Part shown: positions 1-64,000 of the stretch, piece by piece
Layout: each line of letters starts with the position of its first letter
Numbering within the stretch: position 1 is the first letter of the stretch
Assembly (NCBI GenBank): GCA_947383005.1
Contig: CANDBT010000024.1
Location: forward strand, 1 to 64,000
From: an uncultured bacterium
Lineage (GTDB): Bacteria > Bacillota > Clostridia > Lachnospirales > Lachnospiraceae
Reading direction: 5' to 3'
Length of the DNA: 64,000 nucleotides
Notes under the pieces: generated by a model
Database searches by the model: none
Told to the model about the DNA's origin: nothing
The model's input: the letters and a program-made list of their open reading frames with translations, nothing else
Position numbers and translations under genes: made by a program

Positions 1-137
1 CAAATACCCAGGCGAACTGTGCGCATCCCCCGGAGGGAGTATGTGCGGAGTACATAGTATGAATATGGACAAACTTATTTTACATAAAATGCCGTATGAA
101 GCCTTCAATATGGTTTTTATAATGGGAGAAAGCAGCA

Positions 138-1511
138 ATGGGAAAAAGTGTAATCACGATACCGGCAACAAAAGAGAAGGGAGATTTTGAAAAGGCGGCT
201 GCGGCCGGAGGAAAAAAGCGCAGGGTGGCAGCATATGCCCGCGTTTCTACAGACCATGAAGAGCAGCATAGCAGTTATGAAGCGCAGGTGGATTATTATA
301 CTTCTTATATCAACAGCAGGGAAGACTGGGAGTTCGTTGCTGTATATGCAGACGAAGGCATTACCGGATGTAATACGAATAAACGCGACGGCTTTAAGAA
401 AATGGTAGAAGATGCCCTGAGCGGATATATTGATTTGATTTTGACCAAAAGCGTTTCCCGGTTTGCCCGGAATACGGTAGATAGCCTGACAACGATACGG
501 AAATTGAAAGAGAATCAGGTCGAATGTTATTTTGAGAAAGAAAATATCTGGACTTTTGACGGAAGAGGGGAGCTGCTCTTGACAATTATGTCTTCTTTGG
601 CACAGGAGGAGAGCAGGTCGATTTCGGAAAATTGTACATGGGGACAGAGAAAGCGGTTTGCCGACGGGAAAGTGACAGTCCCTTTTGGGCGTTTTTTAGG
701 CTATGATCGGGGAAATGACGGAAACTTGGTGGTTAATGAAGAGGAGGCAAAGGTTGTCCGGCAAATTTACGGACTTTTTCTGCAGGGAAGGTCGCCATAT
801 GCCATTGCCAGGAGGCTGACGGAAAAAGGTATTCTCAGTCCCGGGGGGAAAACGCGGTGGTCTCAGAGTACCGTAAAAAGTATTTTAACTAATGAAAAAT
901 ATAAAGGGGATGCGCTTTTGCAGAAAGGTTATACGGTGGATTTCCTGACAAAAAAGAAAAAGGCCAACCGGGGAGAACTTCCTCAGTATTATGTGGAAGG
1001 GAATCATGAAGCGATTATTTCTTCGTCCGTTTTTCAAAAAGTACAGATGATGATGGCGGTTCGCAGCCGGCAGCAAAAAAGGCAAAGTTCAGGGGACTTG
1101 CTGGCGGGGAAGATTAAATGCGGTGATTGCGGGGGCTGGTATGGCCCTAAAGTGTGGCATTCCAACGACGCATATCGCCGGGTTGTGTGGCAATGCAACC
1201 ATAAATTTGGCGGAGAGAAAAAATGTACGACTCCTCATTTGACGGAAAAGCAGATAAAGGAATTTTTTGTGAGAGTGGTAAATCTTCTTTTGAGGGAAAA
1301 TCGGGAAAAGGCAGGAAAATTACGGGCAGCAGGGATAAGGGAAGAGAATGGGCTGCGCCAGCAAAACGGGGAAATCCCGCATATATATGAGGAATTTGAC
1401 GAAGATGACTGGCGCAGCCTGGTGGACTATGTGACGGTTTTCAGCAGGGAGGATATCCGGTTTACTTTTTGGGATGGCCGGGAAATCTGCATTGGATTTT
1501 TAGCCTTTTGA
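138..1511 (+). CDS. Large serine recombinase (resolvase/invertase family)
   Basis: Site-specific DNA recombinase of the large serine family, the type that integrates and excises mobile elements through a covalent serine-DNA intermediate. The catalytic motif YARVSTDHEEQ puts the nucleophile at about Ser37. The family's arginine helix is seen as SRFARNTVDS near residue 105. The recombinase DNA-binding domain follows (about 185-290), then a zinc ribbon with CGDCGG near residue 328 and further Cys residues near 353-362. At 457 residues it is somewhat shorter than usual for this subfamily, mainly in the C-terminal coiled part. The ATG at 138 follows a GGGAGAAAG stretch. It ends about 110 bases before the convergent lacI remnant. 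All visible catalytic residues are present, so it may be active. Family assignment is firm; its target site is unknown. Confidence 0.93.
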   Translation: MGKSVITIPATKEKGDFEKAAAAGGKKRRVAAYARVSTDHEEQHSSYEAQVDYYTSYINSREDWEFVAVYADEGITGCNTNKRDGFKKMVEDALSGYIDLILTKSVSRFARNTVDSLTTIRKLKENQVECYFEKENIWTFDGRGELLLTIMSSLAQEESRSISENCTWGQRKRFADGKVTVPFGRFLGYDRGNDGNLVVNEEEAKVVRQIYGLFLQGRSPYAIARRLTEKGILSPGGKTRWSQSTVKSILTNEKYKGDALLQKGYTVDFLTKKKKANRGELPQYYVEGNHEAIISSSVFQKVQMMMAVRSRQQKRQSSGDLLAGKIKCGDCGGWYGPKVWHSNDAYRRVVWQCNHKFGGEKKCTTPHLTEKQIKEFFVRVVNLLLRENREKAGKLRAAGIREENGLRQQNGEIPHIYEEFDEDDWRSLVDYVTVFSREDIRFTFWDGREICIGFLAF

Positions 1512-1622
1512 ACCAGATATCATCATGGAGTGAACAGCAATGGCTTTTCCGGAACGGGTGTCTGCTGGTTTTAAAAAGTTTCTTAACACTGGATCGGAAG
1601 CTTTATAAGCTGCATCTGGTTG

Positions 1623-2647
1623 CTATTCTGTTGTTTCCCTCCGGATCAAAATAGGTGTTATCTTTTTGTGAATCAGTTCCGTTTGCGGTTTGGGGCGCCG
1701 TTTTTTTCTTTCATCCATCAGAGATACCAATAGTTCCATTGCCTCATATGCTATTTTGTCAATCTGCTGGCCAACAGTACTGATTGGAAGAATCGCCTGT
1801 GCTGCAATGGGGGAATCATCGAAACCGATGATACGGTATTCATCTGACAGTGAGCCATATTCCCGGAAAATAATATTCAGTATACTGTTGGCATGAGTAT
1901 CCGTTGACATGAATAATCCCTTTTTTGGTTTGGGTATTTCTTTTTCAAATGATTATATATTTCTGACATAATCATATGGATTTCCTGCGGGGAGTGGCCT
2001 AAATCCCTTAAAATTAAATCATGTCTGATGTTGTTTTCCGTGCAGATATCTTCGAAGCCTTGGATACGGCCATATGCGGGGACATCCTCTGGGAAAATCG
2101 AGTTTACATGTATTAAGACATCGCAATTATTTTTAGACAGCAGGCTGGTTGCCTGGACTGCTCCCATATAGTTATCCGTATTTACACTGTGTATATGCCG
2201 GTCTTCACGTTCAATAGCGACGATTGGGAGATTATAAGAGGCAAGTTCGCTGGAGGGAATCGTATGGCTTAAAATAATCATGCCCTCAATCTTGTATGCG
2301 AGCAGTTCCTGAATATATTCCCGCTCTGTTTCGGTGTTGCCTTCGCTCACAAAAACCAGAAATTTATATCCGAAAGTCTTGTAGGTACTTAAAATCTGGT
2401 TCAGCATTTCGGCGTAATAATGCAGGTAGAGGTTAGGGATGATGATGCCGATGAATTCGCTTTTTCCGTTTGCCAGCACTTTGGCAAGTTTGTTTTTTTG
2501 GTACCCCAGATCAATAAGCGCCTGCGCGATAATATCCTGGTTTTCCACAGTAAGGGAATCCGGATTATTAAAATATCTTGATATCGTTGTTTTTGAAAAA
2601 TTGGTGTATTTTGCTATATCATTAAATGTTACTTTCTTTTTATCCAT
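1623..2647 (-). pseudogene. LacI-family transcriptional regulator, frameshifted
   Basis: LacI/GalR-type repressor broken by a frameshift. The first part (from ATG at 2647, with GGAGG 6 bases upstream) has the DNA-binding helix-turn-helix VTFNDIAKYTNFSKTTIS and most of the periplasmic-binding-like sensor domain, then runs into unrelated residues after KKKYPNQK and stops near 1877. The second part, in another frame, continues the domain without a gap (LFMSTDTHANSI, then IIGFDDSPIA, typical of the LacI C-terminal subdomain) to 1623. The switch falls at a run of six A (minus strand, about 1921-1926), consistent with loss of one A. Restored length would be about 340 residues, normal for the family. 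An operator matching those of the sugar operon at 59 kb lies upstream. A sequencing error or phase variation in the A-run cannot be excluded. Confidence 0.85.
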
Positions 2648-2698
2648 ATAATCCTCCAATATTCAGCATGACGGCAAGAGCTTGTTACAATTATTTTT

Positions 2699-2727
2699 AG
2701 TATAACAGCAGGGAACCAAAAAATCAA
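2699..2727 (-). promoter_or_regulatory. Sigma-A-type promoter of the lacI remnant
   Basis: On the minus strand a TTGATT box (2722-2727) and a TATACT box (2699-2704) are separated by exactly 17 bases, about 50 bases upstream of the regulator's start codon. The LacI-type operator lies about 10 bases upstream of the -35 box. Confidence 0.65.
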
Positions 2728-2736
2728 TCTAAATAA

Positions 2737-2758
2737 TAACCAGTTAAGTAACCGGTTG
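2737..2758. promoter_or_regulatory. LacI-type double operator
   Basis: Two near-palindromes, TAACCAGTTA and TAACCGGTT, have their CCxG cores 12 bp apart. The same spacing and core are found twice upstream of the sucrose-type operon (59133-59154 and 59261-59283). The position just upstream of the lacI promoter suggests autoregulation, or control of a divergent sugar gene that the recombinase island has since replaced. Confidence 0.7.
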
Positions 2759-2832
2759 TTATGTTTGCTCGGGAAAGTACCTGACCATTGACAGAATTCA
2801 TTCCGGTTTTGTGTTGATGTGGTATGCCATAG

Positions 2833-4359
2833 ATAAAATCGAATTGTATCAAAGACAGCGTTTACATAGATGACGGATATTCAGGAACAAATTTTGAACG
2901 GCCAGCTTTAAAAGCGCTGATAGAAAAAACGAAAAAGCGGGAGATAGATTGTATTTTGGTTAAGGATTTTTCCCGTTTTGGCCGGGACTACTTAAGGGTC
3001 AGCGATTATATAGAGCAAATTTTCCCGTCCATGGGAATTCGCTTTATTTCTGTCAATGATGGTTATGACAGCGCTAAAGAAAAAAGTCCGGCGGAAGGAC
3101 TGGAAATGTCTTTTCGTCATCTGGTTAATGCCTGGTATAGCCAGGACATTTCTGAGAAGGAAAAAAGTTCGAAACAGGCTAAGGCGCGAAGGGGAGATTT
3201 TTTAAGCCCATATGCCCCTATCGGCTATCAAAAGGATAAAAAGGACAGAAATCATCTGGTCATCGATGAAAAAGGCGCCGGGATTGTCCGTTATATTTAT
3301 CGGCTGGCGGGAATGGGTTTTCGGGTGAAAACCATTGCCCGATTGCTCAATGGAGAGGGAGTTCCTACTCCCAGTGCACTGAAACGGGAACAGGGGTACA
3401 GCCATCCCTGGTGGGAGGGAATACAGGGGGATAGTTTGTGGGATATCAGTTCGGTTACCAGGATTTTGCGGGATGAGCGTTATCTGGGGAAGAATATATA
3501 CGGGAAGCGTTCCCGTATGGCAGTTGGAAATTATCAGGCAAAACAGAAGGGGAAAGATGAGTGGATTATTGTTTGCGGATGTCATGAGCCGATTGTTACG
3601 GAAGAGGAATTTCAGGTGGCAAATAAAATGCTGCGCCAATACCGGGAAGTCAGAGAGAGGGGGAAAGGGGAAGGAATTTTTTCGGGGAAAATCCGCTGCG
3701 GTGTTTGTGGTTACGCATTATCTCGTGAGAAAGGAAAATGTTTTTCCTATTGCTGCAGAACAAGGGAACGGACAGAGAGGTTTGCTTGTATGAAAGGAAG
3801 GATTGATGAGGTCAAGCTGGTGGAAGTGATAGTGCATATAAATGATTTGTATAGTCAGGTATTTGCGGGTAATGGGGAAGCGGAGAGAGAGCAGGCAGAA
3901 GGGAGTGAAAAAGAGGAAGAAAAAGGAGGATGGCGGGAAAGACGGGGAAGCAGGATTACGGGGGGAGCAAAGAGTGAACGGGAAAGACGGCAGGAGAAAC
4001 AGCAGGAAAAACAGCAAAAAAAACAGCAAAAAAAACAGCAAGAAAAACAGCAAGAAAAGCAATTGATATACCGCAGAGTGGAAAATAGCCTTGAAGAGCA
4101 AAAAGCTGTTTTATATGAGAGGCTACTGGAGGGAAAGATAGGGAGGGAACAATATAAAAAAAGGCATTGCCAGCTTTCCGAGAGGCAAGATGAGCTGCGC
4201 AGGGAAAGAAAAGCGCTGGCAGAAGCGCCGTCAGGAGAATTTTGGGGGACGGTAAAAGCAGGGGGCAAAGAAGAAATAAGAAGAATTGCCGATACTCATT
4301 TGATCAGTATTTGTGTTTATCAGGAAACGGCTATACATATCTGTTGGAAAGTTTGTTAA
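2833..4359 (+). pseudogene. Serine recombinase, N-terminally truncated
   Basis: Remnant of a large serine recombinase. The frame is closed by a stop at 2830-2832 and is open from 2833. Recognisable homology starts only at YIDDGYSGTNFERPAL (about 2863), so the first 50-60 residues with the catalytic serine are gone; the first ATG of the open frame (2956) lies even deeper, just before KDFSRFGRDYL. The recombinase domain (SPYAPIGYQKD onward) and a zinc ribbon (CGVCGYA...) are intact. A Lys/Gln low-complexity insert encoded by a 12-bp tandem repeat interrupts the C-terminal coiled coil. The end, ICVYQETAIHICWKVC, resembles the family's normal C-terminus. Without the nucleophile it should be catalytically dead. 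It abuts the carboxypeptidase remnant directly. Confidence 0.85.
3991..4062 (+). repeat. 12-bp tandem repeat inside recombinase remnant
   Basis: About six imperfect copies of a 12-base unit (AAACAGCAAAAA and variants with CAGGAA or CAAGAA) encode a repeated Lys-Gln-Gln-Lys/Glu stretch. In-frame slipped-strand expansion is the likely origin. Confidence 0.85.
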
Positions 4360-5389
4360 TCGGCGCCGGTTCAGGCGGGATAGCTTCTTGTTTCTGGAGT
4401 GTCCGGCGGATGCGCACGGAATTACAGAGGAAAGTGTTGCCTGGATGGACGCGTTGATTTTACGTCCTGCCGTCGCACAACCAGAGGAAGGCGAGACACA
4501 GACAGTGGAAACCTTGATTAAATGTATTGTGGTTGCTTCCGGCAATGATGCATCGGTGGCTATGGCTGAGCATATCGCCGGGACAGAGGGCGAGTTTGTC
4601 AAAATGATGAATGAGCGGGCAGAGGGATTGGGCATGAGCAATACTCATTTTGAGGATTGTTGCGGATTGACGGAGTCTCTTTCCCATGTTACTACGGCCC
4701 GGGATATTGCGGTCATGTCCCGGGAGCTGATTGTGAAATACCCGCAGATTCATAATTATTCCACCATCTGGATGGAAAATATTACTCATGTGACGAAACA
4801 GGGGACTACGGAGTTTGGTCTGGCTAACACGAATAAGCTGTTAAAAATGGCGACAAATTTTCAGGTAACGGGACTGAAGACAGGTTCTACCTCTCTGGCC
4901 AAATACTGTCTGTCCGCTACGGCAGAGAAGGATGGTGTCCGTCTGATTGCTTCCATTATGGCTGCCCCGGATTACAAAGCAAGGTTTGCCGATGCGCAGA
5001 CATTGCTGAATTACGGTTATGCCAATTGCCGTTTGTATGAAGATACACAGATGCCCCAGCTTCCCTTGATGCCTGTGTCTGACGGAGTGGAGAGCCAGGT
5101 CCCTTTACAGTATGGGGGAGGATTTTCTTATTTAAGCCTAAACGGGGAAGATTTTCAGGCGATTGAAAAAAAATTGATGGTTCCGGAAAACATAAAGGCG
5201 CCGGTAGAGCCAGGGGAGAAGGTGGGAGTCCTTCGATATGAGCTTGGAGGAAAGGTTTTGGGGGAAGTGGAGATTTTTACAAAAGGTTCGGTAAAAAAGG
5301 CCGGTTACAAAGAATATTTAAGAAAGACTGCGGCGGCATGGCTGATGCAGGGAGGCAGGAAAAAAAGCAATGTCCCTGCAGCAGAATAA
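4313..5389 (+). pseudogene. D-Ala-D-Ala carboxypeptidase (peptidase S11), 5'-truncated
   Basis: C-terminal three quarters of a low-molecular-weight penicillin-binding protein (DacF type) that trims peptidoglycan stem peptides outside the membrane. The SxN motif is seen in VVASGNDASVAMAEH and the KTG motif in VTGLKTGSTSLAKYC, and the C-terminal beta-rich domain is complete. The N-terminus is missing: there is no signal peptide and no SxxK nucleophile motif, and the first 20-45 residues of this frame are not family-like and overlap the recombinase end. The likely reason is insertion of the recombinase island into the gene; the 5' part may lie upstream of base 1. The protein as encoded here should be inactive. 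Confidence 0.85.
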
Positions 5390-5421
5390 AAGTTGTAACG
5401 GTTTGGATGAAACCAGAACGA

Positions 5422-5461
5422 CAAAAGCCCTTCGGCAGCGATTGCTCTCGGAGGGCTTTTG
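5422..5461. terminator. Bidirectional terminator
   Basis: Perfect 10-bp stem (CAAAAGCCCT at 5422-5431 and its complement at 5452-5461) with A/T-rich flanks on both sides, between the carboxypeptidase remnant and the convergent ABC operon. Confidence 0.85.
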
Positions 5462-5463
5462 GG

Positions 5464-6126
5464 CTATTTGATTAATATTTTCTTTTGATAAAAACGTACA
5501 GTGCAGGACAGGGCAAAACATATGACAAAATAGGTCAGGGCAATAAATGCGTATAAGGTAATAATTTCTGCCGGGGTTCGCAGCGGGGCCATTACAATAG
5601 AACAGTTCCGCATAAATTCGGCGATATCTACCGCTTTTAAAAAGGATGTATCTTTGATTACGGTGATTACCTGGGAAAGCATTGCGGGTATGATGCTTTT
5701 GTAGGTTTGCGGCAGCACAATATAAAACATGGTCTGCCAGAAACTGAAGCCTTGGGAAGCCGCCCCTTCAAACTGTCCTTTTGGGATGCCATTGAGTCCT
5801 CCGCGGACGATTTCAGCCATAACTGCAGTAGTGAACAGGGTGATGGCGAATATGGCTTTTATCAAAGGATCGCCGTTCATGGTAAAACGTATCCATAAAA
5901 TCCACAGTACATTGGGGGTACAGCGGAAAAATTCAATATAGGCACTGGCCAGCCAGGATAAAAAGGCCAGTTTCCCTGTACAGAAATGGCGGAGCATAGC
6001 CATAACCGTCCCTAAAATTAAACTGAGGACAATGGAACATACAGCAATAAATATGGTTAAAGCCAATCCTTGCATCATAAACAAAAAATTGTCTTTAGTG
6101 AAAATAGTTATCAGAATTTGTCCCAT
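5464..6126 (-). CDS. Polar amino-acid ABC transporter permease (second of pair)
   Basis: Inner-membrane subunit of a polar amino-acid uptake transporter (HisM/GlnP family, 220 residues, normal length). It shows several hydrophobic segments and the family loop GAASQGFSFWQTMFYIVLPQ, the EAA-type motif that contacts the ATPase. It is the last gene of a four-gene minus-strand operon (ATPase, binding protein, permease, permease) and starts only 1 base after the previous gene's stop. The two permeases probably form a heterodimeric channel. The bidirectional terminator at 5422-5461 closes the operon. Substrate cannot be told from sequence; a glutamine- or cystine-type amino acid is likely. Confidence 0.9.
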   Translation of the reverse strand: MGQILITIFTKDNFLFMMQGLALTIFIAVCSIVLSLILGTVMAMLRHFCTGKLAFLSWLASAYIEFFRCTPNVLWILWIRFTMNGDPLIKAIFAITLFTTAVMAEIVRGGLNGIPKGQFEGAASQGFSFWQTMFYIVLPQTYKSIIPAMLSQVITVIKDTSFLKAVDIAEFMRNCSIVMAPLRTPAEIITLYAFIALTYFVICFALSCTVRFYQKKILIK

Positions 6127-6127
6127 T

Positions 6128-6835
6128 TTATGCCACCCCCTTTGCCTTTTTTGCCGAGGGAATTTGTTTGGAACGAATTTCCAGATAGCGGGCCAGCCGT
6201 GCTAAGGGGAAACAGATGGCAAAATACAATAACGCGCAGGGCAGGTAAGCCTGGACAAAGAAATTGCGATCCCCGCCCCAGGAATCGGCATGGTACATTA
6301 GATCCATACCGGCAACCATAGCCAATACAGAAGTATTTTTCACCAAGTTTAACGCCTGGTTGGTAAGGGGCGGTAAAATCATTTTCATGGTTTGGGGCAG
6401 GATAATATACCACATGGTTTGTAAATAGCCAAATCCCTGCGAATAGGCGGCATCAAACTGGCCCTTTGGCACGGCCTCAATCCCCGTGCGGATGACTTCG
6501 GCGATATAGGCGCCGTGATAAATACCTACACCGATTACGCCAAGCCAGAATTTGGGGACTCTTCCGCCAATGACAAAAGGCAGGCAGTTATAATAGAAAA
6601 AGACCTGCACGACTAACGGTGTATTCTGGAAGAATTCCACGTAGGCTCTCGACAGGAATTGGCAGATTTTTATTTTCATTGTGGAAAGGATACCAAAGAT
6701 AACACCAAGGACGAGCGCCAGCAGGAGTCCTGCCAGCGCTACTTTTAAAGTCATGATAAAACCTGGTATATATTCCGTAGGGAGTACCTTTAAGAAGGCT
6801 TCCCATCGTTTTACATCAAACAGATCTTTAATCAT
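6128..6835 (-). CDS. Polar amino-acid ABC transporter permease (first of pair)
   Basis: Membrane subunit of the same importer (HisM/GlnP family, 235 residues). Hydrophobic segments start near residue 25. The N-terminal EFFQNTPLVVQVFF and the coupling loop AAYSQGFGYLQTMWYIILPQ are family hallmarks. It lies 3 bases after the binding-protein gene and 1 base before the second permease, so translation is probably coupled. It should pair with the downstream permease and receive substrate from the lipoprotein at 6839-7768. Confidence 0.9.
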   Translation of the reverse strand: MIKDLFDVKRWEAFLKVLPTEYIPGFIMTLKVALAGLLLALVLGVIFGILSTMKIKICQFLSRAYVEFFQNTPLVVQVFFYYNCLPFVIGGRVPKFWLGVIGVGIYHGAYIAEVIRTGIEAVPKGQFDAAYSQGFGYLQTMWYIILPQTMKMILPPLTNQALNLVKNTSVLAMVAGMDLMYHADSWGGDRNFFVQAYLPCALLYFAICFPLARLARYLEIRSKQIPSAKKAKGVA

Positions 6836-6838
6836 AAG

Positions 6839-7768
6839 TTATTCGATTCCCCAATCTTTCAGCATTTGGTCAATTTTTCCGCTGCTCTTCAAATCGTTGA
6901 CCACACCATTGACAAGCTCTGCCAGTCCTTTATTGTCAAGTTTGGAAGCCACGCCATAGTCCTGCTCGGCAAAACGGTCGTCTAAAATAATCGTTGTATC
7001 ATCGTTGTATCCGGCCAGTATAGCGCGGTCAACGGAGAACACGTCTACATTTTTAGAAGCCAGTGCGGCGGCCATGGATGGATAACCATCGAATTCTTCA
7101 AATTCCGGAGTTACGTCAATCCCCTGTTCATCCAGATATTCCTGAAATACCTTTTTGGTTGTGGAACCCTGGGATACGGCGATCACTTTGCCGTCCAGGT
7201 CAGCGCAGGATTGGATGCCTGAATCTTTTAATACCAGCAGTCCAACGGCGTCGGTATAGTAAGGATCGGAGAAATTCCAGCTTTCTTTTCTTTCTTCGGT
7301 AATGGTGTAAGTAGCAATCACCAGGTCAACTTCTCCATTGTCAAGAAGCGGGCCTCTGGTTTTGGCGGTAACACCCTGGAACGCAATGAGTTTTTTCTCT
7401 TTGGCCTCTTCTGCGGTACAGCCGAAAATTTTTCCAGCGATTTCATACGCTAAGTCAACTTCAAAGCCTTCCATCTCGCCGGTTCCGGTATTTTGCAGGC
7501 CGAATTTTGGGACGTCAACTTTGGTTCCCACTTTTAATACGCCGGCATCGATGATTTTCTGTACATCGGCAGTCACGTCGCCCGAGGCAGCCGTGGTGTC
7601 GTCAGCGGAGCCGGAAGTGGCAGAATCAGCAGCGGTAGTGGCGGAATCGGCTGCTGGTGCAGCAGTGGTGGTGCTGCCTGAATCGGAACCCTGGCATCCG
7701 CTTAATGCCATAGACAGAATAGCTGTTGCTGCCAGAATTTTGCTTGCTTTCCAGATGTTTGTTTTCAT
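6839..7768 (-). CDS. Amino-acid ABC transporter substrate-binding lipoprotein
   Basis: Extracellular solute-binding protein (family 3, polar amino acids) of 309 residues. The start at 7768 is chosen because GAGGAGG lies 8 bases upstream; an earlier in-frame ATG at 7801 has none. A lipoprotein signal ends in the lipobox ALSGC (about residue 21), followed by a low-complexity Ala/Thr/Ser linker and then the two-lobe binding domain (VGTKVDVPKFG, FEVDLAYEIA, DLVIATYTIT, all typical). It is anchored to the outer face of the membrane and delivers substrate to the two downstream permeases. It is the second gene of the operon, about 130 bases after the ATPase gene. Confidence 0.92.
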   Translation of the reverse strand: MKTNIWKASKILAATAILSMALSGCQGSDSGSTTTAAPAADSATTAADSATSGSADDTTAASGDVTADVQKIIDAGVLKVGTKVDVPKFGLQNTGTGEMEGFEVDLAYEIAGKIFGCTAEEAKEKKLIAFQGVTAKTRGPLLDNGEVDLVIATYTITEERKESWNFSDPYYTDAVGLLVLKDSGIQSCADLDGKVIAVSQGSTTKKVFQEYLDEQGIDVTPEFEEFDGYPSMAAALASKNVDVFSVDRAILAGYNDDTTIILDDRFAEQDYGVASKLDNKGLAELVNGVVNDLKSSGKIDQMLKDWGIE

Positions 7769-7895
7769 AATTGTTTCCTCCTCATATTTATGATGTTGCA
7801 AATATAACTAAGCTCGTTTGCGGAAAAACCGTCGGAAAACCTCGGACGGACAGCAAAGGGCTGTTGTTATCGAATGAATGGCCGGATAGCTGTAA

Positions 7896-8618
7896 TTAAT
7901 GCAGAATCTTGCCCAGAAAAGCTTTCGTCCGTTCATTTTCCGGATTAGTGAAAAAATGCTCGGGCGTTCCCTCTTCCACGATGTTGCCGTCATCCATAAA
8001 AATCACCCGGTCGGCCACCTGGCGGGCAAAACCCATTTCATGGGTTACGCAAACCATGGTGATATTTTCTTTGGACAGGCCAATCATCACATCTAAAACC
8101 TCCTGTACCATCTCTGGGTCGAGGGCGCTGGTAGGTTCGTCGAACAAAATCAATTTTTGCTTGGTGCACAAACTGCGGGCAATAGCGACGCGCTGTTGCT
8201 GTCCGCCAGATAAATTTTGAGGATATTCGTTCGCTTTATCGGCAAGACCGACACGTTCCAGATATTCCATGGCCGTGTTTTCAGCTTCCTTTTTCGGCAC
8301 CTTCTGCAGCTTGACGGGCGCCAAAGTCAGATTTTGCAAAACGGTCATATGAGGATAAAGGTTAAATTGCTGAAAAACCATGGAAGAATAATTTTTAGCC
8401 ATTTCGCTGCGGTTTTTCTTGGTTACCAGTTGGTCATTGATATAAACTTCACCGGAGGTGGGTTCCTCCAAATAATTGATACAACGGATCAAGGTGCTTT
8501 TGCCGCTGCCTGACGGTCCGATGATAACCAGCTTTTCCCCTTCTTCCACAGTCAGGTTAATATCTTTTAAGACTTCCAGATCACCAAAATTCTTTTTCAG
8601 ATTTTCTACTTTTACCAT
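7896..8618 (-). CDS. glnQ: Amino-acid ABC transporter ATPase (GlnQ family)
   Basis: Cytoplasmic ATPase that powers the amino-acid importer encoded downstream (240 residues, normal). Walker [10 protein letters not shown] (about residue 34), Q-loop [10 protein letters not shown], signature [15 protein letters not shown], Walker [13 protein letters not shown] and the switch histidine in VTHEMGFA are all present. It is the first gene of the operon, with promoter and hairpin leader directly upstream. The symbol reflects the family; the substrate is not proven to be glutamine. Confidence 0.92.
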
Positions 8619-8647
8619 ATCTCCGCCACCTTTCCCAAAATAAAAAT

Positions 8648-8688
8648 GCGCTGCGAGCGTCCCTTTACCAGAAAGGGAACCCGAGCGC
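8648..8688 (-). terminator. Attenuator-like hairpin in the operon leader
   Basis: On the minus strand a two-step hairpin (outer GCGCT/AGCGC, inner TCCCTTT/AAAGGGA) is followed at once by ATTTTTATTTT, the shape of an intrinsic terminator. It sits between the promoter and the first gene's ribosome site, so it would act as a leader attenuator. No known riboswitch class was recognised. Confidence 0.6.
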
Positions 8689-8731
8689 CATTGCTCACTT
8701 TGTTGTGATAAAATATTAAATTGTTTTCTGC

Positions 8732-8760
8732 ATTATATGCCCATTTTCAAAAAAAGTCAA
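8732..8760 (-). promoter_or_regulatory. Promoter of the amino-acid ABC operon
   Basis: TTGACT (8755-8760) and a consensus TATAAT (8732-8737), minus strand, with a 17-base spacer. It lies about 115 bases upstream of the ATPase start codon and leaves a roughly 100-base leader. Confidence 0.85.
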
Positions 8761-8842
8761 TAGGTTTTTTGAAAAAATACAATTTATTTATTGTTATAAC
8801 TACAATTTTTTGGTTGTGACAGAGAGGCGGTAAAGGATTTTG

Positions 8843-9117
8843 CTATTTTTTCTTTGCTTTTCTGGCAAATTCTGTAGTTACCAAATCCTCATAAGAAACC
8901 CGCTGGGACAGTTCACCGGCTTCCTCCAAAATGTTTTGCAGCAGGTCAAAACTGTCTTTCTCAAAGACAACATCGGTTTTCCAGGTGTCCTGAGACTGGT
9001 AACGTTCGACAATAGTGGTGATATTTTCCAAAGGGGTTTCTTTAAACTGGGGTTGAATAACTTTGGCAATTTCTTCCGGGGAGTGGGAATTGACGTAATC
9101 AATGCCTTTCTGGATGG
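8843..9117 (-). pseudogene. 3' part of a split ABC substrate-binding protein gene
   Basis: C-terminal 88 residues (from KGIDYVNSHSPEEIAKVI to the stop at 8843) of an NMT1/SsuA-type solute-binding protein. The open frame runs a little further upstream (to 9127), but those residues come from element 1. The N-terminal 245 residues lie 8.1 kb away at 17238-17971, same strand. Joining the two at the shared TGGATGG core reads ...FTNAIQ then KGIDYV..., a continuous 333-residue protein with the frame kept. No start codon or ribosome site of its own is visible, so the fragment is probably not expressed unless element 1 excises. Confidence 0.88.
9111..9117. other. Left attachment core of element 1
   Basis: TGGATGG, identical to 17238-17244. 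On the minus strand it encodes part of the Ile-Gln codons at the junction of the split binding-protein gene. Confidence 0.75.
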
Positions 9118-9148
9118 AATGGAACAAAGGCCGGAAAGATAAGGTTAT

Positions 9149-9250
9149 ACATATTTATGAGGCGTATATGGAGTATACGTTGATTGGATTTGGGCATTTT
9201 TGGCGAAAAACCTGCCACAAAGATGGGGCAAGGGAGTTTCCGGGAGCGCC
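9149..9250. repeat. Partial copy of the 160-bp palindromic repeat
   Basis: Aligns with the second half of the repeat at 13020-13178: TTTATGAGGCGTA, the small internal palindrome (GTATA...TATAC), TTGATT, GCCACAAAG and GAGTTTCCGGGAGCGC. The first half is absent. It lies just inside the left end of element 1. Confidence 0.7.
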
Positions 9251-9327
9251 CTGCCACAAAAATATGGGGTAGGACAAGATGACGGCACATATACATGCAG
9301 TAAAAGAAAGTATGGGTGGTGAAAGAT

Positions 9328-9432
9328 ATGCCGATTGGCAACGGCACGGCATTAGTAATTTGGGCGGCATACAAAAGCGGTGTGATCAATTTTGAAACTT
9401 TTTGTGAGATAAGAAAGAAATATTCTATCTGA
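9328..9432 (+). CDS. Small ORF (34 aa) coupled to the element 1 recombinase
   Basis: Short reading frame that starts ATGCCGATTGG after a GGTGGTGAAAG stretch. Its stop TGA (9430-9432) is 1 base before the recombinase ATG (9434), which has no strong ribosome site of its own, so translational coupling is likely. The product is MPIGNGTALVIWAAY followed by KSGVINFETFCEI and a short basic tail. No family was recognised. Element 2 has a similarly placed small ORF (55697-55855), which supports a real accessory role such as controlling recombinase expression or direction. Function is not known. Confidence 0.5.
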   Translation: MPIGNGTALVIWAAYKSGVINFETFCEIRKKYSI

Positions 9433-9433
9433 T

Positions 9434-11176
9434 ATGCAGAAAAAACGCGTGGTTTTTTATGGAAGGGTGAGTACTCAAAGCGATGAACAGATATCTGCGC
9501 TGGAAAATCAGATGACTTGGTATGATCAACTGCTTATGATGCATCCGGATTGGATTGTGGTGGGAAAATATGAAGATGCCGGAGTAAGCGGAACCAGCGT
9601 GAGCAAAAGGAAAGGATTCCAGAGAATGCTTGAGGACGGAATTACGTTTCACAAGTATGATTTGATCGTTACCAGGGAAACGAAGCGCTTTGCCCGCAAT
9701 ACAGTGGATGCTTTGTCTTATGTGCGGCTTTTGAAGCAACAGGGGATAGAGGTCTACTTTGTCAGTGATGCCATTCATACGATATCGGATAATGACGGGG
9801 AGCTGCGTCTCAGCATTATGGCGACTATTGCCCAGGAGGAGAGCAGGAAAACTTCGGAAAATGTGAGGGCCGGACAGCGGATTTCCAGACAGAACGGGAT
9901 TTTGCGGGGGACGGGAAATATTTTAGGATACCGGCGTACAGAAAGGAACCGCTATGAAATTGACCCGGAGCAGGCGCTGATTGTGAAAAAGATTTACCAG
10001 TGGTATTTGGAAGGGAGCGGAATCAGGGTAATCAAGCGAAAGCTTGAAGAACAGGGATATAAGACAGCTACCGGAAAAAGCTGCTGGCAGCTTCAGGTAA
10101 TTGCCAATGTACTGAAAAATCCGTTTTATATGGGAAAACAAAGGCAAATGGGGATGATTTCCGACGGATATCTTACCCAGAGACGAATAAAAAACAGTCT
10201 GGATAAAATTGAATATATTCAGGGAAATTATGAACCGATTATATCGGCGGAAGTATTCTATGAGGCAAAATCCATCCGTGAAAAACGATATAATCGCATG
10301 AACCAAAAAGGGAAGAAGAAGAGCGAAAGCGTCTGGTGCGGAAAGTATCTTTGCGGTTGCGGGAACGGCACAGTCAGGAGAACAGCCGGCGGAGAGGAAT
10401 TTGCTTTTATCTGTTATCAGCAACACAAAAACGGAATCCGGAAAAGAACGGCGGCAGAGGGGGAAAAAGATTTTTGCACACGGAGAACGGTTGCTGAATG
10501 GAAATTGGATATGATTGCTTATTATGTGATTAATGACGTATGGAAGAGCCATAGTGAAGATACCCGGGAAGCATTAAGGATTATTGCGGAATGCTACAGG
10601 GAGGAGAATGGTTTAAGCCAATGGGAACAGGAAACCGTGAAAAATAATATTGGCCGGCTGGAGAGGAGAAAACAGAACCTGTTGGATATGAGGGCAGACG
10701 GGGAGATTACAAAGGAAGAATATGAGGCAAAAAAGGAAGAATATGAAAAAGAGATGGATAAGCTGAAGCTTTCTCTTGCGGAAACGGCTGCAGAACAGAG
10801 TCCCCCGGTTGATGACAAGCAAAAGACTGACCAGATCAAGTCGGAATTGAAGCATATTGCGGATTTGTCAAAGCCAAAACTGCACAAAGAAATCGTAGAC
10901 GGATTTGTCTGGAAAATAATCCATATTTCGGATAATACTTTTGAACTTTATCTTCGTACAGGGAACGGGCCGTTTGGGTGTGTAGGGGAAGAGGAAAAAA
11001 CCATCCGTTACCGGGTATTTGAATATCCCGAGCCGGAGAGGCAAGAGACGATTCGCTGCACAAAGCTGAAATCCATGAAGCTGTGCTATGAAGATGCTGT
11101 TTGGTACCGCTCAATGCTGGGAAAACGGGTACAGAAAAATAAATGGGAGGATATGATTATCCATCTCTATATTTGA
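9434..11176 (+). CDS. Large serine recombinase of element 1
   Basis: Probable integrase/excisionase of element 1 (580 residues). The catalytic motif YGRVSTQSDEQISA sets the nucleophile at about Ser13, and the arginine helix is TKRFARNTVDALSYV (about 80). The recombinase domain (LGYRRTERNRYEID onward) leads to a modified Cys region (CGKYLCGCGNG, later FICYQQHK and DFCTRR), which is less regular than the usual zinc ribbon. A long coiled coil follows (about 375-450), then a C-terminal tail. It is transcribed towards the cargo operon and ends 10 bases before the cyclase stop codon. The start is coupled to the small upstream ORF. All catalytic residues appear present. Confidence 0.93.
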   Translation: MQKKRVVFYGRVSTQSDEQISALENQMTWYDQLLMMHPDWIVVGKYEDAGVSGTSVSKRKGFQRMLEDGITFHKYDLIVTRETKRFARNTVDALSYVRLLKQQGIEVYFVSDAIHTISDNDGELRLSIMATIAQEESRKTSENVRAGQRISRQNGILRGTGNILGYRRTERNRYEIDPEQALIVKKIYQWYLEGSGIRVIKRKLEEQGYKTATGKSCWQLQVIANVLKNPFYMGKQRQMGMISDGYLTQRRIKNSLDKIEYIQGNYEPIISAEVFYEAKSIREKRYNRMNQKGKKKSESVWCGKYLCGCGNGTVRRTAGGEEFAFICYQQHKNGIRKRTAAEGEKDFCTRRTVAEWKLDMIAYYVINDVWKSHSEDTREALRIIAECYREENGLSQWEQETVKNNIGRLERRKQNLLDMRADGEITKEEYEAKKEEYEKEMDKLKLSLAETAAEQSPPVDDKQKTDQIKSELKHIADLSKPKLHKEIVDGFVWKIIHISDNTFELYLRTGNGPFGCVGEEEKTIRYRVFEYPEPERQETIRCTKLKSMKLCYEDAVWYRSMLGKRVQKNKWEDMIIHLYI

Positions 11177-11186
11177 TATTTGTTTG

Positions 11187-12995
11187 TTATAATAATTCAT
11201 CCAATGTCAGAATTTCAAATCCGTCCTGCTTCCCTTTAAGTTTTATGGTGCTTCCAAGAGAAGTTGTCCGGATTCGTCCGTCTAAAGCATCTGCCACAGC
11301 GCGGGAAATATAGATCGTTCCCTTGGGAGCATTTGCTTCGAGGCGGGCGGCAGTATTTACGGTATCGCCAATGGCGGTATAATCCATACGCTGCGGGGAA
11401 CCGATATTTCCGACAACGGCCTCTCCTGCATGGATGCCGATGCCGAAAGACACCGTTCGCCCATATTGCTCCATCAATTCCCGGGAAAGGGTCCGGGAGC
11501 CATTGACCATATCCATGGCAGCCCGGGCAGCATTCATCACATAATCATCTTGCGGAAGCGGCGCGCCCCAGAAGGCCATTGCGGCATCGCCGACAAATTT
11601 GTCCAGGGTTCCGCCGTTTTCAAGGATGCAGCGGGAAATCAGGGTGAGATAACGGTTGAGAATTTCCACAACCTGATTGGGGGTGAGCATTTCAGACATA
11701 GGGGTAAAACCGCGAATATCAACGAAAAGCACGGCGATATGAGTGAGCTTTCCGCCGAGTTCCAAGGCATCCGTTCCCTCTTTTAAGATTTCGCCGACAA
11801 TTTCCGGCGCTACATAACGTTTAAAGGTGTTTGTTACCTGTTGGCGTTCCCGTGCGGCTTGGATATAGTTGACAGCAAGTGTGGCGGCATAGAGAATGGT
11901 TATTCCCGCGGGAATCCAGAGAACACGCAAAATAAAGCCTTTCTGATAAGCCAGGCGGCAGATGAGAAGCCATCCTATGCAGGTAAAAGCCCAAAAGAAA
12001 GTAGCGCTTTTAACCGGGCGTTTCCACAAAAAGAGCAGGGACAGGAAAAAAAGGAGGAAAAGTGCACAGAGCTGGGGACCGTCTTCTATTTTTGTTTTGT
12101 AATCGCCACGGAGCAGGGCATGAATGGCGTTGGCCTGATATTCGACGCCGTACATGGGAGCGGCGTGGTCAATGGCGGTGCGGTAACTGTCTTGAAGTCC
12201 CGGGGCATATGGTCCAATCAAAACGATTTTTCCGGCAAAGTATTCCGGGGAAAAATCGTCGGAGAGTAAATCGGCAACAGAAAAAGTCCCTCCGAAATCT
12301 CCGGGAAGAGCCGTAAAAGGCAGATACCAGAAGCCGTTTTGATTCAGGCGGGGAAGTTTTTGTTCACTCAGGCCGTAATACTCCTGGTACATCCTGGCCG
12401 CCGCCAGGGACAGAGAGGGGATTTCTCTTCCGTCAGGAAGCCGGGCGTAGAGCAGATGGCGGCGAAGAATCCCGTCGGAATCCATCATCGCGTTGATGTG
12501 TCCCTGGCGGGTCGCGTTTTTGAGAGCTTCGTAAGGTTCATCAAAAGAAGATGCGTGAAAACGTTCCCAGTGGAAGGAGTCTCCTTCGCCCTGGATAAAG
12601 GTGTCTTGAAATTCCATAGCGCAGGCAGTAATGACGTTTCCGTATTTTCCTGCGGCTTCTGTCAAATGGAGGTCAGGCTCTTTTTGAGTCTCGCCGGCAA
12701 AAAGGATGTCGATGGCGATAACCGCAGGGCGGCACTCGTCGGATTGGTTCAAGGCTTCGATAGCCTGGGCAAAAATATCCCTGCTCCATTGCGAGTAAGG
12801 CCCCAGGGTTTCCAGGGATTCCTGATCAATGCCAATCACTACGATTTGGTCGCCGGTGGTCATTTGGCGCTGGTTCAGCAAGTCGGAAACGAGCCAGTCG
12901 GCCCGGTTTATCAGATTCAGGGATGCGGGAAATGTCAGCAATCCGGAGAACAACGCCATAGCCAGCAAATGCTTTCCTGTAATTTTTTGTTTCAT
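11187..12995 (-). CDS. CHASE2-sensor adenylate cyclase (class III)
   Basis: Membrane-bound class III nucleotide cyclase, 602 residues. An N-terminal signal/anchor (about 8-27) leads to an extracytoplasmic CHASE2 sensor domain (about 40-310). Three hydrophobic segments (about 315-395) precede the catalytic domain (about 425-595). Metal-binding aspartates are in FVDIRGFTPM and KFVGDAAMAFWG. The Lys before FVGD and the Asp-Tyr-Thr of MDYTAIGDTVNTAARLE fit an ATP-specific enzyme that makes cAMP (known pattern; inferred here). It is the last gene of the element 1 operon, and a full palindromic repeat separates it from fecR. CHASE2-cyclases often sit beside FecR proteins, as here. The ligand sensed is unknown. 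Confidence 0.9.
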   Translation of the reverse strand: MKQKITGKHLLAMALFSGLLTFPASLNLINRADWLVSDLLNQRQMTTGDQIVVIGIDQESLETLGPYSQWSRDIFAQAIEALNQSDECRPAVIAIDILFAGETQKEPDLHLTEAAGKYGNVITACAMEFQDTFIQGEGDSFHWERFHASSFDEPYEALKNATRQGHINAMMDSDGILRRHLLYARLPDGREIPSLSLAAARMYQEYYGLSEQKLPRLNQNGFWYLPFTALPGDFGGTFSVADLLSDDFSPEYFAGKIVLIGPYAPGLQDSYRTAIDHAAPMYGVEYQANAIHALLRGDYKTKIEDGPQLCALFLLFFLSLLFLWKRPVKSATFFWAFTCIGWLLICRLAYQKGFILRVLWIPAGITILYAATLAVNYIQAARERQQVTNTFKRYVAPEIVGEILKEGTDALELGGKLTHIAVLFVDIRGFTPMSEMLTPNQVVEILNRYLTLISRCILENGGTLDKFVGDAAMAFWGAPLPQDDYVMNAARAAMDMVNGSRTLSRELMEQYGRTVSFGIGIHAGEAVVGNIGSPQRMDYTAIGDTVNTAARLEANAPKGTIYISRAVADALDGRIRTTSLGSTIKLKGKQDGFEILTLDELL

Positions 12996-13019
12996 GCCCG
13001 TTCTCCTTAGTTTGTATAT

Positions 13020-13178
13020 GTATTCTCGGAGTTTCTCTGTGCCTGGATTTGTGAGAAGATTTTTTGTCAGATGTGCCTAAATTTATGAGGCGTACATGGA
13101 ATGTACGTTGATTAAATTTAGGTGCATATGACGGAAAATCAGCCACAAAGGCAGGTGCAGGAGAGATTCCGAGAGTAC
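13020..13178. repeat. 160-bp MITE-like palindromic repeat, full copy
   Basis: Both ends read TCTCGGA/GTTTCTC... and ...GAGATTCCGAGAG as an imperfect inverted repeat across the whole 159 bp, with a small central palindrome GTACATGGAATGTAC. A second full copy is at 51691-51848 and a half copy at 9149-9250. It lies between the cyclase and FecR genes of one operon and could form a very long RNA hairpin in the transcript. Confidence 0.82.
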
Positions 13179-13183
13179 ATGTA

Positions 13184-14596
13184 TTATTCCTGATTAGCAT
13201 AATCCGTCAGTGCAGCCAGGACATCCTCGGCGGGAACCATTCCCCAACAGCCGCCGGAACTATCGATTGCGTATTCATAGCCGATTTCCGAAGGCGTTTT
13301 CCAGGTATTCGTCCATTGGTTGAATTCTTCTTCTGACGCGGGCTGCCCGTCTACGTGATAGGTTCCATCTTCGTAATTGGCGCCAGCCATAGTAGAGGCT
13401 CTCTGCATGCGTCCGTCGACGAGAGGGTAGACATAAGCATCGTAAAAGGTGCCGCCGTCAATGAGGTTGCCGCTAAAAAGGTACCCGTCGGCAAGAAACA
13501 GATTTTCCAGGCATGTATGATAAATCTCATTTGGCTCCTCCAGATGGAACATGGTCTGGTAGGAAACGGCTGCCCAGCTTATTACTTCTGCTCCCGGATG
13601 TTCGGGAGCTGTTGAAGTTGAGGCATATGCGCCGCTGGAAAAAAATATTCCCGGAATACCGTTTCCTCCGTCAAACAGGATGGCATAGCTTTGGAAAGGA
13701 TAGGAAGAAAATTCTGCCTGTCCGGCAATAAGCTGTTCATATTGGTCGGAGCCGATTTTCATTGCCTGAGAAAGTTCGTCGGCAAACAGTCTGGCTTGGG
13801 AGGGAGTCAGTTGGCAGGAATCTGGCGATCCATGGTATACGTGTTCATTGAAGGACAGTGACGGATTTGCGTTTTCTCCATCAGATAATTCACCTGGGTC
13901 CTGATCTGCATCGGCAATATCCAATCCGGATTCCTCAAATATTTTTTGGCGCAGTTCATCATCTTCCCGTAGTTCTTCCATGATATATTCGGGGATGTCG
14001 GATACCTCAAACGCCGAAAGTACAATCTGTTCTTCTCCCTCGGCAGGCCGGGTAATTTCAGCCATTTGTCCGGCAGAAACGGGAACGGTTTTGTCTTCCG
14101 CGTCGGAATTGTTTTTTTGGCATTCTACGGTTCCTTCCAAAATATAGACCCGCGTTTTTTCTTCCTTTGAGTTTTCCACCCAGCCGCAGGTTCCGCGGAC
14201 GCCTACAATCATGGAGGAGGTACGGATGTCTAAGCTTTCGTCATCTTCGAGCGGTTCGGTAACATGGAAAAAAAGTTTTCCGGAATGCACGATGATTTCC
14301 AGATCGTTTTTTCTCTTTGCAATCTCAATTTCGCTTTCGGCATCCATTTTGGTCAGTTTCACTTTATCTAAATTAATCCATGCATAGCTGGTTTGCGAAG
14401 TCTCTACCTGGTAGCCGCTGTACAGTCCCAGTTGTTCTGCCGGTTCAATTGTTTTTTGCTTCCCGTCTTGAATATTTACGGTTCCTTCCGTTTTTTTAAG
14501 CACCATTGTCGTGGCAATTTGCCGTGGCTGGCAGGAAACCAGACATAAGGACAAGGCAAGGAACAGGGCGGAAATCCGCCGGAGGTATTTGTTCAT
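13184..14596 (-). CDS. FecR-domain lipoprotein
   Basis: Secreted, membrane-anchored protein (470 residues from ATG 14596). The N-terminal lipoprotein signal ends at LCLVSC (about residue 20). A FecR domain follows (about 35-170): TEGTVNIQDGKQ, AWINLDKVKLTKMD, LEIIVHSGKLFFHV, IVGVRGTCGWV and VYILEGTVEC are its typical strands. FecR domains bind or sense ligands at the cell surface in iron-type signalling and beside CHASE2 proteins. The C-terminal 250 residues have no recognised domain and are acidic and Ser/Gly-rich. It is the third gene of the element 1 operon, downstream of the HD-GYP gene. It probably works with the CHASE2 sensor outside the membrane (inference). Confidence 0.82.
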   Translation of the reverse strand: MNKYLRRISALFLALSLCLVSCQPRQIATTMVLKKTEGTVNIQDGKQKTIEPAEQLGLYSGYQVETSQTSYAWINLDKVKLTKMDAESEIEIAKRKNDLEIIVHSGKLFFHVTEPLEDDESLDIRTSSMIVGVRGTCGWVENSKEEKTRVYILEGTVECQKNNSDAEDKTVPVSAGQMAEITRPAEGEEQIVLSAFEVSDIPEYIMEELREDDELRQKIFEESGLDIADADQDPGELSDGENANPSLSFNEHVYHGSPDSCQLTPSQARLFADELSQAMKIGSDQYEQLIAGQAEFSSYPFQSYAILFDGGNGIPGIFFSSGAYASTSTAPEHPGAEVISWAAVSYQTMFHLEEPNEIYHTCLENLFLADGYLFSGNLIDGGTFYDAYVYPLVDGRMQRASTMAGANYEDGTYHVDGQPASEEEFNQWTNTWKTPSEIGYEYAIDSSGGCWGMVPAEDVLAALTDYANQE

Positions 14597-14638
14597 GATG
14601 TTCACCATTCCCTATCTTTTTTAGTCATTTGCGTTTTG

Positions 14639-16135
14639 TCAGCGCCCTTCATCTTCCCAGCATCGGCTTTCCGTAAACTGCCGGGTCAGTTCCATATCCA
14701 GCTTGTCCTCTTTTTGAGCCATGGCCGTTAAAATCGACAATGCTTTTTCTATGGGCATCCCCGGTTTATAGGGGCGGTCGTCTGCTACCAGGGCGTCAAA
14801 AATGTCCAGAATGGTGATTATCCGTACCTCCGTGGGAATTTCCTCACCAGCGAGTTTTTTGGGATAGCCGCTGCCGTTTAACAATTCGTGATGGCTGGCC
14901 GCCCATTCCCGGACATGGGAAAATTCGTCGGAAAAATGAATTTGTGATAAAAGCTTATCTGTAATCACTACATGTTCTTCCATAATTTCCCGCTCTTTTT
15001 GAGAAAGAGTTCCCTTGGGTATGGAAAGCATCTGGTATTCTTCCGGGAGCAGCCACGGTTGCTGTCTGCCATTTTTATCCAGATAGGTCTGCCGGGATAG
15101 CTGTTTCAATTCCTCCTGCTGCTGTTCGGAGAGAAATCCCGCCTGATTGATTTGTTCCACAAAATTTTGTGCATGTTCGATTTGGCAGTACAATTCTTGT
15201 TCTTCTTCTATGCTGATGTGTCCTTTTAATTTTTCGATTTCCCCGCTAAGCCGGATAATCTCCATACGGTGGCGGAAATTCTGGTATTGTTCAGGGAGAA
15301 GGCGGTGCATTTTATTCATGACCTCTAAAGGCGTCACCAATTTCCCGATATCGTGCAGCCATACGCTCATCAGCAGTTCTTCTTTCTTCTCCGGGGGGAA
15401 AGGTTCTTCTTTTTGATGTTTCCTGGCCTGAAGATTCAAATAATCTAAAAAACGGCTTCCATAAAGAGCCATATGACGGGTATGGCTGCCGTTATATGGC
15501 GTTCTCTCATCGATTGCGGAAGACATTACGTGGACGAAAGAATGAAACAATTCCTTAATTTGACGGATGTAATAAACATTCTGGATGGTAATGGCTGCCT
15601 GGGAAGCCAGGGATTCCAGAACCAGTTCCATTTCCGGCGGGAATGCACATACATTGCCCTGATTATCCAAAGCATTGATAAGCTGTAAAACTCCGAGTTT
15701 TTCTCCGGCACGGTTGCGCATGGGAACTACCAGCATGGATTGGGTATGGTAGCCGGTTATCGAATCATAACGGATAGGGCCGGAAAAATCGTATTCTTTG
15801 CAGTTATACACATCTTCGATATTTATGGTTCGGTCTTCCAGAAGAGCTAAAGCGCACACGTTTTGGGGAGTAAGCGGCACAGGGGGCAAATCGGCGTCTT
15901 TTCCGTCCCCGCCGGAATAGGTGTGCAGGACATCATTGCGCATAATTTTAAAACGCAGAAAATCCCCGTCGCGCAGATACAGCGTGCCTGCATTACAGTT
16001 GGCAAGCTCCATAACATTGGAGAGGATTTTTTCTAAAAGAAGGTTTAAATCCCGTTCGCTGGAAAGAAGGACTCCGATTTCCAGGACTTTTTTAATAGAA
16101 GAGTCTGCAGAGCTAAAAGGCAATATTGTGTTCAT
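14639..16135 (-). CDS. GAF / HD-GYP-type phosphodiesterase
   Basis: Cytoplasmic signalling protein (498 residues from ATG 16135; a TTG at 16159 has no ribosome site). A GAF domain occupies about 15-200 (LLEKILSNVMELANCNAGTL, GVLQLINALD) and can bind a cyclic nucleotide or another small ligand. The C-terminal HD domain (about 205-480) has the metal-site pairs SVWLHDIGKL and ASHHELLNGSGYP, the latter being the GYP element of c-di-GMP phosphodiesterases. A long charged insertion of about 100 residues lies between the two HD motifs. It is the second gene of the element 1 operon. The expected activity is hydrolysis of c-di-GMP or a related cyclic nucleotide, possibly under cAMP control through GAF; both points are inference. 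Confidence 0.87.
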   Translation of the reverse strand: MNTILPFSSADSSIKKVLEIGVLLSSERDLNLLLEKILSNVMELANCNAGTLYLRDGDFLRFKIMRNDVLHTYSGGDGKDADLPPVPLTPQNVCALALLEDRTINIEDVYNCKEYDFSGPIRYDSITGYHTQSMLVVPMRNRAGEKLGVLQLINALDNQGNVCAFPPEMELVLESLASQAAITIQNVYYIRQIKELFHSFVHVMSSAIDERTPYNGSHTRHMALYGSRFLDYLNLQARKHQKEEPFPPEKKEELLMSVWLHDIGKLVTPLEVMNKMHRLLPEQYQNFRHRMEIIRLSGEIEKLKGHISIEEEQELYCQIEHAQNFVEQINQAGFLSEQQQEELKQLSRQTYLDKNGRQQPWLLPEEYQMLSIPKGTLSQKEREIMEEHVVITDKLLSQIHFSDEFSHVREWAASHHELLNGSGYPKKLAGEEIPTEVRIITILDIFDALVADDRPYKPGMPIEKALSILTAMAQKEDKLDMELTRQFTESRCWEDEGR

Positions 16136-16155
16136 CAATGATTTACCATTCCTTT

Positions 16156-17070
16156 TCAATAATTGTTTTGGGATATGTCAAATTCCTCGCCGTTCGGATG
16201 GTTATAACCTATCCGAAAATCCGGCAAAAAGATCGTCATTTTTTCTCTGGCAAAATATGCGGCGGAATCTTTTTGCCTGGCTAACGCTTCCTGGCGGGCT
16301 AAAAAATGGTCAGTGTAAGAAGCGGCGTAGTGAAGCATCAATATCCGTTCGGCTTTCGCCTGGCGGCGGAAATCAATACCTTGTTCCCAACTGGAATGTC
16401 CCCATCCCTTTTTTCGGTCTTTTTCCGCAAAATTTGCGTCCCAAAGCAGCAGATTGGCATTTTGGGCAAAATTCAGATAGGCCGGGGCGATCGATTCATT
16501 GATTTCACAATCCAGGCCATAAACAAGGCATGTTTTTCCGTCGTCTAACCGGTAAAGGAGACTTCCGCCGGGGTGGTTCCCAGGAAAAGTATGCAAGGTC
16601 AGCCCATTGTCGGCAGGTAAGCGCTGTGACCCGGTAAGACGGATGGATTTTCCGGGACAGAGCGGATGAAAAAAGACTTTTGCCGGGAAATTTTCAAGTC
16701 CCAGAGGCCAGTAAGGAGGTCCGATCAGATGTTTAAGCAGGAATTCCAGCCCGTTGTTTTTGGTGTTCAGGGCTTGTCCGTAGATATGTATTTCCATCTC
16801 CGGGTGGTAAAAGAGCCGGAAAGTGAAAAGGCCCATCAAATGATCCAGATGAAGATGGCTTAGGAAAATATCCACCCGTTTGCGTGTCCCTTCTTTTTCC
16901 AGGATGTCTCCTAAAACCGTCAATCCGCTTCCGGCATCAAAAACAATAAGATTCAAACCACAGGTAACGGAGACACATACGGTATTTCCGCCATAAGTCA
17001 TGAATTCCTTTTCCGGAGCGGGAGCCGCCCCACGGACCCCCCAAATCTGTATTTTCCATTCATTTTTCAT
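16156..17070 (-). CDS. MBL-fold metallohydrolase
   Basis: Metallo-beta-lactamase-fold hydrolase, 304 residues. The opening IWGVRGAAPAPEKEFMTYGG is the hallmark of a subfamily that resembles RNase Z/PhnP-type phosphodiesterases. Metal ligands are seen in LSHLHLDHLMG (HxHxDH, about 73-80), GNHPGG, GLDCE and LMLHYAASYTD. It is the first gene of the element 1 operon and has its own promoter (17126-17155); GGAGA lies 12 bases before the ATG. Its stop overlaps the region just before the HD-GYP start. A role in hydrolysing a cyclic nucleotide that balances the operon's cyclase is attractive but unproven; phosphodiesterase activity on other substrates is possible. Confidence 0.85.
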   Translation of the reverse strand: MKNEWKIQIWGVRGAAPAPEKEFMTYGGNTVCVSVTCGLNLIVFDAGSGLTVLGDILEKEGTRKRVDIFLSHLHLDHLMGLFTFRLFYHPEMEIHIYGQALNTKNNGLEFLLKHLIGPPYWPLGLENFPAKVFFHPLCPGKSIRLTGSQRLPADNGLTLHTFPGNHPGGSLLYRLDDGKTCLVYGLDCEINESIAPAYLNFAQNANLLLWDANFAEKDRKKGWGHSSWEQGIDFRRQAKAERILMLHYAASYTDHFLARQEALARQKDSAAYFAREKMTIFLPDFRIGYNHPNGEEFDISQNNY

Positions 17071-17125
17071 GATTTTTGTGCATCTCCTGTTTTATCTCAA
17101 GAAATATCTGTTGGATTTTTATTCC

Positions 17126-17155
17126 ATTGTATCATATGGCGGGGGGAATGTGCAA
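17126..17155 (-). promoter_or_regulatory. Promoter of the element 1 signalling operon
   Basis: TTGCAC (17150-17155) and TACAAT (17126-17131), minus strand, with an 18-base spacer rich in C/G, 55 bases upstream of the MBL gene. It lies within the element, so the cargo does not depend on the host gene's promoter. Confidence 0.7.
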
Positions 17156-17227
17156 GTAATCCGCCAGGCTATCCGAAAAATTCCCCGCCGTCCGATCTGT
17201 TACAAAATTATGACAGACGTTTTTGTT

Positions 17228-17971
17228 CTATGCCATTTGGATGGCGTTGGTAAATTTTTGAACGATATCGGGATGGGCACTTAAATAGCTCTTTTTTGCA
17301 CAATAGGCGGTGTAGGGGACATAACCGGAATCTGTGCCAAGGGAGGCTACCACGTAGCCGTTGCCTTCCAGCTCCAGACCGGTGGCGAAAGGTTCAAATT
17401 CAACCGTATAATCGGCGTCATTGCTCGTAAATGCAGCGGCGGTCAGGCCGAAACTGATGCTTTGGTCAATGGATAAATCTGTTTGCGGATCAATGCCGTT
17501 TTTTTTGAGAATATATTCAAATACCATCTGGGGCATACCGCCGGCTCTTCCGCCCAGAACCTTTGTGCCTTTCAGTTTATCCCAGGTGAAATGATCGTCC
17601 GGCTGGCGGGCCACCAGGAAGTTGCCGGCACGCTGGGTCAGTTGGGCGAAGTTGACGGCATAGTCCTCGGCGCCTTCAGCATAAGTGTAAATACTGGCCT
17701 CCGATCCCATAAAGCCGATATCTGCATCCCCGCTGACAAGAGCAGTCATCACTTTATCGGCACCGGCGCCATTAACCAGGGTGAGATCAAGCCCTTCCTC
17801 CTTGAAATATCCTAATTCGATGGCAGCATATTGGGGAGCATAGAATATAGAATGGGCGACTTCATTTAATGTTACCGGCGTAAGGCCGGTGTCTGTGCTT
17901 TCTGTCTGACAGCCGTTCAGAGAGGCGGCAGTAAGTGCGGCAGTAAGTAATAGGGAAAATGTTTTTTTCAT
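17228..17971 (-). pseudogene. 5' part of a split ABC substrate-binding protein gene
   Basis: N-terminal 245 residues of an NMT1/THI5-like solute-binding lipoprotein. The ATG at 17971 follows AAGGAGG. The signal ends in the lipobox SLNGC (about residue 21). The binding domain shows IFYAPQYAAIELGYFKEEG, ADIGFMGSEAS, TKVLGGRAGGMPQM and DYTVEFEPFA. After NAIQ the frame enters element 1, reads Met-Ala and stops at 17228. The missing 88 residues are at 8843-9117. As it stands the product lacks the last quarter of the fold and is probably non-functional. Restored, it would feed a TauABC/ThiXYZ-type importer; the ATPase at 50797 and the split permease at 51881/56640 are candidate partners (inference). 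Confidence 0.88.
17238..17244. other. Right attachment core of element 1
   Basis: TGGATGG, identical to 9111-9117, at the point where the binding-protein gene is interrupted after NAIQ. Confidence 0.75.
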
Positions 17972-18089
17972 AAATCCTCCTTGAGGGACTCACTTCGTTA
18001 ATATATAATATTGTGGAATCCCAAGATGGTGAACGTAACCACATATAACAACAAATAACGCTGGATGGTTATAAACGGAACACAAATTG

Positions 18090-18116
18090 CTAGCACTCAT
18101 TTAAAACGAGTGCTAA
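18090..18116. promoter_or_regulatory. CIRCE operator (HrcA binding site)
   Basis: CTAGCACTC, 9 bases, GAGTGCTAA: the standard CIRCE inverted repeat with one mismatch in the left arm. HrcA is the known repressor. It lies just upstream of the htpG -35 box instead of around the transcription start. Confidence 0.95.
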
Positions 18117-18123
18117 TTTTGTG

Positions 18124-18152
18124 TTGACAATTCTCCATGTTCGTATTAAAAT
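18124..18152 (+). promoter_or_regulatory. htpG promoter
   Basis: Consensus TTGACA (18124-18129), 17 bases, TAAAAT (18147-18152), about 60 bases before the htpG start. The CIRCE element ends 7 bases upstream. Confidence 0.88.
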
Positions 18153-18213
18153 AAGCCTTATTAACTGGTGCACATTGATAAACACCATCATAAAAGAATA
18201 GGAGTGATATGCT

Positions 18214-20214
18214 ATGGGTAGCAAATCAGGTAATTTATCCATTAATAGTGAGAACATTTTTCCGATTATTAAAAAATGGCTGTATTCGGACCATGATATT
18301 TTTTACCGGGAGCTGGTATCCAATGGCTGCGATGCCATTACCAAGTTAAAAAAGCTGGAATTGATGGGCGAATATTCCCGGCCGGACGATTGGGAATATA
18401 AGATTCAGATTAGCGTGAATCCCGACGAGAAGTCTATCCAGGTGACGGACAACGGCATTGGCATGACTGCTGAAGAGGTGGAAGAATATATTAACCAAAT
18501 TGCTTTTTCCGGCGCCCAGGATTTTTTGGCTAAGTATAAGGACAAAGCGAATGAAGACCAGATTATCGGACACTTCGGCTTAGGTTTTTATTCTGCCTTT
18601 ATGGTGGCGGATAAGGTTGCGATTGACTCTTTGTCTTATAAAGAGGGAAGCACCCCGGTACATTGGGAGTCTGAGGGCGGTCTGACCTTTGAGATGAAGG
18701 ACGGGGACAAGGACAGCCAGGGTACGACAGTTACGTTATATCTGAATGAAGAGAGTTATGAATTCTCCAACGAGTACCGGGCAAGGGAGGTTTTGGAAAA
18801 ATATTGTTCTTTTATGCCTATCCCGATTTTTTTGGACAATGTCAAGGCCGAACAGGCGTATGAGACGATTGATAAGGAAGAACTGACGGATAAGGATACT
18901 GTTGTGGAGACAGTGGTTGAACCGGCAAAGACGGAAGAGAAGGAAAATGAAAACGGGGAGAAGGAGACGGTGGAGATTGAGCCGTCCAAAGAACGATATA
19001 AGATTCTTAAGCGTCCGGTGGCGCTGAACGATACGACTCCTCTGTGGAATAAGCATCCTAATGAGTGTACGGAGGAAGAGTACAGGAGCTTTTACCGGAA
19101 GGTGTTCTTGGATTATAAGGAACCGTTGTTCTGGATTCATCTGAACATGGATTATCCGTTTAATTTGAAAGGGATTTTATATTTCCCCAAGATTAATACC
19201 GAATATGATTCGATTGAAGGTACAATTAAATTGTACAATAACCAGGTGTTTATTGCCGATAATATTAAAGAGGTTATCCCTGAGTTTTTGATGCTGCTGA
19301 AAGGGGCGATTGACTGTCCTGACCTGCCGCTGAATGTTTCCCGGAGCGCTTTGCAAAATGATGGATTTGTGAAAAAAATCTCGGATTATATTACTAAAAA
19401 AGTGGCAGATAAGCTGACGGGCATGTGCAAAACAGATCGGGAGAATTATGAGAAATATTGGGATGATATTGCGCCTTTTATTAAGTTCGGCTGCCTGAAA
19501 GATGACAAGTTTGCTGAGAAAATTAATGATTATGTCCTCTTTAAGAACCTGGACGGGAAATATCTGACATTAAAAGATTGCCTTGAGGCGAACAAAGAGA
19601 AGCATGAGAATACCGTCTTTTATGTGACGGATGAAAAGGAGCAGAGCCAGTACATCAATATGTTTAAGGAAGAGGGCCTGGATGCGGTTATCCTTCCCCA
19701 CAATATTGATAATCCCTTTATCAATCATTTAGAGCAAAAAAATGAAGGGCTGAAATTCCTGCGGATTGATGCGGATCTCAATGATACCTTTAAAGAAGAA
19801 GTAAAAGAAGACGATGAAGAATTTAAGAAGATATCAGAGACATTAACGGATATTTTCAAAAAAGCGTTAAATAATGATAAGCTGGCAGTAAAGGTGGAAA
19901 AACTGAAAAACGAGCATATTTCTTCCATGCTGACCGTGGCGGAGGACAGCCGTCGGATGCAGGATATGATGAAGATGTATAATATGTATGGTATGGATCC
20001 ATCCATGTTCGGGGGCGCCGGCGAGACATTGGTGCTTAATGCGAATCATAAGCTGGTGCAGTATGTGCTGAATCATGGAGACGGGGAAAATACGGCTAAG
20101 TTTTGCGAACAGCTTTACGACTTGGCGCTCTTAAGCCATGGCACATTGAATCCGGAAAGGATGACGAAATTTATTGCCCGCAGCAATGAAATTATGTTAA
20201 TGATGGCTGAATAA
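18214..20214 (+). CDS. htpG: Hsp90-family chaperone HtpG
   Basis: ATP-dependent Hsp90 chaperone of the cytosol, 666 residues. The GHKL ATPase domain shows ELVSNGCDAITKLKKLE, VTDNGIGMTAEE and HFGLGFYSAFMVADK. The middle domain has IHLNMDYPFNLKGILYFPK and LPLNVSRSALQND; the C-terminal dimerisation domain is complete. It is about 40 residues longer than the Escherichia coli protein, mostly through an acidic, Lys/Glu-rich linker near 225-265. Start ATG at 18214 follows AGGAGTG. It is transcribed alone, with a CIRCE operator and sigma-A promoter upstream and a strong hairpin downstream, so heat-shock control by HrcA is expected. Confidence 0.97.
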   Translation: MGSKSGNLSINSENIFPIIKKWLYSDHDIFYRELVSNGCDAITKLKKLELMGEYSRPDDWEYKIQISVNPDEKSIQVTDNGIGMTAEEVEEYINQIAFSGAQDFLAKYKDKANEDQIIGHFGLGFYSAFMVADKVAIDSLSYKEGSTPVHWESEGGLTFEMKDGDKDSQGTTVTLYLNEESYEFSNEYRAREVLEKYCSFMPIPIFLDNVKAEQAYETIDKEELTDKDTVVETVVEPAKTEEKENENGEKETVEIEPSKERYKILKRPVALNDTTPLWNKHPNECTEEEYRSFYRKVFLDYKEPLFWIHLNMDYPFNLKGILYFPKINTEYDSIEGTIKLYNNQVFIADNIKEVIPEFLMLLKGAIDCPDLPLNVSRSALQNDGFVKKISDYITKKVADKLTGMCKTDRENYEKYWDDIAPFIKFGCLKDDKFAEKINDYVLFKNLDGKYLTLKDCLEANKEKHENTVFYVTDEKEQSQYINMFKEEGLDAVILPHNIDNPFINHLEQKNEGLKFLRIDADLNDTFKEEVKEDDEEFKKISETLTDIFKKALNNDKLAVKVEKLKNEHISSMLTVAEDSRRMQDMMKMYNMYGMDPSMFGGAGETLVLNANHKLVQYVLNHGDGENTAKFCEQLYDLALLSHGTLNPERMTKFIARSNEIMLMMAE

Positions 20215-20241
20215 TCATTTTCGGTAATGGTTTGGATGGAA

Positions 20242-20294
20242 TCTGGCATAAAAATCTGCTTGCAAACAAGCTTGACACAGATTTTTATGCCAGA
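20242..20294. terminator. Terminator-like hairpin after htpG
   Basis: Perfect 17-bp inverted repeat (TCTGGCATAAAAATCTG at 20242-20258 and its complement at 20278-20294), followed by TTTTAT. It lies 28 bases after the htpG stop. Confidence 0.8.
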
Positions 20295-20300
20295 TTTTAT

Positions 20301-20398
20301 ATTATAGGAAGCAAAACCGGCTTCCTATAATCGGATTTACGGCGCAAAGGACGCGCCTTTTATCAAAATTTGCTTCGCAAAGGACGCGCCTTTTATCA
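20301..20398. repeat. Hairpin and direct repeats in the htpG-ligase gap
   Basis: A perfect 12-bp inverted repeat (ATTATAGGAAGC, 20301-20312 and 20320-20331) is followed by two exact 23-bp direct repeats (20343-20365 and 20376-20398) that begin CGCAAAGGACGCG; each can fold as AAAGG/CCTTT. The second copy ends about 3 bases before the RNA ligase ribosome site, so it could affect translation. Confidence 0.75.
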
Positions 20399-20411
20399 GG
20401 CGGAGGTTATT

Positions 20412-21224
20412 ATGGAAAAAATATATAAGTATCCTCGAACCCGTCACCTTAAGGGGTCAAGGAAACAGGCGGGAGATGAGGATTTAAACAGTGTGCCTTT
20501 TGAAGAAATCCGGGGGAAATATCTGGTACTGGAGGAGAAGATTGACGGGGCTAACTGTGGAATCAGTTTTGGCGAAGACGGGAAAATGTACTTGCAGAGC
20601 AGAGGGCATTTTTTAAACGGCGGGTACGGTGAACGGCAGTTTGATTTGTTTAAAGCCTGGGCGGATTGTTTTCGGGCAAATTTGCGGGATTTGCTGGGCA
20701 GCCGTTATGTGATGTATGGGGAATGGATGTTTGCTAAACATACGGTATTTTATGATGAACTGCCCCATTATTTTATGGAGTTTGATCTTTTTGATAAAGA
20801 AACGGAAATGTTTTTTTCTACGGCTAAACGGCGGGAGTTTTTGTCGGCGGCGCCGTTCATTCATTCGGTGCCGGTGCTGGCTCAGGGGCGTTGCAGGAAA
20901 TCAGAGGAAATCACGGAATTAATTGGACACAGCCGTTTTATTTCGGAAGAACCAAAACGGAGCCTGAGAGAGCAATGTGAGCGGTATGGAGTGGATGTGG
21001 AGCGCACCGGAAAACAGACGGATGTCAGCGGCATGATGGAGGGGATTTATATTAAAATAGAAGAGGGCGATTATACGACGGGACGGCTGAAGTATGTGCG
21101 TCACTCGTTTCTGAATACGATTCTCGATTCGGAGAGCCATTGGATGAATCGGCCTTTGGTCGCTAACCGCTTGTCGGAAGGCAGAGATTTGTTTGCGGAT
21201 GATACAAATGCAAGCAGTATTTGA
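20412..21224 (+). CDS. RNA ligase (nucleotidyltransferase family)
   Basis: ATP-dependent RNA ligase that seals 3'-OH/5'-phosphate RNA ends, 270 residues. The start at 20412 follows CGGAGG. The covalent lysine lies in motif I, LEEKIDGANCG, at about Lys43. Later motifs include YGEWMFAKHTV (motif III region), MEGIYIKIEEG (motif IV) and LKYVRHSF (motif V lysine). It is directly followed by an HD-polynucleotide kinase gene with almost no gap, which gives a complete end-healing and sealing pair. Such pairs repair RNA cut by ribotoxins (known for Pnkp- and HD-Pnk-type systems; the present role is inferred). It is located 200 bases after htpG, separated by hairpins. Confidence 0.88.
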   Translation: MEKIYKYPRTRHLKGSRKQAGDEDLNSVPFEEIRGKYLVLEEKIDGANCGISFGEDGKMYLQSRGHFLNGGYGERQFDLFKAWADCFRANLRDLLGSRYVMYGEWMFAKHTVFYDELPHYFMEFDLFDKETEMFFSTAKRREFLSAAPFIHSVPVLAQGRCRKSEEITELIGHSRFISEEPKRSLREQCERYGVDVERTGKQTDVSGMMEGIYIKIEEGDYTTGRLKYVRHSFLNTILDSESHWMNRPLVANRLSEGRDLFADDTNASSI

Positions 21225-21235
21225 ATGGCAGGGGG

Positions 21236-22390
21236 ATGATTGTGGAGCAGACAACATTGGACTGGATATGGGAGGAAGCGTTTTCTTTTGAACGGCTGGC
21301 AGAACAGTGCCCGGAGTTAAGCCGGCTAAAGGGGGTGCAGCAAAATCCGGAGTATCATGGCGAAGGGGATGTATACATCCATACAGGGATGGTCTGCAAG
21401 GAGTTGTGCGGGCTGCCGGAATGGCAAACGTTGACGAAAAAGGAGCAGGAGCTGCTGTTTTTGTCGGCTGCTTTTCATGATATCGGAAAAGCATATTGTA
21501 CAAAGTGGGAAGAAGGAAAGTGGACTTCTCCCAATCATACGATTGTGGGCGAAAAAGTGTTTCGCTCGATGGTTTACAGGAACAAAGAGCGATTTGGGCT
21601 GGATTTTAAACAGCGGGAGCTGGCAGCAAAACTGATTCGTTTCCATGGACTGCCGGTGTGGTTCTGGAAGAAGAAACGTATGGAATATGATCTTTTGCGG
21701 GCAGCGGAAAGCATACCTTTAAAGCTTTTGTATCTTTTGGCCAAGGCAGACGCCAAAGGCCGTCTGAGCCGGGAGCCAGGCCGAATGTCGGAATCGGGAG
21801 AGATGTTTGCCGAATACGCAAGGGAACTGGGGATTTGGGAGGGGGCCTATCCGTTTGCCAATCTTTATACGCGGCATCAGTATTTCCAAAAGGAAAATCT
21901 GCAGCCGGGGGCGCAGCTTTATGATGATACGGAGTTTACCGTGTGGATGATGGCAGGACTTCCGCTGGCAGGCAAGGATAGTTGGATTGAGGAAAATGGT
22001 GATGGAATGCCTGTGATTTCCTTGGATGATATCCGGAAGGAGTTGGGCATTTCCCCCAAAAGCGGTTCGGGAAAGGTGGCTAATCTGGCTATAGAACGGG
22101 CAAGGAAACTGCTGCGGAGAAAAGAACCGTTTATCTGGAATGCGACAAATCTTTTGCGTGAAACCAGGCAGAGGCTTGTCCGGTTGTTTGACGGATATGG
22201 CGCGCGGGTGCAGATTGTGTATTTGGAGGTCCCCTATAAGGAAATACAAGAGAGAAACCAGATACGCAGACGGCAGATTCCCGGAGATGTACTCGAGAAA
22301 ATGATTAACAAGTTGGAAATACCAGAGCCTTGGGAAGGGTATCAAGTAAAATATCTATATGGAAACGATTCAATACTTTTCCTCTATTGA
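21236..22390 (+). CDS. HD phosphohydrolase-polynucleotide kinase (RNA end-healing)
   Basis: Two-domain RNA end-healing enzyme of the HD-Pnk type, about 385 residues. The N-terminal HD domain (about 30-215) has LSAAFHDIGKAYC and would remove 2',3'-cyclic or 3'-phosphates. The C-terminal kinase (about 240-385) has the P-loop GLPLAGKDSW and would phosphorylate 5'-OH ends; ISLDDIRKELG and RRRQIPGDV carry the expected Asp and Arg regions. AGGGGG lies directly against the ATG at 21236, so a GTG at 21242 is a possible true start. The ligase stop overlaps the upstream TTG frame (21221), so the two genes are co-transcribed and probably coupled. Together with the ligase it forms an RNA repair operon. 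Confidence 0.85.
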   Translation: MIVEQTTLDWIWEEAFSFERLAEQCPELSRLKGVQQNPEYHGEGDVYIHTGMVCKELCGLPEWQTLTKKEQELLFLSAAFHDIGKAYCTKWEEGKWTSPNHTIVGEKVFRSMVYRNKERFGLDFKQRELAAKLIRFHGLPVWFWKKKRMEYDLLRAAESIPLKLLYLLAKADAKGRLSREPGRMSESGEMFAEYARELGIWEGAYPFANLYTRHQYFQKENLQPGAQLYDDTEFTVWMMAGLPLAGKDSWIEENGDGMPVISLDDIRKELGISPKSGSGKVANLAIERARKLLRRKEPFIWNATNLLRETRQRLVRLFDGYGARVQIVYLEVPYKEIQERNQIRRRQIPGDVLEKMINKLEIPEPWEGYQVKYLYGNDSILFLY

Positions 22391-22443
22391 AATATTGCAA
22401 ATATATGCTATAATAAGTAGTAATGGAAACTACGTATTGCAGA

Positions 22444-22537
22444 TATACCCGCGGGCCAAATGATTTGCCGATATGATTCTCATATTTTATGCAGAATCAC
22501 CCGAATCATTTGGCAAAGAAGTATGCTCGTGAGTATA
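22444..22537 (+). promoter_or_regulatory. Structured leader upstream of degV
   Basis: Three nested stems: an outer 13-bp stem (22444-22456 with 22525-22537; one mismatch, two G-U), a middle perfect stem CCAAATGATT (22456-22465 with 22504-22513) and an inner TGATTCT/AGAATCA loop stem. It ends 10 bases before the AAGGAGG site of degV. It could be a cis-acting RNA or a small palindromic element; no known class is recognised. Confidence 0.6.
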
Positions 22538-22559
22538 AACGATTTCAAGGAGGAAAAAT

Positions 22560-23396
22560 ATGAGCTATAGGATAGTTGGCGATAGCTGCCTGGATTTAAC
22601 GGAGGAATTAAAGCAGAACCTGCGGTTTCAAACGGTTCCCCTGACGCTTCAGGTGGATGACGCTTTGGTAATAGATGATGAAACCTTTGATCAGAAAGCT
22701 TTCTTACGGTTGGTCAAGGCCAGTACAAGCTGTCCCAAAAGTGCATGTCCTTCGCCGGAGGTTTTTAAAAAAGCATACGAATGTGCGGAAGAGGATGTGT
22801 TTGTGATTACGCTTTCCAGCCATTTGAGCGGGTCCTATAACAGTGCTATGGTGGGAAAAAGCCTATATGAAGAAGAACATGGCCCCAAAAATATTTTGGT
22901 TATTGATTCGGAATCGGCGTCGGCAGGTGAACTGAACCTGGCGCTGGCTATTCAGGATTTATATAAGAAAGGACTGGATTTTCAGCAAGTCTCTCAGGAG
23001 ATACTCCGTATGCGGGACACGCAGCATACGTATTTTGTGATTGATTCACTGGAGCCGCTTCGTAAAAACGGACGGCTGACCGGCCTGCAGGCATTTTTTG
23101 CTACAGCACTGAATATAAAGCCGGTGATGGGGGCAAATTATGGCGTGATCATCAAGCTGGATCAGGTAAGGGGCATAAATCGTGCCTTTGCCAGGATGTG
23201 TGAGCTTGGCGTGAGGGAAGCCGGCGATATGGCAGAAAAGAGGGCGGTTATCGCCCATTGCAATTGTCCGGACCGGGCTGCTTTAGTGAAAGAGGAGCTG
23301 ATAAAGAGAGGAAATTTTCGGGAAATAGTTATTACGGAGACGGCAGGCGTGGCAACTATGTATGCCGGAGACGGCGGGATCGTTATGGCCATTTGA
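22560..23396 (+). CDS. DegV family fatty-acid-binding protein
   Basis: DegV proteins bind a single fatty acid and in Gram-positive bacteria act as FakB-type partners of fatty acid kinase, delivering acyl chains for phospholipid synthesis. This one has 278 residues, the usual length. It shows YRIVGDSCLDLTEEL at the start, the fatty-acid pocket motif ITLSSHLSGSYNSA (about 85), VIDSESASAG and FVIDSLEPLRKNGRLTG, and the C-terminal hallmark ITETAGVATMYAGDGGI. AAGGAGG lies 6 bases before the ATG. It is monocistronic, with a strongly structured leader. No kinase partner is in the window. Confidence 0.93.
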   Translation: MSYRIVGDSCLDLTEELKQNLRFQTVPLTLQVDDALVIDDETFDQKAFLRLVKASTSCPKSACPSPEVFKKAYECAEEDVFVITLSSHLSGSYNSAMVGKSLYEEEHGPKNILVIDSESASAGELNLALAIQDLYKKGLDFQQVSQEILRMRDTQHTYFVIDSLEPLRKNGRLTGLQAFFATALNIKPVMGANYGVIIKLDQVRGINRAFARMCELGVREAGDMAEKRAVIAHCNCPDRAALVKEELIKRGNFREIVITETAGVATMYAGDGGIVMAI

Positions 23397-23515
23397 TGTA
23401 CTAGTACAGCCATTTTTTCGCAGAAAAATGAGCGGATTAGAGGTGTTTGGGAATTGCGGGAGCATGAAATGCGGAGCAATTCGTGGTATTACAGAGTGGG
23501 TTGAGGTTTGAGGAG

Positions 23516-24655
23516 ATGAGGGAATATCGGATATGGTGTTTGATGGCTACAGCAGTGTTTTTACTGTCCGGCTGCCTGGGTAAGCCTTATGAGCGGATAG
23601 AAAGCCGGACAGCAGGCGGGCCGGCGATAATCATTGAACCGGAGACATCGGAGGGAATAAGGATACAAATTGAGAAGCCTGGTTTAAGCCAGGCAGAGAG
23701 TCAGGAGGGGGCAGTCTGCACCCTCCTGTTTGCCGGTGATGTGCTGCTTTCCGACCATGTACTGAAAGCATATGAAAAGGCGGGCGGAATTCATGGCGTG
23801 CTCAATGAGGGCTATCGCCAAGCGATAGAAAATGCGGATTATTTTTTTGTCAACCAGGAATTTCCGTTCAGCAGCAGAGGGACAAAGGCGGAGGATAAGC
23901 AATATACTTTTCGTCTCCCGCCGGAGAAAGTTTCTTTGTTTCAGGAAATGGGAATTGACGGGGTGACTCTGGCAAACAATCATGCGTTGGATTATGGCCG
24001 GGACGCTCTTTTGGATTCTTGTGTTGTTTTGGACCAGGCCGGGATTGCCCATACCGGGGCGGGGGAAAATCTTGATGAGGCAAAGCGCCCGGTAACGGCA
24101 GAAATAAGAGGGAAAAAAGTGGGGATTATCGGTGCGACTCGTGTTATACCTGTAGCAGATTGGGCAGCTTCTGCCGGCCGGCCGGGAATGCTCGCTGCTT
24201 ATGATTCCGGCCTGTTGCTTGAGGAGATACGTGCTATGCGCCAGTCGGCAGATTATCTTGTGGTCTGTATTCATTGGGGCATTGAAAGAGAGGAGGAGCC
24301 GCAGGAATACCAAAGGACTTTGGGAAGACAGATGATTGATGCGGGAGCGGATTTGGTTATTGGCTCCCATCCCCATGTGCTGCAGGGGATTGAGTATTAT
24401 CAGGGCAAGCCGATAATCTACAGTTTGGGAAATTTTGTCTTTGGGAGTTCCATACCCAGAACCGCTCTTTTGCAGGCTGAGTTGGAGGAGGGGGAGGAAG
24501 AGCCGTCTTTTAAGCTGCTTCCTGGCACATCAGGCGCCGGTTATACACAGATGATTACAGATGAAAGAAAAAAGCAGGAATTTTTTCAGTATATGGAAGA
24601 TATTTCCTTCGGAGTGGAAATTTCAGAAGAAGGGGTAATTAAACCTGTTTCGTAA
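23516..24655 (+). CDS. CapA-family lipoprotein (poly-gamma-glutamate synthesis type)
   Basis: Calcineurin-like CapA-fold protein, about 379 residues, anchored by a lipoprotein signal (AVFLLSGC, about residue 19). The ATG at 23516 is preferred because the lipobox is then at the normal distance. CapA-domain motifs: LLFAGDVLLSDHVL, DYFFVNQEFPFS, GVTLANNHALDYGRDAL, VVCIHWGIEREEEP, IGSHPHVLQGIEYYQGKP and YSLGNFVFGS. The full set of metal-site motifs (D, N, H) suggests an active enzyme, possibly a hydrolase acting on cell-surface polymers. There are no capB or capC neighbours, so poly-gamma-glutamate capsule synthesis is not supported. It is followed by two hairpins. Confidence 0.88.
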   Translation: MREYRIWCLMATAVFLLSGCLGKPYERIESRTAGGPAIIIEPETSEGIRIQIEKPGLSQAESQEGAVCTLLFAGDVLLSDHVLKAYEKAGGIHGVLNEGYRQAIENADYFFVNQEFPFSSRGTKAEDKQYTFRLPPEKVSLFQEMGIDGVTLANNHALDYGRDALLDSCVVLDQAGIAHTGAGENLDEAKRPVTAEIRGKKVGIIGATRVIPVADWAASAGRPGMLAAYDSGLLLEEIRAMRQSADYLVVCIHWGIEREEEPQEYQRTLGRQMIDAGADLVIGSHPHVLQGIEYYQGKPIIYSLGNFVFGSSIPRTALLQAELEEGEEEPSFKLLPGTSGAGYTQMITDERKKQEFFQYMEDISFGVEISEEGVIKPVS

Positions 24656-24722
24656 AGAACTATTGTGTTTTTTTGCCAAATCACGTATACTAGGGGTAGC
24701 AGTTTAAGCGGCGGGGAACAAA

Positions 24723-24841
24723 GAATCCTGCTTTGCAGGATTCAATTTTCTATATGCAAAGTCCCATGCAGAGGAAGTATGTCGCAGAAGCGGCGCATGG
24801 GGCGCGCGGCGAGTAGGGGGGAAATGGCTCTCCCCTGCTCG
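24723..24841. repeat. Two intergenic hairpins
   Basis: GAATCCTGC/GCAGGATTC (24723-24731 and 24735-24743) and CGAGTAGGGG/CCCCTGCTCG (24810-24819 and 24832-24841). The second shares its CTnCTCGATTG edge with sequence near 57877 and its GTAGGGG core with the hairpin at 39015, so it may belong to a repeat family. The rest of the 24656-24922 gap holds nothing else recognisable. Confidence 0.6.
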
Positions 24842-24922
24842 ATTGAAACAAAAAGATACTCTGCCTGCATATTACTGTCAGGGAGTAAGGAATAACAAAG
24901 GAAAACGTGTGGGAGGAAGGGT

Positions 24923-26545
24923 ATGTTTTGTGGCATTTGCGGAAAGCAAATTAAAGACGGGGCAAAGTTTTGTCCTTTTTGTGGGGCGCCACAGCAGGGA
25001 GGGACGCCTGAGGTACCAGGAAAAAAGAAAAGTCCTGCGATTCTTATTGCTGTTTCGGCAGTCTTGGGAGTTATGGCAGTCGGGGCAGCGGCGATATTTT
25101 TGGTAGTGGCTTTTAACTTCGGCCTTTTCGGTCATTCCGAAAAAGAGAAGGACGATGACGGCAGACACTTGTCAGAGGAGGAACAGCAGGAAAAGCAAGA
25201 AGCGGAGGATATACTGGCCGGGCTGACATCACAATTTGTCGTCAATGCCTATTCGTCGGAGGCGGAACAGATTGAAACTTATAAAGCGAACGCAGAAGAA
25301 TATATTGAAAACGGCCAATATGAAGAAGCACGTCAACAGATGGTTTTGTGGCAGAACCTGCTTGATGCTATCAATGGAGAGAATGATTATGAGATGGAAG
25401 TAGAACAGGTTGATGTCAGCGAATTCCCTAAAATAAAAGTCTATGTGAGGATTCAGGATAAGGCTACCAAGACGGCGGTTAAATCGCTAAAGATGGAAAG
25501 CTTTTTTGTACAGGAAAATGCAGGGGGGTCGGAATATCAAAAACGGGATATTTTGCGGGCCGTTCAGCTTGATAATGCCGAGCGTCTGAATATCAGCATG
25601 TTGGCAGATGTAAGCGGCAGCATGGACGGGCAGCCCCTCCAGGAAGCCAAATATGTCATGAATGATTTCCTTAACAGCGTACAAACCGGGGCGGGGGACA
25701 GCGTTTCCGTAATCAGCTTTGCCGATTCGGTTTATATTAATACGTCGTTTACCACGGATATTAACCTGGCCAGAAATGCGGTAAACGGGCTTACCACTTT
25801 TAACATGACGGCCCTGTACGACGGGCTTTATGTGGCGGTGGAGCAGACGGCGGCTCAGGACGGGGCAAAATGTGTGATTGCGTTTACCGATGGCAAGGAT
25901 AATATCAGTAATTGTACGCCGGCGATTGTGACAGAGAAGGCCCAGCGGTATAATATCCCGATATACATAATTGGTGTGGGTAGCGATTTGAGCACATCGG
26001 ATCTCGAGTATATTGCCAACAATTCCGGCGGTTTTTACCGCAATGTGGGCCAGATCAGCAATATGGCAGAAATCTATAACGCGATTTTCCGTCAGCAGAA
26101 GGAAATGTATTTGGTTGAATATGAGACGCTGCAGCAGGATAATGACGAAGTGATGCGGAACATGAACCTGGATTATGTAGATGAGGTGGTGGCGGTGCGT
26201 AATGAATATCAATATGTGCCGTCCGTATATCGGGAGCCGGTAGTTTCTAAAGCCAAGCTGCGCGTCAATGATTATATCATTTATGACAGCGACAGACGGT
26301 ATGTGACCAGCGCTGATTTGAATTTGCTGACGCAGGAGGAACTGCGGCTGGCAAGAAATGAGATTTATGCGAGAAAAGGGCGGCGGTTTAATGACCAGTA
26401 TCTTCAGTCGTATTTTAACGGTAAGCCCTGGTATCATGGAACCATTGCGCCGGGGAGTTTTTCTGAGAATATGTTTAATGATTATGAGCGGGCCAACGCT
26501 TACTTTATCGCAGATTATGAACGGTTGAAAGGATATATTCGGTAA
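24923..26545 (+). CDS. Zinc-ribbon / VWA / YARHG membrane protein
   Basis: Multidomain protein of 540 residues. An N-terminal double-CxxC zinc ribbon (MFCGICGKQIK, FCPFCGAPQQ) faces the cytoplasm; one membrane segment follows (about 35-60). Outside are a charged linker and a von Willebrand A domain (about 205-400) with an intact MIDAS metal site DVSGSMDGQ and AFTDGKDNIS. A C-terminal YARHG-type domain has LRLARNEIYARKGRRF and KPWYHGTI. VWA domains mediate metal-dependent protein binding; YARHG domains are extracellular and of unknown role. It is the first gene of a five-gene operon (gaps of 2 and 13 bases, then overlaps) that includes a two-component system. An envelope-sensing or adhesion function is inferred. 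Confidence 0.86.
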   Translation: MFCGICGKQIKDGAKFCPFCGAPQQGGTPEVPGKKKSPAILIAVSAVLGVMAVGAAAIFLVVAFNFGLFGHSEKEKDDDGRHLSEEEQQEKQEAEDILAGLTSQFVVNAYSSEAEQIETYKANAEEYIENGQYEEARQQMVLWQNLLDAINGENDYEMEVEQVDVSEFPKIKVYVRIQDKATKTAVKSLKMESFFVQENAGGSEYQKRDILRAVQLDNAERLNISMLADVSGSMDGQPLQEAKYVMNDFLNSVQTGAGDSVSVISFADSVYINTSFTTDINLARNAVNGLTTFNMTALYDGLYVAVEQTAAQDGAKCVIAFTDGKDNISNCTPAIVTEKAQRYNIPIYIIGVGSDLSTSDLEYIANNSGGFYRNVGQISNMAEIYNAIFRQQKEMYLVEYETLQQDNDEVMRNMNLDYVDEVVAVRNEYQYVPSVYREPVVSKAKLRVNDYIIYDSDRRYVTSADLNLLTQEELRLARNEIYARKGRRFNDQYLQSYFNGKPWYHGTIAPGSFSENMFNDYERANAYFIADYERLKGYIR

Positions 26546-26547
26546 AG

Positions 26548-27915
26548 ATGACGCGAAATAGTCAGATAATCAAGAAGGACAAAACGCGGGAAGTCCTGCG
26601 GATGGCCGCCATGGTTGCAGTGATAGCTGCCATGGCGGCCGTTTGTCTTTATAGCATAAAGGTGATAAAGGGAGATTTTTTGGCACGGAAGCAAAAATTG
26701 TCGGTTTCCAATTTTGCGAACACGGGAAATGACGGGCGGATCATTCACATTGAAACCGATAAACCAATCATAAAGGAGGATTGGGATCGGGAAGGATATC
26801 GGCAGTATATGGGCCGTCTGGAGTCTATCGAATCCCGGGCTCAGATAGAGGGGGAAGGTTTTACGGTTGTCTGGGAACAGGTATTCCCTATGGAAACTGC
26901 TGCTTATGGGGAAGTAGTATTGATACCTGCCATAGATCGGCAGTACCATCGTTTGGTGTTGTTTTTTGCTGCGCAGGATGGACGGATTGTATACAAGACG
27001 GAGCAGTTGGCGGCGAATTATATTGTTTATGGAAGTCTGGATCAACTCAATCAAGGGATAGCGGCAGTTTCTTTTCAGGATATGAACGCCGACGGCCTTA
27101 CTGATGTGGTGTTGGTTTCTTATTATCGTGATATTCAGGAAAGCTGGGAAATGTTTGTTCCCGGCAGGAAGAGCGCAAAACTTGTTGAAGAAGGGCAGGA
27201 GAATGCAGGATATACCAGCGAGGGGAACGCCGGTGAAGGACAGGCCGGTGAGATCGCTGGAGAAAATGCAGAAGGCCGGATTGATGCCGATATGAGGATG
27301 TACCATAAGATCGGGGACGTGCTGTTTCAGGGCCGACAGGGGTTTTATCGGGATTGGCGTTTGTCAGAACAGGCAAACCGCTATGGGATGAATAAAAGTA
27401 TCCGTCTGATGGTGTCTTTTGTCAAGGAAGGATATTCGGTGGAAGCTTTCTATACGGCAAAGACGTTAGAGGAGCTGACAGAGTGCGGTTTTTGCATTGA
27501 TGACGAGCGGGTCATTGAGGAAGATTTCGAGAAATTAGGCCGGCTGCGGGTAGTACCCGGTTACTATAAAATGGCGGAGTATTATATTTTTATGATTTAT
27601 CTGGTCAATGAACAAGACGATATCGTGTGGAGCTGCCAGCCTATGGGGAATTATGAAAATTTGTATGAAATCCAGCAAATCGAATGCTGTGATATCAATG
27701 GCGATGGGCTGAAAGATTTGGCGGTGCTGGCTCGTTATAATGACGACGAGATGGACGGGGAAATGATCATCGAGAAAGATTATTCCCTGTATTACCAAAA
27801 AACCGGGGGATTTTTGGCAGATACAGAGCTGAAAAGCTGGTATCCATGTGGGGAGGAAACAACGATGGAAGAACTGATCAAACAGGCCAGGGCATTTTGG
27901 GGCTGGGGAATGTAA
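26548..27915 (+). CDS. Membrane-anchored FG-GAP/VCBS-like protein
   Basis: Hypothetical exported protein of 455 residues. One N-terminal membrane segment (MVAVIAAMAAVCLY, about 22-42) is followed by an extracellular region with Asp-rich calcium-type loops DMNADGLTDVVLV (about 178) and DINGDGLKDLAVLARYN (about 390), as in VCBS/FG-GAP repeats. A Gly/Glu-rich low-complexity linker lies near 215-250. It starts 3 bases after the VWA gene's stop and ends 13 bases before the response regulator. No enzymatic motif is visible. It probably acts with the VWA/YARHG protein outside the membrane. Confidence 0.7.
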   Translation: MTRNSQIIKKDKTREVLRMAAMVAVIAAMAAVCLYSIKVIKGDFLARKQKLSVSNFANTGNDGRIIHIETDKPIIKEDWDREGYRQYMGRLESIESRAQIEGEGFTVVWEQVFPMETAAYGEVVLIPAIDRQYHRLVLFFAAQDGRIVYKTEQLAANYIVYGSLDQLNQGIAAVSFQDMNADGLTDVVLVSYYRDIQESWEMFVPGRKSAKLVEEGQENAGYTSEGNAGEGQAGEIAGENAEGRIDADMRMYHKIGDVLFQGRQGFYRDWRLSEQANRYGMNKSIRLMVSFVKEGYSVEAFYTAKTLEELTECGFCIDDERVIEEDFEKLGRLRVVPGYYKMAEYYIFMIYLVNEQDDIVWSCQPMGNYENLYEIQQIECCDINGDGLKDLAVLARYNDDEMDGEMIIEKDYSLYYQKTGGFLADTELKSWYPCGEETTMEELIKQARAFWGWGM

Positions 27916-27928
27916 AGGGAGCGCAGGA

Positions 27929-28588
27929 ATGATAAAAATATTGATTGTGGATGACGAGAAGCCGATTTGTGATTTGATTGATATGAATTTGACAGGCGCC
28001 AGATATCAGTGCACGTCGGTGCAGGACGGAGCCGAAGCTGTCCGGATAATTGAAGCTGAGCGTTTTGATTTGATTTTGCTGGATGTAATGCTTCCGGGAG
28101 TCAACGGATACGATATTATGGATTATATCCGTCCGCTAAAAATTCCGGTAATTTTTATTACGGCCAGATATGAAGTAAAGGACAGGGTAAAAGGGCTTAA
28201 ATTGGGTGCGGATGATTATTTGGTTAAGCCTTTTGATGTGGTGGAACTGGTTGCCCGCGTGGAGGCAGTATTGCGCCGTTATCATAAGGCAGAAAATCTT
28301 TTGTCGGCAGGAGATGTGGTAGTGGATGTGGAGGCCCGACAGGTGACAAGAGCAGGGAAACCTGTGGTGCTCACCAATAAGGAGTTTGACCTGCTTTTGC
28401 TGTTTATCCGCAACAAAAATGTAGCGCTGTTCAGAGAAACATTATATGAAAATGTATGGGAGGGAGAATATATCGGGGACAGCCGCACCGTGGATCTCCA
28501 TGTGCAAAGGCTGCGGAGAAAGTTGGGATGGAAAGACTGCCTGGTGACGGTTTATAAGGTGGGATATCGTTTAGAGGTGCCTCAATGA
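27929..28588 (+). CDS. OmpR-family response regulator
   Basis: DNA-binding response regulator, 219 residues. In the receiver domain the acidic pocket is at ILIVDDEKP, the phosphoacceptor Asp is in DLILLDVMLPG (about 52) and the conserved Lys is in DDYLVKPFDV (about 101). The OmpR winged helix (about 130-217) has LTNKEFDLLLLF, SRTVDLHVQRLRRKL and VYKVGYRLE. Its stop overlaps the histidine kinase start by 4 bases, and the kinase is clearly its partner. Likely targets include its own operon, which encodes three extracytoplasmic proteins. Confidence 0.95.
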   Translation: MIKILIVDDEKPICDLIDMNLTGARYQCTSVQDGAEAVRIIEAERFDLILLDVMLPGVNGYDIMDYIRPLKIPVIFITARYEVKDRVKGLKLGADDYLVKPFDVVELVARVEAVLRRYHKAENLLSAGDVVVDVEARQVTRAGKPVVLTNKEFDLLLLFIRNKNVALFRETLYENVWEGEYIGDSRTVDLHVQRLRRKLGWKDCLVTVYKVGYRLEVPQ

Positions 28589-30069
28589 AATTTTCCTTTA
28601 AGCTGTTGTTGTGGACGATTGTGGTGATGGCCCTGTCTCTGGGATTCAGCGGGTTTTATCTGGTCAATTATGTATTTGAGACTTCTATGGAGCGGGAAAT
28701 CGGACAGGCTATGGAAGAAAGCCGGATTTTACGTTTTGCTTTTGAGACAGCCGCGCTAAATGTTCCGGCCCGTTATGACGTGCTGGCAGACCGCACCATA
28801 GAAGAGATTGCACAAAATTTGGAAAGCGGTGGAAGCCGTCGTCTGCTGCGGATATCAAATGAAAATATGCAGGTGATATATGGGAGTGCAGGCTTTACGG
28901 GCGACGATATTTTGCTGTCCCAGACGGACAGGGCAGTTAATACCTGGCAGATTATCCGCCGGGAGGACAATTATTATGTGCAGACGTGTATGACTGCCAG
29001 CGCTTTGGATCGTGTTCTATATCTGGAAACCATGAGGGATGTGACAGAAGTATTCCGCGAAAGGGCCTTGGGCTTTTTGGTATACCGGCGGATAACCGTT
29101 TTGATGCTGGCGGCGGGAACTTTTATCATGCACGGGATCGCTTCCTGGCTGACCAGGCCCATACGATTGCTGACGCGTGCGACGAAACGGATGGCAGAAG
29201 GGGAGTATAGTTATCGGGCCAAGCAAGTCAGTGACGATGAACTGGGACAATTGACTTTGGATTTCAATCGGATGGCTAACGCATTGGAGGACAATATAGG
29301 GATGCTGGAGGAGGAAATCCAGTCCCGGGAAGATTTTGTGGCGGCTTTCGCCCATGAACTGAAAACACCGCTGACGGCGATTATCGGTTATGCCGATATG
29401 CTTCGTTCCCACCGGCTTGACCAGGAGAAAAGTTTTTTGTCGGCCAATTATATTTATACGGAGGGGAAGCGGCTGGAAGCGATGTCTTTTCGTCTGTTGG
29501 AGATTATGGTGACTCGTCACGGGCAGCTTAAGCCTCAGATGGTTTCGGCGGATATGCTGTTTCAGTATCTTCGGAATATGTACAAAAATCATAATTCAAT
29601 GGAAATTCGATGGAAATATGAGCATGGTGTGCTACAGGCAGAGCCGAATCTGATCAAATCCGTAATGATTAATCTGATTGACAATGCCTGTAAGGCATCG
29701 GAGCCGGGAAGCGTCATAGAAGTACAGGGATATGCGGAAAAAGGAAGGTATTGCTTTTCTGTGCGGGATTACGGTATGGGCATTCCCAGGGAGGAACAGG
29801 AAAAAATCACCCAGGCATTTTATATGGTGGATAAATCCCGTTCCCGCAGCCGTAACGGTGCGGGATTGGGCTTGGCTTTGTGTGCGGAAATACTGACTCT
29901 GCATAAAAGCAGGCTTGAAATCGAAAGTGAACCGGGAAAGGGGACTTGTATGAGTTTTTCTTTGTCGGCGGGGCCGGACAAGAAAAAACTTCCCGTGAAC
30001 AATAGCGAATTATCAGGATCGGATAAGGAAAAACGATCGAAGATAAGGCAAAAGGAGGGGAAAAGGTGA
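28585..30069 (+). CDS. Sensor histidine kinase
   Basis: Membrane sensor kinase, 494 residues. Two membrane segments (about 8-30 and 165-190) flank an extracytoplasmic sensor of about 135 residues. HAMP follows (TRPIRLLTRATKRMAEGEYS), then HisKA with the phospho-His in AFAHELKTPLTAIIGYADML (about 258) and HATPase with NLIDNACKAS, DYGMGIPREEQ and NGAGLGLALC. The C-terminal tail (about 465-494) is Lys/Ser-rich and unusual. It overlaps the response regulator by 4 bases and the next gene by 4 bases (GTGA), so the operon is tightly coupled. The signal is unknown; the operon's VWA and FG-GAP proteins may take part in sensing. Confidence 0.94.
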   Translation: MKFSFKLLLWTIVVMALSLGFSGFYLVNYVFETSMEREIGQAMEESRILRFAFETAALNVPARYDVLADRTIEEIAQNLESGGSRRLLRISNENMQVIYGSAGFTGDDILLSQTDRAVNTWQIIRREDNYYVQTCMTASALDRVLYLETMRDVTEVFRERALGFLVYRRITVLMLAAGTFIMHGIASWLTRPIRLLTRATKRMAEGEYSYRAKQVSDDELGQLTLDFNRMANALEDNIGMLEEEIQSREDFVAAFAHELKTPLTAIIGYADMLRSHRLDQEKSFLSANYIYTEGKRLEAMSFRLLEIMVTRHGQLKPQMVSADMLFQYLRNMYKNHNSMEIRWKYEHGVLQAEPNLIKSVMINLIDNACKASEPGSVIEVQGYAEKGRYCFSVRDYGMGIPREEQEKITQAFYMVDKSRSRSRNGAGLGLALCAEILTLHKSRLEIESEPGKGTCMSFSLSAGPDKKKLPVNNSELSGSDKEKRSKIRQKEGKR

Positions 30070-30842
30070 CAAAAAAGCAGGTAATCGGCTTTTTCTCTCT
30101 GATGTTGGTAGCGGGGGTGTCTGTCTGGGGGCCGGAGGTTATCTCCCGCTGCCGCGATCGTTCTTTGCTGGGAAGCGTTTACCGTGAAGAGGTGGAGACG
30201 GCCAAGGAAGGATATCGTTATGAGCTGAGTCCGTCGGAAAAGCTTTACGTATTTTCACAGGCTCTGGCAAGCCAGGACATGGGCGGGAGCTATACCTTTG
30301 TGGAAAATTCGAGAGGGGTGCCGGGCGGGGAGATACCCGGCCAGACCCTCTCTGCCGAAGCGGCCTGCGAGTTTTGCAACCAAGGGCTTCAGGATCTGAA
30401 AGACCGGGGGATTCTTCCTGATTCCGTGCAGGAGACAGGTTCGGATTTATATGATGCCGTGCTTTATACCGCCATTGATGTGAGGGAACCGCGAAATTAT
30501 GTGACTGTGTGGAGAATTTCCCTTTCTGACCGCATACGGGGAGTGGGAAAAGAAAATCGTCTGATGGATGTTTATATGGATGCGGATGACGGGAAAATTT
30601 ATGAGGTCTATGCCCGTACGGAGTGGCAGTGGGAACAAATCGATCCGGATGCCATAGCAAAAGCCTGGTGTAATTATCTGGGTTTGTCAAAGCCGGAACC
30701 GGATACAGAAGCAAACCCGCTGACGGAAGCAACGCCGTATTTCCGAAAATATTGGATTCCCGGGGTGGGAGAGGAGAAGACGGTGATAACGGTGGGCTAT
30801 TATGAAGGAATCAGGGAGGTATTTATTAAGTTATCACGATAA
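30066..30842 (+). CDS. Membrane-anchored hypothetical protein of the two-component operon
   Basis: Protein of 258 residues with no recognised family. It begins with GTG (GTGA overlap with the kinase stop). One N-terminal hydrophobic segment (FFSLMLVAGVSVWG, about 8-24) anchors it, and the rest should be outside the membrane. A region around 120-215 (TAIDVREPRNYVTVWRISL, VYMDADDGKIYEVYARTE) resembles small beta-rich YpeB/PepSY-like folds, but the match is weak. It is the last gene of the operon; palindromic repeats follow. A negative-feedback role on the kinase is possible, without direct evidence. Confidence 0.65.
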   Translation: MTKKQVIGFFSLMLVAGVSVWGPEVISRCRDRSLLGSVYREEVETAKEGYRYELSPSEKLYVFSQALASQDMGGSYTFVENSRGVPGGEIPGQTLSAEAACEFCNQGLQDLKDRGILPDSVQETGSDLYDAVLYTAIDVREPRNYVTVWRISLSDRIRGVGKENRLMDVYMDADDGKIYEVYARTEWQWEQIDPDAIAKAWCNYLGLSKPEPDTEANPLTEATPYFRKYWIPGVGEEKTVITVGYYEGIREVFIKLSR

Positions 30843-30844
30843 CC

Positions 30845-31098
30845 GTTCAGGCGGGCATCTTCTTGCCCGTCTACGCCGGACAAGAAGCCCATGAACCGTA
30901 ACACCAAATTATCCTTGCAGAAAGAAAAATGTGAAAAGAAGCTCTTGACCTATTGTCTAATTTAAGGGACGTATGATATACTTTTTCTTGATAATATCGG
31001 CCATAAGCCGCGGCGTTTTCCGGCAGGTTAAAAAAGGCAATAGTTCAGACAGGGCGTCTTTTTGCCCCGTCTACGTCGGACGAGAAGCGTTGTCTGAA
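30845..31098. repeat. Two copies of a REP-like palindrome and a possible galK promoter
   Basis: Copies at 30845-30897 and 31044-31098 share GTTCAG, GGGC...TCTT, TGCCC, CGTCTACGnCGGAC and GAAG. The second has outer arms TTCAGACA/TGTCTGAA. Relatives are at 47315-47351 and 56685-56743. Between them TTGTCT (30953-30958) and TATACT (30977-30982), 18 bases apart, may be the galactokinase promoter. This accounts for the 300-base gap before galK. Confidence 0.65.
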
Positions 31099-31142
31099 TG
31101 GTTACAAAAATTCAATATCCCGGGGACGCGGAAAGGAGAAAA

Positions 31143-32438
31143 ATGAAAGCAGAAGAAACATTGCAATTTTTGCAGAGCGCATCTTCAAAAGCCCTGATGA
31201 CACAGCTTTACGGTTCGGATAAAGCAGAGGAAAACATAGGCCGTTATCAGGATATGATAGGAAAATTTCAGAAAAAATATGGAGATAAAGATATTCTGAT
31301 GTTCAGCTCTCCCGGCCGTACGGAGATCAGCGGCAACCATACTGACCATAATCACGGCAAGGTGTTGGCAGGCAGCATCAATTTGGATTGTATTGGGATT
31401 GCTGCCGTAAACGATACCTCCAGGATAAATCTGGTCAGTGAAACTTTTGACCAGGAGTTTTCTATCAGCCTGGATGAATTGGAGCCAAGCGAAAATAAGG
31501 CGGGAACCGAAGATTTGATTAAAGGGATACTGCAGGGGTTTAAAGAGTTTGGTTATAAGATAGGTGGTTTCGATGCATACATTACCAGCAATGTGATCAG
31601 TTCTGCCGGGGTCAGCTCTTCCGCGGCTTTTGAGATGCTGATTTGCTCTATGGTAAATACATTTTTCAATGAAGGCCGCATGGATACCGTGAATTATGCC
31701 CATATAGGGAAATACTCGGAAAATGTGTATTGGGATAAAGCTTCCGGACTGCTGGATCAGATGGCGTGTGCGGTGGGCGGACTGATTACCATTGATTTTT
31801 TTGATCCGGCTAACCCAGTGGTAGAGAAAATTAATTTTGATTTTGCCTCTCAAAACCACAGCCTGATTATTGTGCAGACAGGAAGGGGACACGCAGATTT
31901 AAGTGCTGATTATTCGTCGGTGCCGCTGGAGATGAAGAAGGTGGCAGAATATTTCGGCAAAGAGGTTTGTGCGCAGATTACGGAAGAACAAGTAATCGGG
32001 CATTTACAGGAGATCCGTGAATTCGCAGGCGATCGTTCGGTCATGAGAGCGCTGCATTTCTTTGAGGAAAACAAGCGGGTGGAAGCAGAGGTGGTAGCGT
32101 TAAAGGAAGGTCGTTTTGAAGACTTTCTGGCGGGGATTACCGCTTCCGGCAATTCTTCTTGGAAATGGCTGCAGAACTGCTATACGAATTCCGCATATCA
32201 GGAGCAGGGGATTTCCGTTGCTTTGGCTTTGACTGAGTTGTTTATCCAAAAGAAGCAAAAAGGGGCATGCCGGATTCACGGCGGCGGTTTTGCCGGGGTG
32301 ATTATGGCCATGCTGCCAAATGATATTGTGGATGAATATATTGCCTATATAGAAAAAGCCCTGGGCGAGGGAAGCGCCTATCGGATGAACATACGGCCAT
32401 ATGGGGCGATTTGTATTAATTCTTTGGCGACAATTTAA
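31143..32438 (+). CDS. galK: Galactokinase
   Basis: GHMP-superfamily kinase that phosphorylates galactose to galactose-1-phosphate in the Leloir pathway, 431 residues from the ATG at 31143 (AAAGGAG 5 bases upstream; an earlier ATG at 31098 sits in a palindromic repeat). Galactokinase signature GRTEISGNHTDHNHGKVLAG (about 61-80), GHMP ATP loop VISSAGVSSSAAFEML (about 160) and C-terminal motif RIHGGGFAGVI. It is longer than the roughly 390 residues usual for bacterial GalK, mostly in the N-terminal 45 residues, as in other Clostridia-type enzymes. No galT or galE lies next to it. Confidence 0.92.
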   Translation: MKAEETLQFLQSASSKALMTQLYGSDKAEENIGRYQDMIGKFQKKYGDKDILMFSSPGRTEISGNHTDHNHGKVLAGSINLDCIGIAAVNDTSRINLVSETFDQEFSISLDELEPSENKAGTEDLIKGILQGFKEFGYKIGGFDAYITSNVISSAGVSSSAAFEMLICSMVNTFFNEGRMDTVNYAHIGKYSENVYWDKASGLLDQMACAVGGLITIDFFDPANPVVEKINFDFASQNHSLIIVQTGRGHADLSADYSSVPLEMKKVAEYFGKEVCAQITEEQVIGHLQEIREFAGDRSVMRALHFFEENKRVEAEVVALKEGRFEDFLAGITASGNSSWKWLQNCYTNSAYQEQGISVALALTELFIQKKQKGACRIHGGGFAGVIMAMLPNDIVDEYIAYIEKALGEGSAYRMNIRPYGAICINSLATI

Positions 32439-32464
32439 AATCGCCTGCGGCGATAGGCGGCCTG

Positions 32465-32610
32465 GGTTACTGTTCACATCATGGCTAATCACTCCGCTGA
32501 TTAGCCATGGGCAGATATCATTATGGGGGCAAAGCATATGCCCCATTGCCGAAGGCAATTTAAAATGGGCATATGCGGTTACGTTCACAGGGTACCTGTG
32601 AACAGTAACC
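32465..32610. repeat. Multi-branched palindromic element
   Basis: A perfect 13-bp outer arm (GGTTACTGTTCAC, 32465-32477, with 32598-32610) encloses hairpin CATGGCTAATC/GATTAGCCATG (32480-32509), hairpin GCATATGCCC.../...GGGCATATGC (32534-32576) and hairpin GTTCACAGG/CCTGTGAAC (32583-32603). The last competes with the outer stem for the same bases. A related piece lies at 35634-35680. It fills the gap between galK and the phosphoesterase gene. Confidence 0.78.
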
Positions 32611-32705
32611 GGCCTGGTTTGCTGCCATTTAATTTAGATAAGTCTTTTCCTCACAGGAAAAATGTGTTATGATGTCATCTGGACTGGAAAAGAGATGATA
32701 GAATA

Positions 32706-34247
32706 ATGAAAATAAAAAAACATATACCGCAGATTATTTATTTGCTGCTGTTTTTGCTTTGCCTGGCGATAGTGTTTTTGATGGGCAGGCTGGAGGCGCC
32801 AGAAAAGCCGGGCAGCGGCGCCGTTCCGTCAGCGAGCGAAAGCCTGCCGGAGCCGTCAGAAGCAAGCGAAGAGGAGGAGTCTTTGGCTGACCGGGAGCCG
32901 GAAAAAGAGGAGGAAACAATTCCCGGGGATTTTGAGAAGGAACGTGGGAAGCCCTGTGACGAGGCGGGAAAGGAATCAGAGGCCGAAGCAAATATCCCTG
33001 AATCTTATGTCCCGCCGTCGATTATGGTGGCATCCGATTTGCATTATATCAGTGCGTCTACCCATGATGGCGGCGGGGCTTTTTTGCGCATGACGGCTTC
33101 GGACGATGGCAAGGTAAATCATTATAGTGATGTGCTTATCGAAACTCTCGTGAGAGAAGCGATATCCCAAAAACCGTCCGCTTTGGTATTGACAGGAGAT
33201 ATCACTCATAACGGAGAGCGTGAAAATCATCAGGCACTGGCAGAAAAGCTCAGGCCGGCGGTTCAGGCGGGAGTGCCTGTCCTGGTGATTCCCGGCAATC
33301 ATGATATCCAAAATCACAATGCCGCCACGTATTTCGGTGAGGAAAAAGCCCAGGCAGAGTATCTGAAGACGGGACAGGAATTTGCGGATATTTACGATGA
33401 GTTCGGCTATGGCCAGGCGTTCAGCCGGGATGAAGCTTCCCTGAGCTACTTGTATGAACTGGATGACACGCATTGGATGTTGATGCTGGATACTTGCCAA
33501 TATGACGATTACAATCGGGTAAACGGACGGTTGAAAGAGGAGACGATAAAGTGGGCAGAGAGATATCTCACCCAAGCCAGGGAACAGGGGATACAGGTGC
33601 TTCCTGTGGGACATCACAATCTGCTTTCGGAGAGCAGATTGTATACAACAGAATGCACCATGGACAATCACCTGCAGGTTATCCGATTTTTTGAACAATA
33701 TGAGTTGTCCTTATATATCAGCGGCCATCTTCATGCCCAGCGGATAAAGAAACATAAGGCGGAGCCGGGAGTGGCAGAAGATGCTTATGGGATTACCGAG
33801 ATTGTGCTGCCGCCTTACAGTATTCCGCCCTGTCAGTACGGATGGCTGTCCTGGAAGGAAGACGGCATGATGGAATTCCAGACAAAAAAAGCAGATGTGG
33901 CCGCTTATGCGCAGATGCAGGGAAGTACGGAAGAAAATCTGCTTGATTTTGACCGGTATGGCCCGGAGCTTGCGAAGCGGATACTGGCTGAGCAGGCGAA
34001 AAAGACGATTACGGCCATACCGGATGATTTGAAGGAAGAAATGGCAGATATATATGGACAGATGTATTATGACTATTGCGCCGGGAATCAAATGAACCGG
34101 GACAGCATTTATGCGGCCAGGGCATATAAGCTATGGGAGCGGATAGGGCCGGACAGCCGGTATAAGAAAGAAATGGGGCAAATGATCGAAGATGTAAAGC
34201 AGGATCAGCATTGTTGGAAAACAGAAAATAAAAACGTGGATAAGTAA
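32706..34247 (+). CDS. Secreted metallophosphoesterase
   Basis: Calcineurin-like phosphoesterase, 513 residues. An N-terminal membrane anchor (YLLLFLLCLAIVFLMG, about 12-28) is followed by an acidic Glu/Ser linker (about 30-95), so the catalytic domain is outside. Metal-site motifs in order: VASDLHYIS, ALVLTGDITHNGERENH, LVIPGNHDIQN, LPVGHHN and YISGHLHAQR. The set fits CpdA-like or purple-acid-type phosphodiesterases, and all ligands are present. It starts 268 bases after galK and ends 12 bases before a GGDEF gene, so the two are probably co-transcribed. The substrate is unknown; nucleotide or phosphodiester hydrolysis at the surface is likely. Confidence 0.88.
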   Translation: MKIKKHIPQIIYLLLFLLCLAIVFLMGRLEAPEKPGSGAVPSASESLPEPSEASEEEESLADREPEKEEETIPGDFEKERGKPCDEAGKESEAEANIPESYVPPSIMVASDLHYISASTHDGGGAFLRMTASDDGKVNHYSDVLIETLVREAISQKPSALVLTGDITHNGERENHQALAEKLRPAVQAGVPVLVIPGNHDIQNHNAATYFGEEKAQAEYLKTGQEFADIYDEFGYGQAFSRDEASLSYLYELDDTHWMLMLDTCQYDDYNRVNGRLKEETIKWAERYLTQAREQGIQVLPVGHHNLLSESRLYTTECTMDNHLQVIRFFEQYELSLYISGHLHAQRIKKHKAEPGVAEDAYGITEIVLPPYSIPPCQYGWLSWKEDGMMEFQTKKADVAAYAQMQGSTEENLLDFDRYGPELAKRILAEQAKKTITAIPDDLKEEMADIYGQMYYDYCAGNQMNRDSIYAARAYKLWERIGPDSRYKKEMGQMIEDVKQDQHCWKTENKNVDK

Positions 34248-34259
34248 GAGGAAGACAGG

Positions 34260-35621
34260 ATGGACAGCAAAAAGAAAAACATAAAAGGAATCCGAATTCG
34301 TACGATAAGCTATGGCTTAATTCTTATTGCATGTATTTTATACATATTGGTTCTCTGTGCAACCGTCGAGTTGTCCATGGAATATAACAGTCTGAGTAAG
34401 GCAACCGATGATTATGTTGCCAGCGTGCAGGAGGCGAGCCAAGTTACCGATGCGTCGGATTACCTGACTATGGAGACGCGGCTTTACGTGATCAATATGA
34501 ATCCGAAGCATGTGGACAATTATTTTACCGAGGTTCATGTGACCAGACGCAGGGAAAAAGCGCTGGATGTGCTGGAAAAGCAAAACAACAGTGCGGAAGC
34601 TTATGGCTATCTGAGGAAAGCCCTGGAAAAATCGAATGAATTGATGGAACGGGAGATCTATGCCATGAAGCTGGTAGCTGTGGCCGGCGGGCAGAATACA
34701 GAAGATTTTCCTCAGGAAATAAAGGATGTTTCACTTACTCCCGAAGATCAGGCATTGAGCACGGAAGCTATGCTGGAACGGGCGGAGCAGCTAGTATTTG
34801 ATGAAAATTATCAGGAAATGAAAAGTTTGATTAATGATAATATCAACAGTTTTTTTGATTCGGTGCTGGCAGCCACTCAACAGGAACAGTCCGACAGTTC
34901 CCAGGATCTGAAAACAGCTATGGGAAGGCAGAGACTTTACATCAGTCTTCTGTTTGTATTGAATATTTTCAATTTTATTCTGGTGATTACCTTGATTGTC
35001 AAGCCTCTGCAAGTATATATCCGCTGTATCAAAGAGGAGAAGATGCTGGAGATTTCCGGTGCTTACGAATTTAAATATCTGGCATTAACGTACAATGACA
35101 TTTATGAGGTTAATGCTGCAAATGAAGCGATGTTGCGCCATAAGGCGGAACATGATGCGCTTACCGGGCTGATAAACCGGGGCGGGTTTGATCAATTAAA
35201 GCAGCTTTTGGCTGTGCAGAAAAAACAAATTGCCCTGCTGCTCGTTGATGTAGATAAGTTTAAGGAAGTAAATGACGGATTTGGTCATGAGACGGGGGAT
35301 AAGATACTGAGAAAAGTGGCGAAAACGCTGCAGGAAAATTTCCGCTCGAAGGATTATGTAGCCCGTATAGGCGGGGACGAATTCTCCGTTATTATGCTGG
35401 AAGCCGCGGCGGATATGACGGAACGGATTCGGGATAAGATCACTAAGATTAACCGGCAGTTGAAAAATCCGGATGACGGCCTTCCGCCGGTATCTTTGAG
35501 TGTGGGAGTGGCTTTTTCGGATGACGGTTTTACTGATGACCTTTACCGGAATACGGACAGCGCTCTTTATCAGGTGAAAGAACACGGACGCTGCGGATGT
35601 GATTTCTATGTTCCCCAATAG
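34260..35621 (+). CDS. Membrane diguanylate cyclase (GGDEF)
   Basis: Membrane-bound diguanylate cyclase that makes c-di-GMP from two GTP, 453 residues. Two membrane segments (about 14-36 and 222-246) flank an extracytoplasmic helical sensor with 4-helix-bundle character. The GGDEF domain occupies about 290-450: HDALTGLINRGGFDQL, VDVDKFKEVNDGFGHETGD, ARIGGDEFSVIM (intact GGDEF signature) and LSVGVAF. The inhibitory RxxD site is not obvious. AGAGGAAGACAGG precedes the ATG. It lies 12 bases after the phosphoesterase gene. Within this window the HD-GYP protein of element 1 is the only candidate that could degrade its product. Confidence 0.94.
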   Translation: MDSKKKNIKGIRIRTISYGLILIACILYILVLCATVELSMEYNSLSKATDDYVASVQEASQVTDASDYLTMETRLYVINMNPKHVDNYFTEVHVTRRREKALDVLEKQNNSAEAYGYLRKALEKSNELMEREIYAMKLVAVAGGQNTEDFPQEIKDVSLTPEDQALSTEAMLERAEQLVFDENYQEMKSLINDNINSFFDSVLAATQQEQSDSSQDLKTAMGRQRLYISLLFVLNIFNFILVITLIVKPLQVYIRCIKEEKMLEISGAYEFKYLALTYNDIYEVNAANEAMLRHKAEHDALTGLINRGGFDQLKQLLAVQKKQIALLLVDVDKFKEVNDGFGHETGDKILRKVAKTLQENFRSKDYVARIGGDEFSVIMLEAAADMTERIRDKITKINRQLKNPDDGLPPVSLSVGVAFSDDGFTDDLYRNTDSALYQVKEHGRCGCDFYVPQ

Positions 35622-35633
35622 CTTAGGATGATA

Positions 35634-35680
35634 CTCTTAATCAGCGGAGTGATTGGTCTGGTGTGAACCATAACCTTAAG
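35634..35680. repeat. Copy of part of the 32.5-kb palindromic element
   Basis: On the minus strand it reads GGTTATGGTTCACACCA then AATCACTCCGCTGATTAA, matching the arms of the element at 32465-32610. It lies between the convergent GGDEF and AraC genes and overlaps the last bases of the AraC gene. Confidence 0.6.
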
Positions 35681-36563
35681 ATCCCTGCTGACGGAATTCT
35701 CTGGGAGTTATGCCAAATCTTTCTTTGAACTTCCGGTTGAAATAGGAGAGATTGTCAAAGCCGGATTCTGATGCCACGGAAAGGACAGAGTCTTCCGAAA
35801 TCAGCAGGCGGCGGGAAGCCATAGTAAGCCGGTAATTGTTCAGGTAAGCGGTAAAGGATGTGCCGAAAGTATTTTTAAAAAATTTCATAAAATGTGACTG
35901 GCTGAAACCTACGGAATCGGCCAGTTTTTTTATGGATAAAGGCTCGCTGTAGTGTTGTTCTATAAATTTTAAAATCTGGCGGGATTTTTCCAGGGAGCGC
36001 CGGTGGGAGATGTCGGTAAGGTTTTTGCGGCTGACCAGGCCATAATGGTAAAGCAGGAAGAAAAATTCGAACAATTTTCCTTTGATCAACAGTTCATAGG
36101 CATCAGGAAACGTGCGGCGGATTTGATCAATCTGGTCCAGGCAGGCGGCAGCACGGGAATAAGCATCCATATCGGGGCTGAGGCGGCAGGGAAGGATAAA
36201 CTGACGAAGATCGATAGGGGCCAGGTAGGTTTCCCAGGCAGTATCCGGCTGACAGGCGTTCAAAAGACGCAGGGGGAATATAATGTTTTCATATTCCATG
36301 ATTTGCTCGTCAAGCTGTCTGATAGAATGGAGCTGTCCGGGGCAGACAAACACGATATCCCCTGCGGCAACTTCCAGGGGAGTGAAGTCCACGGAAATTT
36401 TTCCTGCGCCTTTTTTAATGTAAATCAGCTCCATCTCGTCATGCCAGTGAAGAGGAACTTGCTTGAAATCGTGAGGAATGGAACAAGGGTATGTCAGGTA
36501 AGGGAAAGGCTTATCCTGGCTGCGTGTTTTTTCATGATAGTTTTCGTATTCGATAATATCCAT
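35676..36563 (-). CDS. AraC-family regulator with cupin sensor
   Basis: Transcription factor of 295 residues. The N-terminal cupin domain (about 20-130; VPLHWHDEMELIYIKKGAGK, GDIVFVCPGQLHSI) probably binds a sugar. The C-terminal double helix-turn-helix (about 190-293) has KKLADSVGFSQSHFMKFFK and SVASESGFDNLSYFNRKFK with the family end GITPREFRQQ. GGAGTG precedes the ATG. It is divergent from glycogen phosphorylase (158 bases between starts), so that gene is the most likely target. Confidence 0.93.
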   Translation of the reverse strand: MDIIEYENYHEKTRSQDKPFPYLTYPCSIPHDFKQVPLHWHDEMELIYIKKGAGKISVDFTPLEVAAGDIVFVCPGQLHSIRQLDEQIMEYENIIFPLRLLNACQPDTAWETYLAPIDLRQFILPCRLSPDMDAYSRAAACLDQIDQIRRTFPDAYELLIKGKLFEFFFLLYHYGLVSRKNLTDISHRRSLEKSRQILKFIEQHYSEPLSIKKLADSVGFSQSHFMKFFKNTFGTSFTAYLNNYRLTMASRRLLISEDSVLSVASESGFDNLSYFNRKFKERFGITPREFRQQGS

Positions 36564-36721
36564 AAAATCACTCCTTTTTTTGTGAATGGCTTAAAGAATG
36601 ATAGTATTGTACCATATTTTTCCTGAATAATGCAAGAAAAAAACCGCGGATGTGGATATAATAACAATAGCAATATCCATTTTATATCGCCTGCGGCAGG
36701 CGGACAGAGAAGGAGGAAATA

Positions 36722-38980
36722 ATGGAAAACTTGATGAATCTTCTGAAAGAACAGTGCGGCAAAGATATTGCTTTATGCAGTAATGAAGAGGTGTATCGGG
36801 GCCTTATGGCTATGGTGCAGAGGGAGGCCGTCAAGCGTGAGAGCAATGAAGGAAAAAAGAAAATTTATTATATTTCGGCAGAGTTTTTGATTGGAAAGCT
36901 GCTGTCCAATAATTTGATTAACTTAGGCTGGTATGATGAAGTGAGGGATGGCTTGGCCGAGGCGGGAAAAAGTTTGGGCGAAGTGGAGGAAGCGGAAACG
37001 GAGCCGTCTTTGGGGAACGGTGGGCTGGGCCGTCTGGCCGCCTGCTTTTTGGATTCGATGGCCAGCCTGGGGCTTAATGGGGCAGGTATCGGCCTGAATT
37101 ACCATTTGGGGCTTTTTAAGCAGGAGTTTGCGGATCGGCTGCAAAAAGAGACACCTAATCCCTGGATTGAAGAAAAAAGCTGGCTTATTCCCCGGGATGT
37201 TTCCTATTCGGTACAGTTTGGCAATATGTCGGTAAAATCCAGATTGTATGATATTGCCGTGACTGGATATCGGAACAGAACGAACTGGCTGCATTTATTC
37301 GATATTGAAAGCGTGGATGAGAAAATCCTGGGAGAAGGGATTTCTTTTGATAAAGAAGACATTGCAAAGAACCTGACATTGTTCTTGTACCCGGATGACA
37401 GCGATGAAAGCGGACGGAAATTGCGAATATACCAGCAGTATTTTATGGTCAGCAACGGCGCGCAACTGATTTTGGATGAATGCGTGAAAAGGGGCTGTAC
37501 TCTTTATGACCTGCCGGATTATGCGGTAATCCAGATTAATGATACTCATCCGTCAATGGTAATTCCCGAACTGATTCGCCTGCTGGTTCAGCGGGGGATT
37601 GATTTTGACGAGGCGGTAGAGATTGTCAGGAAGACATGCGCTTATACAAACCATACGATACTGGCAGAAGCATTGGAGAAATGGCCGATCGCTTATCTGA
37701 AAGAGGTAGTTCCCCAACTGGTGCCGATTATTGAGATATTGGATGATCGGGTCCGGCGTCAGTTTAAAAAGACAGAGGTGGCGATTATTGACCATGATGA
37801 CCTGGTGCATATGGCCCATATGGATATTCATTATGGTTTCAGTGTCAACGGCGTGGCTTACCTGCATACGGAAATTTTGAAAAATACGGAGCTGGCCGAT
37901 TTTTATGAGCTGTACCCGGAGAAATTTAATAATAAGACCAATGGCATTACTTTCCGCCGTTGGCTGCTGCATTGCAATCACCCGCTGGCGGACTTTATTA
38001 CCAGGAAAATTGGTGCAAGCTATAAGACCGATGCCGATTTGCTGGAGAAGCTGGGCGAATTGACCGATGAAAATACATTGAGGGAATTATTGGAAATCAA
38101 GCACCAGAATAAACTGGCCCTGAAACGTTATCTCAAAGAGACACAAGATATTGACGTGGATGAGAATTCTATTTTCGATATTCAGATAAAGAGGCTTCAT
38201 GAATATAAACGGCAGCAAATGAATGCGTTGTATGTCATTCATAAATACCTGGAAATTAAGCGGGGGAAAATTCCTTCCACGCCGATAACGGTGATTTTCG
38301 GAGCTAAGGCGGCGCCGGCTTATAAGATTGCCAAAGATATTATCCATCTGATTTTGTGTCTGGAAAAGCTGACCTATGAGGACCCGGAGGTCAGCCCCTA
38401 TCTGAAAGTGGTGATGGTGGAAAATTACAATGTCACTAAGGCGGAGAAGCTGATTCCCGCTTGTGATATTTCTCAGCAGATTTCCTTGGCTTCTAAAGAA
38501 GCCAGCGGTACCGGCAATATGAAATTTATGCTTAACGGCGCGGTAACTTTGGGCACTATGGATGGGGCAAATGTCGAGATTGCCGAGCTGGTCGGCGCAG
38601 ATAACATTTATATTTTCGGCGAGTCCAGCGAGAAGGTGATTGGGCATTACGCGAAGGGCGATTATGTTGCCAAAGACTATTATGAGAAGAACGAAGAGAT
38701 TAAAGAAGCGGTGGATTTCATCATCGGTGAGGAATTGATGGCTATTGGCCACAAGGATAATCTGGACCGGCTTTATCAGGAACTGGTGGGCAAGGATTGG
38801 TTCATGACTTTGTTGGATTATCAGAGCTATGCCAAGGCCAGAGAGCAGGCTTATGCAGATTATGAAGACCGGATCGGCTGGGCGAAGAAGATGATGGTAA
38901 ATATCAGTAAGGCGGGATTTTTCTCTTCTGACCGCACGATCCGGGAGTATAACCGGGATATTTGGAAATTGGGAGATTAA
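36722..38980 (+). CDS. glgP: Glycogen/starch phosphorylase
   Basis: PLP-dependent GT35 phosphorylase that releases glucose-1-phosphate from alpha-1,4-glucan, 752 residues (enterobacterial enzymes have about 810; the N-terminal part is shorter). Motifs include [66 protein letters not shown] and the PLP-site region [15 protein letters not shown] with its lysine (about Lys602). GGAGG lies 6 bases before the ATG. It is monocistronic, with a terminator at 39015, and an AraC regulator is divergent upstream. A TATAAT box lies near 36657, but no good -35 partner was found. Confidence 0.97.
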
Positions 38981-39014
38981 AGTGGCTGGAAGGCGGTTTG
39001 CTTTCGTGCGGCGG

Positions 39015-39038
39015 GTAGGGGAAGTAATCTTCCCCTAC
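39015..39038. terminator. Terminator-like hairpin after glgP
   Basis: Perfect 10-bp stem GTAGGGGAAG/CTTCCCCTAC with a 4-base loop, 35 bases after the glgP stop. No long T-run follows, so it may also be a member of the palindromic repeat family seen at 24810. Confidence 0.65.
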
Positions 39039-39141
39039 TGATTATACAAGCATGCTATTGCTTTATTGGCTGAAAATAGGTTGAATTTATCCTATAAACT
39101 ATATATACTATATTGAGAAAGAATATAGGAGATGATGGATT

Positions 39142-39300
39142 ATGAGGATTGATACAAATACAATGGTTTCTATTACAGAAGCAAACCAGAATTTTTCCAA
39201 AGTAGCAAGAAAATACTACCACACCGGATGGATGCAGAGTCAATGCAGATGGAGTTTGGGTACAGTAAAGCCTTATGCTTGCCGCCAGGCGCCGCTATGA
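39142..39300 (+). pseudogene. Truncated Phd/YefM-type antitoxin remnant
   Basis: A 52-codon frame starts MRIDTNTMVSITEANQNFSK, the N-terminal DNA-binding signature of Phd/YefM antitoxins, after AGGAGATGATGG. Normal homology ends at about residue 23 (VARK); the rest is unrelated and runs into a palindromic element. The toxin-neutralising half and any toxin gene are missing. It is probably a relic of a toxin-antitoxin locus cut by the palindromic repeat. Confidence 0.75.
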
Positions 39301-39405
39301 ATAGAAGGCAGGAAGTACACGGACAACAATATCCGTGTATTTCCTGCCTTTGGGATATGGCCTTTTACCGTAATCCCCCTTTCATCCATAGCGGCGCCTG
39401 ACGGC
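39281..39405. repeat. Nested double palindrome
   Basis: Outer 19-bp arms (GCCGCCAGGCGCCGCTATG at 39281-39299 and 39387-39405, 18/19 match) enclose an inner 19-bp hairpin (AAGGCAGGAAGTACACGGA at 39305-39323 and 39332-39350, 18/19 match). It lies between the antitoxin remnant and the dehydratase stop and could terminate transcription from both sides. Confidence 0.82.
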
Positions 39406-39419
39406 AGGCATGGGGGGAT

Positions 39420-40607
39420 TTACCACGAATGTAAACTTCCGTCTTCCTGCCGGCAAACGGGGAGGTAGGCTTTGTGGAAGGGATAGCGGGCGGCCATCTC
39501 TTCATCCACATCACAGCCAATTCCCGGCCGTGCTTCCATAGTCAGATAGCCGTCCCGGTACAGCGGGCCGCCGGTCACTACCTGGTGGATAAGGCTGTCC
39601 GTAGTCCCATCTTCCTGAATCCCAAAATTATACTCTGACACATTCAAATGCCAATTAACGGCATGGGTGATGGGAGAAACATCATTCGGCCCATGCCAGG
39701 CCGTTTTAATGTCATAAGTCTCCGCTAAAGCGGCGACTTTTTTCGCTTCCGTAATCCCTCCGATACGGATGATATCACAGCGGATGAAATCCACCCACCG
39801 TCCGGTAATAGCCGGGAGGCATTCCCAGCGGCTCTTATAGAGTTCGCCGAACGCAATGGGAACTGCTGTTTTTTCCCGCACATAGCGGAGGGAATCCACA
39901 CAGTCCGGAGCTACCGGATCTTCGATAAAAAAGGGATCGTATTCTTCCAATTTCCGCATAATCCGTACAGCCTGATCCGGGCTGAATCGTTCATGCAAAT
40001 CATAAATAATTCCTACATCTCTGCCTACAGCCTCACGAATCCGGATAAAATACTCAATAGTATTGTAAATCTCGTCTTCCGGCGTCCACGGCTCTACCTT
40101 CGGGCCGTTTTGGTGGCCGTTGACCTTAAAGGTTCCGTTTGCTGCCGGCAGTCCTGCCCGCAGCCGGATAACTTTCAGTCCCCGCACACGCACATATTCA
40201 GCCGCCCGGGCAATTTTTTCCTCCTGGGTCTTTCCTAATACATGGGAATAACACAATACTTTATCCCTTACTTTTCCGCCTAAAAGCACATACAGCGGTT
40301 TTCCGGCGGATTTGCCAAGGATATCCCATAAAGCCATATCGATGCCGCAGAGCGCGCTCATCATGATATTTCCCCCTCGCCAGTAGCTTCCCCGATATAC
40401 AAACTGCCAGAAATCCTCAATCTGTTCCGGGTCACGCCCAATTAAAAGCGGTGCCAGATAGGTGTCAATCAAATCCGCTACGGTCTGCTCTCTTCCGTTG
40501 AGAGAAGCATCTCCTACCCCATAGATTCCCGAATCCGTTAGTATTTTTACAAACAAATAATTCTGGTTTGGGGAGGTAAGGATTGTTTTTACCTGTATTA
40601 TTTTCAT
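39420..40607 (-). CDS. Mandelate racemase/muconate lactonizing family dehydratase (ManD/RspA type)
   Basis: Enolase-superfamily acid-sugar dehydratase, 395 residues. The N-terminal capping domain has GVGDASLNGREQTVADLI. The barrel has the metal ligands in YDLHERFSP, FFIEDPVAP and IAFGELYKSRWE, and the later HGPNDVSPITHA with NFGIQEDG, typical of the D-mannonate dehydratase/RspA group. The known reaction is dehydration of mannonate or gluconate to 2-keto-3-deoxy sugar acids; many members are weakly active. It is divergent from the rpiR-type regulator, which is the likely controller. The next cluster genes (epimerase, SDR, cupin) suggest uptake and breakdown of a sugar acid or amino-sugar derivative. 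Confidence 0.92.
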   Translation of the reverse strand: MKIIQVKTILTSPNQNYLFVKILTDSGIYGVGDASLNGREQTVADLIDTYLAPLLIGRDPEQIEDFWQFVYRGSYWRGGNIMMSALCGIDMALWDILGKSAGKPLYVLLGGKVRDKVLCYSHVLGKTQEEKIARAAEYVRVRGLKVIRLRAGLPAANGTFKVNGHQNGPKVEPWTPEDEIYNTIEYFIRIREAVGRDVGIIYDLHERFSPDQAVRIMRKLEEYDPFFIEDPVAPDCVDSLRYVREKTAVPIAFGELYKSRWECLPAITGRWVDFIRCDIIRIGGITEAKKVAALAETYDIKTAWHGPNDVSPITHAVNWHLNVSEYNFGIQEDGTTDSLIHQVVTGGPLYRDGYLTMEARPGIGCDVDEEMAARYPFHKAYLPVCRQEDGSLHSW

Positions 40608-40776
40608 ATGAAATCCTTTGGTTTATTAGTTCATACTTAAGTCGTGGAAGAAAAACGGCTGAGTTTCTCTGGTTCCATCTTACGGGAAAAAAACCTTCCC
40701 GTAAACAGGAAATGCAAAAAATTGCAATAGATTCTCTTTTTTATTCACCAGAAAAGCAAATTTTTGCCAAAATGAT

Positions 40777-40805
40777 TTGACGGAGCCTGCAAGTTTTGGT
40801 ATAAT
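40777..40805 (+). promoter_or_regulatory. Promoter of the RpiR-family gene
   Basis: TTGACG (40777-40782), 17 bases, TATAAT (40800-40805), about 70 bases before the start codon at 40878. Confidence 0.82.
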
Positions 40806-40877
40806 TAAACAACATAACCATTCATCCGATGTAGAATTTGATACAAATTGAAGTTCACAATTTTAGAGGTAGAGGCC

Positions 40878-41750
40878 ATGGGAGAGCAACAAAACGAAAA
40901 AGAATTTTCCGAAGACATTGAATATGTAGGCCGGATCAAGATGCAGTACGCGTCTTTGTCCAAAGCGCAAAAACGGATTGCCAACTATATCCTAAACCAC
41001 CGGGAAGCCGTCATTCATTATTCCATCACCACCATGGCGCAAAAAACCGGAACCGTCCCTTCTACAGTTACCCGTTTCTGCCAGGCTTTATCTTACAAGG
41101 GATTCAGTGAACTTAAAGTCTATATGGAAAAAAATCTGGCTTCTCCTTTAGCCATGGATACGCCGATCCAAAAGAGCGATACGATTCAGGTGGCTATCCA
41201 AAAACTGATGAATTCTTTCCAAAATGCCGTATCCGATACTATGCGGACTTTAGACGGAAAAGTACTGGTACGGGCAGTCGATGCTATTTTAAACGCCAAA
41301 AATATTGTTTTTTTCGGACAAAGCGGCGGTTCCATTTCTGCCTTATATGCCCAGCAGCTATTACTGCGGATCAACATTTTGAGCCAAACTGTCAGCGGAA
41401 AAGTTGATATGAACCTGGCAGCCAGCACTTTGGGAAAAGGGGATGTGGCTATCGGTATTGCCTACAGCGGGGAAATCCGTTCCGTGATTGAGGCGATGAC
41501 TACAGCCAAACACAACAAAGCCACCACCATTGTCATTACTGCCAGCCCGGCTTCCACCATGGGCAAGTTAGCGGATTTGAAACTGTTTTACAGCTATAAC
41601 ATCCCTGATGATTTGCAGTATCTGCATTTGGCCAGCATGTGTGAGCTGGCTATAATCGGCGCTATTCAAGCCGAAATTTTGAGACGGCCCATGCAGTTGG
41701 AAAAGATTGAAGCTTGTAAAAAAGCTGTGTTGGCCAGCCGGATCAAATAA
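40878..41750 (+). CDS. RpiR-family transcriptional regulator
   Basis: Sugar-phosphate-responsive regulator of 290 residues. The ATG at 40878 is preferred over 40848 because AGAGG lies 6-11 bases upstream. The N-terminal helix-turn-helix domain (about 20-95) has LSKAQKRIANYILNH, TTMAQKTGTVPSTVTRFCQA and GFSELKVYM. The C-terminal SIS domain (about 125-265) has IVFFGQSGGSISALYAQQL and GVAIGIAYSGEIRSVIE-like phosphosugar-binding motifs (DVAIGIAYSGE in this copy). It stands between the dehydratase (divergent) and the epimerase/transporter cluster and probably controls both. A promoter and a downstream hairpin make it monocistronic. Confidence 0.93.
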   Translation: MGEQQNEKEFSEDIEYVGRIKMQYASLSKAQKRIANYILNHREAVIHYSITTMAQKTGTVPSTVTRFCQALSYKGFSELKVYMEKNLASPLAMDTPIQKSDTIQVAIQKLMNSFQNAVSDTMRTLDGKVLVRAVDAILNAKNIVFFGQSGGSISALYAQQLLLRINILSQTVSGKVDMNLAASTLGKGDVAIGIAYSGEIRSVIEAMTTAKHNKATTIVITASPASTMGKLADLKLFYSYNIPDDLQYLHLASMCELAIIGAIQAEILRRPMQLEKIEACKKAVLASRIK

Positions 41751-41772
41751 TTCTGTCCTTCGGCTACATTCC

Positions 41773-41831
41773 TCTGCCAGCGAAGCTGTTCCAAGGCCGA
41801 AGGCCGGCTTTGAAGCAGCTTTTCTGGCAGA
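41773..41831. terminator. Long hairpin after the RpiR-family gene
   Basis: TCTGCCAG (41773-41780) pairs with CTGGCAGA (41824-41831). Inside, GAAGCTG pairs with CAGCTTT and GGCCGAAGGCC forms the tip. It starts 23 bases after the rpiR-type stop. The remaining 340 bases up to the epimerase start are A/T-rich and hold the unresolved promoter of the transporter operon; no good box pair was found there. Confidence 0.65.
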
Positions 41832-42177
41832 ACGACATCTTATTATTCTGCCATCTGAATCTTCTTTTTTCTGTTTTTTTCGAAATATTTGCATATATAT
41901 CCTCATAAAAGCAGAAACGGTTGCAACAATTTGCATTTTTTGTTTACTTAATCGGAATTTTGTTGTATTTTATACCCAAGGGCACCCCTTAATTTATGCT
42001 GTTTCACAGCAGGACGGTTCGGCTTTTGCTGAACCAGAACCATAAAGTATAAAAAAGAGCTGATATTGATATAAGTTTTGTTCAATTCTCCAAAGAACAG
42101 GAGGAAAACGGCTGGGACAAAACGCAAGCTCTTGGGAAACAAAATTTAACCGTTTAAACGAAATAAGGAGTGAAGCC

Positions 42178-43821
42178 ATGGAGCAAGAACTGCTTGTAAT
42201 CAAAAGCTGCAGTGAAGCCGGCTATCATCCGCTGGTATTTTTTGAAGGCTGGCGGGTGGCAATATTAAATGATACCCCCCGGTTCCACCCAGAAGAGATT
42301 AAAGAAATGCAGAGGCATAATACTTCCGATGAGGTTTTTGTATTACTGGAAGGGAAATTTACCCTCTATGTCGCTGAAGGCGGCGACGAAGGGCCGGGGA
42401 AAGTAAAGGAAATCGAATTGGAGACGGGAAAACTATATTGTATACCAAAAGGAGTATGGCATACGCATGTGACAGCTCCCGGAACAAAAGTATTGATTGT
42501 TGAAAACGCCGATGTTTCCTCTGAAAATTCTGATTTAGCAGCAATAGACCTGTTTTCTTCCCTAAAAGAAGAGACAACCCGGTTTATCCATCTGAAAGAG
42601 CAGATGGAGCACAACCTCGAGACAAATATCCTTCCTTTTTGGAGGGAATATATGATGGATAATGTCCATGGAGGTTTTTACGGAAGGGTAGATGCCCAAA
42701 GAAAGCCCGATCTTCAAAGCCCGAAATCGGTTGTGCTCAACTGCCGTATCCTCTGGACGTTTTGCCGCACTTATGCGCTGTGGGGGAAAGATACGGACAA
42801 AATGATTGCTGATCGCGCTTTTGACTATATCTGCCGTTATTTTTGGGATGAAACTTATAAAGGCGTATACTGGATGGTAACAGGTAAAGGGGAAGTAGCG
42901 GAACCGGAAAAACGAACTTATGGCCAGGCATTTTTTCTCTATTCCATGGCTGAATATTACCGGGTATTTGGAAATCGCCGTGCTTTGGAGCTGGCTATGG
43001 AAACATTTTCGCTGATTGAGCGATATTTAAAACTGCCGGGCGGCGGCTATCGAGACTCGGCTTCCCGGGATTGGCAAAAAGACGATTGGGTGAATTTCTG
43101 GGTAAAAAACAGAACCGGGGCCTTAACGCTTCTCAATTCCAACATGCATCTGTTTGAAGCGATCCTGACCCTGGCACAAGTAACCAAAGATCCGTCCGTG
43201 CTGCAAAGCCTGAAGCAGCAACTGCTTTTTCTTTTGGATACGGCAATGGACTGGAAATGCGGTCATATGAAAGCGGCAATGGCATTTGATGGCTCAAGGC
43301 TGGATGGCGAAATAAATTTTGGGCATGATTGCGAATGTTCATATCTGATTATGGAAGCCGCCGAGCTTTTGCAGGAAGAAAAGCTGCTGCAAAAAGCAGA
43401 GAAAGCGGTGGAAACCATTATCAACCATGTGCTTGGGGAAGGTTTAGACCCGCAATCCGGCGGCATGTACTATCTGGCAGATACGCAAAAACCACAAGTA
43501 AACCGCAGTAAAATCTGGTGGGTTCAAGCCGAAGGAATTACGGCTTTTATTGATCGGTATCAGCGGACGGCAAAAAAAATATATCTGGATGCGGCTGTTT
43601 CTATATGGAATTATGTGCAAACTTATATGGTAAATACGGAATTTGGCGATTGGTTTTCTGTTGGCGCCGAACCGGAGATATCATCTTCGGGACAACAGGA
43701 AGAGGATATTTCTGTTGTTTTTACCAATGACGAGATGGCCGGCAAAGGAAAATGTCCATACCATAACTCACGGGCCTGTTTGGAAATCATCAAACGGGCA
43801 GAAAAAATCATCAAGAAATAG
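42178..43821 (+). CDS. Cupin / N-acylglucosamine 2-epimerase fusion protein
   Basis: Two-domain sugar enzyme, 547 residues. The N-terminal cupin (about 15-115; SDEVFVLLEGKFTLYV, GKLYCIPKGVWHTHVTAP) has metal-type His/Glu positions. The C-terminal AGE/cellobiose-2-epimerase (alpha/alpha)6 barrel (about 135-545) has FWREYMMDNVHGGFYGRVDA, LNCRILWTFCRTY, TYGQAFFLYSMAEYYRVFG, NSNMHLFEAIL, HDCECSYLIMEAAE and KIWWVQAEG. AGE enzymes interconvert epimers at C2 of free sugars; the substrate is unknown here. A cupin fused in front is unusual and could sense or isomerise the same sugar. AAGGAG precedes the ATG. It is the first gene of the transporter operon. Confidence 0.9.
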   Translation: MEQELLVIKSCSEAGYHPLVFFEGWRVAILNDTPRFHPEEIKEMQRHNTSDEVFVLLEGKFTLYVAEGGDEGPGKVKEIELETGKLYCIPKGVWHTHVTAPGTKVLIVENADVSSENSDLAAIDLFSSLKEETTRFIHLKEQMEHNLETNILPFWREYMMDNVHGGFYGRVDAQRKPDLQSPKSVVLNCRILWTFCRTYALWGKDTDKMIADRAFDYICRYFWDETYKGVYWMVTGKGEVAEPEKRTYGQAFFLYSMAEYYRVFGNRRALELAMETFSLIERYLKLPGGGYRDSASRDWQKDDWVNFWVKNRTGALTLLNSNMHLFEAILTLAQVTKDPSVLQSLKQQLLFLLDTAMDWKCGHMKAAMAFDGSRLDGEINFGHDCECSYLIMEAAELLQEEKLLQKAEKAVETIINHVLGEGLDPQSGGMYYLADTQKPQVNRSKIWWVQAEGITAFIDRYQRTAKKIYLDAAVSIWNYVQTYMVNTEFGDWFSVGAEPEISSSGQQEEDISVVFTNDEMAGKGKCPYHNSRACLEIIKRAEKIIKK

Positions 43822-43843
43822 TTAAATGAACAGGAGAATGAAT

Positions 43844-45004
43844 ATGAAAAAAAGATATTTAGCATTGGCAGCGGCAGGAATAATGGGAATGCTTTTAGCA
43901 GGATGTTCATCTAAACCCGAAACACCAGCAAATTCTGCAAATAATCAGGCGGACGGCACACAAGCGGAAAGCAAAAACGAAGCAGGTGGGGATGAACATA
44001 CCGATACCCCTTCAGGAGGACTCAACTTGTCCGGGCGGCACTGGAAAATCGGCGGTCAGGTCCGTCAGACCAGTTTGTATCTCTATTATGCCCGGGATCT
44101 GGGATTGTTTGAAGAAGCCGGGCTGGATGTGGAAGTCGTTACCCTGGCCAATGGGCCGGCTCTGAACGAGGCATTGAATGCCGGTGAAATTGAAGCTGCC
44201 GCCAACGGCATGGCTGCCGTCTATGTGCTTCCTACAGAAAATTTCTACTATGTCGGGGATACCACGATCAATTTCGGCGGCCAGGCCATGTATGGCAGAA
44301 CCAACGATGCGATTGTCAGTGCGGGCGTTTATGAGGATACAAAATATTACGGAAACGCCGAGACGGTTTCCGGAGCGACAGTCCTGGGCCTTGGCGCCGG
44401 GCCGCAGCAATTTATCGCTTACAGTTACGCGGAAGCATTCGGATTGACTTCTGAAGATATCGAGTTTGTGGCAATGGATCATGCTCAGGCATATGAGGCT
44501 TTTATCACGGGCCAAGGCAGTCTGTTGGCAACTACACCGCCTTATTCCAATATCCTGGAAAGTGATCCCGATTACACTATGGTTGCCGACTATATTGACC
44601 TGGCCGGCGGACCGTTGGTGGATTCCTTCATCGTCAGCAAAGATTTAGCTGACGAATATCCTGATGATGTGGTAGCTATCCTTGAATGCTGCTATGAAGC
44701 TATGGATCGTCTGGCAAAGGATGACAATGCCCGCTCGGAATATGCGATGAATTTATATAAAAATGAAGGCGGAACTACCTATACCGAAGATGATATGGCT
44801 TCTGAAATCAAAAATGTAACTTTTTGGACCTGGGAAGATCTGGAAAATCCGGAATACCCGTTCGGCAACACCATGACTGTCATGGGCGAATTCCTTATTG
44901 AGCAGGGATTGATCGAGGAAGGCTCCATGCCTCAGATTGAAAGCGCTTTAAATCACGATTTTGTTGACCGCCTGCTGCAGGTCCATAAAGAAAAAGCAGA
45001 ATAG
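43844..45004 (+). CDS. NMT1/SsuA-type ABC substrate-binding lipoprotein
   Basis: Extracellular solute-binding protein, 386 residues from ATG 43844 (AGGAGA at the right distance; in-frame ATGs 6 and 18 bases upstream are too close to it). The lipobox GMLLAGC is at about residue 20, followed by an Asn/Ala/Glu linker. The binding domain begins WKIGGQVRQTSLYLYYARDL with FEEAGLDVEVVTLANG, typical of nitrate/sulfonate/thiamine-precursor binders. It is the first transporter subunit, 22 bases after the epimerase gene, followed by two permeases and two ATPases. It should bind the substrate of the catabolic cluster; its identity is not readable. Confidence 0.9.
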   Translation: MKKRYLALAAAGIMGMLLAGCSSKPETPANSANNQADGTQAESKNEAGGDEHTDTPSGGLNLSGRHWKIGGQVRQTSLYLYYARDLGLFEEAGLDVEVVTLANGPALNEALNAGEIEAAANGMAAVYVLPTENFYYVGDTTINFGGQAMYGRTNDAIVSAGVYEDTKYYGNAETVSGATVLGLGAGPQQFIAYSYAEAFGLTSEDIEFVAMDHAQAYEAFITGQGSLLATTPPYSNILESDPDYTMVADYIDLAGGPLVDSFIVSKDLADEYPDDVVAILECCYEAMDRLAKDDNARSEYAMNLYKNEGGTTYTEDDMASEIKNVTFWTWEDLENPEYPFGNTMTVMGEFLIEQGLIEEGSMPQIESALNHDFVDRLLQVHKEKAE

Positions 45005-45015
45005 TAGGACGAATA

Positions 45016-45807
45016 ATGATGATAAAATTTTTGAAAAAATATAAATATCTGTTGATTTCCCTGGCTTCCGTGGCTGTCGTTTTGCTGGTCTGGTATTTGC
45101 TTATTGATGTGATGAAAATGACCAAAAGCTCTGTTTTCCCGGGGCTGGAAAAAACTTTCCGCACCTTCATCGCCAAATTGACCCAGAAAAAACCCGATGG
45201 AGCTACTTTGGGACAGCATTTGCTGGAAAGCCTGAAAGTATGTTTGTTAGGCTACAGCATCGGTGCCGTTTTGGGGATTCCTCTGGGGATTGCTATGGCC
45301 TGGAATAAATGGTGTGACTGGCTGATCCGTCCGGTATTCGACTTGATCCGTCCTGTGCCGGGCCTGGCCTGGACACCGATGTTTATCCTGATTTTTGGTA
45401 TCGGCATTGAAGCGAAAGCTATGGTGATCTTTGTCAATTCCTTTGTGGCCTGCATCGTCAATACGTATACCGGTATTCGCCAAACCGACGAGCTGCATTT
45501 ATGGGTGGGCGATGTGTTTGGCGCCAGCAGTTGGCAAAAATTGACCAAAATTGCCATTCCTACGGCATTACCCATGATATTTACCGGACTGCGAACGGCT
45601 TTGGGCGGAAGCTGGATGGCTTTGGTTGCCGCTGAAATGCTTGCCGCCAGTAAGGGCCTGGGTTTTATGATTCAGCAGGCTCGTTATATTTCCCGTCCGG
45701 ACCTGGTTATTGTTGGCATGCTGATGATTGGCATTGTCGGACTGGTTCTGGATATAATCCTGCAAAAGATTGAAACTATGGTAGCAAAGGGGATGAATGC
45801 ACAATGA
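45016..45807 (+). CDS. ABC transporter permease 1 (TauC/SsuC type)
   Basis: Membrane permease of 263 residues with about six membrane segments (first at 12-32). The EAA-type coupling loop is GDVFGASSWQKLTKIAIPTALPMI (given as two parts: VFGASSWQKL and IAIPTALP). DLIRPVPGLAWTPMFILIFG is the family hallmark. AGGA precedes the ATG by about 6 bases. It overlaps the second permease by 4 bases. The two permeases are clearly different proteins, so the channel is probably a heterodimer, matching the two unlike ATPases. Confidence 0.92.
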   Translation: MMIKFLKKYKYLLISLASVAVVLLVWYLLIDVMKMTKSSVFPGLEKTFRTFIAKLTQKKPDGATLGQHLLESLKVCLLGYSIGAVLGIPLGIAMAWNKWCDWLIRPVFDLIRPVPGLAWTPMFILIFGIGIEAKAMVIFVNSFVACIVNTYTGIRQTDELHLWVGDVFGASSWQKLTKIAIPTALPMIFTGLRTALGGSWMALVAAEMLAASKGLGFMIQQARYISRPDLVIVGMLMIGIVGLVLDIILQKIETMVAKGMNAQ

Positions 45808-46586
45808 ATAAAAAGCAAAAAAATATTACCGAATTAATTTGTGCGGTTGTTTCCATCCTGACGTTTTTGATACTGTGGCATATTGGGGTAAAAGGGGAGC
45901 TGGGACGGCTAATGCCTGGCCCCCTCCCGGTAATCCGTATGTTTTTCGCTACTTTGTTTGGCGGGACTATCGGTTCCCGGACAATGATTATCCATATTTT
46001 ATATAGTTTGATCCGGGTCATGGCCGGTTATTTCCTGGGAGCAGCCGTAGGTGTGGTTTTAGGTTTATCTATGGGGTGGAGCCGTTTGGTGGAAGCTGTT
46101 TTTTCCCCGCTGTTTCGTATTATCCGTCCGATTCCTCCTATTGCCTGGATACCGATTTCGATTATTTGGATCGGTTTAGGCGAAGACGCAAAAATATTTT
46201 TAATTTTTCTGGCTTCTTTTTGTTATGTGACTCTCAATGCCTGGAGCGGGGCTAAAAATGTTGATCCGGATTATCTCAGGGCGGCCCGGATGCTGGGTGC
46301 GGGAAAAAGACAGCTCTTGTTTACTATCGTGCTTCCGGCCTCAATCCCATCGATTTTTGCCGGACTGCAGGTGGCCCTTTCCAGTTGCTGGGCCACCGTC
46401 CTGGCAGCGGAAATGGTCCGCTCCTCAGAAGGGCTGGGATGGATTATTATCGCCGGAATGAATAATAATGATATGGTTCAGATTATGACCGGTATCCTGG
46501 CGATCGGACTTGTGGGGATGCTGCTCTCTATGATATTCAGAAAGGTGGAAGCGAGGCTATGTCAGTGGAACAAAAGCGGAAGCTGA
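45804..46586 (+). CDS. ABC transporter permease 2 (TauC/SsuC type)
   Basis: Second membrane permease, 260 residues, same family as the gene before it but divergent. Typical segments are RIIRPIPPIAWIPISIIWIG, the EAA loop ARMLGAGKRQLLFTIVLPAS and AAEMVRSSEGLGWIIIAG. It starts inside the previous stop (ATGA overlap), and its end overlaps the first ATPase gene by 28 bases, so the operon is compact. It is expected to contact one of the two ATPases through the EAA loop. Confidence 0.92.
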   Translation: MNKKQKNITELICAVVSILTFLILWHIGVKGELGRLMPGPLPVIRMFFATLFGGTIGSRTMIIHILYSLIRVMAGYFLGAAVGVVLGLSMGWSRLVEAVFSPLFRIIRPIPPIAWIPISIIWIGLGEDAKIFLIFLASFCYVTLNAWSGAKNVDPDYLRAARMLGAGKRQLLFTIVLPASIPSIFAGLQVALSSCWATVLAAEMVRSSEGLGWIIIAGMNNNDMVQIMTGILAIGLVGMLLSMIFRKVEARLCQWNKSGS

Positions 46587-47308
46587 TAACATGCACCAAT
46601 ATTGATAAAAGCTTTAAAGTTCCTGAAGGGATTCATCAGGTAGTTTCCGATTTCAGCCTGGAAGCCCGGGAAAACGAATTTATTTGCCTGTTCGGGCCGG
46701 GGCAATGCGGAAAAACTACGTTGATCAACTTGATTGCCGGCTTTGAGCTGCCTGACCAGGGTTCAATACTGGTAGCAGGTAAGCCGGTTACCAGCCCGGG
46801 TCCTGAAAGGGGAGTGGTATTCCAGAATATCTCTCTTTTCCCCTGGCTGACTGTTATGGGAAATGTGGAATATGGTCTTAAAATGGCCGGCGTCCCCAAA
46901 AAGGAACGCCAGGAGCGGGCACAAAAATACATTGATCTAGTGGGGCTGCAGGGTTTCGAACATGCTTATCCGGTCAAACTGTCCGGAGGAATGCGGCAGC
47001 GGGTGGGAATCGCCCGGGCTTACTGTATCGAACCAAAGGTCATGCTGATGGATGAACCGTTCGGCGCTTTGGACGCCCAGACCCGCTATCTTATGCAGGA
47101 AGAACTGCAGAGAATCTGGCAGACGGAAAAAAGAACGGTTATTTTTGTCACCAACAATATTGAAGAAGCCATCTATCTGGCCGACCGGATCATTGTCCTT
47201 TCTAATTGTCCGGCGACGGTAAAAAAAGAATATGTGATTGGCCTGCCCCGTCCCCGCCAATACACTTCGCCGGAATTTCTGGCCTTGCGGAAAGAAATCC
47301 AACAATGA
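46559..47308 (+). CDS. ABC transporter ATPase 1 (SsuB/TauB type, altered H-loop)
   Basis: ATPase of the heteromeric importer, 249 residues. Walker A is GPGQCGKTT (Gln in place of the usual Ser), Q-loop VVFQNISLFPW, signature [14 protein letters not shown] (canonical), Walker B VMLMDEPFGALD. The switch region reads FVTNNIEEA: the catalytic switch histidine is replaced by Asn. In ABC proteins this weakens or abolishes hydrolysis at that site. Its partner (47383-48144) keeps the histidine but has a defective signature, so the heterodimer would have one canonical and one degenerate site. The start ATG follows GAGG and overlaps permease 2. Confidence 0.92.
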   Translation: MSVEQKRKLITCTNIDKSFKVPEGIHQVVSDFSLEARENEFICLFGPGQCGKTTLINLIAGFELPDQGSILVAGKPVTSPGPERGVVFQNISLFPWLTVMGNVEYGLKMAGVPKKERQERAQKYIDLVGLQGFEHAYPVKLSGGMRQRVGIARAYCIEPKVMLMDEPFGALDAQTRYLMQEELQRIWQTEKRTVIFVTNNIEEAIYLADRIIVLSNCPATVKKEYVIGLPRPRQYTSPEFLALRKEIQQ

Positions 47309-47314
47309 TAGGAA

Positions 47315-47351
47315 CCGTTCAGACGGGCAAGAAGATACTCCGTCTGAACGG
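47315..47351. repeat. REP-like palindrome between the two ATPase genes
   Basis: Perfect 12-bp arms CCGTTCAGACGG/CCGTCTGAACGG (47315-47326 and 47340-47351) with GGCAAGAAGATA in the loop. Same family as 30845, 31044 and 56685. It lies 7 bases after the first ATPase stop, inside an operon. Confidence 0.8.
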
Positions 47352-47382
47352 ATGCAGGAGATGAGCAATCAGGGAGTATAAA

Positions 47383-48144
47383 ATGGAAATAAGAGAAAAG
47401 GAAAACCGCCAGGTTAAAGTGAAGGTCAGCCATTTGACGAAAAAATTCGGGGATCTGCTTGTATTAAACGATATCTCCTTTGATGTGGAAAAAGGCGACC
47501 TGCTATGCGTGGTAGGGCCTACCGGCTGCGGCAAGACCACGTTCTTAAACAGCCTTACAAAAATTTATGATGTTACCTCAGGAGAAATATTGTTGGATGG
47601 ACATCCGGCTGATCCCAAAAAAGATCATATTGCTTATATTTTTCAGGGAAATTCCACTATGCCCTGGCTGACCGTAGAACAAAATGTGGCTTTTGGGCTG
47701 GATATCCGTCATGTGCCCAAAAGAGAAAAGCAGGAACTGACCGACCGTTATCTGGAAATCGTCGGCCTGACCAAATATCGCCGCTATTATCCCAAACAGC
47801 TCTCTGCCAGCATGCTGCAGCGCGTATCCATTGCCCGTGCCTTTGCTACGGAACCGGAATTGCTGCTGATGGACGAGCCTTACGGCCAATTGGATATCGA
47901 GCTTCGGTTCAAGCTGGAAGACGAGCTCGTCCGCTTGTGGGAAATGACAGGGACTACAGTGATTTTCATTACTCATAATATCGAAGAAGCTGTTTATCTG
48001 GGCGAACATATCATGGTACTGACCAATAAGCCTACAACCGTAAAAGAAACGATGAGAAATCCCCTGCCCCGCCCCCGGGATATTGCAGCGCCGGAATTTG
48101 TCCGGCTGCGGGAACGGGTGACGGATTTGATTCGATGGTGGTAA
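47383..48144 (+). CDS. ABC transporter ATPase 2 (SsuB/TauB type, altered signature)
   Basis: Second ATPase of the importer, 253 residues. Walker A GPTGCGKTT, Q-loop IFQGNSTMPW, Walker B LLLMDEPYGQLD and the switch histidine FITHNIEEA are present. The ABC signature reads LSASMLQRVSIARA where LSGGxxQR is expected, losing both signature glycines. It complements the defect of ATPase 1 and argues for an obligate heterodimer. It lies 74 bases after ATPase 1, the gap being filled by a palindromic repeat, and is followed by the M24 peptidase after 6 bases. Confidence 0.92.
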   Translation: MEIREKENRQVKVKVSHLTKKFGDLLVLNDISFDVEKGDLLCVVGPTGCGKTTFLNSLTKIYDVTSGEILLDGHPADPKKDHIAYIFQGNSTMPWLTVEQNVAFGLDIRHVPKREKQELTDRYLEIVGLTKYRRYYPKQLSASMLQRVSIARAFATEPELLLMDEPYGQLDIELRFKLEDELVRLWEMTGTTVIFITHNIEEAVYLGEHIMVLTNKPTTVKETMRNPLPRPRDIAAPEFVRLRERVTDLIRWW

Positions 48145-48150
48145 AAAATC

Positions 48151-49302
48151 ATGAAAAGAAAAACTTACGAAGAATTATTCCCCGGACTGTGTTGTCCGGT
48201 ACTGATATCCTCGCCGGAAAATATTTTTTATACGATCGGTTTTTCCACTACGGCCAGAAGACCGGCTCAAATCGGGTGGAATGCCGTGATCATGACAAAA
48301 GCGGGCACCTGGTTTATCTTTCCCCGGGCTTGGGAACCTCTGGTGAAGGAACAGATAGACGAAACACAAATACACCTGGTTTCCTATGACAAAAAACCGG
48401 GCGAGCCATCCGAAACCACGGCCTGCCTGCTGGACTCCCTTGCGGGAAACTGTTCCGGCTGTCTGGGGATTGAACGAGATAAGCTGGAATTGGATTTGTA
48501 CCTTTCTCTTCAGGAAAAATTGCGCTTTTTTGGCAAAAGCCGGGAATGGACAGATATCTCACCCTCGCTTCTCAAAGCCAGAATGATTAAATCCCGGGAG
48601 GAAATTTGCGCACTGAGGATTTCCGCACAATTAGCCAGAGAAGCTATGGAATATGCAAAAACAATTTTGTGTCCGGGGAAAAGAGAACGGGAAATTGTAG
48701 CTGCATTGGAGTATTTTATGCGTTGCCGCGGTTCGGAAGGAGTCCCCTTTACCATGAAAGTCCTTTCCGGAGAAAACAGTACAAGAACAGTCAATCTGCC
48801 GGGTGAACGCCGGCTAAAACCAGGCGAAGTGGTATTGCTGGATTTCGGTTCCGTTGTCAATCATTATGCTTCCGATTGGACCAGAAGTTTTGCCTTGGGG
48901 GAAGCAAGCCCTGCCCTGACGGAACTATACCGGCTTGTCTGGAAAATTGAACGGGAATGTATCCGCTTGATCCGGCCGGGAACAAATTTCCGGGATTTGC
49001 TGGCTTGCGCAGAAAATATATTAAAAGGGCATCCCCTGGAAAAATGGTTTAATCCTTATCTGGGTCACAGTATCGGTATCAACAGCCAGGAATGGCCGGA
49101 TATTGTTCCCGGAGCCGATATAGCATTGCAGCAAAATATGGTCATTACCATAGAACCGGGAATTTATGTGCCGGGCCTCGGCGGTGTAAGAATCGAAGAT
49201 GAGGTGTTGGTTACAGCAGACGGAGGAGAAATCCTCACCGGCCTTGAACAAGAAGGATTTATCCTTCCGGAAAGAAGGAAACACCCTGCGGGTATACCAT
49301 GA
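48151..49302 (+). CDS. M24-family metallopeptidase (Xaa-Pro/creatinase type)
   Basis: Cytoplasmic M24 enzyme, 383 residues. The N-terminal creatinase domain occupies about 1-140; the pita-bread catalytic domain about 150-370 has the five metal ligands in VLLDFGSV, ASDWTRSF, LGHSIGINSQEW, TIEPGIYVPG and VRIEDEVLVT. The family includes Xaa-Pro dipeptidases, creatinases and related C-N hydrolases, so it may cleave the imported compound. Its position right after the transporter genes (6 bases) and 4-base overlap with the cupin frame support a shared pathway. The exact bond cleaved is unknown. Confidence 0.9.
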   Translation: MKRKTYEELFPGLCCPVLISSPENIFYTIGFSTTARRPAQIGWNAVIMTKAGTWFIFPRAWEPLVKEQIDETQIHLVSYDKKPGEPSETTACLLDSLAGNCSGCLGIERDKLELDLYLSLQEKLRFFGKSREWTDISPSLLKARMIKSREEICALRISAQLAREAMEYAKTILCPGKREREIVAALEYFMRCRGSEGVPFTMKVLSGENSTRTVNLPGERRLKPGEVVLLDFGSVVNHYASDWTRSFALGEASPALTELYRLVWKIERECIRLIRPGTNFRDLLACAENILKGHPLEKWFNPYLGHSIGINSQEWPDIVPGADIALQQNMVITIEPGIYVPGLGGVRIEDEVLVTADGGEILTGLEQEGFILPERRKHPAGIP

Positions 49303-49334
49303 TGTCCAAAGAGCATGGACGGAAAGGAGGAAAT

Positions 49335-49694
49335 TTGATAATTAGAAATTGGCGGAGCGTTTCTCCCACGATTGTACACGATTTTGGCATTGACTATAAA
49401 CTTTTGTTGGGACAAGCTTTTTATGATCCAAAGGAATCCCACTGTTGTATGGAAGGAATGCTTTATGTGGCTTATGCCATGCTTCAGGAGGGAAAAGCTT
49501 ATGAGCCGCATGCTCATGGCGATCATGAAGAAATTTACTATATTATTGCCGGAAATGGCGAAATTACCATTGATGGGGAAACCCAAAAGATTCGGGACGG
49601 AGATGCTATTTATATTCCTGCCGGTTCCGTTCATTCCATTGTCAACAACGGAACGGATTTCCTGATATTTCTGGCATTTTCATCGCAATTGTAA
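49335..49694 (+). CDS. Small cupin-domain protein
   Basis: Single-domain cupin, about 119 residues. The start is taken as TTG at 49335 because a perfect AAAGGAGG sits just upstream; the ATG pair at 49299 overlaps the previous stop but lacks a ribosome site. Cupin motif 1 is seen in YEPHAHGDHEEIYYIIAGNG and motif 2 in GDAIYIPAGSVHSIVNNG, with the usual His/Glu metal ligands. It may be an isomerase, a lyase or a metabolite-binding helper in the cluster's pathway. It lies between the M24 peptidase and an SDR dehydrogenase. Confidence 0.85.
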   Translation: MIIRNWRSVSPTIVHDFGIDYKLLLGQAFYDPKESHCCMEGMLYVAYAMLQEGKAYEPHAHGDHEEIYYIIAGNGEITIDGETQKIRDGDAIYIPAGSVHSIVNNGTDFLIFLAFSSQL

Positions 49695-49739
49695 CAGTCC
49701 GGACGATGGGGAATTTAATGGGGAAAGGAAAGAAGATTT

Positions 49740-50573
49740 ATGCAGCGGAAAAAAGCGATTGTAACCGGAGGAAGCAGCGGCATTGGACGCGGAATTGTCT
49801 ATAGCCTGGCTGCGGAAGGCTATGACTTGGTGTTTTCTTATCGGAATAAAAAAGAAAACGCCCTGAAAGTTATTGCTGATTTGCACCAAAATTATCCTGA
49901 AGGATATGCTGAAGCTCTCCCGGCGGAATTATCCCGGGAAGGAGCAGGCACGGTTTTTTTCGAAGAGGCCGTAAAATGTCTGGGCGGGCTTGATTTGTTG
50001 GTCAACAATGCTGGCGTAACGATTTTGGAAAGTATTTTTGATCTGACTGAAGAGAATATGGATTATCTCTACCGGCTTTTATTCCGCAATTATGTAATTA
50101 TGATGCGGGAAGGGGCATCCTACATGGCAGAGCATAACATTAAAGGCAACATTATCAATATCAGCTCCGTGCGCGGCATCAGCGCCCATCCGGGTGATTT
50201 GGTTTACGGGGGGATTAAAGCTGCACTGAACCGGGCATGTAAATCGGTAGCCCTGGATGTGGCTCCTTACGGGATTCGCGTCAATAATATCCTTCCCGGA
50301 GCGACCCGCCGTTTTACGCCGGAAGAAGAGGAACTGGCAGATCCTGCCCATCGGGAAAAAATCCGTTTTCTCTCGCAACGGATACCCTTGGAACGTTACG
50401 GCACACCGGAGGATATTGGGAATGCGGTGGTTTTCCTGGCTTCTGACAAAGCTTCTTATATCACAGGGATTTCCCTGGTTATCGACGGCGGCTTGTCCCT
50501 GCCGGGGCTGGCAGAGACGGCAAAGGAAGCCGAAAGCGGATGGGGCCGTACCGTGCGTGATTTTGAAAGGTAG
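49740..50573 (+). CDS. Short-chain dehydrogenase/reductase
   Basis: NAD(P)-dependent SDR oxidoreductase, 277 residues. Cofactor loop VTGGSSGIGRGIVYSLA (about 8-24), NNAGVTILES, the catalytic Ser region INISSVRGISAH and the catalytic Tyr-Lys pair in LVYGGIKAALNRA (about 159-163). The C-terminal AVFLASDKASYITGISLVIDGG is typical of FabG-like SDRs. AAAGGAAAG precedes the ATG. It is the last gene of the cluster and probably oxidises or reduces a sugar-derived intermediate; the substrate is unknown. Confidence 0.92.
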   Translation: MQRKKAIVTGGSSGIGRGIVYSLAAEGYDLVFSYRNKKENALKVIADLHQNYPEGYAEALPAELSREGAGTVFFEEAVKCLGGLDLLVNNAGVTILESIFDLTEENMDYLYRLLFRNYVIMMREGASYMAEHNIKGNIINISSVRGISAHPGDLVYGGIKAALNRACKSVALDVAPYGIRVNNILPGATRRFTPEEEELADPAHREKIRFLSQRIPLERYGTPEDIGNAVVFLASDKASYITGISLVIDGGLSLPGLAETAKEAESGWGRTVRDFER

Positions 50574-50796
50574 ATTCTGCTTTTTCATGTATGTAGTAAA
50601 ATGGGCGCAGGAAATGCCATAAGAAAAAATTTATTACGTTTCCTGAAATAGGATGCAATTTCCTACGAACAAAAAACCATCCCATGAAATGTCGCCATGA
50701 AATCAGGCACAGAGAGGCTTCGGGGGTACATATGATATATAAGGGAGGAAAGTATTTACTCATTTCCTCCCTGTGTCATATGTGAGGAGGTGCTTT

Positions 50797-51597
50797 ATGA
50801 AGCCAAAACTGGAAGTCTCCCAAGTCAGCTATTCCTACCATTCCCCGGATGGTGAAACGCCGGCTCTTTCCCATATATCCTTTACCGTCCGCACAGGAGA
50901 ATTCCTGGCTATAATCGGACCGTCCGGCTGCGGTAAATCTACTCTGCTTTCCCTGCTTTGCGGCCTGCTCTCGCCAGAAGACGGTTCAATCCTTATGGAT
51001 GGCATACCTTTCGGACAGTCGACGGAAGGCATCGGTTATATGCTGCAAAAGGATCATCTTTTTGAGTGGAGGACGATTTACGGGAATGCCGCTTTGGGAT
51101 TGGAAATCCAAAAAAAACTGAATAAAAAGAGCAGACAGGATTTATCCGAAATGCTGAAGACCTATGGCTTGGGAGGCTTTGAAACCTCTCGCCCTTCGGA
51201 GCTGTCCGGCGGTATGCGCCAGCGGGCTGCCTTAATCCGTACACTGATTTTAAAACCGGATCTGCTTCTTTTAGACGAACCGTTTTCTGCTTTGGATTAT
51301 CAGACGCGGCTGTCCGTCTGCGATGACATCAGCAATATCATTCGCAGCACGGGAAAAACGGCGATTCTGATTACCCATGACCTGTCGGAAGCGATCAGCG
51401 TGGCTGACCGTGTTATCGTGCTTTCCAGCCGACCCGGGAGGGTAAAGGCCGTACTGCCCATCACTTTCCCGGACGGCTGCGGCAGCCCGCTGGAAAGACG
51501 GAATACGGCGGAATTTTCTTCTTATTTCAATCAAATGTGGAAGTTGCTGCAGGATGACAGTACAAACGTTACAGGGACGCAAATAAAGCGTGTTTAA
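50797..51597 (+). CDS. ABC transporter ATPase (TauB/ThiZ type)
   Basis: ATPase of 266 residues from ATG 50797 (AGGAGG 7 bases upstream). Walker [11 protein letters not shown]-loop [11 protein letters not shown] (a Tyr-Met-Leu version seen in ThiZ-like proteins), signature [15 protein letters not shown], Walker [13 protein letters not shown] and switch LITHDLSEA are all canonical. No permease or binding protein follows; the permease gene nearest to it is convergent and split by element 2 (51881-51979 and 55930-56640). It probably belonged to the same importer as that permease and the split binding protein at 17.9 kb (inference from family). A strong terminator follows at 51618. Confidence 0.92.
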
Positions 51598-51617
51598 GAA
51601 TATAGGGCAAAAAGACA

Positions 51618-51676
51618 GAGGGAATTCCGCGGGAGATCAATGGCCTCAAAAGGCATGGATTCCGCGGAGTTCCCTC
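51618..51676 (+). terminator. Intrinsic terminator after the ATPase gene
   Basis: A 15-bp stem GAGGGAATTCCGCGG (51618-51632) pairs with 51662-51676 (14/15), and an inner GCCT/AGGC stem lies in the loop. It is followed by CTTTTT. Confidence 0.88.
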
Positions 51677-51690
51677 CTTTTTGGTATTAT

Positions 51691-51848
51691 GTACTCTCGG
51701 AATCTCTCCTGCACCTGCCTTTGTGGCTGATTTTCCGTCATATGCACCTGAATTTAATCAACGTACGTTCCACGTACGCCTCATAAATTTATGCACATTT
51801 GACAAAAATCATCTCACAAAATCAGGCGCAGAGAGATTCTGAGAGCAC
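51691..51848. repeat. 160-bp MITE-like palindromic repeat, full copy
   Basis: Reverse-complement match of the copy at 13020-13178: GTACTCTCGGAATCTCTCC at one end, GCCTTTGTGGCTGATTTTCC, the central small palindrome ACGTACGTTCCACGTACG, and GAGAGATTCTGAGAGCAC at the other end. ATTAT occurs directly at both outer edges, a possible 5-bp target duplication. It lies between the ATPase terminator and the permease 3' fragment. Confidence 0.85.
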
Positions 51849-51880
51849 ATTATTTTCCGATTGCCCGGTTTGTTGAAAAT

Positions 51881-51979
51881 TTACAGAAACCGTTTTTCCA
51901 GCCAGGCGATTCCTTGATACAGGGCAGCCGACAAAAGACAGAGGATTACTATGCTCATCATTACCAAATCCAGCTTAAA
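51881..51979 (-). pseudogene. 3' part of a split ABC permease gene
   Basis: The last 31 codons of a TauC-type permease, KLDLVMMSIVILCLLSAALY to the stop at 51881, preceded by the Phe codon in the element 2 core. The N-terminal 237 residues lie at 55930-56640, same strand. Joining them reads GSQVF then KLDLVMMS, the normal sequence of the family, to give 268 residues. The local frame upstream of the core belongs to element 2 and has no start codon with a ribosome site. Confidence 0.88.
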
Positions 51980-52129
51980 GAGGTGTGGGTACAGAATGAT
52001 AGGATCCGAAATCCGTTTTGGAGAAATATTTTTTTAATTCTATCATTCTTTTGGCAATCAGGCCGATATAGTTAATAAGAACATGGTGTGGACAATAATC
52101 CTATTTTTCCATTACGGCAGGGAAATCAT

Positions 52130-53665
52130 ATGTCTAAATTAAAAGCATCAAGCACCGCTTCTCAAACGGCTGCCAATGCAGGGAAGAGGTTTCAGCTTGT
52201 CCGGCAGCAGACAGAAATGAAAGGCGGGGAAGCGCTGATCCGGGAAGTTTCCCGGAAAACCCGGCAGCAGAGGGAGCAGGCACAATCGGATGATCAGGAT
52301 ATCAAACCGGAACAGCCCAAAGATACGGCGGAACTCTCTGATACACATTCCCGCACAGACCATCTTGGCATCCTGGATGAAACGTCCGAATGGCTGTTGG
52401 AAATGGCCAAAGAAGATTGGGAAGCTTTTCTGGAATGGTGGCCGGATCCGGATATTCCTTTGGCGGATCAGCTTTCGGAATTGTCAAAACTGTATCTTAG
52501 CCTTTTAGAAGCTGCCTTCAAATATGCGGAGGGCAAGAATCTGGCAGAGCAGATGGAACGTCTGGATTCTCTTCTTGCCCAAAAGCTGGAATTGATTATG
52601 GATCAGAATTTGGATCAGTTGACGGCTCTTTTGGAGGAGGCAGGAGATTCTGCTTCTCTGGACGGCATTCGTTCCAGCCTGTATCGGCAGACCGCCGGAC
52701 GGATGCTGTCTCCCCAGGCCGTCCACAGTCTTTTTGCCCAGGCGTCCTCTGCCCGGAATACAGCCGGGGCGCATGCAGGTATCCGCTCCCGTTTCCCTTC
52801 TTCGCCATTTTCCGGGGAAGGTATGATCTATCAGCCATCCAGAAAACAGAATGCCGGATTTCAGCAGGTGTATCAAACTCAGCAGCATTCCTGGCGGGAA
52901 CAGCTTCGCCAACGGACGGAAACTATCCGTGATGCCAGAAACGGCGTTGCCGGGAAAGCCTTTTGCCAGACACGCGCCGTTTTTTGCTCAGGGAGGGAAC
53001 TCGAGGCGGCAAACCGGTTTGCCGCACATGTAAGGGGCACTGGCAATCTGTTCAATAATCCTGGCATCACCGCCAGAAACCAGGAAGTTACCGGGCTTCT
53101 GGCCGCAGTTATGGCTATCAAAGGCCAGATATACGCCGGGGAATGCAGCCATACCCGTTTCCTTGCCCGGATTCTGCAAGATGCCATCGAAAAAATCATC
53201 AACCAGTACCTGGGTTCCCGAGGAAGCGCTAACATATACAATCATACTCTGGCAGCGTACTGGCAGACGAAGAATCCTCAGAAGGCAATCCAGGATGGGC
53301 AAGACTATGCTTACCAGCAATATCGTGAGAAACAGGAAGATCCTGCTTTCCCAAAGTCTGTTCATTATTCCAGAGAATCCGGCTTTTTTCGGTCCCTGCT
53401 GAAAAATCTCAGCCCGGATAAAGAATTTGCCCTGGGAAGCGCCATTCTGCTGAAAGACTGGAAGGATTTTCTGTATACCATTAAGGGAAATGCGCAGGAA
53501 CCCTCCGCTTTATCCAGAATTGCAGGCTACAGTCCCTGGAGCATCCTGGCCGGTTCGGGCATACAGCACATGGACAGCGGCGCCCACATGGGAAAAATCC
53601 TGCTTGGTATTGCGGCAGTTATTTTTCTGGGAATTTTGGCAGGGATGTGGCTGTATTTTTTGTAA
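52130..53665 (+). CDS. Element 2 cargo: tail-anchored protein of unknown function
   Basis: Protein of about 511 residues, not recognised. ATG 52130 follows AGGGAAATC; a GTG at 52088 is an alternative. The N-terminal 110 residues are polar, Gln/Lys/Asp-rich and probably disordered or coiled. A helical acidic segment follows (WLLEMAKEDWEAFLEWW, then LSKLYLSLLEAAFKYAEG), then a mixed region. A single hydrophobic helix at the very C-terminus (ILLGIAAVIFLGILAGMWLY) would anchor it in the membrane with the bulk in the cytoplasm. No enzymatic motif was seen. It is the only cargo of element 2 and converges on the recombinase gene across a shared terminator. Confidence 0.75.
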   Translation: MSKLKASSTASQTAANAGKRFQLVRQQTEMKGGEALIREVSRKTRQQREQAQSDDQDIKPEQPKDTAELSDTHSRTDHLGILDETSEWLLEMAKEDWEAFLEWWPDPDIPLADQLSELSKLYLSLLEAAFKYAEGKNLAEQMERLDSLLAQKLELIMDQNLDQLTALLEEAGDSASLDGIRSSLYRQTAGRMLSPQAVHSLFAQASSARNTAGAHAGIRSRFPSSPFSGEGMIYQPSRKQNAGFQQVYQTQQHSWREQLRQRTETIRDARNGVAGKAFCQTRAVFCSGRELEAANRFAAHVRGTGNLFNNPGITARNQEVTGLLAAVMAIKGQIYAGECSHTRFLARILQDAIEKIINQYLGSRGSANIYNHTLAAYWQTKNPQKAIQDGQDYAYQQYREKQEDPAFPKSVHYSRESGFFRSLLKNLSPDKEFALGSAILLKDWKDFLYTIKGNAQEPSALSRIAGYSPWSILAGSGIQHMDSGAHMGKILLGIAAVIFLGILAGMWLYFL

Positions 53666-53682
53666 CTGTTCAGACAGCGGGA

Positions 53683-53737
53683 ATTCGGCATGAATTTGGG
53701 CGTCAGGCTTGTTTGTAAGCCCAAATTCATGCCGAAT
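53683..53737. terminator. Bidirectional terminator-like hairpin of element 2
   Basis: Perfect 19-bp inverted repeat (53683-53701 with 53719-53737; ATTCGGCATGAATTTGGGC) between the two convergent genes of element 2. Part of a wider palindrome that starts with GTTCAGACAG, like the REP-type repeats elsewhere. Confidence 0.8.
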
Positions 53738-53791
53738 CTGCCGCCAGGCAGTATTAATATGTCCCGTCTGAAAGGTTGCATTTTTTAACCT

Positions 53792-55693
53792 TCATAGGGT
53801 ACCTTCCCGGAAACTTACTTCCTTTTCAGGAAGCTCCTTCAAAATTTCCCACTGTCCCCGTCCGCAGAACCGGATATAACCGTCCTTGGTTAATTCTTGC
53901 ATGCGGTTGCGTACTATGCCCGGGGATCGTCCCATATCCTCTGCCAGATTTTGCGCCGACCTTCGGGGATTCTCCCTGATCAGATCCATAATCCTTCTCC
54001 GATCCAGATACCGTCCCCGTTTTGTCTCTGGCCCAAAGGGATAATCTGCTTTTACCATAAACTCCCCGGATAAAAGTCCCTGGCCAGGTTCCCCCTCCCT
54101 CCAGTTCCTTTTTGCCGGGTTTACGCTTTTTCGCGGCTCAAAATAGATTTCCAGATGCCACTCGTGTACGCGGATCTCCCGGATCTCATGAAGCATCTGG
54201 ATAATCGCGGCCTTCTCGATTCCCCCCTTTTCCATCCTGGATTTTATTGTTTCAATCCGCTGTTTTGGGTTTTGGATTTCCCGCTCCTTCTGTTCTAATT
54301 GACTTTTCCGCTGATAAAGCCCGGCTATCCTCCTTCCCAGCTCTTTATCTTTTCTTTGGTAATCCTGCTCAGAGATTACCTGCTCTAAAAATTTAGCCAG
54401 CAGGAAGTCCTTCTGTTGCTGCAGCCGCTGCTGTTCTTCCTCAAGCCGTTTTCGCTCCTGATCTGTGGGAATCTCCGAAAAAACCTTTTGCAGGATCCTG
54501 ACCGTATGGCGGGTGATCCCGTCTTTATCCTGTTGCCGGAAATCATAATATCGGCGGCAGACCTGCCCTAAAAGGGTGAACACGGTTTCTTCATTCAGAT
54601 TTACACCATCACAGCCATCTCCCGATTCCTTTTCGGTTTTTCGGATGTTCTCTTTACGGTTGCTGTTTTTTCTCCCTTTTTCCAGATAGCTGCTGCATTT
54701 CCATTCTACAATAATCTTCTCTTTATCTGCATATCCGCGTCTCCATGTCCGGTAATAGGGCTTTTTGCACTGGCCGCAGACAAGCTTTCCGGACAAGCTA
54801 TACTGTCCGGGGCAACAGCCTTTCTTATAAGTTCTGTCCCGGTGGAAGACCCGGGCCCGTTCTGACATTTTCTCATTGGCCTGCTGCCAGGCTTTCGGGC
54901 TTACAATGGCCGGAACCGCCCCTTCCCGGAAAATCCACTGTTCTTCCGGAACCTTTATGGTCTTTTTCTTTTCAAAATCATAGTGTAAACGATTCATGAC
55001 CATGGTGCCTTTGTACAGAGGATTACGGATAATCCTGCCCACGGAAGTGGCTGTCAAAGGCTTTCCGTTCCGCTTCCGGTATCCCTGGTTCAGAAACAGA
55101 TTGGCGATGGTGCGGCTTCCGTATCCGACTGCGGAGTATTCGTAGATTTTTCGGATTACATCCGCTTCTTCCTCCACGATTTCCAGGGAACCGTCCTGCT
55201 TTTTGCGAAATCCGAACACCTTTGATGTCAGCATGGCCCTGCCGCCGCTTAACTGCCGGTGGTGATGGGCATTATTGATTTTTTTGCTGAGTTCCCGGCT
55301 GTACTCCTCTGCAAGGATGGCTTTAATCCCCGTAATCAGTGTATCCTCTGTGGTATAGAATTTCTGTTCTATGTACATGTACAGGAGCTTTCCTTGATTT
55401 ACCATCCGATCCAGGAACAAATACCAGTCCTTTACATTCCGCATCAAACGATCCTGGCTTTTGATCACAATAACATCGAATTTGTCCTCCATGAGATCTC
55501 CAAACAGCCGGTTATATTCATTCCGCCCCCTGGTCGTGGTACCGCTCTTGGATTCCACATACCGGTCTGCCAGAAACCACCCATGTTGTTTTACACATGC
55601 TTCACTTTCCTCCACCTGGATATTCAGCGCATCGATCTGGCTCTCCTCCTCTGTACTGCATCTGCAGTAAATAGCCGCACGCAGTAGCGCCAA
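53792..55693 (-). CDS. Large serine recombinase of element 2, with winged-helix C-terminus
   Basis: Probable integrase/excisionase of element 2, 633 residues. The catalytic motif YCRCSTEEESQIDAL puts the nucleophile at about Ser13; the arginine helix is KSQDRLMRNVKDWYLFLD. The recombinase domain (FGFRKKQDGSLEIVEEEAD) and a CGQCKKPYY zinc ribbon follow, then a coiled coil (about 415-480). The last 75 residues (RRRIMDLIRENPRRSAQNLA, DMGRSPGIVRNRMQEL, DGYIRFCGRGQWEIL) look like a winged helix-turn-helix, unusual for this family. It starts with TTG at 55693, 3 bases after the small ORF's stop, with GGGGGGAATAGGGA as ribosome site. Apparently intact. Confidence 0.93.
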   Translation of the reverse strand: MALLRAAIYCRCSTEEESQIDALNIQVEESEACVKQHGWFLADRYVESKSGTTTRGRNEYNRLFGDLMEDKFDVIVIKSQDRLMRNVKDWYLFLDRMVNQGKLLYMYIEQKFYTTEDTLITGIKAILAEEYSRELSKKINNAHHHRQLSGGRAMLTSKVFGFRKKQDGSLEIVEEEADVIRKIYEYSAVGYGSRTIANLFLNQGYRKRNGKPLTATSVGRIIRNPLYKGTMVMNRLHYDFEKKKTIKVPEEQWIFREGAVPAIVSPKAWQQANEKMSERARVFHRDRTYKKGCCPGQYSLSGKLVCGQCKKPYYRTWRRGYADKEKIIVEWKCSSYLEKGRKNSNRKENIRKTEKESGDGCDGVNLNEETVFTLLGQVCRRYYDFRQQDKDGITRHTVRILQKVFSEIPTDQERKRLEEEQQRLQQQKDFLLAKFLEQVISEQDYQRKDKELGRRIAGLYQRKSQLEQKEREIQNPKQRIETIKSRMEKGGIEKAAIIQMLHEIREIRVHEWHLEIYFEPRKSVNPAKRNWREGEPGQGLLSGEFMVKADYPFGPETKRGRYLDRRRIMDLIRENPRRSAQNLAEDMGRSPGIVRNRMQELTKDGYIRFCGRGQWEILKELPEKEVSFREGTL

Positions 55694-55696
55694 TCC

Positions 55697-55855
55697 CTAT
55701 TCCCCCCTATTGGCCAGGGAGAGAAAAAGAATTTGCTCCTCCGGGCTGATCAGATTCTCTTTTACCAGCAGGCTGGCAATTTGTCCCAACATCTGTCCTT
55801 CCCAATGCTCTTTCTCTATCGGTGATTTTTCCTGGTTTGTGCGTTCTTTTGGCAT
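55697..55855 (-). CDS. Small ORF (52 aa) coupled to the element 2 recombinase
   Basis: Starts MPKERTNQEKSPIEKEHW and continues with a SHOCT-like amphipathic segment (ASLLVKENLISPEEQILFLS), ending in Ala-Asn-Arg-Gly-Glu 3 bases before the recombinase TTG. The ribosome site is weak (AAGGA about 12 bases upstream). The arrangement mirrors the small ORF before the element 1 recombinase. It may be an accessory factor for recombination; function not established. Confidence 0.65.
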   Translation of the reverse strand: MPKERTNQEKSPIEKEHWEGQMLGQIASLLVKENLISPEEQILFLSLANRGE

Positions 55856-55929
55856 ATGATAAAAATATCCTTTTTTTTATTCTATGCCAGAAGTGCTGTC
55901 CTTTTTCCTGTCAGTATGTACTCACAGCC

Positions 55930-56640
55930 AAATACCTGGCTTCCATAAATAATTAAATACCCCAGACCTTGCTGTGCTGCCAGAAACTCTCCGATAATGA
56001 CACCTACCAGGCACAAGCCGATATTTACTTTCATGTTGCTGATAATCAGCAATACCGATCCTGGCAGCAGAACTTTGGTCAGGATATCTTTTCTTGTCCC
56101 GCCCAATGAGTGTATCAGTTTGATTTTATCCGGGTCAATGGCAGAAAATCCGTTATGCAGGGTCAGTATGGAACCGAATACCGCTACGGACACTGCCGCC
56201 ACCACAATCGTCTGCACATGATTGCCGAGCCAGACAATCAGCATGGGTGCCAAAGCCGATTTGGGCAAACTGTTCAGCATAACCAGATACGGTTCCAGTA
56301 TTTCTGACATGCTGCGGCTGAACCACAATCCTGTCGCCACTACCAAGCCTAGAAACACCACCAGGCCAAAGCTGACCAAAGTTTCCCAGAGCGTAATCCC
56401 TACATGTCCCCATATGCTTCCGTCTTGGAGCATATCCCAAAAGCAGTTAAAAACCCGGCTGGGGGAACTGAAAATAAAATCGTCAATTATCCCTGTCCTT
56501 GCGCACACTTCCCATCCCGCAAGCAAAACTGCCAATAGCATTCCCCTGCAGAAAACCACCTTGCGCCGATGAATCCGTTCTCTGTCCATATATTCCTGCT
56601 GCGCCCGGCTGCAAGTGGCGGAAATTTCTTTTTCCTTCAT
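55930..56640 (-). pseudogene. 5' part of a split ABC permease gene (TauC/SsuC type)
   Basis: N-terminal 237 residues of a permease. The ATG at 56640 has GGAGGAGG 9 bases upstream and is preferred over 56721. Membrane segments begin near residue 33 (GMLLAVLLAGWEV). Hallmarks: FSSPSRVFNCFWDML, LNSLPKSALAPMLIVWLGN, the EAA loop SLGGTRKDILTKVLLPGSV, and GEFLAAQQGLGYLIIYGSQV. At GSQVF it enters element 2 and, after 18 foreign residues, stops at 55882. The missing last 31 residues are at 51881-51976. The truncated protein lacks its final membrane helix and is probably non-functional unless element 2 excises. Confidence 0.9.
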
Positions 56641-56684
56641 GTCCAATCCTCCTCCAACATACAGACAAGTTCTATTCATCAAAT

Positions 56685-56743
56685 GTAACAGTTCAGACGG
56701 GCATTTCTTGCCCGTTTTCAACGGACAAAAGCTGGACTGTTAC
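56685..56743. repeat. REP-like palindrome upstream of the split permease gene
   Basis: Outer arms GTAACAGTTCAG/CTGGACTGTTAC (56685-56696 and 56732-56743, 11/12) and inner CGGGC/GCCCG around ATTTCTT. Same family as the repeats at 30845, 31044 and 47315. Confidence 0.78.
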
Positions 56744-56787
56744 CATTAAATAACCTGCTGTTACTATTTACTATATGCAAAAACACA

Positions 56788-56821
56788 AATATCCGCCCCG
56801 GTTTTTTCCGGGACGGATATT
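56788..56821 (-). terminator. Terminator of the YitT-family gene
   Basis: A 14-bp stem (AATATCCGCCCCGG at 56788-56801 with 56808-56821, one mismatch). On the minus strand it is followed by TTTGTGTTTTT. It begins 22 bases after the YitT stop. Confidence 0.85.
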
Positions 56822-56843
56822 CAATCTGAACGGTTATATGAAT

Positions 56844-57713
56844 CTAACTGGCCAAAAACCCTTTTCCGATTATCTCGCTGGAGTTGGAGATAAGGATGAA
56901 TGCCGTCGGCTCAATCCGCCTGATATGGTTTCTCAGTTTGATAGCCTGGCTCCGCTTCATCGTTGTCAGGATAATCGATTTATCCCTGTGAGTGAAGGCT
57001 CCCTCCGCTTTATATACCGTAGCGCTTCGATTGAGGTCATGGATAATAAACTGGCAAATCGGTTCCGGGTTATCACAGACAATATTAAAACATTTACATA
57101 AATTCATATTTTCAATCACATCATCAATGACCAAAGATTTAGCCATAAGACCGAGACAGGAAAATAAACCTGTGGTCGGGCCAAACACAAAAAATGCCAG
57201 TACCACAGAAGTCAGATCCACAACCAGCAAGGCTGTGCCGATATTCATATGTGTATGCTTCTTTAAAATCATCGCAATAATATCGGTGCCGCCGCTGGAA
57301 GCGCCGATGTTGAACAATACCGCCGAGCCGAAGCCCGGGCAAAAGATAGCAAAAATCAACTCCAAAAGCGGCTCCCTGGTCAGCGGGCCTCTCATCGGAC
57401 ACAAACGCTCCAACACGGAAAGGCTGACAGACATCAGCATACTGGCATAAACCGTCTTTACCCCCACGTCTGTACCCAGGAACAGAAATCCCAACACCAG
57501 CAATGCCGTATTGACAAAAAACGTAAAATCTCCTGCCGACCATCCGGTCAGCCTGGCAAAAACCGTAGAAAATCCGGTCACGCCGCCAAAAGCAAAATTA
57601 TTCGGGAATTTAAAAAAATAGATTCCCACCACCATAATCCAGATACTGAAAGTAATCAGCCCATATTCTGCTGCTTTTCGGGCAATAGGATTACGGATAT
57701 CCCTCGTAGCCAT
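56844..57713 (-). CDS. YitT family membrane protein (DUF161/DUF2179)
   Basis: Integral membrane protein of 289 residues with 5-6 hydrophobic segments (first at about 15-35; GITFSIWIMVVGIYFF-like, here LITFSIWIMVVGIYFFK). Family motifs: PNNFAFGGVTGFSTV, FNIGASSGGTDIIAMILKKH and DVIENMNLCKCFNIVCDNPE leading into the cytoplasmic DUF2179 domain (about 215-285; TTMKRSQAIKLRNHIRRIEP). YitT-type proteins are widespread in Bacillota; their transported substrate is not settled. AAGGAGA lies 8 bases before the ATG. Monocistronic, with its own terminator. Confidence 0.92.
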   Translation of the reverse strand: MATRDIRNPIARKAAEYGLITFSIWIMVVGIYFFKFPNNFAFGGVTGFSTVFARLTGWSAGDFTFFVNTALLVLGFLFLGTDVGVKTVYASMLMSVSLSVLERLCPMRGPLTREPLLELIFAIFCPGFGSAVLFNIGASSGGTDIIAMILKKHTHMNIGTALLVVDLTSVVLAFFVFGPTTGLFSCLGLMAKSLVIDDVIENMNLCKCFNIVCDNPEPICQFIIHDLNRSATVYKAEGAFTHRDKSIILTTMKRSQAIKLRNHIRRIEPTAFILISNSSEIIGKGFLAS

Positions 57714-58218
57714 ACTGATATTCTCCTTTACTTAAATGTTCAGCGCATCCGCGTTGGACTGCGCGAAAATGGGGGACGCAAAGCGGCAACTTCCATTCTC
57801 ATTTTCTGCACATCCGCCGGAGGCTTACAGTCCCCCTCATTTATGCACACGGGCACCAAAGGAAGATTTCCCCTACTCGATTGGTGATGTCGGAGATACG
57901 GGATAGGGGGACTTGAACAATTTGCACATCACAGGCAGCTTTTCCGCCGTGAATTTGGCAAATATCTCCTGTTATCCACAATATACCCCCAACTACCTCG
58001 AAAAGCAAACATCATTATTATTGAACGCGCTACAATAGAAGGGCTGTGAACAACAGAAGAACTGTGAATGCACGTGAACGGTAACTATGTTGGTATTTGA
58101 CAAAAGGGTATAAATAGGATAAGTTTGTATCAGATAGAAAATCGAGTAAGAAAGGGCGCAATGTGTCCGGCCGGCGTATGTCCTGTGCCGGAAAGGGCAA
58201 AGCGTAGAGGGAAAAGTT
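57714..58218. other. 505-base intergenic region between yitT and mutM
   Basis: No gene was found. It holds short inverted pieces: GTTCAGCGCATCCGCG near 57737, a CCCCTACTCGATTGG stretch near 57876 that shares its edge with the hairpin at 24810, and TAGGGG near 57903 as its partner. The 58060-58140 part is A/T-richer and probably contains the mutM promoter, but no convincing box pair was identified. Confidence 0.5.
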
Positions 58219-59088
58219 ATGCCGGAATTGCCAGAAGTTGAAACCATAAAAAGTGTGATTGGGCCGCAAATACAAGGGCTTACAATTGTGAAAGCAGTCG
58301 TAAAGCGCCCGGAAGTTATTGCTTATCCCCTGGCGGATGAGTTTTGCAGGAGGCTGGCCGGCCGGACAGTTGAGAGGATGATGCGCAGGGGGAAATTCCT
58401 GATTATCCTGTTGGAAAATGAAGCCCGTGTTATACTGCACTTGCGGATGACGGGCTGCCTGCTGTTTACGCCACCGGATTTGCCGGAAGAAAAACATACA
58501 CATGTCATATTTCGCCTGGATGATGGTAAAGAATTGCGTTTTTCTGATACACGCCGCTTCGGCCGTTTTTGGCTGATTCAAAAAGGGGAGGATGATACAT
58601 ATAGCGGAATAGGGAAATTGGGTATGGAGCCGTTTGATCAGGGGTTTACCGCGGAGTATCTGCGTGCACGTCTGGGGGAACGAAAGAAGGCGATTAAGGA
58701 ATGTTTGCTTGAACAGACGGTGGTTGCCGGGATTGGCAACATTTATTCGGACGAGATTTTGTTTGCTGCAGGAATTCATCCGATGTGTCCGGCAAACCGG
58801 CTGAAGGATAAAGATTGGGCGCGCCTTGCCGCGGTTATTCCCGGAAGTCTTGCCTTTTTTATAGAAAAGAACCAAATAACGCCGGAAGAATATCTGCGGA
58901 CGAAAGGCCAGGATTATCGCAATACGCCGTTTTTGCGGGTTTATGGGCATGGAGGCGAGCCATGCCCGGTTTGCGGGAATAGACTTAGCCGCATTGTGGT
59001 TGGCGGGAGGAGCAGCGTGTGTTGTTTGGTGTGTCAAAGTTTTGCCGAAGAGGTAAAGAATCAGCGGATGGACAATCAAATACGGTAA
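58219..59088 (+). CDS. mutM: Formamidopyrimidine-DNA glycosylase (Fpg)
   Basis: Base-excision repair glycosylase/AP lyase for 8-oxoguanine and ring-opened purines, 289 residues. It starts MPELPEVETIKSVI, giving the catalytic N-terminal Pro2 and Glu3. The conserved Lys is in RRGKFLIILL (about 57). The H2TH domain has GIGNIYSDEILFAAGIHP, and the C-terminal zinc finger CPVCGNRLSRIVVGGRSS ends in CLVCQ. A 10-residue tail follows. GAGGG precedes the ATG by about 8 bases. It is transcribed alone; an operator palindrome of the sugar operon follows. Confidence 0.96.
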   Translation: MPELPEVETIKSVIGPQIQGLTIVKAVVKRPEVIAYPLADEFCRRLAGRTVERMMRRGKFLIILLENEARVILHLRMTGCLLFTPPDLPEEKHTHVIFRLDDGKELRFSDTRRFGRFWLIQKGEDDTYSGIGKLGMEPFDQGFTAEYLRARLGERKKAIKECLLEQTVVAGIGNIYSDEILFAAGIHPMCPANRLKDKDWARLAAVIPGSLAFFIEKNQITPEEYLRTKGQDYRNTPFLRVYGHGGEPCPVCGNRLSRIVVGGRSSVCCLVCQSFAEEVKNQRMDNQIR

Positions 59089-59126
59089 TCCGCCAAGTAG
59101 ACTGACTTTGATCATCAGGAAAATTT

Positions 59127-59160
59127 TGCACATAACCGATTAAGGTACCGGTTATGTGCA
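59127..59160. promoter_or_regulatory. LacI-type double operator (distal) within a 12-bp-arm palindrome
   Basis: TAACCGATTA and TACCGGTTA have cores 12 bp apart (59133-59154), as in the operators at 2737 and 59261. The site is enclosed by perfect arms TGCACATAACCG/CGGTTATGTGCA. It lies about 60 bases upstream of the sugar operon's -35 box and could allow looping with the proximal operator. Confidence 0.78.
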
Positions 59161-59218
59161 TTCTGCATAATAAAAACTAGGGGAGATTGGAGATATTGCT
59201 AAAAGTGAAAAGAGAGGA

Positions 59219-59247
59219 TTGACAGAAGCGAATGCTTGTGGTAGGAT
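59219..59247 (+). promoter_or_regulatory. Promoter of the sucrose-type ABC operon
   Basis: TTGACA (59219-59224), 17 bases, TAGGAT (59242-59247). Transcription should start near 59254, just before the proximal operator. Confidence 0.78.
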
Positions 59248-59260
59248 ATGACTATAAAAA

Positions 59261-59283
59261 TAACCGGTTACTTTACCGGTTAT
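59261..59283. promoter_or_regulatory. LacI-type double operator (proximal)
   Basis: Two copies of TAACCGGTTA/TTACCGGTTA with CCGG cores 12 bp apart, at about +7 to +30 of the predicted transcript. A repressor bound here would block transcription. The 59284-59457 leader downstream is purine-rich with a GGCTTCC/GGAAGCC palindrome at 59349-59362 and no ORF of note. Confidence 0.85.
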
Positions 59284-59457
59284 AAAAACATGATAGAAGC
59301 AGATAAATCTCAGGAAGGATTGGGAAAGGCCAAGAAGGGAAGTTAGAAGGCTTCCGGAAGCCGAAAAAGCTGAAAGGGGCTTTAAAGGCCCGAATGAAGC
59401 CGGAAAGTTCAAAATGGCCCCCAAAGCCCAAAAGGCTAAAAAGGCAGGAGGATCATC

Positions 59458-60828
59458 ATGAAAAGAAGTGTGAGGAGAGTCAGAAAGAAGAGCGGGAGAA
59501 GAAAAGCTGGCGGGACAGCCATGGCGGCAGCGGCAGTTTTGCTGACGGCCGGATGTCTGGCGGGGTGTCAGAAAAAACAGGTAAATCCGGGGGATATAGC
59601 CGGTTTTGACCCCGGAGAGCAGTATCTTTCCTTGTGGGTTCATTCTATTGAAGACACAGAGGAGGGGCAGGCATACCGGCAGTCGGTTGATCGTTTTAAC
59701 GAGGTTTACAACGGACAGTATTTTGCGGATATTGAATTTGTGCCGCGCAACGACAGCGGAGGCGGTTATTCCGACAAAGTAAATGCTTCGGTAATGGCCG
59801 GAAGCCTGCCGGATGTGCTGACGGTAGACGGACCTAATATTGCCGCTTATGCGGCCAATGGGATTATCCAGCCGTTGGCGGAGCTGACTCAGGAAGAAAA
59901 GGGCGCTTATCTGGAATCTATATTGGAACAAGGGACTTATCAGGGAAAGTTGTATGCGCTGGGGGTGATGGAGTCCAGTGTAGGCATGTATTATAATAAG
60001 GATATTTTGGCGGAGGCCGGGATTTCGGTGCCTGAGGCAGGCAATCCGTGGACATGGAGCGAGTTTTTGGAGATTTTGGAAGAGCTGAAACCGCTGATGG
60101 AGGAGAAAAACGGATATCCCCTGGATATGACGTTTCCGGTAGGGGAAGCTAGCATTTATTATTACGCACCGTTTGTATGGTCGAATGGCGGAAATCTGGT
60201 CAGCGAAGACGGTTTAGGGGTAGATGGTTTTTTCAATTCGGAGGAAATGAAGGAAACTTTGGGATTTTTCCGGGTGGTTGTGGAAAAGGGATATATGGCG
60301 GAAGCTCCGATTGACCATCTTTTTGAAAGCGGCCGGGCTGCTTTTAAGTTTGATGGCGCCTGGGAAGTGAATACCGTTTATCAGAATTACCCGGATATCA
60401 ATTTGGGAGTAGCTCCCTATGTGACAGGGGATAATTGGGATGGCGGACGGTATACGCCTACCGGCTCTTGGGCTTATGCGGCTTCATCCGGAACAGAGCA
60501 CTTGGAAGGGGCCACAGAGCTGGTTAAATGGATGAGCGGGGTGGAAAGCGGCATGCGGATATGGGAATTGTCCAAAACGTTTCCTTCTACTTATGAGGCA
60601 TTTGACGATATCGATGTATTTCAGACCGATGAGAATTATGCCGCTTTGTATGAACAGTTGAAAGAATATGGCCATCCGCGGCCAAAGACGCCGGTCTATC
60701 CGCAGGTCAGCACTTCTTTTCAGCAGGCATTGGAAAGTGTGGCTTTGGGAGGACAGGAAAGCGGGCCGGTGTTAGACAAATCTGTAGAAAGGATTAACGC
60801 AAAACTGGAGCGTTATATAAGAAAATGA
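59458..60828 (+). CDS. Sugar ABC transporter substrate-binding lipoprotein
   Basis: Extracellular sugar-binding protein (family 1), 456 residues. A long basic N-region (MKRSVRRVRKKSGRRK) is followed by a lipoprotein signal ending LLTAGCLAGC (about residue 37-39). The binding domain shows NEVYNGQYFADIEFVP, ADVLTV-like SLPDVLTVDGPNIAAYA, GVMESSVGMYYNKDIL and RAAFKFDGAWEV, typical of oligosaccharide binders such as MsmE. GGAGG precedes the ATG by 7 bases. It is the first gene of the operator-controlled operon with two permeases, an ATPase and a GH32 enzyme, so a sucrose or fructo-oligosaccharide substrate is likely. Confidence 0.93.
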   Translation: MKRSVRRVRKKSGRRKAGGTAMAAAAVLLTAGCLAGCQKKQVNPGDIAGFDPGEQYLSLWVHSIEDTEEGQAYRQSVDRFNEVYNGQYFADIEFVPRNDSGGGYSDKVNASVMAGSLPDVLTVDGPNIAAYAANGIIQPLAELTQEEKGAYLESILEQGTYQGKLYALGVMESSVGMYYNKDILAEAGISVPEAGNPWTWSEFLEILEELKPLMEEKNGYPLDMTFPVGEASIYYYAPFVWSNGGNLVSEDGLGVDGFFNSEEMKETLGFFRVVVEKGYMAEAPIDHLFESGRAAFKFDGAWEVNTVYQNYPDINLGVAPYVTGDNWDGGRYTPTGSWAYAASSGTEHLEGATELVKWMSGVESGMRIWELSKTFPSTYEAFDDIDVFQTDENYAALYEQLKEYGHPRPKTPVYPQVSTSFQQALESVALGGQESGPVLDKSVERINAKLERYIRK

Positions 60829-61727
60829 AAAAGAGAAGATCAGATTCGTTGTTGGGAATGGCGTTTTTCGGGCCGGCCCTGGTGCTGCTGACGGTATTTT
60901 TGTTTATCCCAATGGTGCTGACCCTGGTGTTCAGTTTTACGGATTATTTTGCGCTGAACCCCAATTTAACCCGGTTTGTGGGACTGAAAAATTATGTGGG
61001 CATTTTTAAAGACGAGTTGTTTTTGCAGTCATTTTTTAATACGGTGCGGTTTGTACTGATTATTCTTCCTTGTCAGGGGCTGGGCGCTCTGGGGTTGGCG
61101 CTCCTGATCAATAAAGTGACGATCTGCAAAAAATATTTTAAGGTAGCGTTTTTTGTGCCCGTGGTTATGTCGTTGGCGGTGGTATCCACACTCTGGATGC
61201 AGATATACAGCCCGGAGGGGATTCTCAATACGCTGTTGGGGAATTTGGGGATTTCTGCCCAGCCTTTTATCCACAGCGCAAAGCAGGCGCTTCCCTCCAT
61301 TGCTGTCATGAGCGTATGGCAAGGTATGGGCTATCAGATGATTATTTTTTTAGGCGGTTTGCAGGCGATTAATCCAGGGCTTTATGAAGCGGCGGAGATG
61401 GACCATGCAAGCGAGTGGCAGAAATTTAAAGATATTACCCTTCCGGAGTTAAAGCCGTTGTGTGTATTTGTCTTTATCACCGTTACTATCGGAGCTTTTC
61501 GCATGATTGTGCAGCCTATGGTAATGACGGGAGGTGGCCCTTCCCATTCAACCTATACTATGGTATACAATATTTATGAGACAGGTACAGTGAACTGGGA
61601 GATTGGCCTGGCTTCCACGATGGCGATCGTATTTGCCGTGTTTGTGATGGCGCTGACCATTGTCCAAACCATACTGACCAGGGATAAGGAGGAGAATCAT
61701 GTTGACAAAAAAGCAAAAAGGAATTAA
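60825..61727 (+). CDS. Sugar ABC transporter permease (MalF/MsmF type)
   Basis: Membrane permease of 300 residues with six membrane segments (first at about 12-35). FTDYFALNPNLTRFVGLKNY after the first segment and the EAA loop EAAEMDHASEWQKFKDITLP (about 190-209) are family hallmarks. It overlaps the binding-protein stop by 4 bases and the next permease by 29 bases. It forms the channel with the MalG-type partner. Confidence 0.94.
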   Translation: MKKRRSDSLLGMAFFGPALVLLTVFLFIPMVLTLVFSFTDYFALNPNLTRFVGLKNYVGIFKDELFLQSFFNTVRFVLIILPCQGLGALGLALLINKVTICKKYFKVAFFVPVVMSLAVVSTLWMQIYSPEGILNTLLGNLGISAQPFIHSAKQALPSIAVMSVWQGMGYQMIIFLGGLQAINPGLYEAAEMDHASEWQKFKDITLPELKPLCVFVFITVTIGAFRMIVQPMVMTGGGPSHSTYTMVYNIYETGTVNWEIGLASTMAIVFAVFVMALTIVQTILTRDKEENHVDKKAKRN

Positions 61728-62550
61728 TTGGCTTTTGACTGTAGGATTATTGATACTGTCGTTGTTCTTCCTGTTTCCGGTAGTTTGGATGCTGGCCAAT
61801 TCGTTTAAACCGGATGCGGCCATTACGGCCGATATGAATACTGTGGCGGCATTTATTCCGCCGGCGCCGGGAGGAAGTTTTTTTGACAATTACCTGTCGA
61901 TTTTGACCAATACCAATTTTTTGCGCTATATGGTAAATACCTTGTTTTACGCAGCGATTCTGATTGTCTGCGGAGTGGTGGTCAATGGCCTGGCCGGTTA
62001 CGCCCTGGCGAAAATCCATTTTCCCTTCCGGGAGCGGTGGGTGCTTTTGATTCTGCTTTTGCAGATTGTCCCGATGGAAACAATTATTACGATTCATTTT
62101 TTGATGATTGCCAGAGTGGGACTTTTGAATACGGTAGTGGGATATATATTGCCCATGATTGTCAACCCCTTTAATATTTTTTTGTTCCGCCAGGTGTTTA
62201 TCAATCTGCCGGATGATGTGTATGAAGCGGCTCAGTTGGATTTCTGCAGTCCGTTGAAGTATTTCTTTACCATGGTGTTGCCAATGTCTAAAACCGTGGT
62301 GGCGACGGTTAGTGTATTTACCTTTTTAAATGTGTGGAATGATTACCTTTGGCCGTCGCTGGTGTTTACTTCCAGTAATCTTTTAACAGCGCAGATTGGG
62401 CTTAACTCTATTACGTCCAATGAGAATACTACCATGGGGCAGACATTGGCGGTGATTACTATGGTAACGATACCGGTTATTATTATTTATTCGCTATTTT
62501 CCAAACAGATTGTAGAAGGAGTGACCTCAACGGGGTCTAAGGAGGGATGA
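61699..62550 (+). CDS. Sugar ABC transporter permease (MalG/MsmG type)
   Basis: Second membrane permease, 283 residues, six membrane segments (first at about 11-30). The EAA loop is EAAQLDFCSPLKYFFTMVLP (about 176-195), and the partner-binding end MVTIPVIIIYSLFSKQIVEG is typical. GGAGG lies 6 bases before the ATG within the end of the first permease gene. It is followed by the ATPase gene after 4 bases. Confidence 0.94.
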   Translation: MLTKKQKGINWLLTVGLLILSLFFLFPVVWMLANSFKPDAAITADMNTVAAFIPPAPGGSFFDNYLSILTNTNFLRYMVNTLFYAAILIVCGVVVNGLAGYALAKIHFPFRERWVLLILLLQIVPMETIITIHFLMIARVGLLNTVVGYILPMIVNPFNIFLFRQVFINLPDDVYEAAQLDFCSPLKYFFTMVLPMSKTVVATVSVFTFLNVWNDYLWPSLVFTSSNLLTAQIGLNSITSNENTTMGQTLAVITMVTIPVIIIYSLFSKQIVEGVTSTGSKEG

Positions 62551-62554
62551 TCAG

Positions 62555-63652
62555 ATGAGCTTTATCGAATTTAAACATATCAATAAGAAATATGCAAATG
62601 CAGAAAGAAATTCAGTTACGGATTTTTGCCTGACCATTGAGGAAAAAGAGTTTATCGCTTTTGTAGGTCCGTCCGGATGCGGCAAGTCTACCACGTTAAG
62701 GATGGTAGCCGGTTTTGAGGAGATAACCAGCGGGGATTTATATATTGACGGAAAGAGAGTCAATGAGGTGGCGCCCAAGGACAGGGGAATTGCCATGGTA
62801 TTTCAGAATTATGCTTTGTATCCTCACATGACGGTGGAAAAGAATATCGGTTATGGCCTGAAAAATATGAAAGTTCCGGCAGAGGAGATTCAAAAGAAGG
62901 TGGATTGGGCAATTCGCATCCTGGGCCTGGAAGAATTCCGCAACCGTAAGCCGAAGAACCTTTCCGGGGGCCAGCGTCAGAGAGTGGCGCTTGGAAGGGC
63001 TATTGTCAAAAATCAAAAGCTGTTTTTGATGGATGAGCCTTTATCCAATCTGGATGCGAAGCTGCGGGTAAGTATGCGCAACGAGATTAGTAAGCTCCAT
63101 CGGGAGTTGGGCAGCACGACGATTTATGTTACCCACGATCAGGTAGAGGCAATGACTATGGCTGACCGTATTGTTATCATGAAGGACGGCGTGGTTCAGC
63201 AAGCGGGGCGGCCTATGGAATTGTATGAGAATCCGGTGAACAAGTTTGTAGCAGGATTTATCGGTTCCCCGCAGATGAATTTTTATCCGGTAACGGTAAA
63301 GGGCAATCAGATACAGTTTAGAGACGGCAATCAGATGATATTGCCTGACGAGGCAGCGGCGAGGCTTGGAGGCCGTCAGGGTGAGATGATTATGGGAATC
63401 CGGGGAGAAGATATCAAACTGGATGAACAAAATTTAAAGTTATATAGCCAGAACCGGCAGCAGGCAGTAGTAGAGAATGCGGAAGTGATGGGAAATGAAA
63501 ATAATCTGTATACCACTTTTGGCGGCAGCTTGACTGTAGCGAGAGTTTCCAAATATGAATTGAAGGAAATCGGAGATACGATTGAGTTTGTATTCCTGCC
63601 ATCGAGGATGCACTTCTTTGATAAGGATACGGAAGAACGGATTTGTGTGTGA
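62555..63652 (+). CDS. msmK: Sugar ABC transporter ATPase (MsmK/UgpC/MalK type)
   Basis: ATPase energising the sugar importer, 365 residues. Walker [11 protein letters not shown]-loop VFQNYALYPHMTV, signature LSGGQRQRVALGRAIV, Walker B LFLMDEPLSNLDAKL and switch YVTHDQVEAM are canonical. The C-terminal TOBE/regulatory domain (about 240-365; FIGSPQMNFYPV, IMGIRGEDIKL) is of the MalK/MsmK type. GGAGG lies 8 bases before the ATG. MsmK-type ATPases can serve several importers in one cell, but this one sits in the operon with its permeases. Confidence 0.94.
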   Translation: MSFIEFKHINKKYANAERNSVTDFCLTIEEKEFIAFVGPSGCGKSTTLRMVAGFEEITSGDLYIDGKRVNEVAPKDRGIAMVFQNYALYPHMTVEKNIGYGLKNMKVPAEEIQKKVDWAIRILGLEEFRNRKPKNLSGGQRQRVALGRAIVKNQKLFLMDEPLSNLDAKLRVSMRNEISKLHRELGSTTIYVTHDQVEAMTMADRIVIMKDGVVQQAGRPMELYENPVNKFVAGFIGSPQMNFYPVTVKGNQIQFRDGNQMILPDEAAARLGGRQGEMIMGIRGEDIKLDEQNLKLYSQNRQQAVVENAEVMGNENNLYTTFGGSLTVARVSKYELKEIGDTIEFVFLPSRMHFFDKDTEERICV

Positions 63653-63714
63653 TTTTAGTTTGAGGGGCTGTCTGGCTGATGCAAGGGAAACAGATTTAAG
63701 GAGGATATCGGATC

Positions 63715-64000
63715 ATGGTACAGAAAGGGCATTTGAAAGCACCAGGAAATTGGATCAACGATCCTAACGGATTTATCTATTATAAAGGAAAATACCATTT
63801 ATTTTACCAGCATTTCCCTTATGGGCCTTGCTGGGGTACGATGCACTGGGGCCATGCAGTTAGTGATGATTTGGTGGAGTGGGAACATAAAGGGATTGCC
63901 CTTTTCCCTTCTCAATACGGAGATCAGAACGGCTGCTTTTCCGGTAGCGCCGTGGAAAACGAAGGGAAAATGGTGCTTTGTTATACGGGAGTCCACTATT
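63715..64000 (+). CDS. Glycoside hydrolase family 32 (sucrose-6-phosphate hydrolase/fructosidase), partial
   Basis: N-terminal 95 codons of a GH32 beta-fructosidase; the gene runs off the window. The nucleophile motif [20 protein letters not shown] (about 14-33; Asp17) and the following [19 protein letters not shown] are diagnostic. AAGGAGG lies about 10 bases before the ATG. It is located 62 bases after the ATPase gene in the same operon and should release fructose from sucrose or fructo-oligosaccharides taken up by the transporter. There is no signal peptide, so it acts in the cytoplasm. Confidence 0.93.

Follow-up and report, generated by a model that had tools for sequence, protein, structure and literature searches.

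A serine-recombinase element in a split binding-protein gene of Lachnospiraceae and four recurring cut sites in the same gene

Introduction

In the stretch of DNA analysed here (the window, 64,000 nucleotides from an uncultured bacterium of the Lachnospiraceae), two pieces of one binding-protein gene are separated by DNA that carries its own large serine recombinase. This raises the question of why this gene is interrupted and whether the interruption serves as a switch, as an earlier note on the locus had proposed. The reading that we prefer, with a probability of about 0.86, is that 9111-17237 is an element likely inserted by its own recombinase at the Gln246 codon of a binding-protein gene that has no transport partner genes of its own, and that the same gene is cut in related bacteria at four recurring codons, each almost only by one recombinase clade.

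Results and Discussion

The gene and its exact rejoining

The earlier note took the two frames as pieces of one gene which lie on the same strand and rejoin in frame at 333 residues. This was borne out: deletion of 9111-17237 (8,127 bp) leaves 1,002 nt, i. e. 333 codons and a stop codon, without any internal stop. The joined frame reads FTNAIQ followed by KGIDYV, and comparison with intact relatives showed that AIQKGIDYV is conserved across the junction. At the corresponding place the intact relatives have FTNAIQKGMDYVNSH, FTNAVQKGLDYVNSH and FTNAIQKGLDYVNSH. The last residue and the stop codon of the N-terminal frame are supplied by the element, and the C-terminal piece is 81% identical to residues 242-332 of the intact relative G010. 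The gene product is NMT1/SsuA-like; the NCBIfam model SsuA_fam gave 72.5 bits with an intact relative, which is under its cut-off of 163.5. The features of the locus are collected in Table 1.

Table 1. Features of the split gene and of the element (positions in the window)
Feature	Position	Strand	Basis or remark
C-terminal piece of the binding-protein gene with shared core, residues about 247-333	8843..9117 (frame to 9127)	-	open-frame reading and join
Likely crossover dinucleotide TG (CA on the coding strand), left end	9111..9112		junction sets and attP symmetry
attP inverted arm, left end (GGAATGGAACAAA)	9116..9128		11/13 against the other arm
Dispersed palindromic repeat, copy 1 in element	9153..9222	+	genome repeat search
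34-aa open frame	9328..9432	+	conserved in front of the site-C recombinases and of that of one recQ-side cousin
Large serine recombinase, 580 aa	9434..11176	+	PF00239 3.4e-26, PF07508 1.4e-19; PHROG 95 integrase 2.4e-101
CHASE2 sensor - class III nucleotide cyclase, 602 aa	11187..12995	-	PF05226, PF00211
Dispersed palindromic repeat, copy 2 in element	13081..13150	+	genome repeat search
FecR-domain protein, 474 aa	13184..14608	-	PF04773
GAF - HD-GYP protein, predicted c-di-GMP phosphodiesterase, 506 aa	14639..16159	-	PF13487, PF01590
Metallo-beta-lactamase-fold hydrolase, 304 aa	16156..17070	-	PF12706
attP inverted arm, right end (TTTGTTCTATGCC)	17222..17234		11/13 against the other arm
N-terminal piece of the binding-protein gene	17228..17971	-	frame of 247 residues; PF09084, PF13379
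Likely crossover dinucleotide TG, right end	17238..17239		junction sets and attP symmetry

The heptamer TGGATGG is present at both ends as claimed (9111-9117 and 17238-17244). By itself it is weak evidence, as the genome has 543 occurrences of TGGATGG(N)A. It is the comparative data, not the heptamer, that strongly evidence an insertion at Gln246: the intact relatives, the three other genera cut at the same codon (see below) and the genus itself. The gene was found in all 24 genomes of the genus. The intact form that the earlier note expected in close genomes lacking the element was found in 17 of them, and intact relatives have the same residues at the junction; seven are split, five with both pieces seen and two with a single piece. 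No second copy of the gene was found in the window genome: the N-terminal piece as the query matched one place, and a whole relative as the query matched the two pieces only.

The truncation costs 87 residues. Codon 246 lies within a predicted helix (residues 234-253, block pLDDT 90) of an AlphaFold model which is weak overall (pLDDT 63, nine sequences) and was used solely for the helix around this codon. Because the cut falls inside the predicted helix and removes 87 residues, the interrupted binding protein is likely off while the element is present. Thus the earlier note, which had called a transporter subunit off, is probably right about the off state, whereas the role in transport is a presumed one. 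No permease or ATPase of its own lies beside the gene. Directly downstream on the same strand (5464-8618) lies an ABC set of the amino-acid type which includes its own binding protein; of three intact loci read by eye, two have such a set in the vicinity of the gene as well. Given this arrangement, a polar effect of the insertion on the neighbouring genes is possible as well.

Contents of the element

The frame of the recombinase is complete with both domains. The resolvase catalytic domain PF00239 spans residues 6-155, with the catalytic serine presumably in YGRVSTQ, and PF07508 and a long C-terminal region make it a large serine recombinase. The zinc ribbon PF13408 gave no match at E 0.001 in this recombinase or in its relatives from G179 and G299; it is present in the one recombinase each that was tested from sites A, B and D (defined below). 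Three more serine-recombinase-like frames lie in the window (138-1511, 2956-4359 and 53792-55693), and the window genome has eight matches to the element's recombinase at E < 1e-40, itself counted.

Several known kinds of element were considered and rejected. The five large frames gave Pfam matches that include no capsid, tail, terminase or lysis genes, as a prophage would have, and no relaxase or conjugation genes, as would be expected of an ICE, an IME or another conjugative element. An SCC element, the target of which is rlmH, does not fit either: the best NCBIfam match of the recombinase is CcrB with 114 bits, far under the family cut-off of 900, and the insertion is in a binding-protein gene and not in rlmH. 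The signalling genes were also rejected as the hallmark of a mobile family. The seven stretches checked (12-18 kb) with relatives of these genes contained no serine recombinase, as judged with a profile built from the recombinases of the 35-member tree described below, and the relatives of the recombinase carry other genes. In L103, L106, L108 and L109, relatives of the cyclase, HD-GYP, metallo-beta-lactamase and FecR genes (parts 36-68% identical) occur in varied gene order, with no serine recombinase in the stretches read.

The palindromic repeat TTTATGAGGCGTAYNTGGANNRTACGTTGATT has 29 copies in the genome (at most two mismatches; reversed control 0), and a further copy lies in the window at 51756-51787. 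A search of 8000-20000 for functional RNAs gave no Rfam match.

Related recombinases beside cuts at the same codon in other genera

The window recombinase was searched for in 397 genomes of the family (E < 1e-110, at most three candidates scored per genome). The nearest recombinases are those of G299 (69% identical), G179 (64%), G274 (56%) and G158 (52%). G299, G179 and G274, which represent three other genera, all have the binding-protein gene interrupted at codon 246. G158 and G010 (50%) have an uninterrupted gene; their recombinase lies next to a fragment of RecQ whose start is within the helicase C domain. In a draft genome of 136 contigs with an estimated contamination of 3.06%, one might suspect that unrelated DNA was joined by an artefact of assembly or binning. 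However, both junctions lie within one contig, and at this codon the three other genera show both junction types as well, together with related recombinases, which makes the chance of such an artefact very small.

Among viral contigs, the window recombinase as the query found one locus at 26% identity and the G299 relative none; eight loci were found when the C-terminal part of the gene served as the query, and by alignment none of them starts at codon 246. In annotated phage records the recombinase had 445 matches, all below 60% identity. The gene had six, five of them covering at least 80% (unannotated human faecal 'Bacteriophage sp.' records).

The attachment sites and the likely crossover point

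The shared core in the window is CCATCCA. The bases shared at the junctions of the window genome (G000) and of G299 limit the crossover to ATCCA, and a mismatch in G179 narrows it to AT or CA. The inverted arms that the earlier note had seen on the element side were found again, with 11 of 13 bases matching. When 13-base arms are centred on CA, 11, 11, 10 and 12 of 13 bases match in the four site-C attP sites; this sum of 44 was reached by none of 20,000 shuffles (maximum 27), and in each of the four, CA scores highest as the centre. The attB arms score 4 (window), 8 (G179) and 5 of 13, the fourth attB being cut short. The spacer length is a convention, as shifted arms tie for several spacers. 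Taken together, the shared junction bases and the symmetry of the four attP sites suggest that the crossover is likely at CA, with which the Gln246 codon begins; the junctions alone would not suffice for this, and it is the attP symmetry that points to CA.

There is good support for integration at a specific site by a serine recombinase and for a gene that excision would restore exactly. The reaction, whose direction and reversal we infer, would proceed as follows. The recombinase would pair attP, with its inverted arms around CA, with a conserved attB in the gene. A cut at CA and strand exchange would then integrate the element and leave the truncated frame of 247 residues. Excision, perhaps aided by the 34-aa frame, would rebuild the 333-residue gene without loss.

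A conserved small frame in front of the recombinase

The stop codon of the 34-aa frame ends one base ahead of the recombinase. Such a frame precedes the recombinase in all five loci read, i. e. in the four site-C loci (window, G179, G299 and G274) and in the recQ-side cousin G158; these five match the profile by construction, because it was built from their peptides. Elsewhere, in 278 loci, the profile had no match at E < 1, and three scrambled profiles likewise had none. No such frame was seen by eye before two more distant recombinases (G012 and G000:C67). The frame has no Pfam or PHROG match and no annotated relative. Our guess is that it could be a directionality factor or a translational partner of the recombinase.

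Four recurring cut sites

The cuts recur at about codon 70 (site D), 144 (site A), 190 (site B) and 246 (site C). Within the genus, the gene is cut at site A in G008, G011, G017 and G018, at site B in G005 and G013, and at site C in the window genome. In a sample of the family (one genome per species, assemblies only; gene called at E 1e-35) the gene was found in 109 of 200 genomes, corresponding to 108 of 199 genera. Thirteen of the 109 are split, nine with both pieces and four with one: at site A in G195, G170, G101 and G210, at site B in G093, G190 and G083, at site C in G000 and G179, and at site D in G192, G217, G237 and G154. Only a single piece was seen in G210, G192, G237 and G154 of the family sample and in G008 and G013 of the genus; in G192, G237 and G154 the N-terminal piece is outside the fetched stretches. 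No recombinase was seen beside the gene piece in G013, G008, G154 and G210.

Of 44 loci in viral contigs, 29 (on 26 contigs) contain a gene piece whose end falls at site A, B or D; for most of these loci the end was placed from the alignment. In the other 15 loci the match stops near residue 160-170 (14 loci) or at 113 (one locus), so a fifth site at residue 160-170 is possible. The 14 viral loci L220-L233, Clostridioides-like by look only, have a match that stops near 160-170 before phage-like genes.

As read by eye, the cargo is varied: elements at sites B and D carry phage-like genes, one site-A element has a two-component/ABC-transporter set, and the element in the window has the signalling genes.

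Some further arrangements were observed at site A. In G018, G195 and G011 (L031, 9143-11638) the frame of the recombinase stays open across the junction and continues into the C-terminal piece of the binding-protein gene. In G011 it measures 831 aa when counted from a GTG start, and the open frames are 829, 836 and 896 aa long. The integrated form would thereby encode a recombinase with a tail different from that of the circle. In G019 (L040, 3572-7760) an N-terminal piece with a site-A type junction is followed by AbrB/VapB-like and PIN-like frames and an ATPase (these middle genes by eye) and then by a second, nearly complete copy of the gene. In G003 (L041, 4275-4376) a short piece, residues 111-144, ends at site A about 1 kb before a whole copy.

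One recombinase clade for each site, and two elements in one gene

As queries for recombinases at the loci, those of sites A, B and C plus one further recombinase were used in the family sample, and those of sites A, B, C and D for the site-C relatives and the viral contigs. With one exception, the 29 recombinases found beside cuts group by site, each site having its own clade (A 8, B 5, C 4, D 12). In a tree of 35 recombinases, which leaves out loci without a visible recombinase, the support is 100/99 for clade A, 100/98 for B, 99/99 for C and 91/98 for D, the deep branching order being unsure because of long branches. The number of label changes in this tree is at the minimum, and none of 200 shuffles was as low. 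The four clades are retained in a tree of 37, to which L234 and L220 were added, the latter without a demonstrated tie of its recombinase to the cut there. The exception is L234 (2777-4680), where a gene piece (residues 1-142, 48% identical) lies beside a serine recombinase of 481 aa outside clade A. This locus may be a case in which another, separate recombinase came to use site A on its own.

Two sites can be occupied at the same time. In G299 the gene is in three pieces on one contig (residues 7-192, 187-252 and 241-332) and holds a 2.8-kb element at site B as well as an 18.5-kb element at site C. G274 has pieces 8-153 and 142-247, and 234-330 on another contig, i. e. cuts at sites A and C. 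The viral locus L215 has in a row a site-D recombinase, piece 70-144, a site-A recombinase and piece 144-332; further viral pieces are 70-191 (L219), 70-144 (L236 and L237) and 70-154 (L235). The 2.8-kb element of G299 (L266, 2188-5007) contains little beyond its recombinase and one frame of 170 aa.

Coding quality of the split genes and the question of a switch

The aligned pieces of 21 split genes contain no internal stop; stops listed for some split genes sit, as far as compared, in matches that run past the junction. In the family sample, one of the 96 unsplit genes (that of G230) has an internal stop. The window gene deviates at 1 of 146 conserved columns; for the 92 intact genes the median is 0.007 and the maximum 0.048. 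G101, G190, G083, G170 and G195 deviate at 13, 11, 9, 8 and 7 of 145-146 columns, which is above or at the intact maximum; since they are among the most diverged carriers, decay and divergence are inseparable in them, and some column deviations are element-coded residues at the junctions. The pN/pS of the C-terminal piece in the window genome is 0.106-0.285 against 12 intact relatives and thereby within the range of intact pairs (0.021-0.295); as synonymous sites are saturated, these values do not date the insertion. The kept coding quality fits a recent insertion and a reversible occupation alike.

A possible interpretation is that the insertion is fixed, i. e. that the recombinase is inactive, the gene dead, and both pieces bound to decay. 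This would agree with the loss of 87 residues and with the assembly of the window genome, which contains neither an empty site (attB) nor a circular junction (attP) with up to two mismatches. Yet the recombinase frame is complete with both domains, both ends of the element are complete and the joined frame is free of internal stops, so we regard a fixed insertion as rather unlikely.

The opposite interpretation is a regulated switch, in which the element leaves the gene under certain conditions and the binding protein is made only then, as with skin in sigK. Prophages in comK are an example of such an excision switch. The exact restoration of the 333-codon frame, the coding quality kept by both pieces and the conserved small frame beside the recombinase could all be taken in this sense. 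However, no excised form is present in the assembly, and the kept coding quality is equally expected from a recent insertion. Furthermore, elements with phage-like, transporter and signalling genes (by eye) use this gene at other codons, and no single regulatory scheme explains them. Hence a regulated switch seems unlikely. Of the earlier note's claim that the gene is switched on by excision, the exact restoration on rejoining stands, whereas neither an excised nor a circular junction was seen in the assembly; switching on by excision is possible.

Four sites, four clades and varied cargo are explained at least as well by a convenient docking gene as by a gene-specific switch; carriers whose cargo differs this much appear to have made use of one convenient gene independently of each other. 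In the reading preferred here, the binding-protein gene acts as a shared docking gene, which is well conserved, occurs in roughly every second genus sampled and seems to be dispensable for its carriers.

One may speculate further that the gene is a four-slot docking gene of the Lachnospiraceae which stays intact because its occupation is reversible. Phages and cassettes of independent clades would each have evolved to their own codon since loss of the gene benefits the carrier or blocks rivals, for example if the lipoprotein were a phage receptor or part of a costly importer, and the 34-aa frame would let site-C elements leave, so that the gene comes back on. We consider this extended scenario unlikely as a whole.

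Comparison with known systems

A literature search, which left out most subscription journals and bioRxiv preprints, found no description of this target gene. In the main text of Durrant et al. (2022, PMC10083194), 12.4% of the predicted site-specific integrases target a magnesium chelatase/protease gene, and one prolyl-isomerase site is used by 33 recombinases in six clusters at 50% identity; the terms 'ABC transporter' and 'substrate-binding' are absent from this main text. As in the cases described there, distantly related enzymes are found repeatedly on one gene. The present gene differs in that it is targeted at four different codons by a different clade each (with one exception) and can be occupied by two elements at once.

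The sporulation intervening elements skin in sigK and yin in yabG have directionality factors of 53 and 72 aa, according to the text of PMC10747680. In these systems, too, an element with a serine recombinase interrupts a gene which exact excision restores; in the window, the rejoining was done in the sequence. Unlike them, the window element sits in a non-sporulation gene, its content is not prophage-like, and it is known here from its sequence. For IME_Rho_tet, 116 of 256 reconstructed sites are in one small gene family, MAFF2, as given in PMC12904643. This element likewise belongs to gut Bacillota and has a serine recombinase and inverted terminal motifs, but its target gene is another one and it has a relaxase and mobC, neither of which Pfam showed in the five large frames of the window element.

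The strongest part of the finding is the target, one gene with four recombinase-specific slots, which goes beyond the single insertion. It provides four natural attB sites in one gene, each with a matched recombinase clade and one with a likely crossover base, and natural examples of two elements sharing one gene. The 34-aa frame is a candidate for a very small directionality factor. By this, the question of why recombinases choose certain host genes becomes testable in a common family of gut bacteria.
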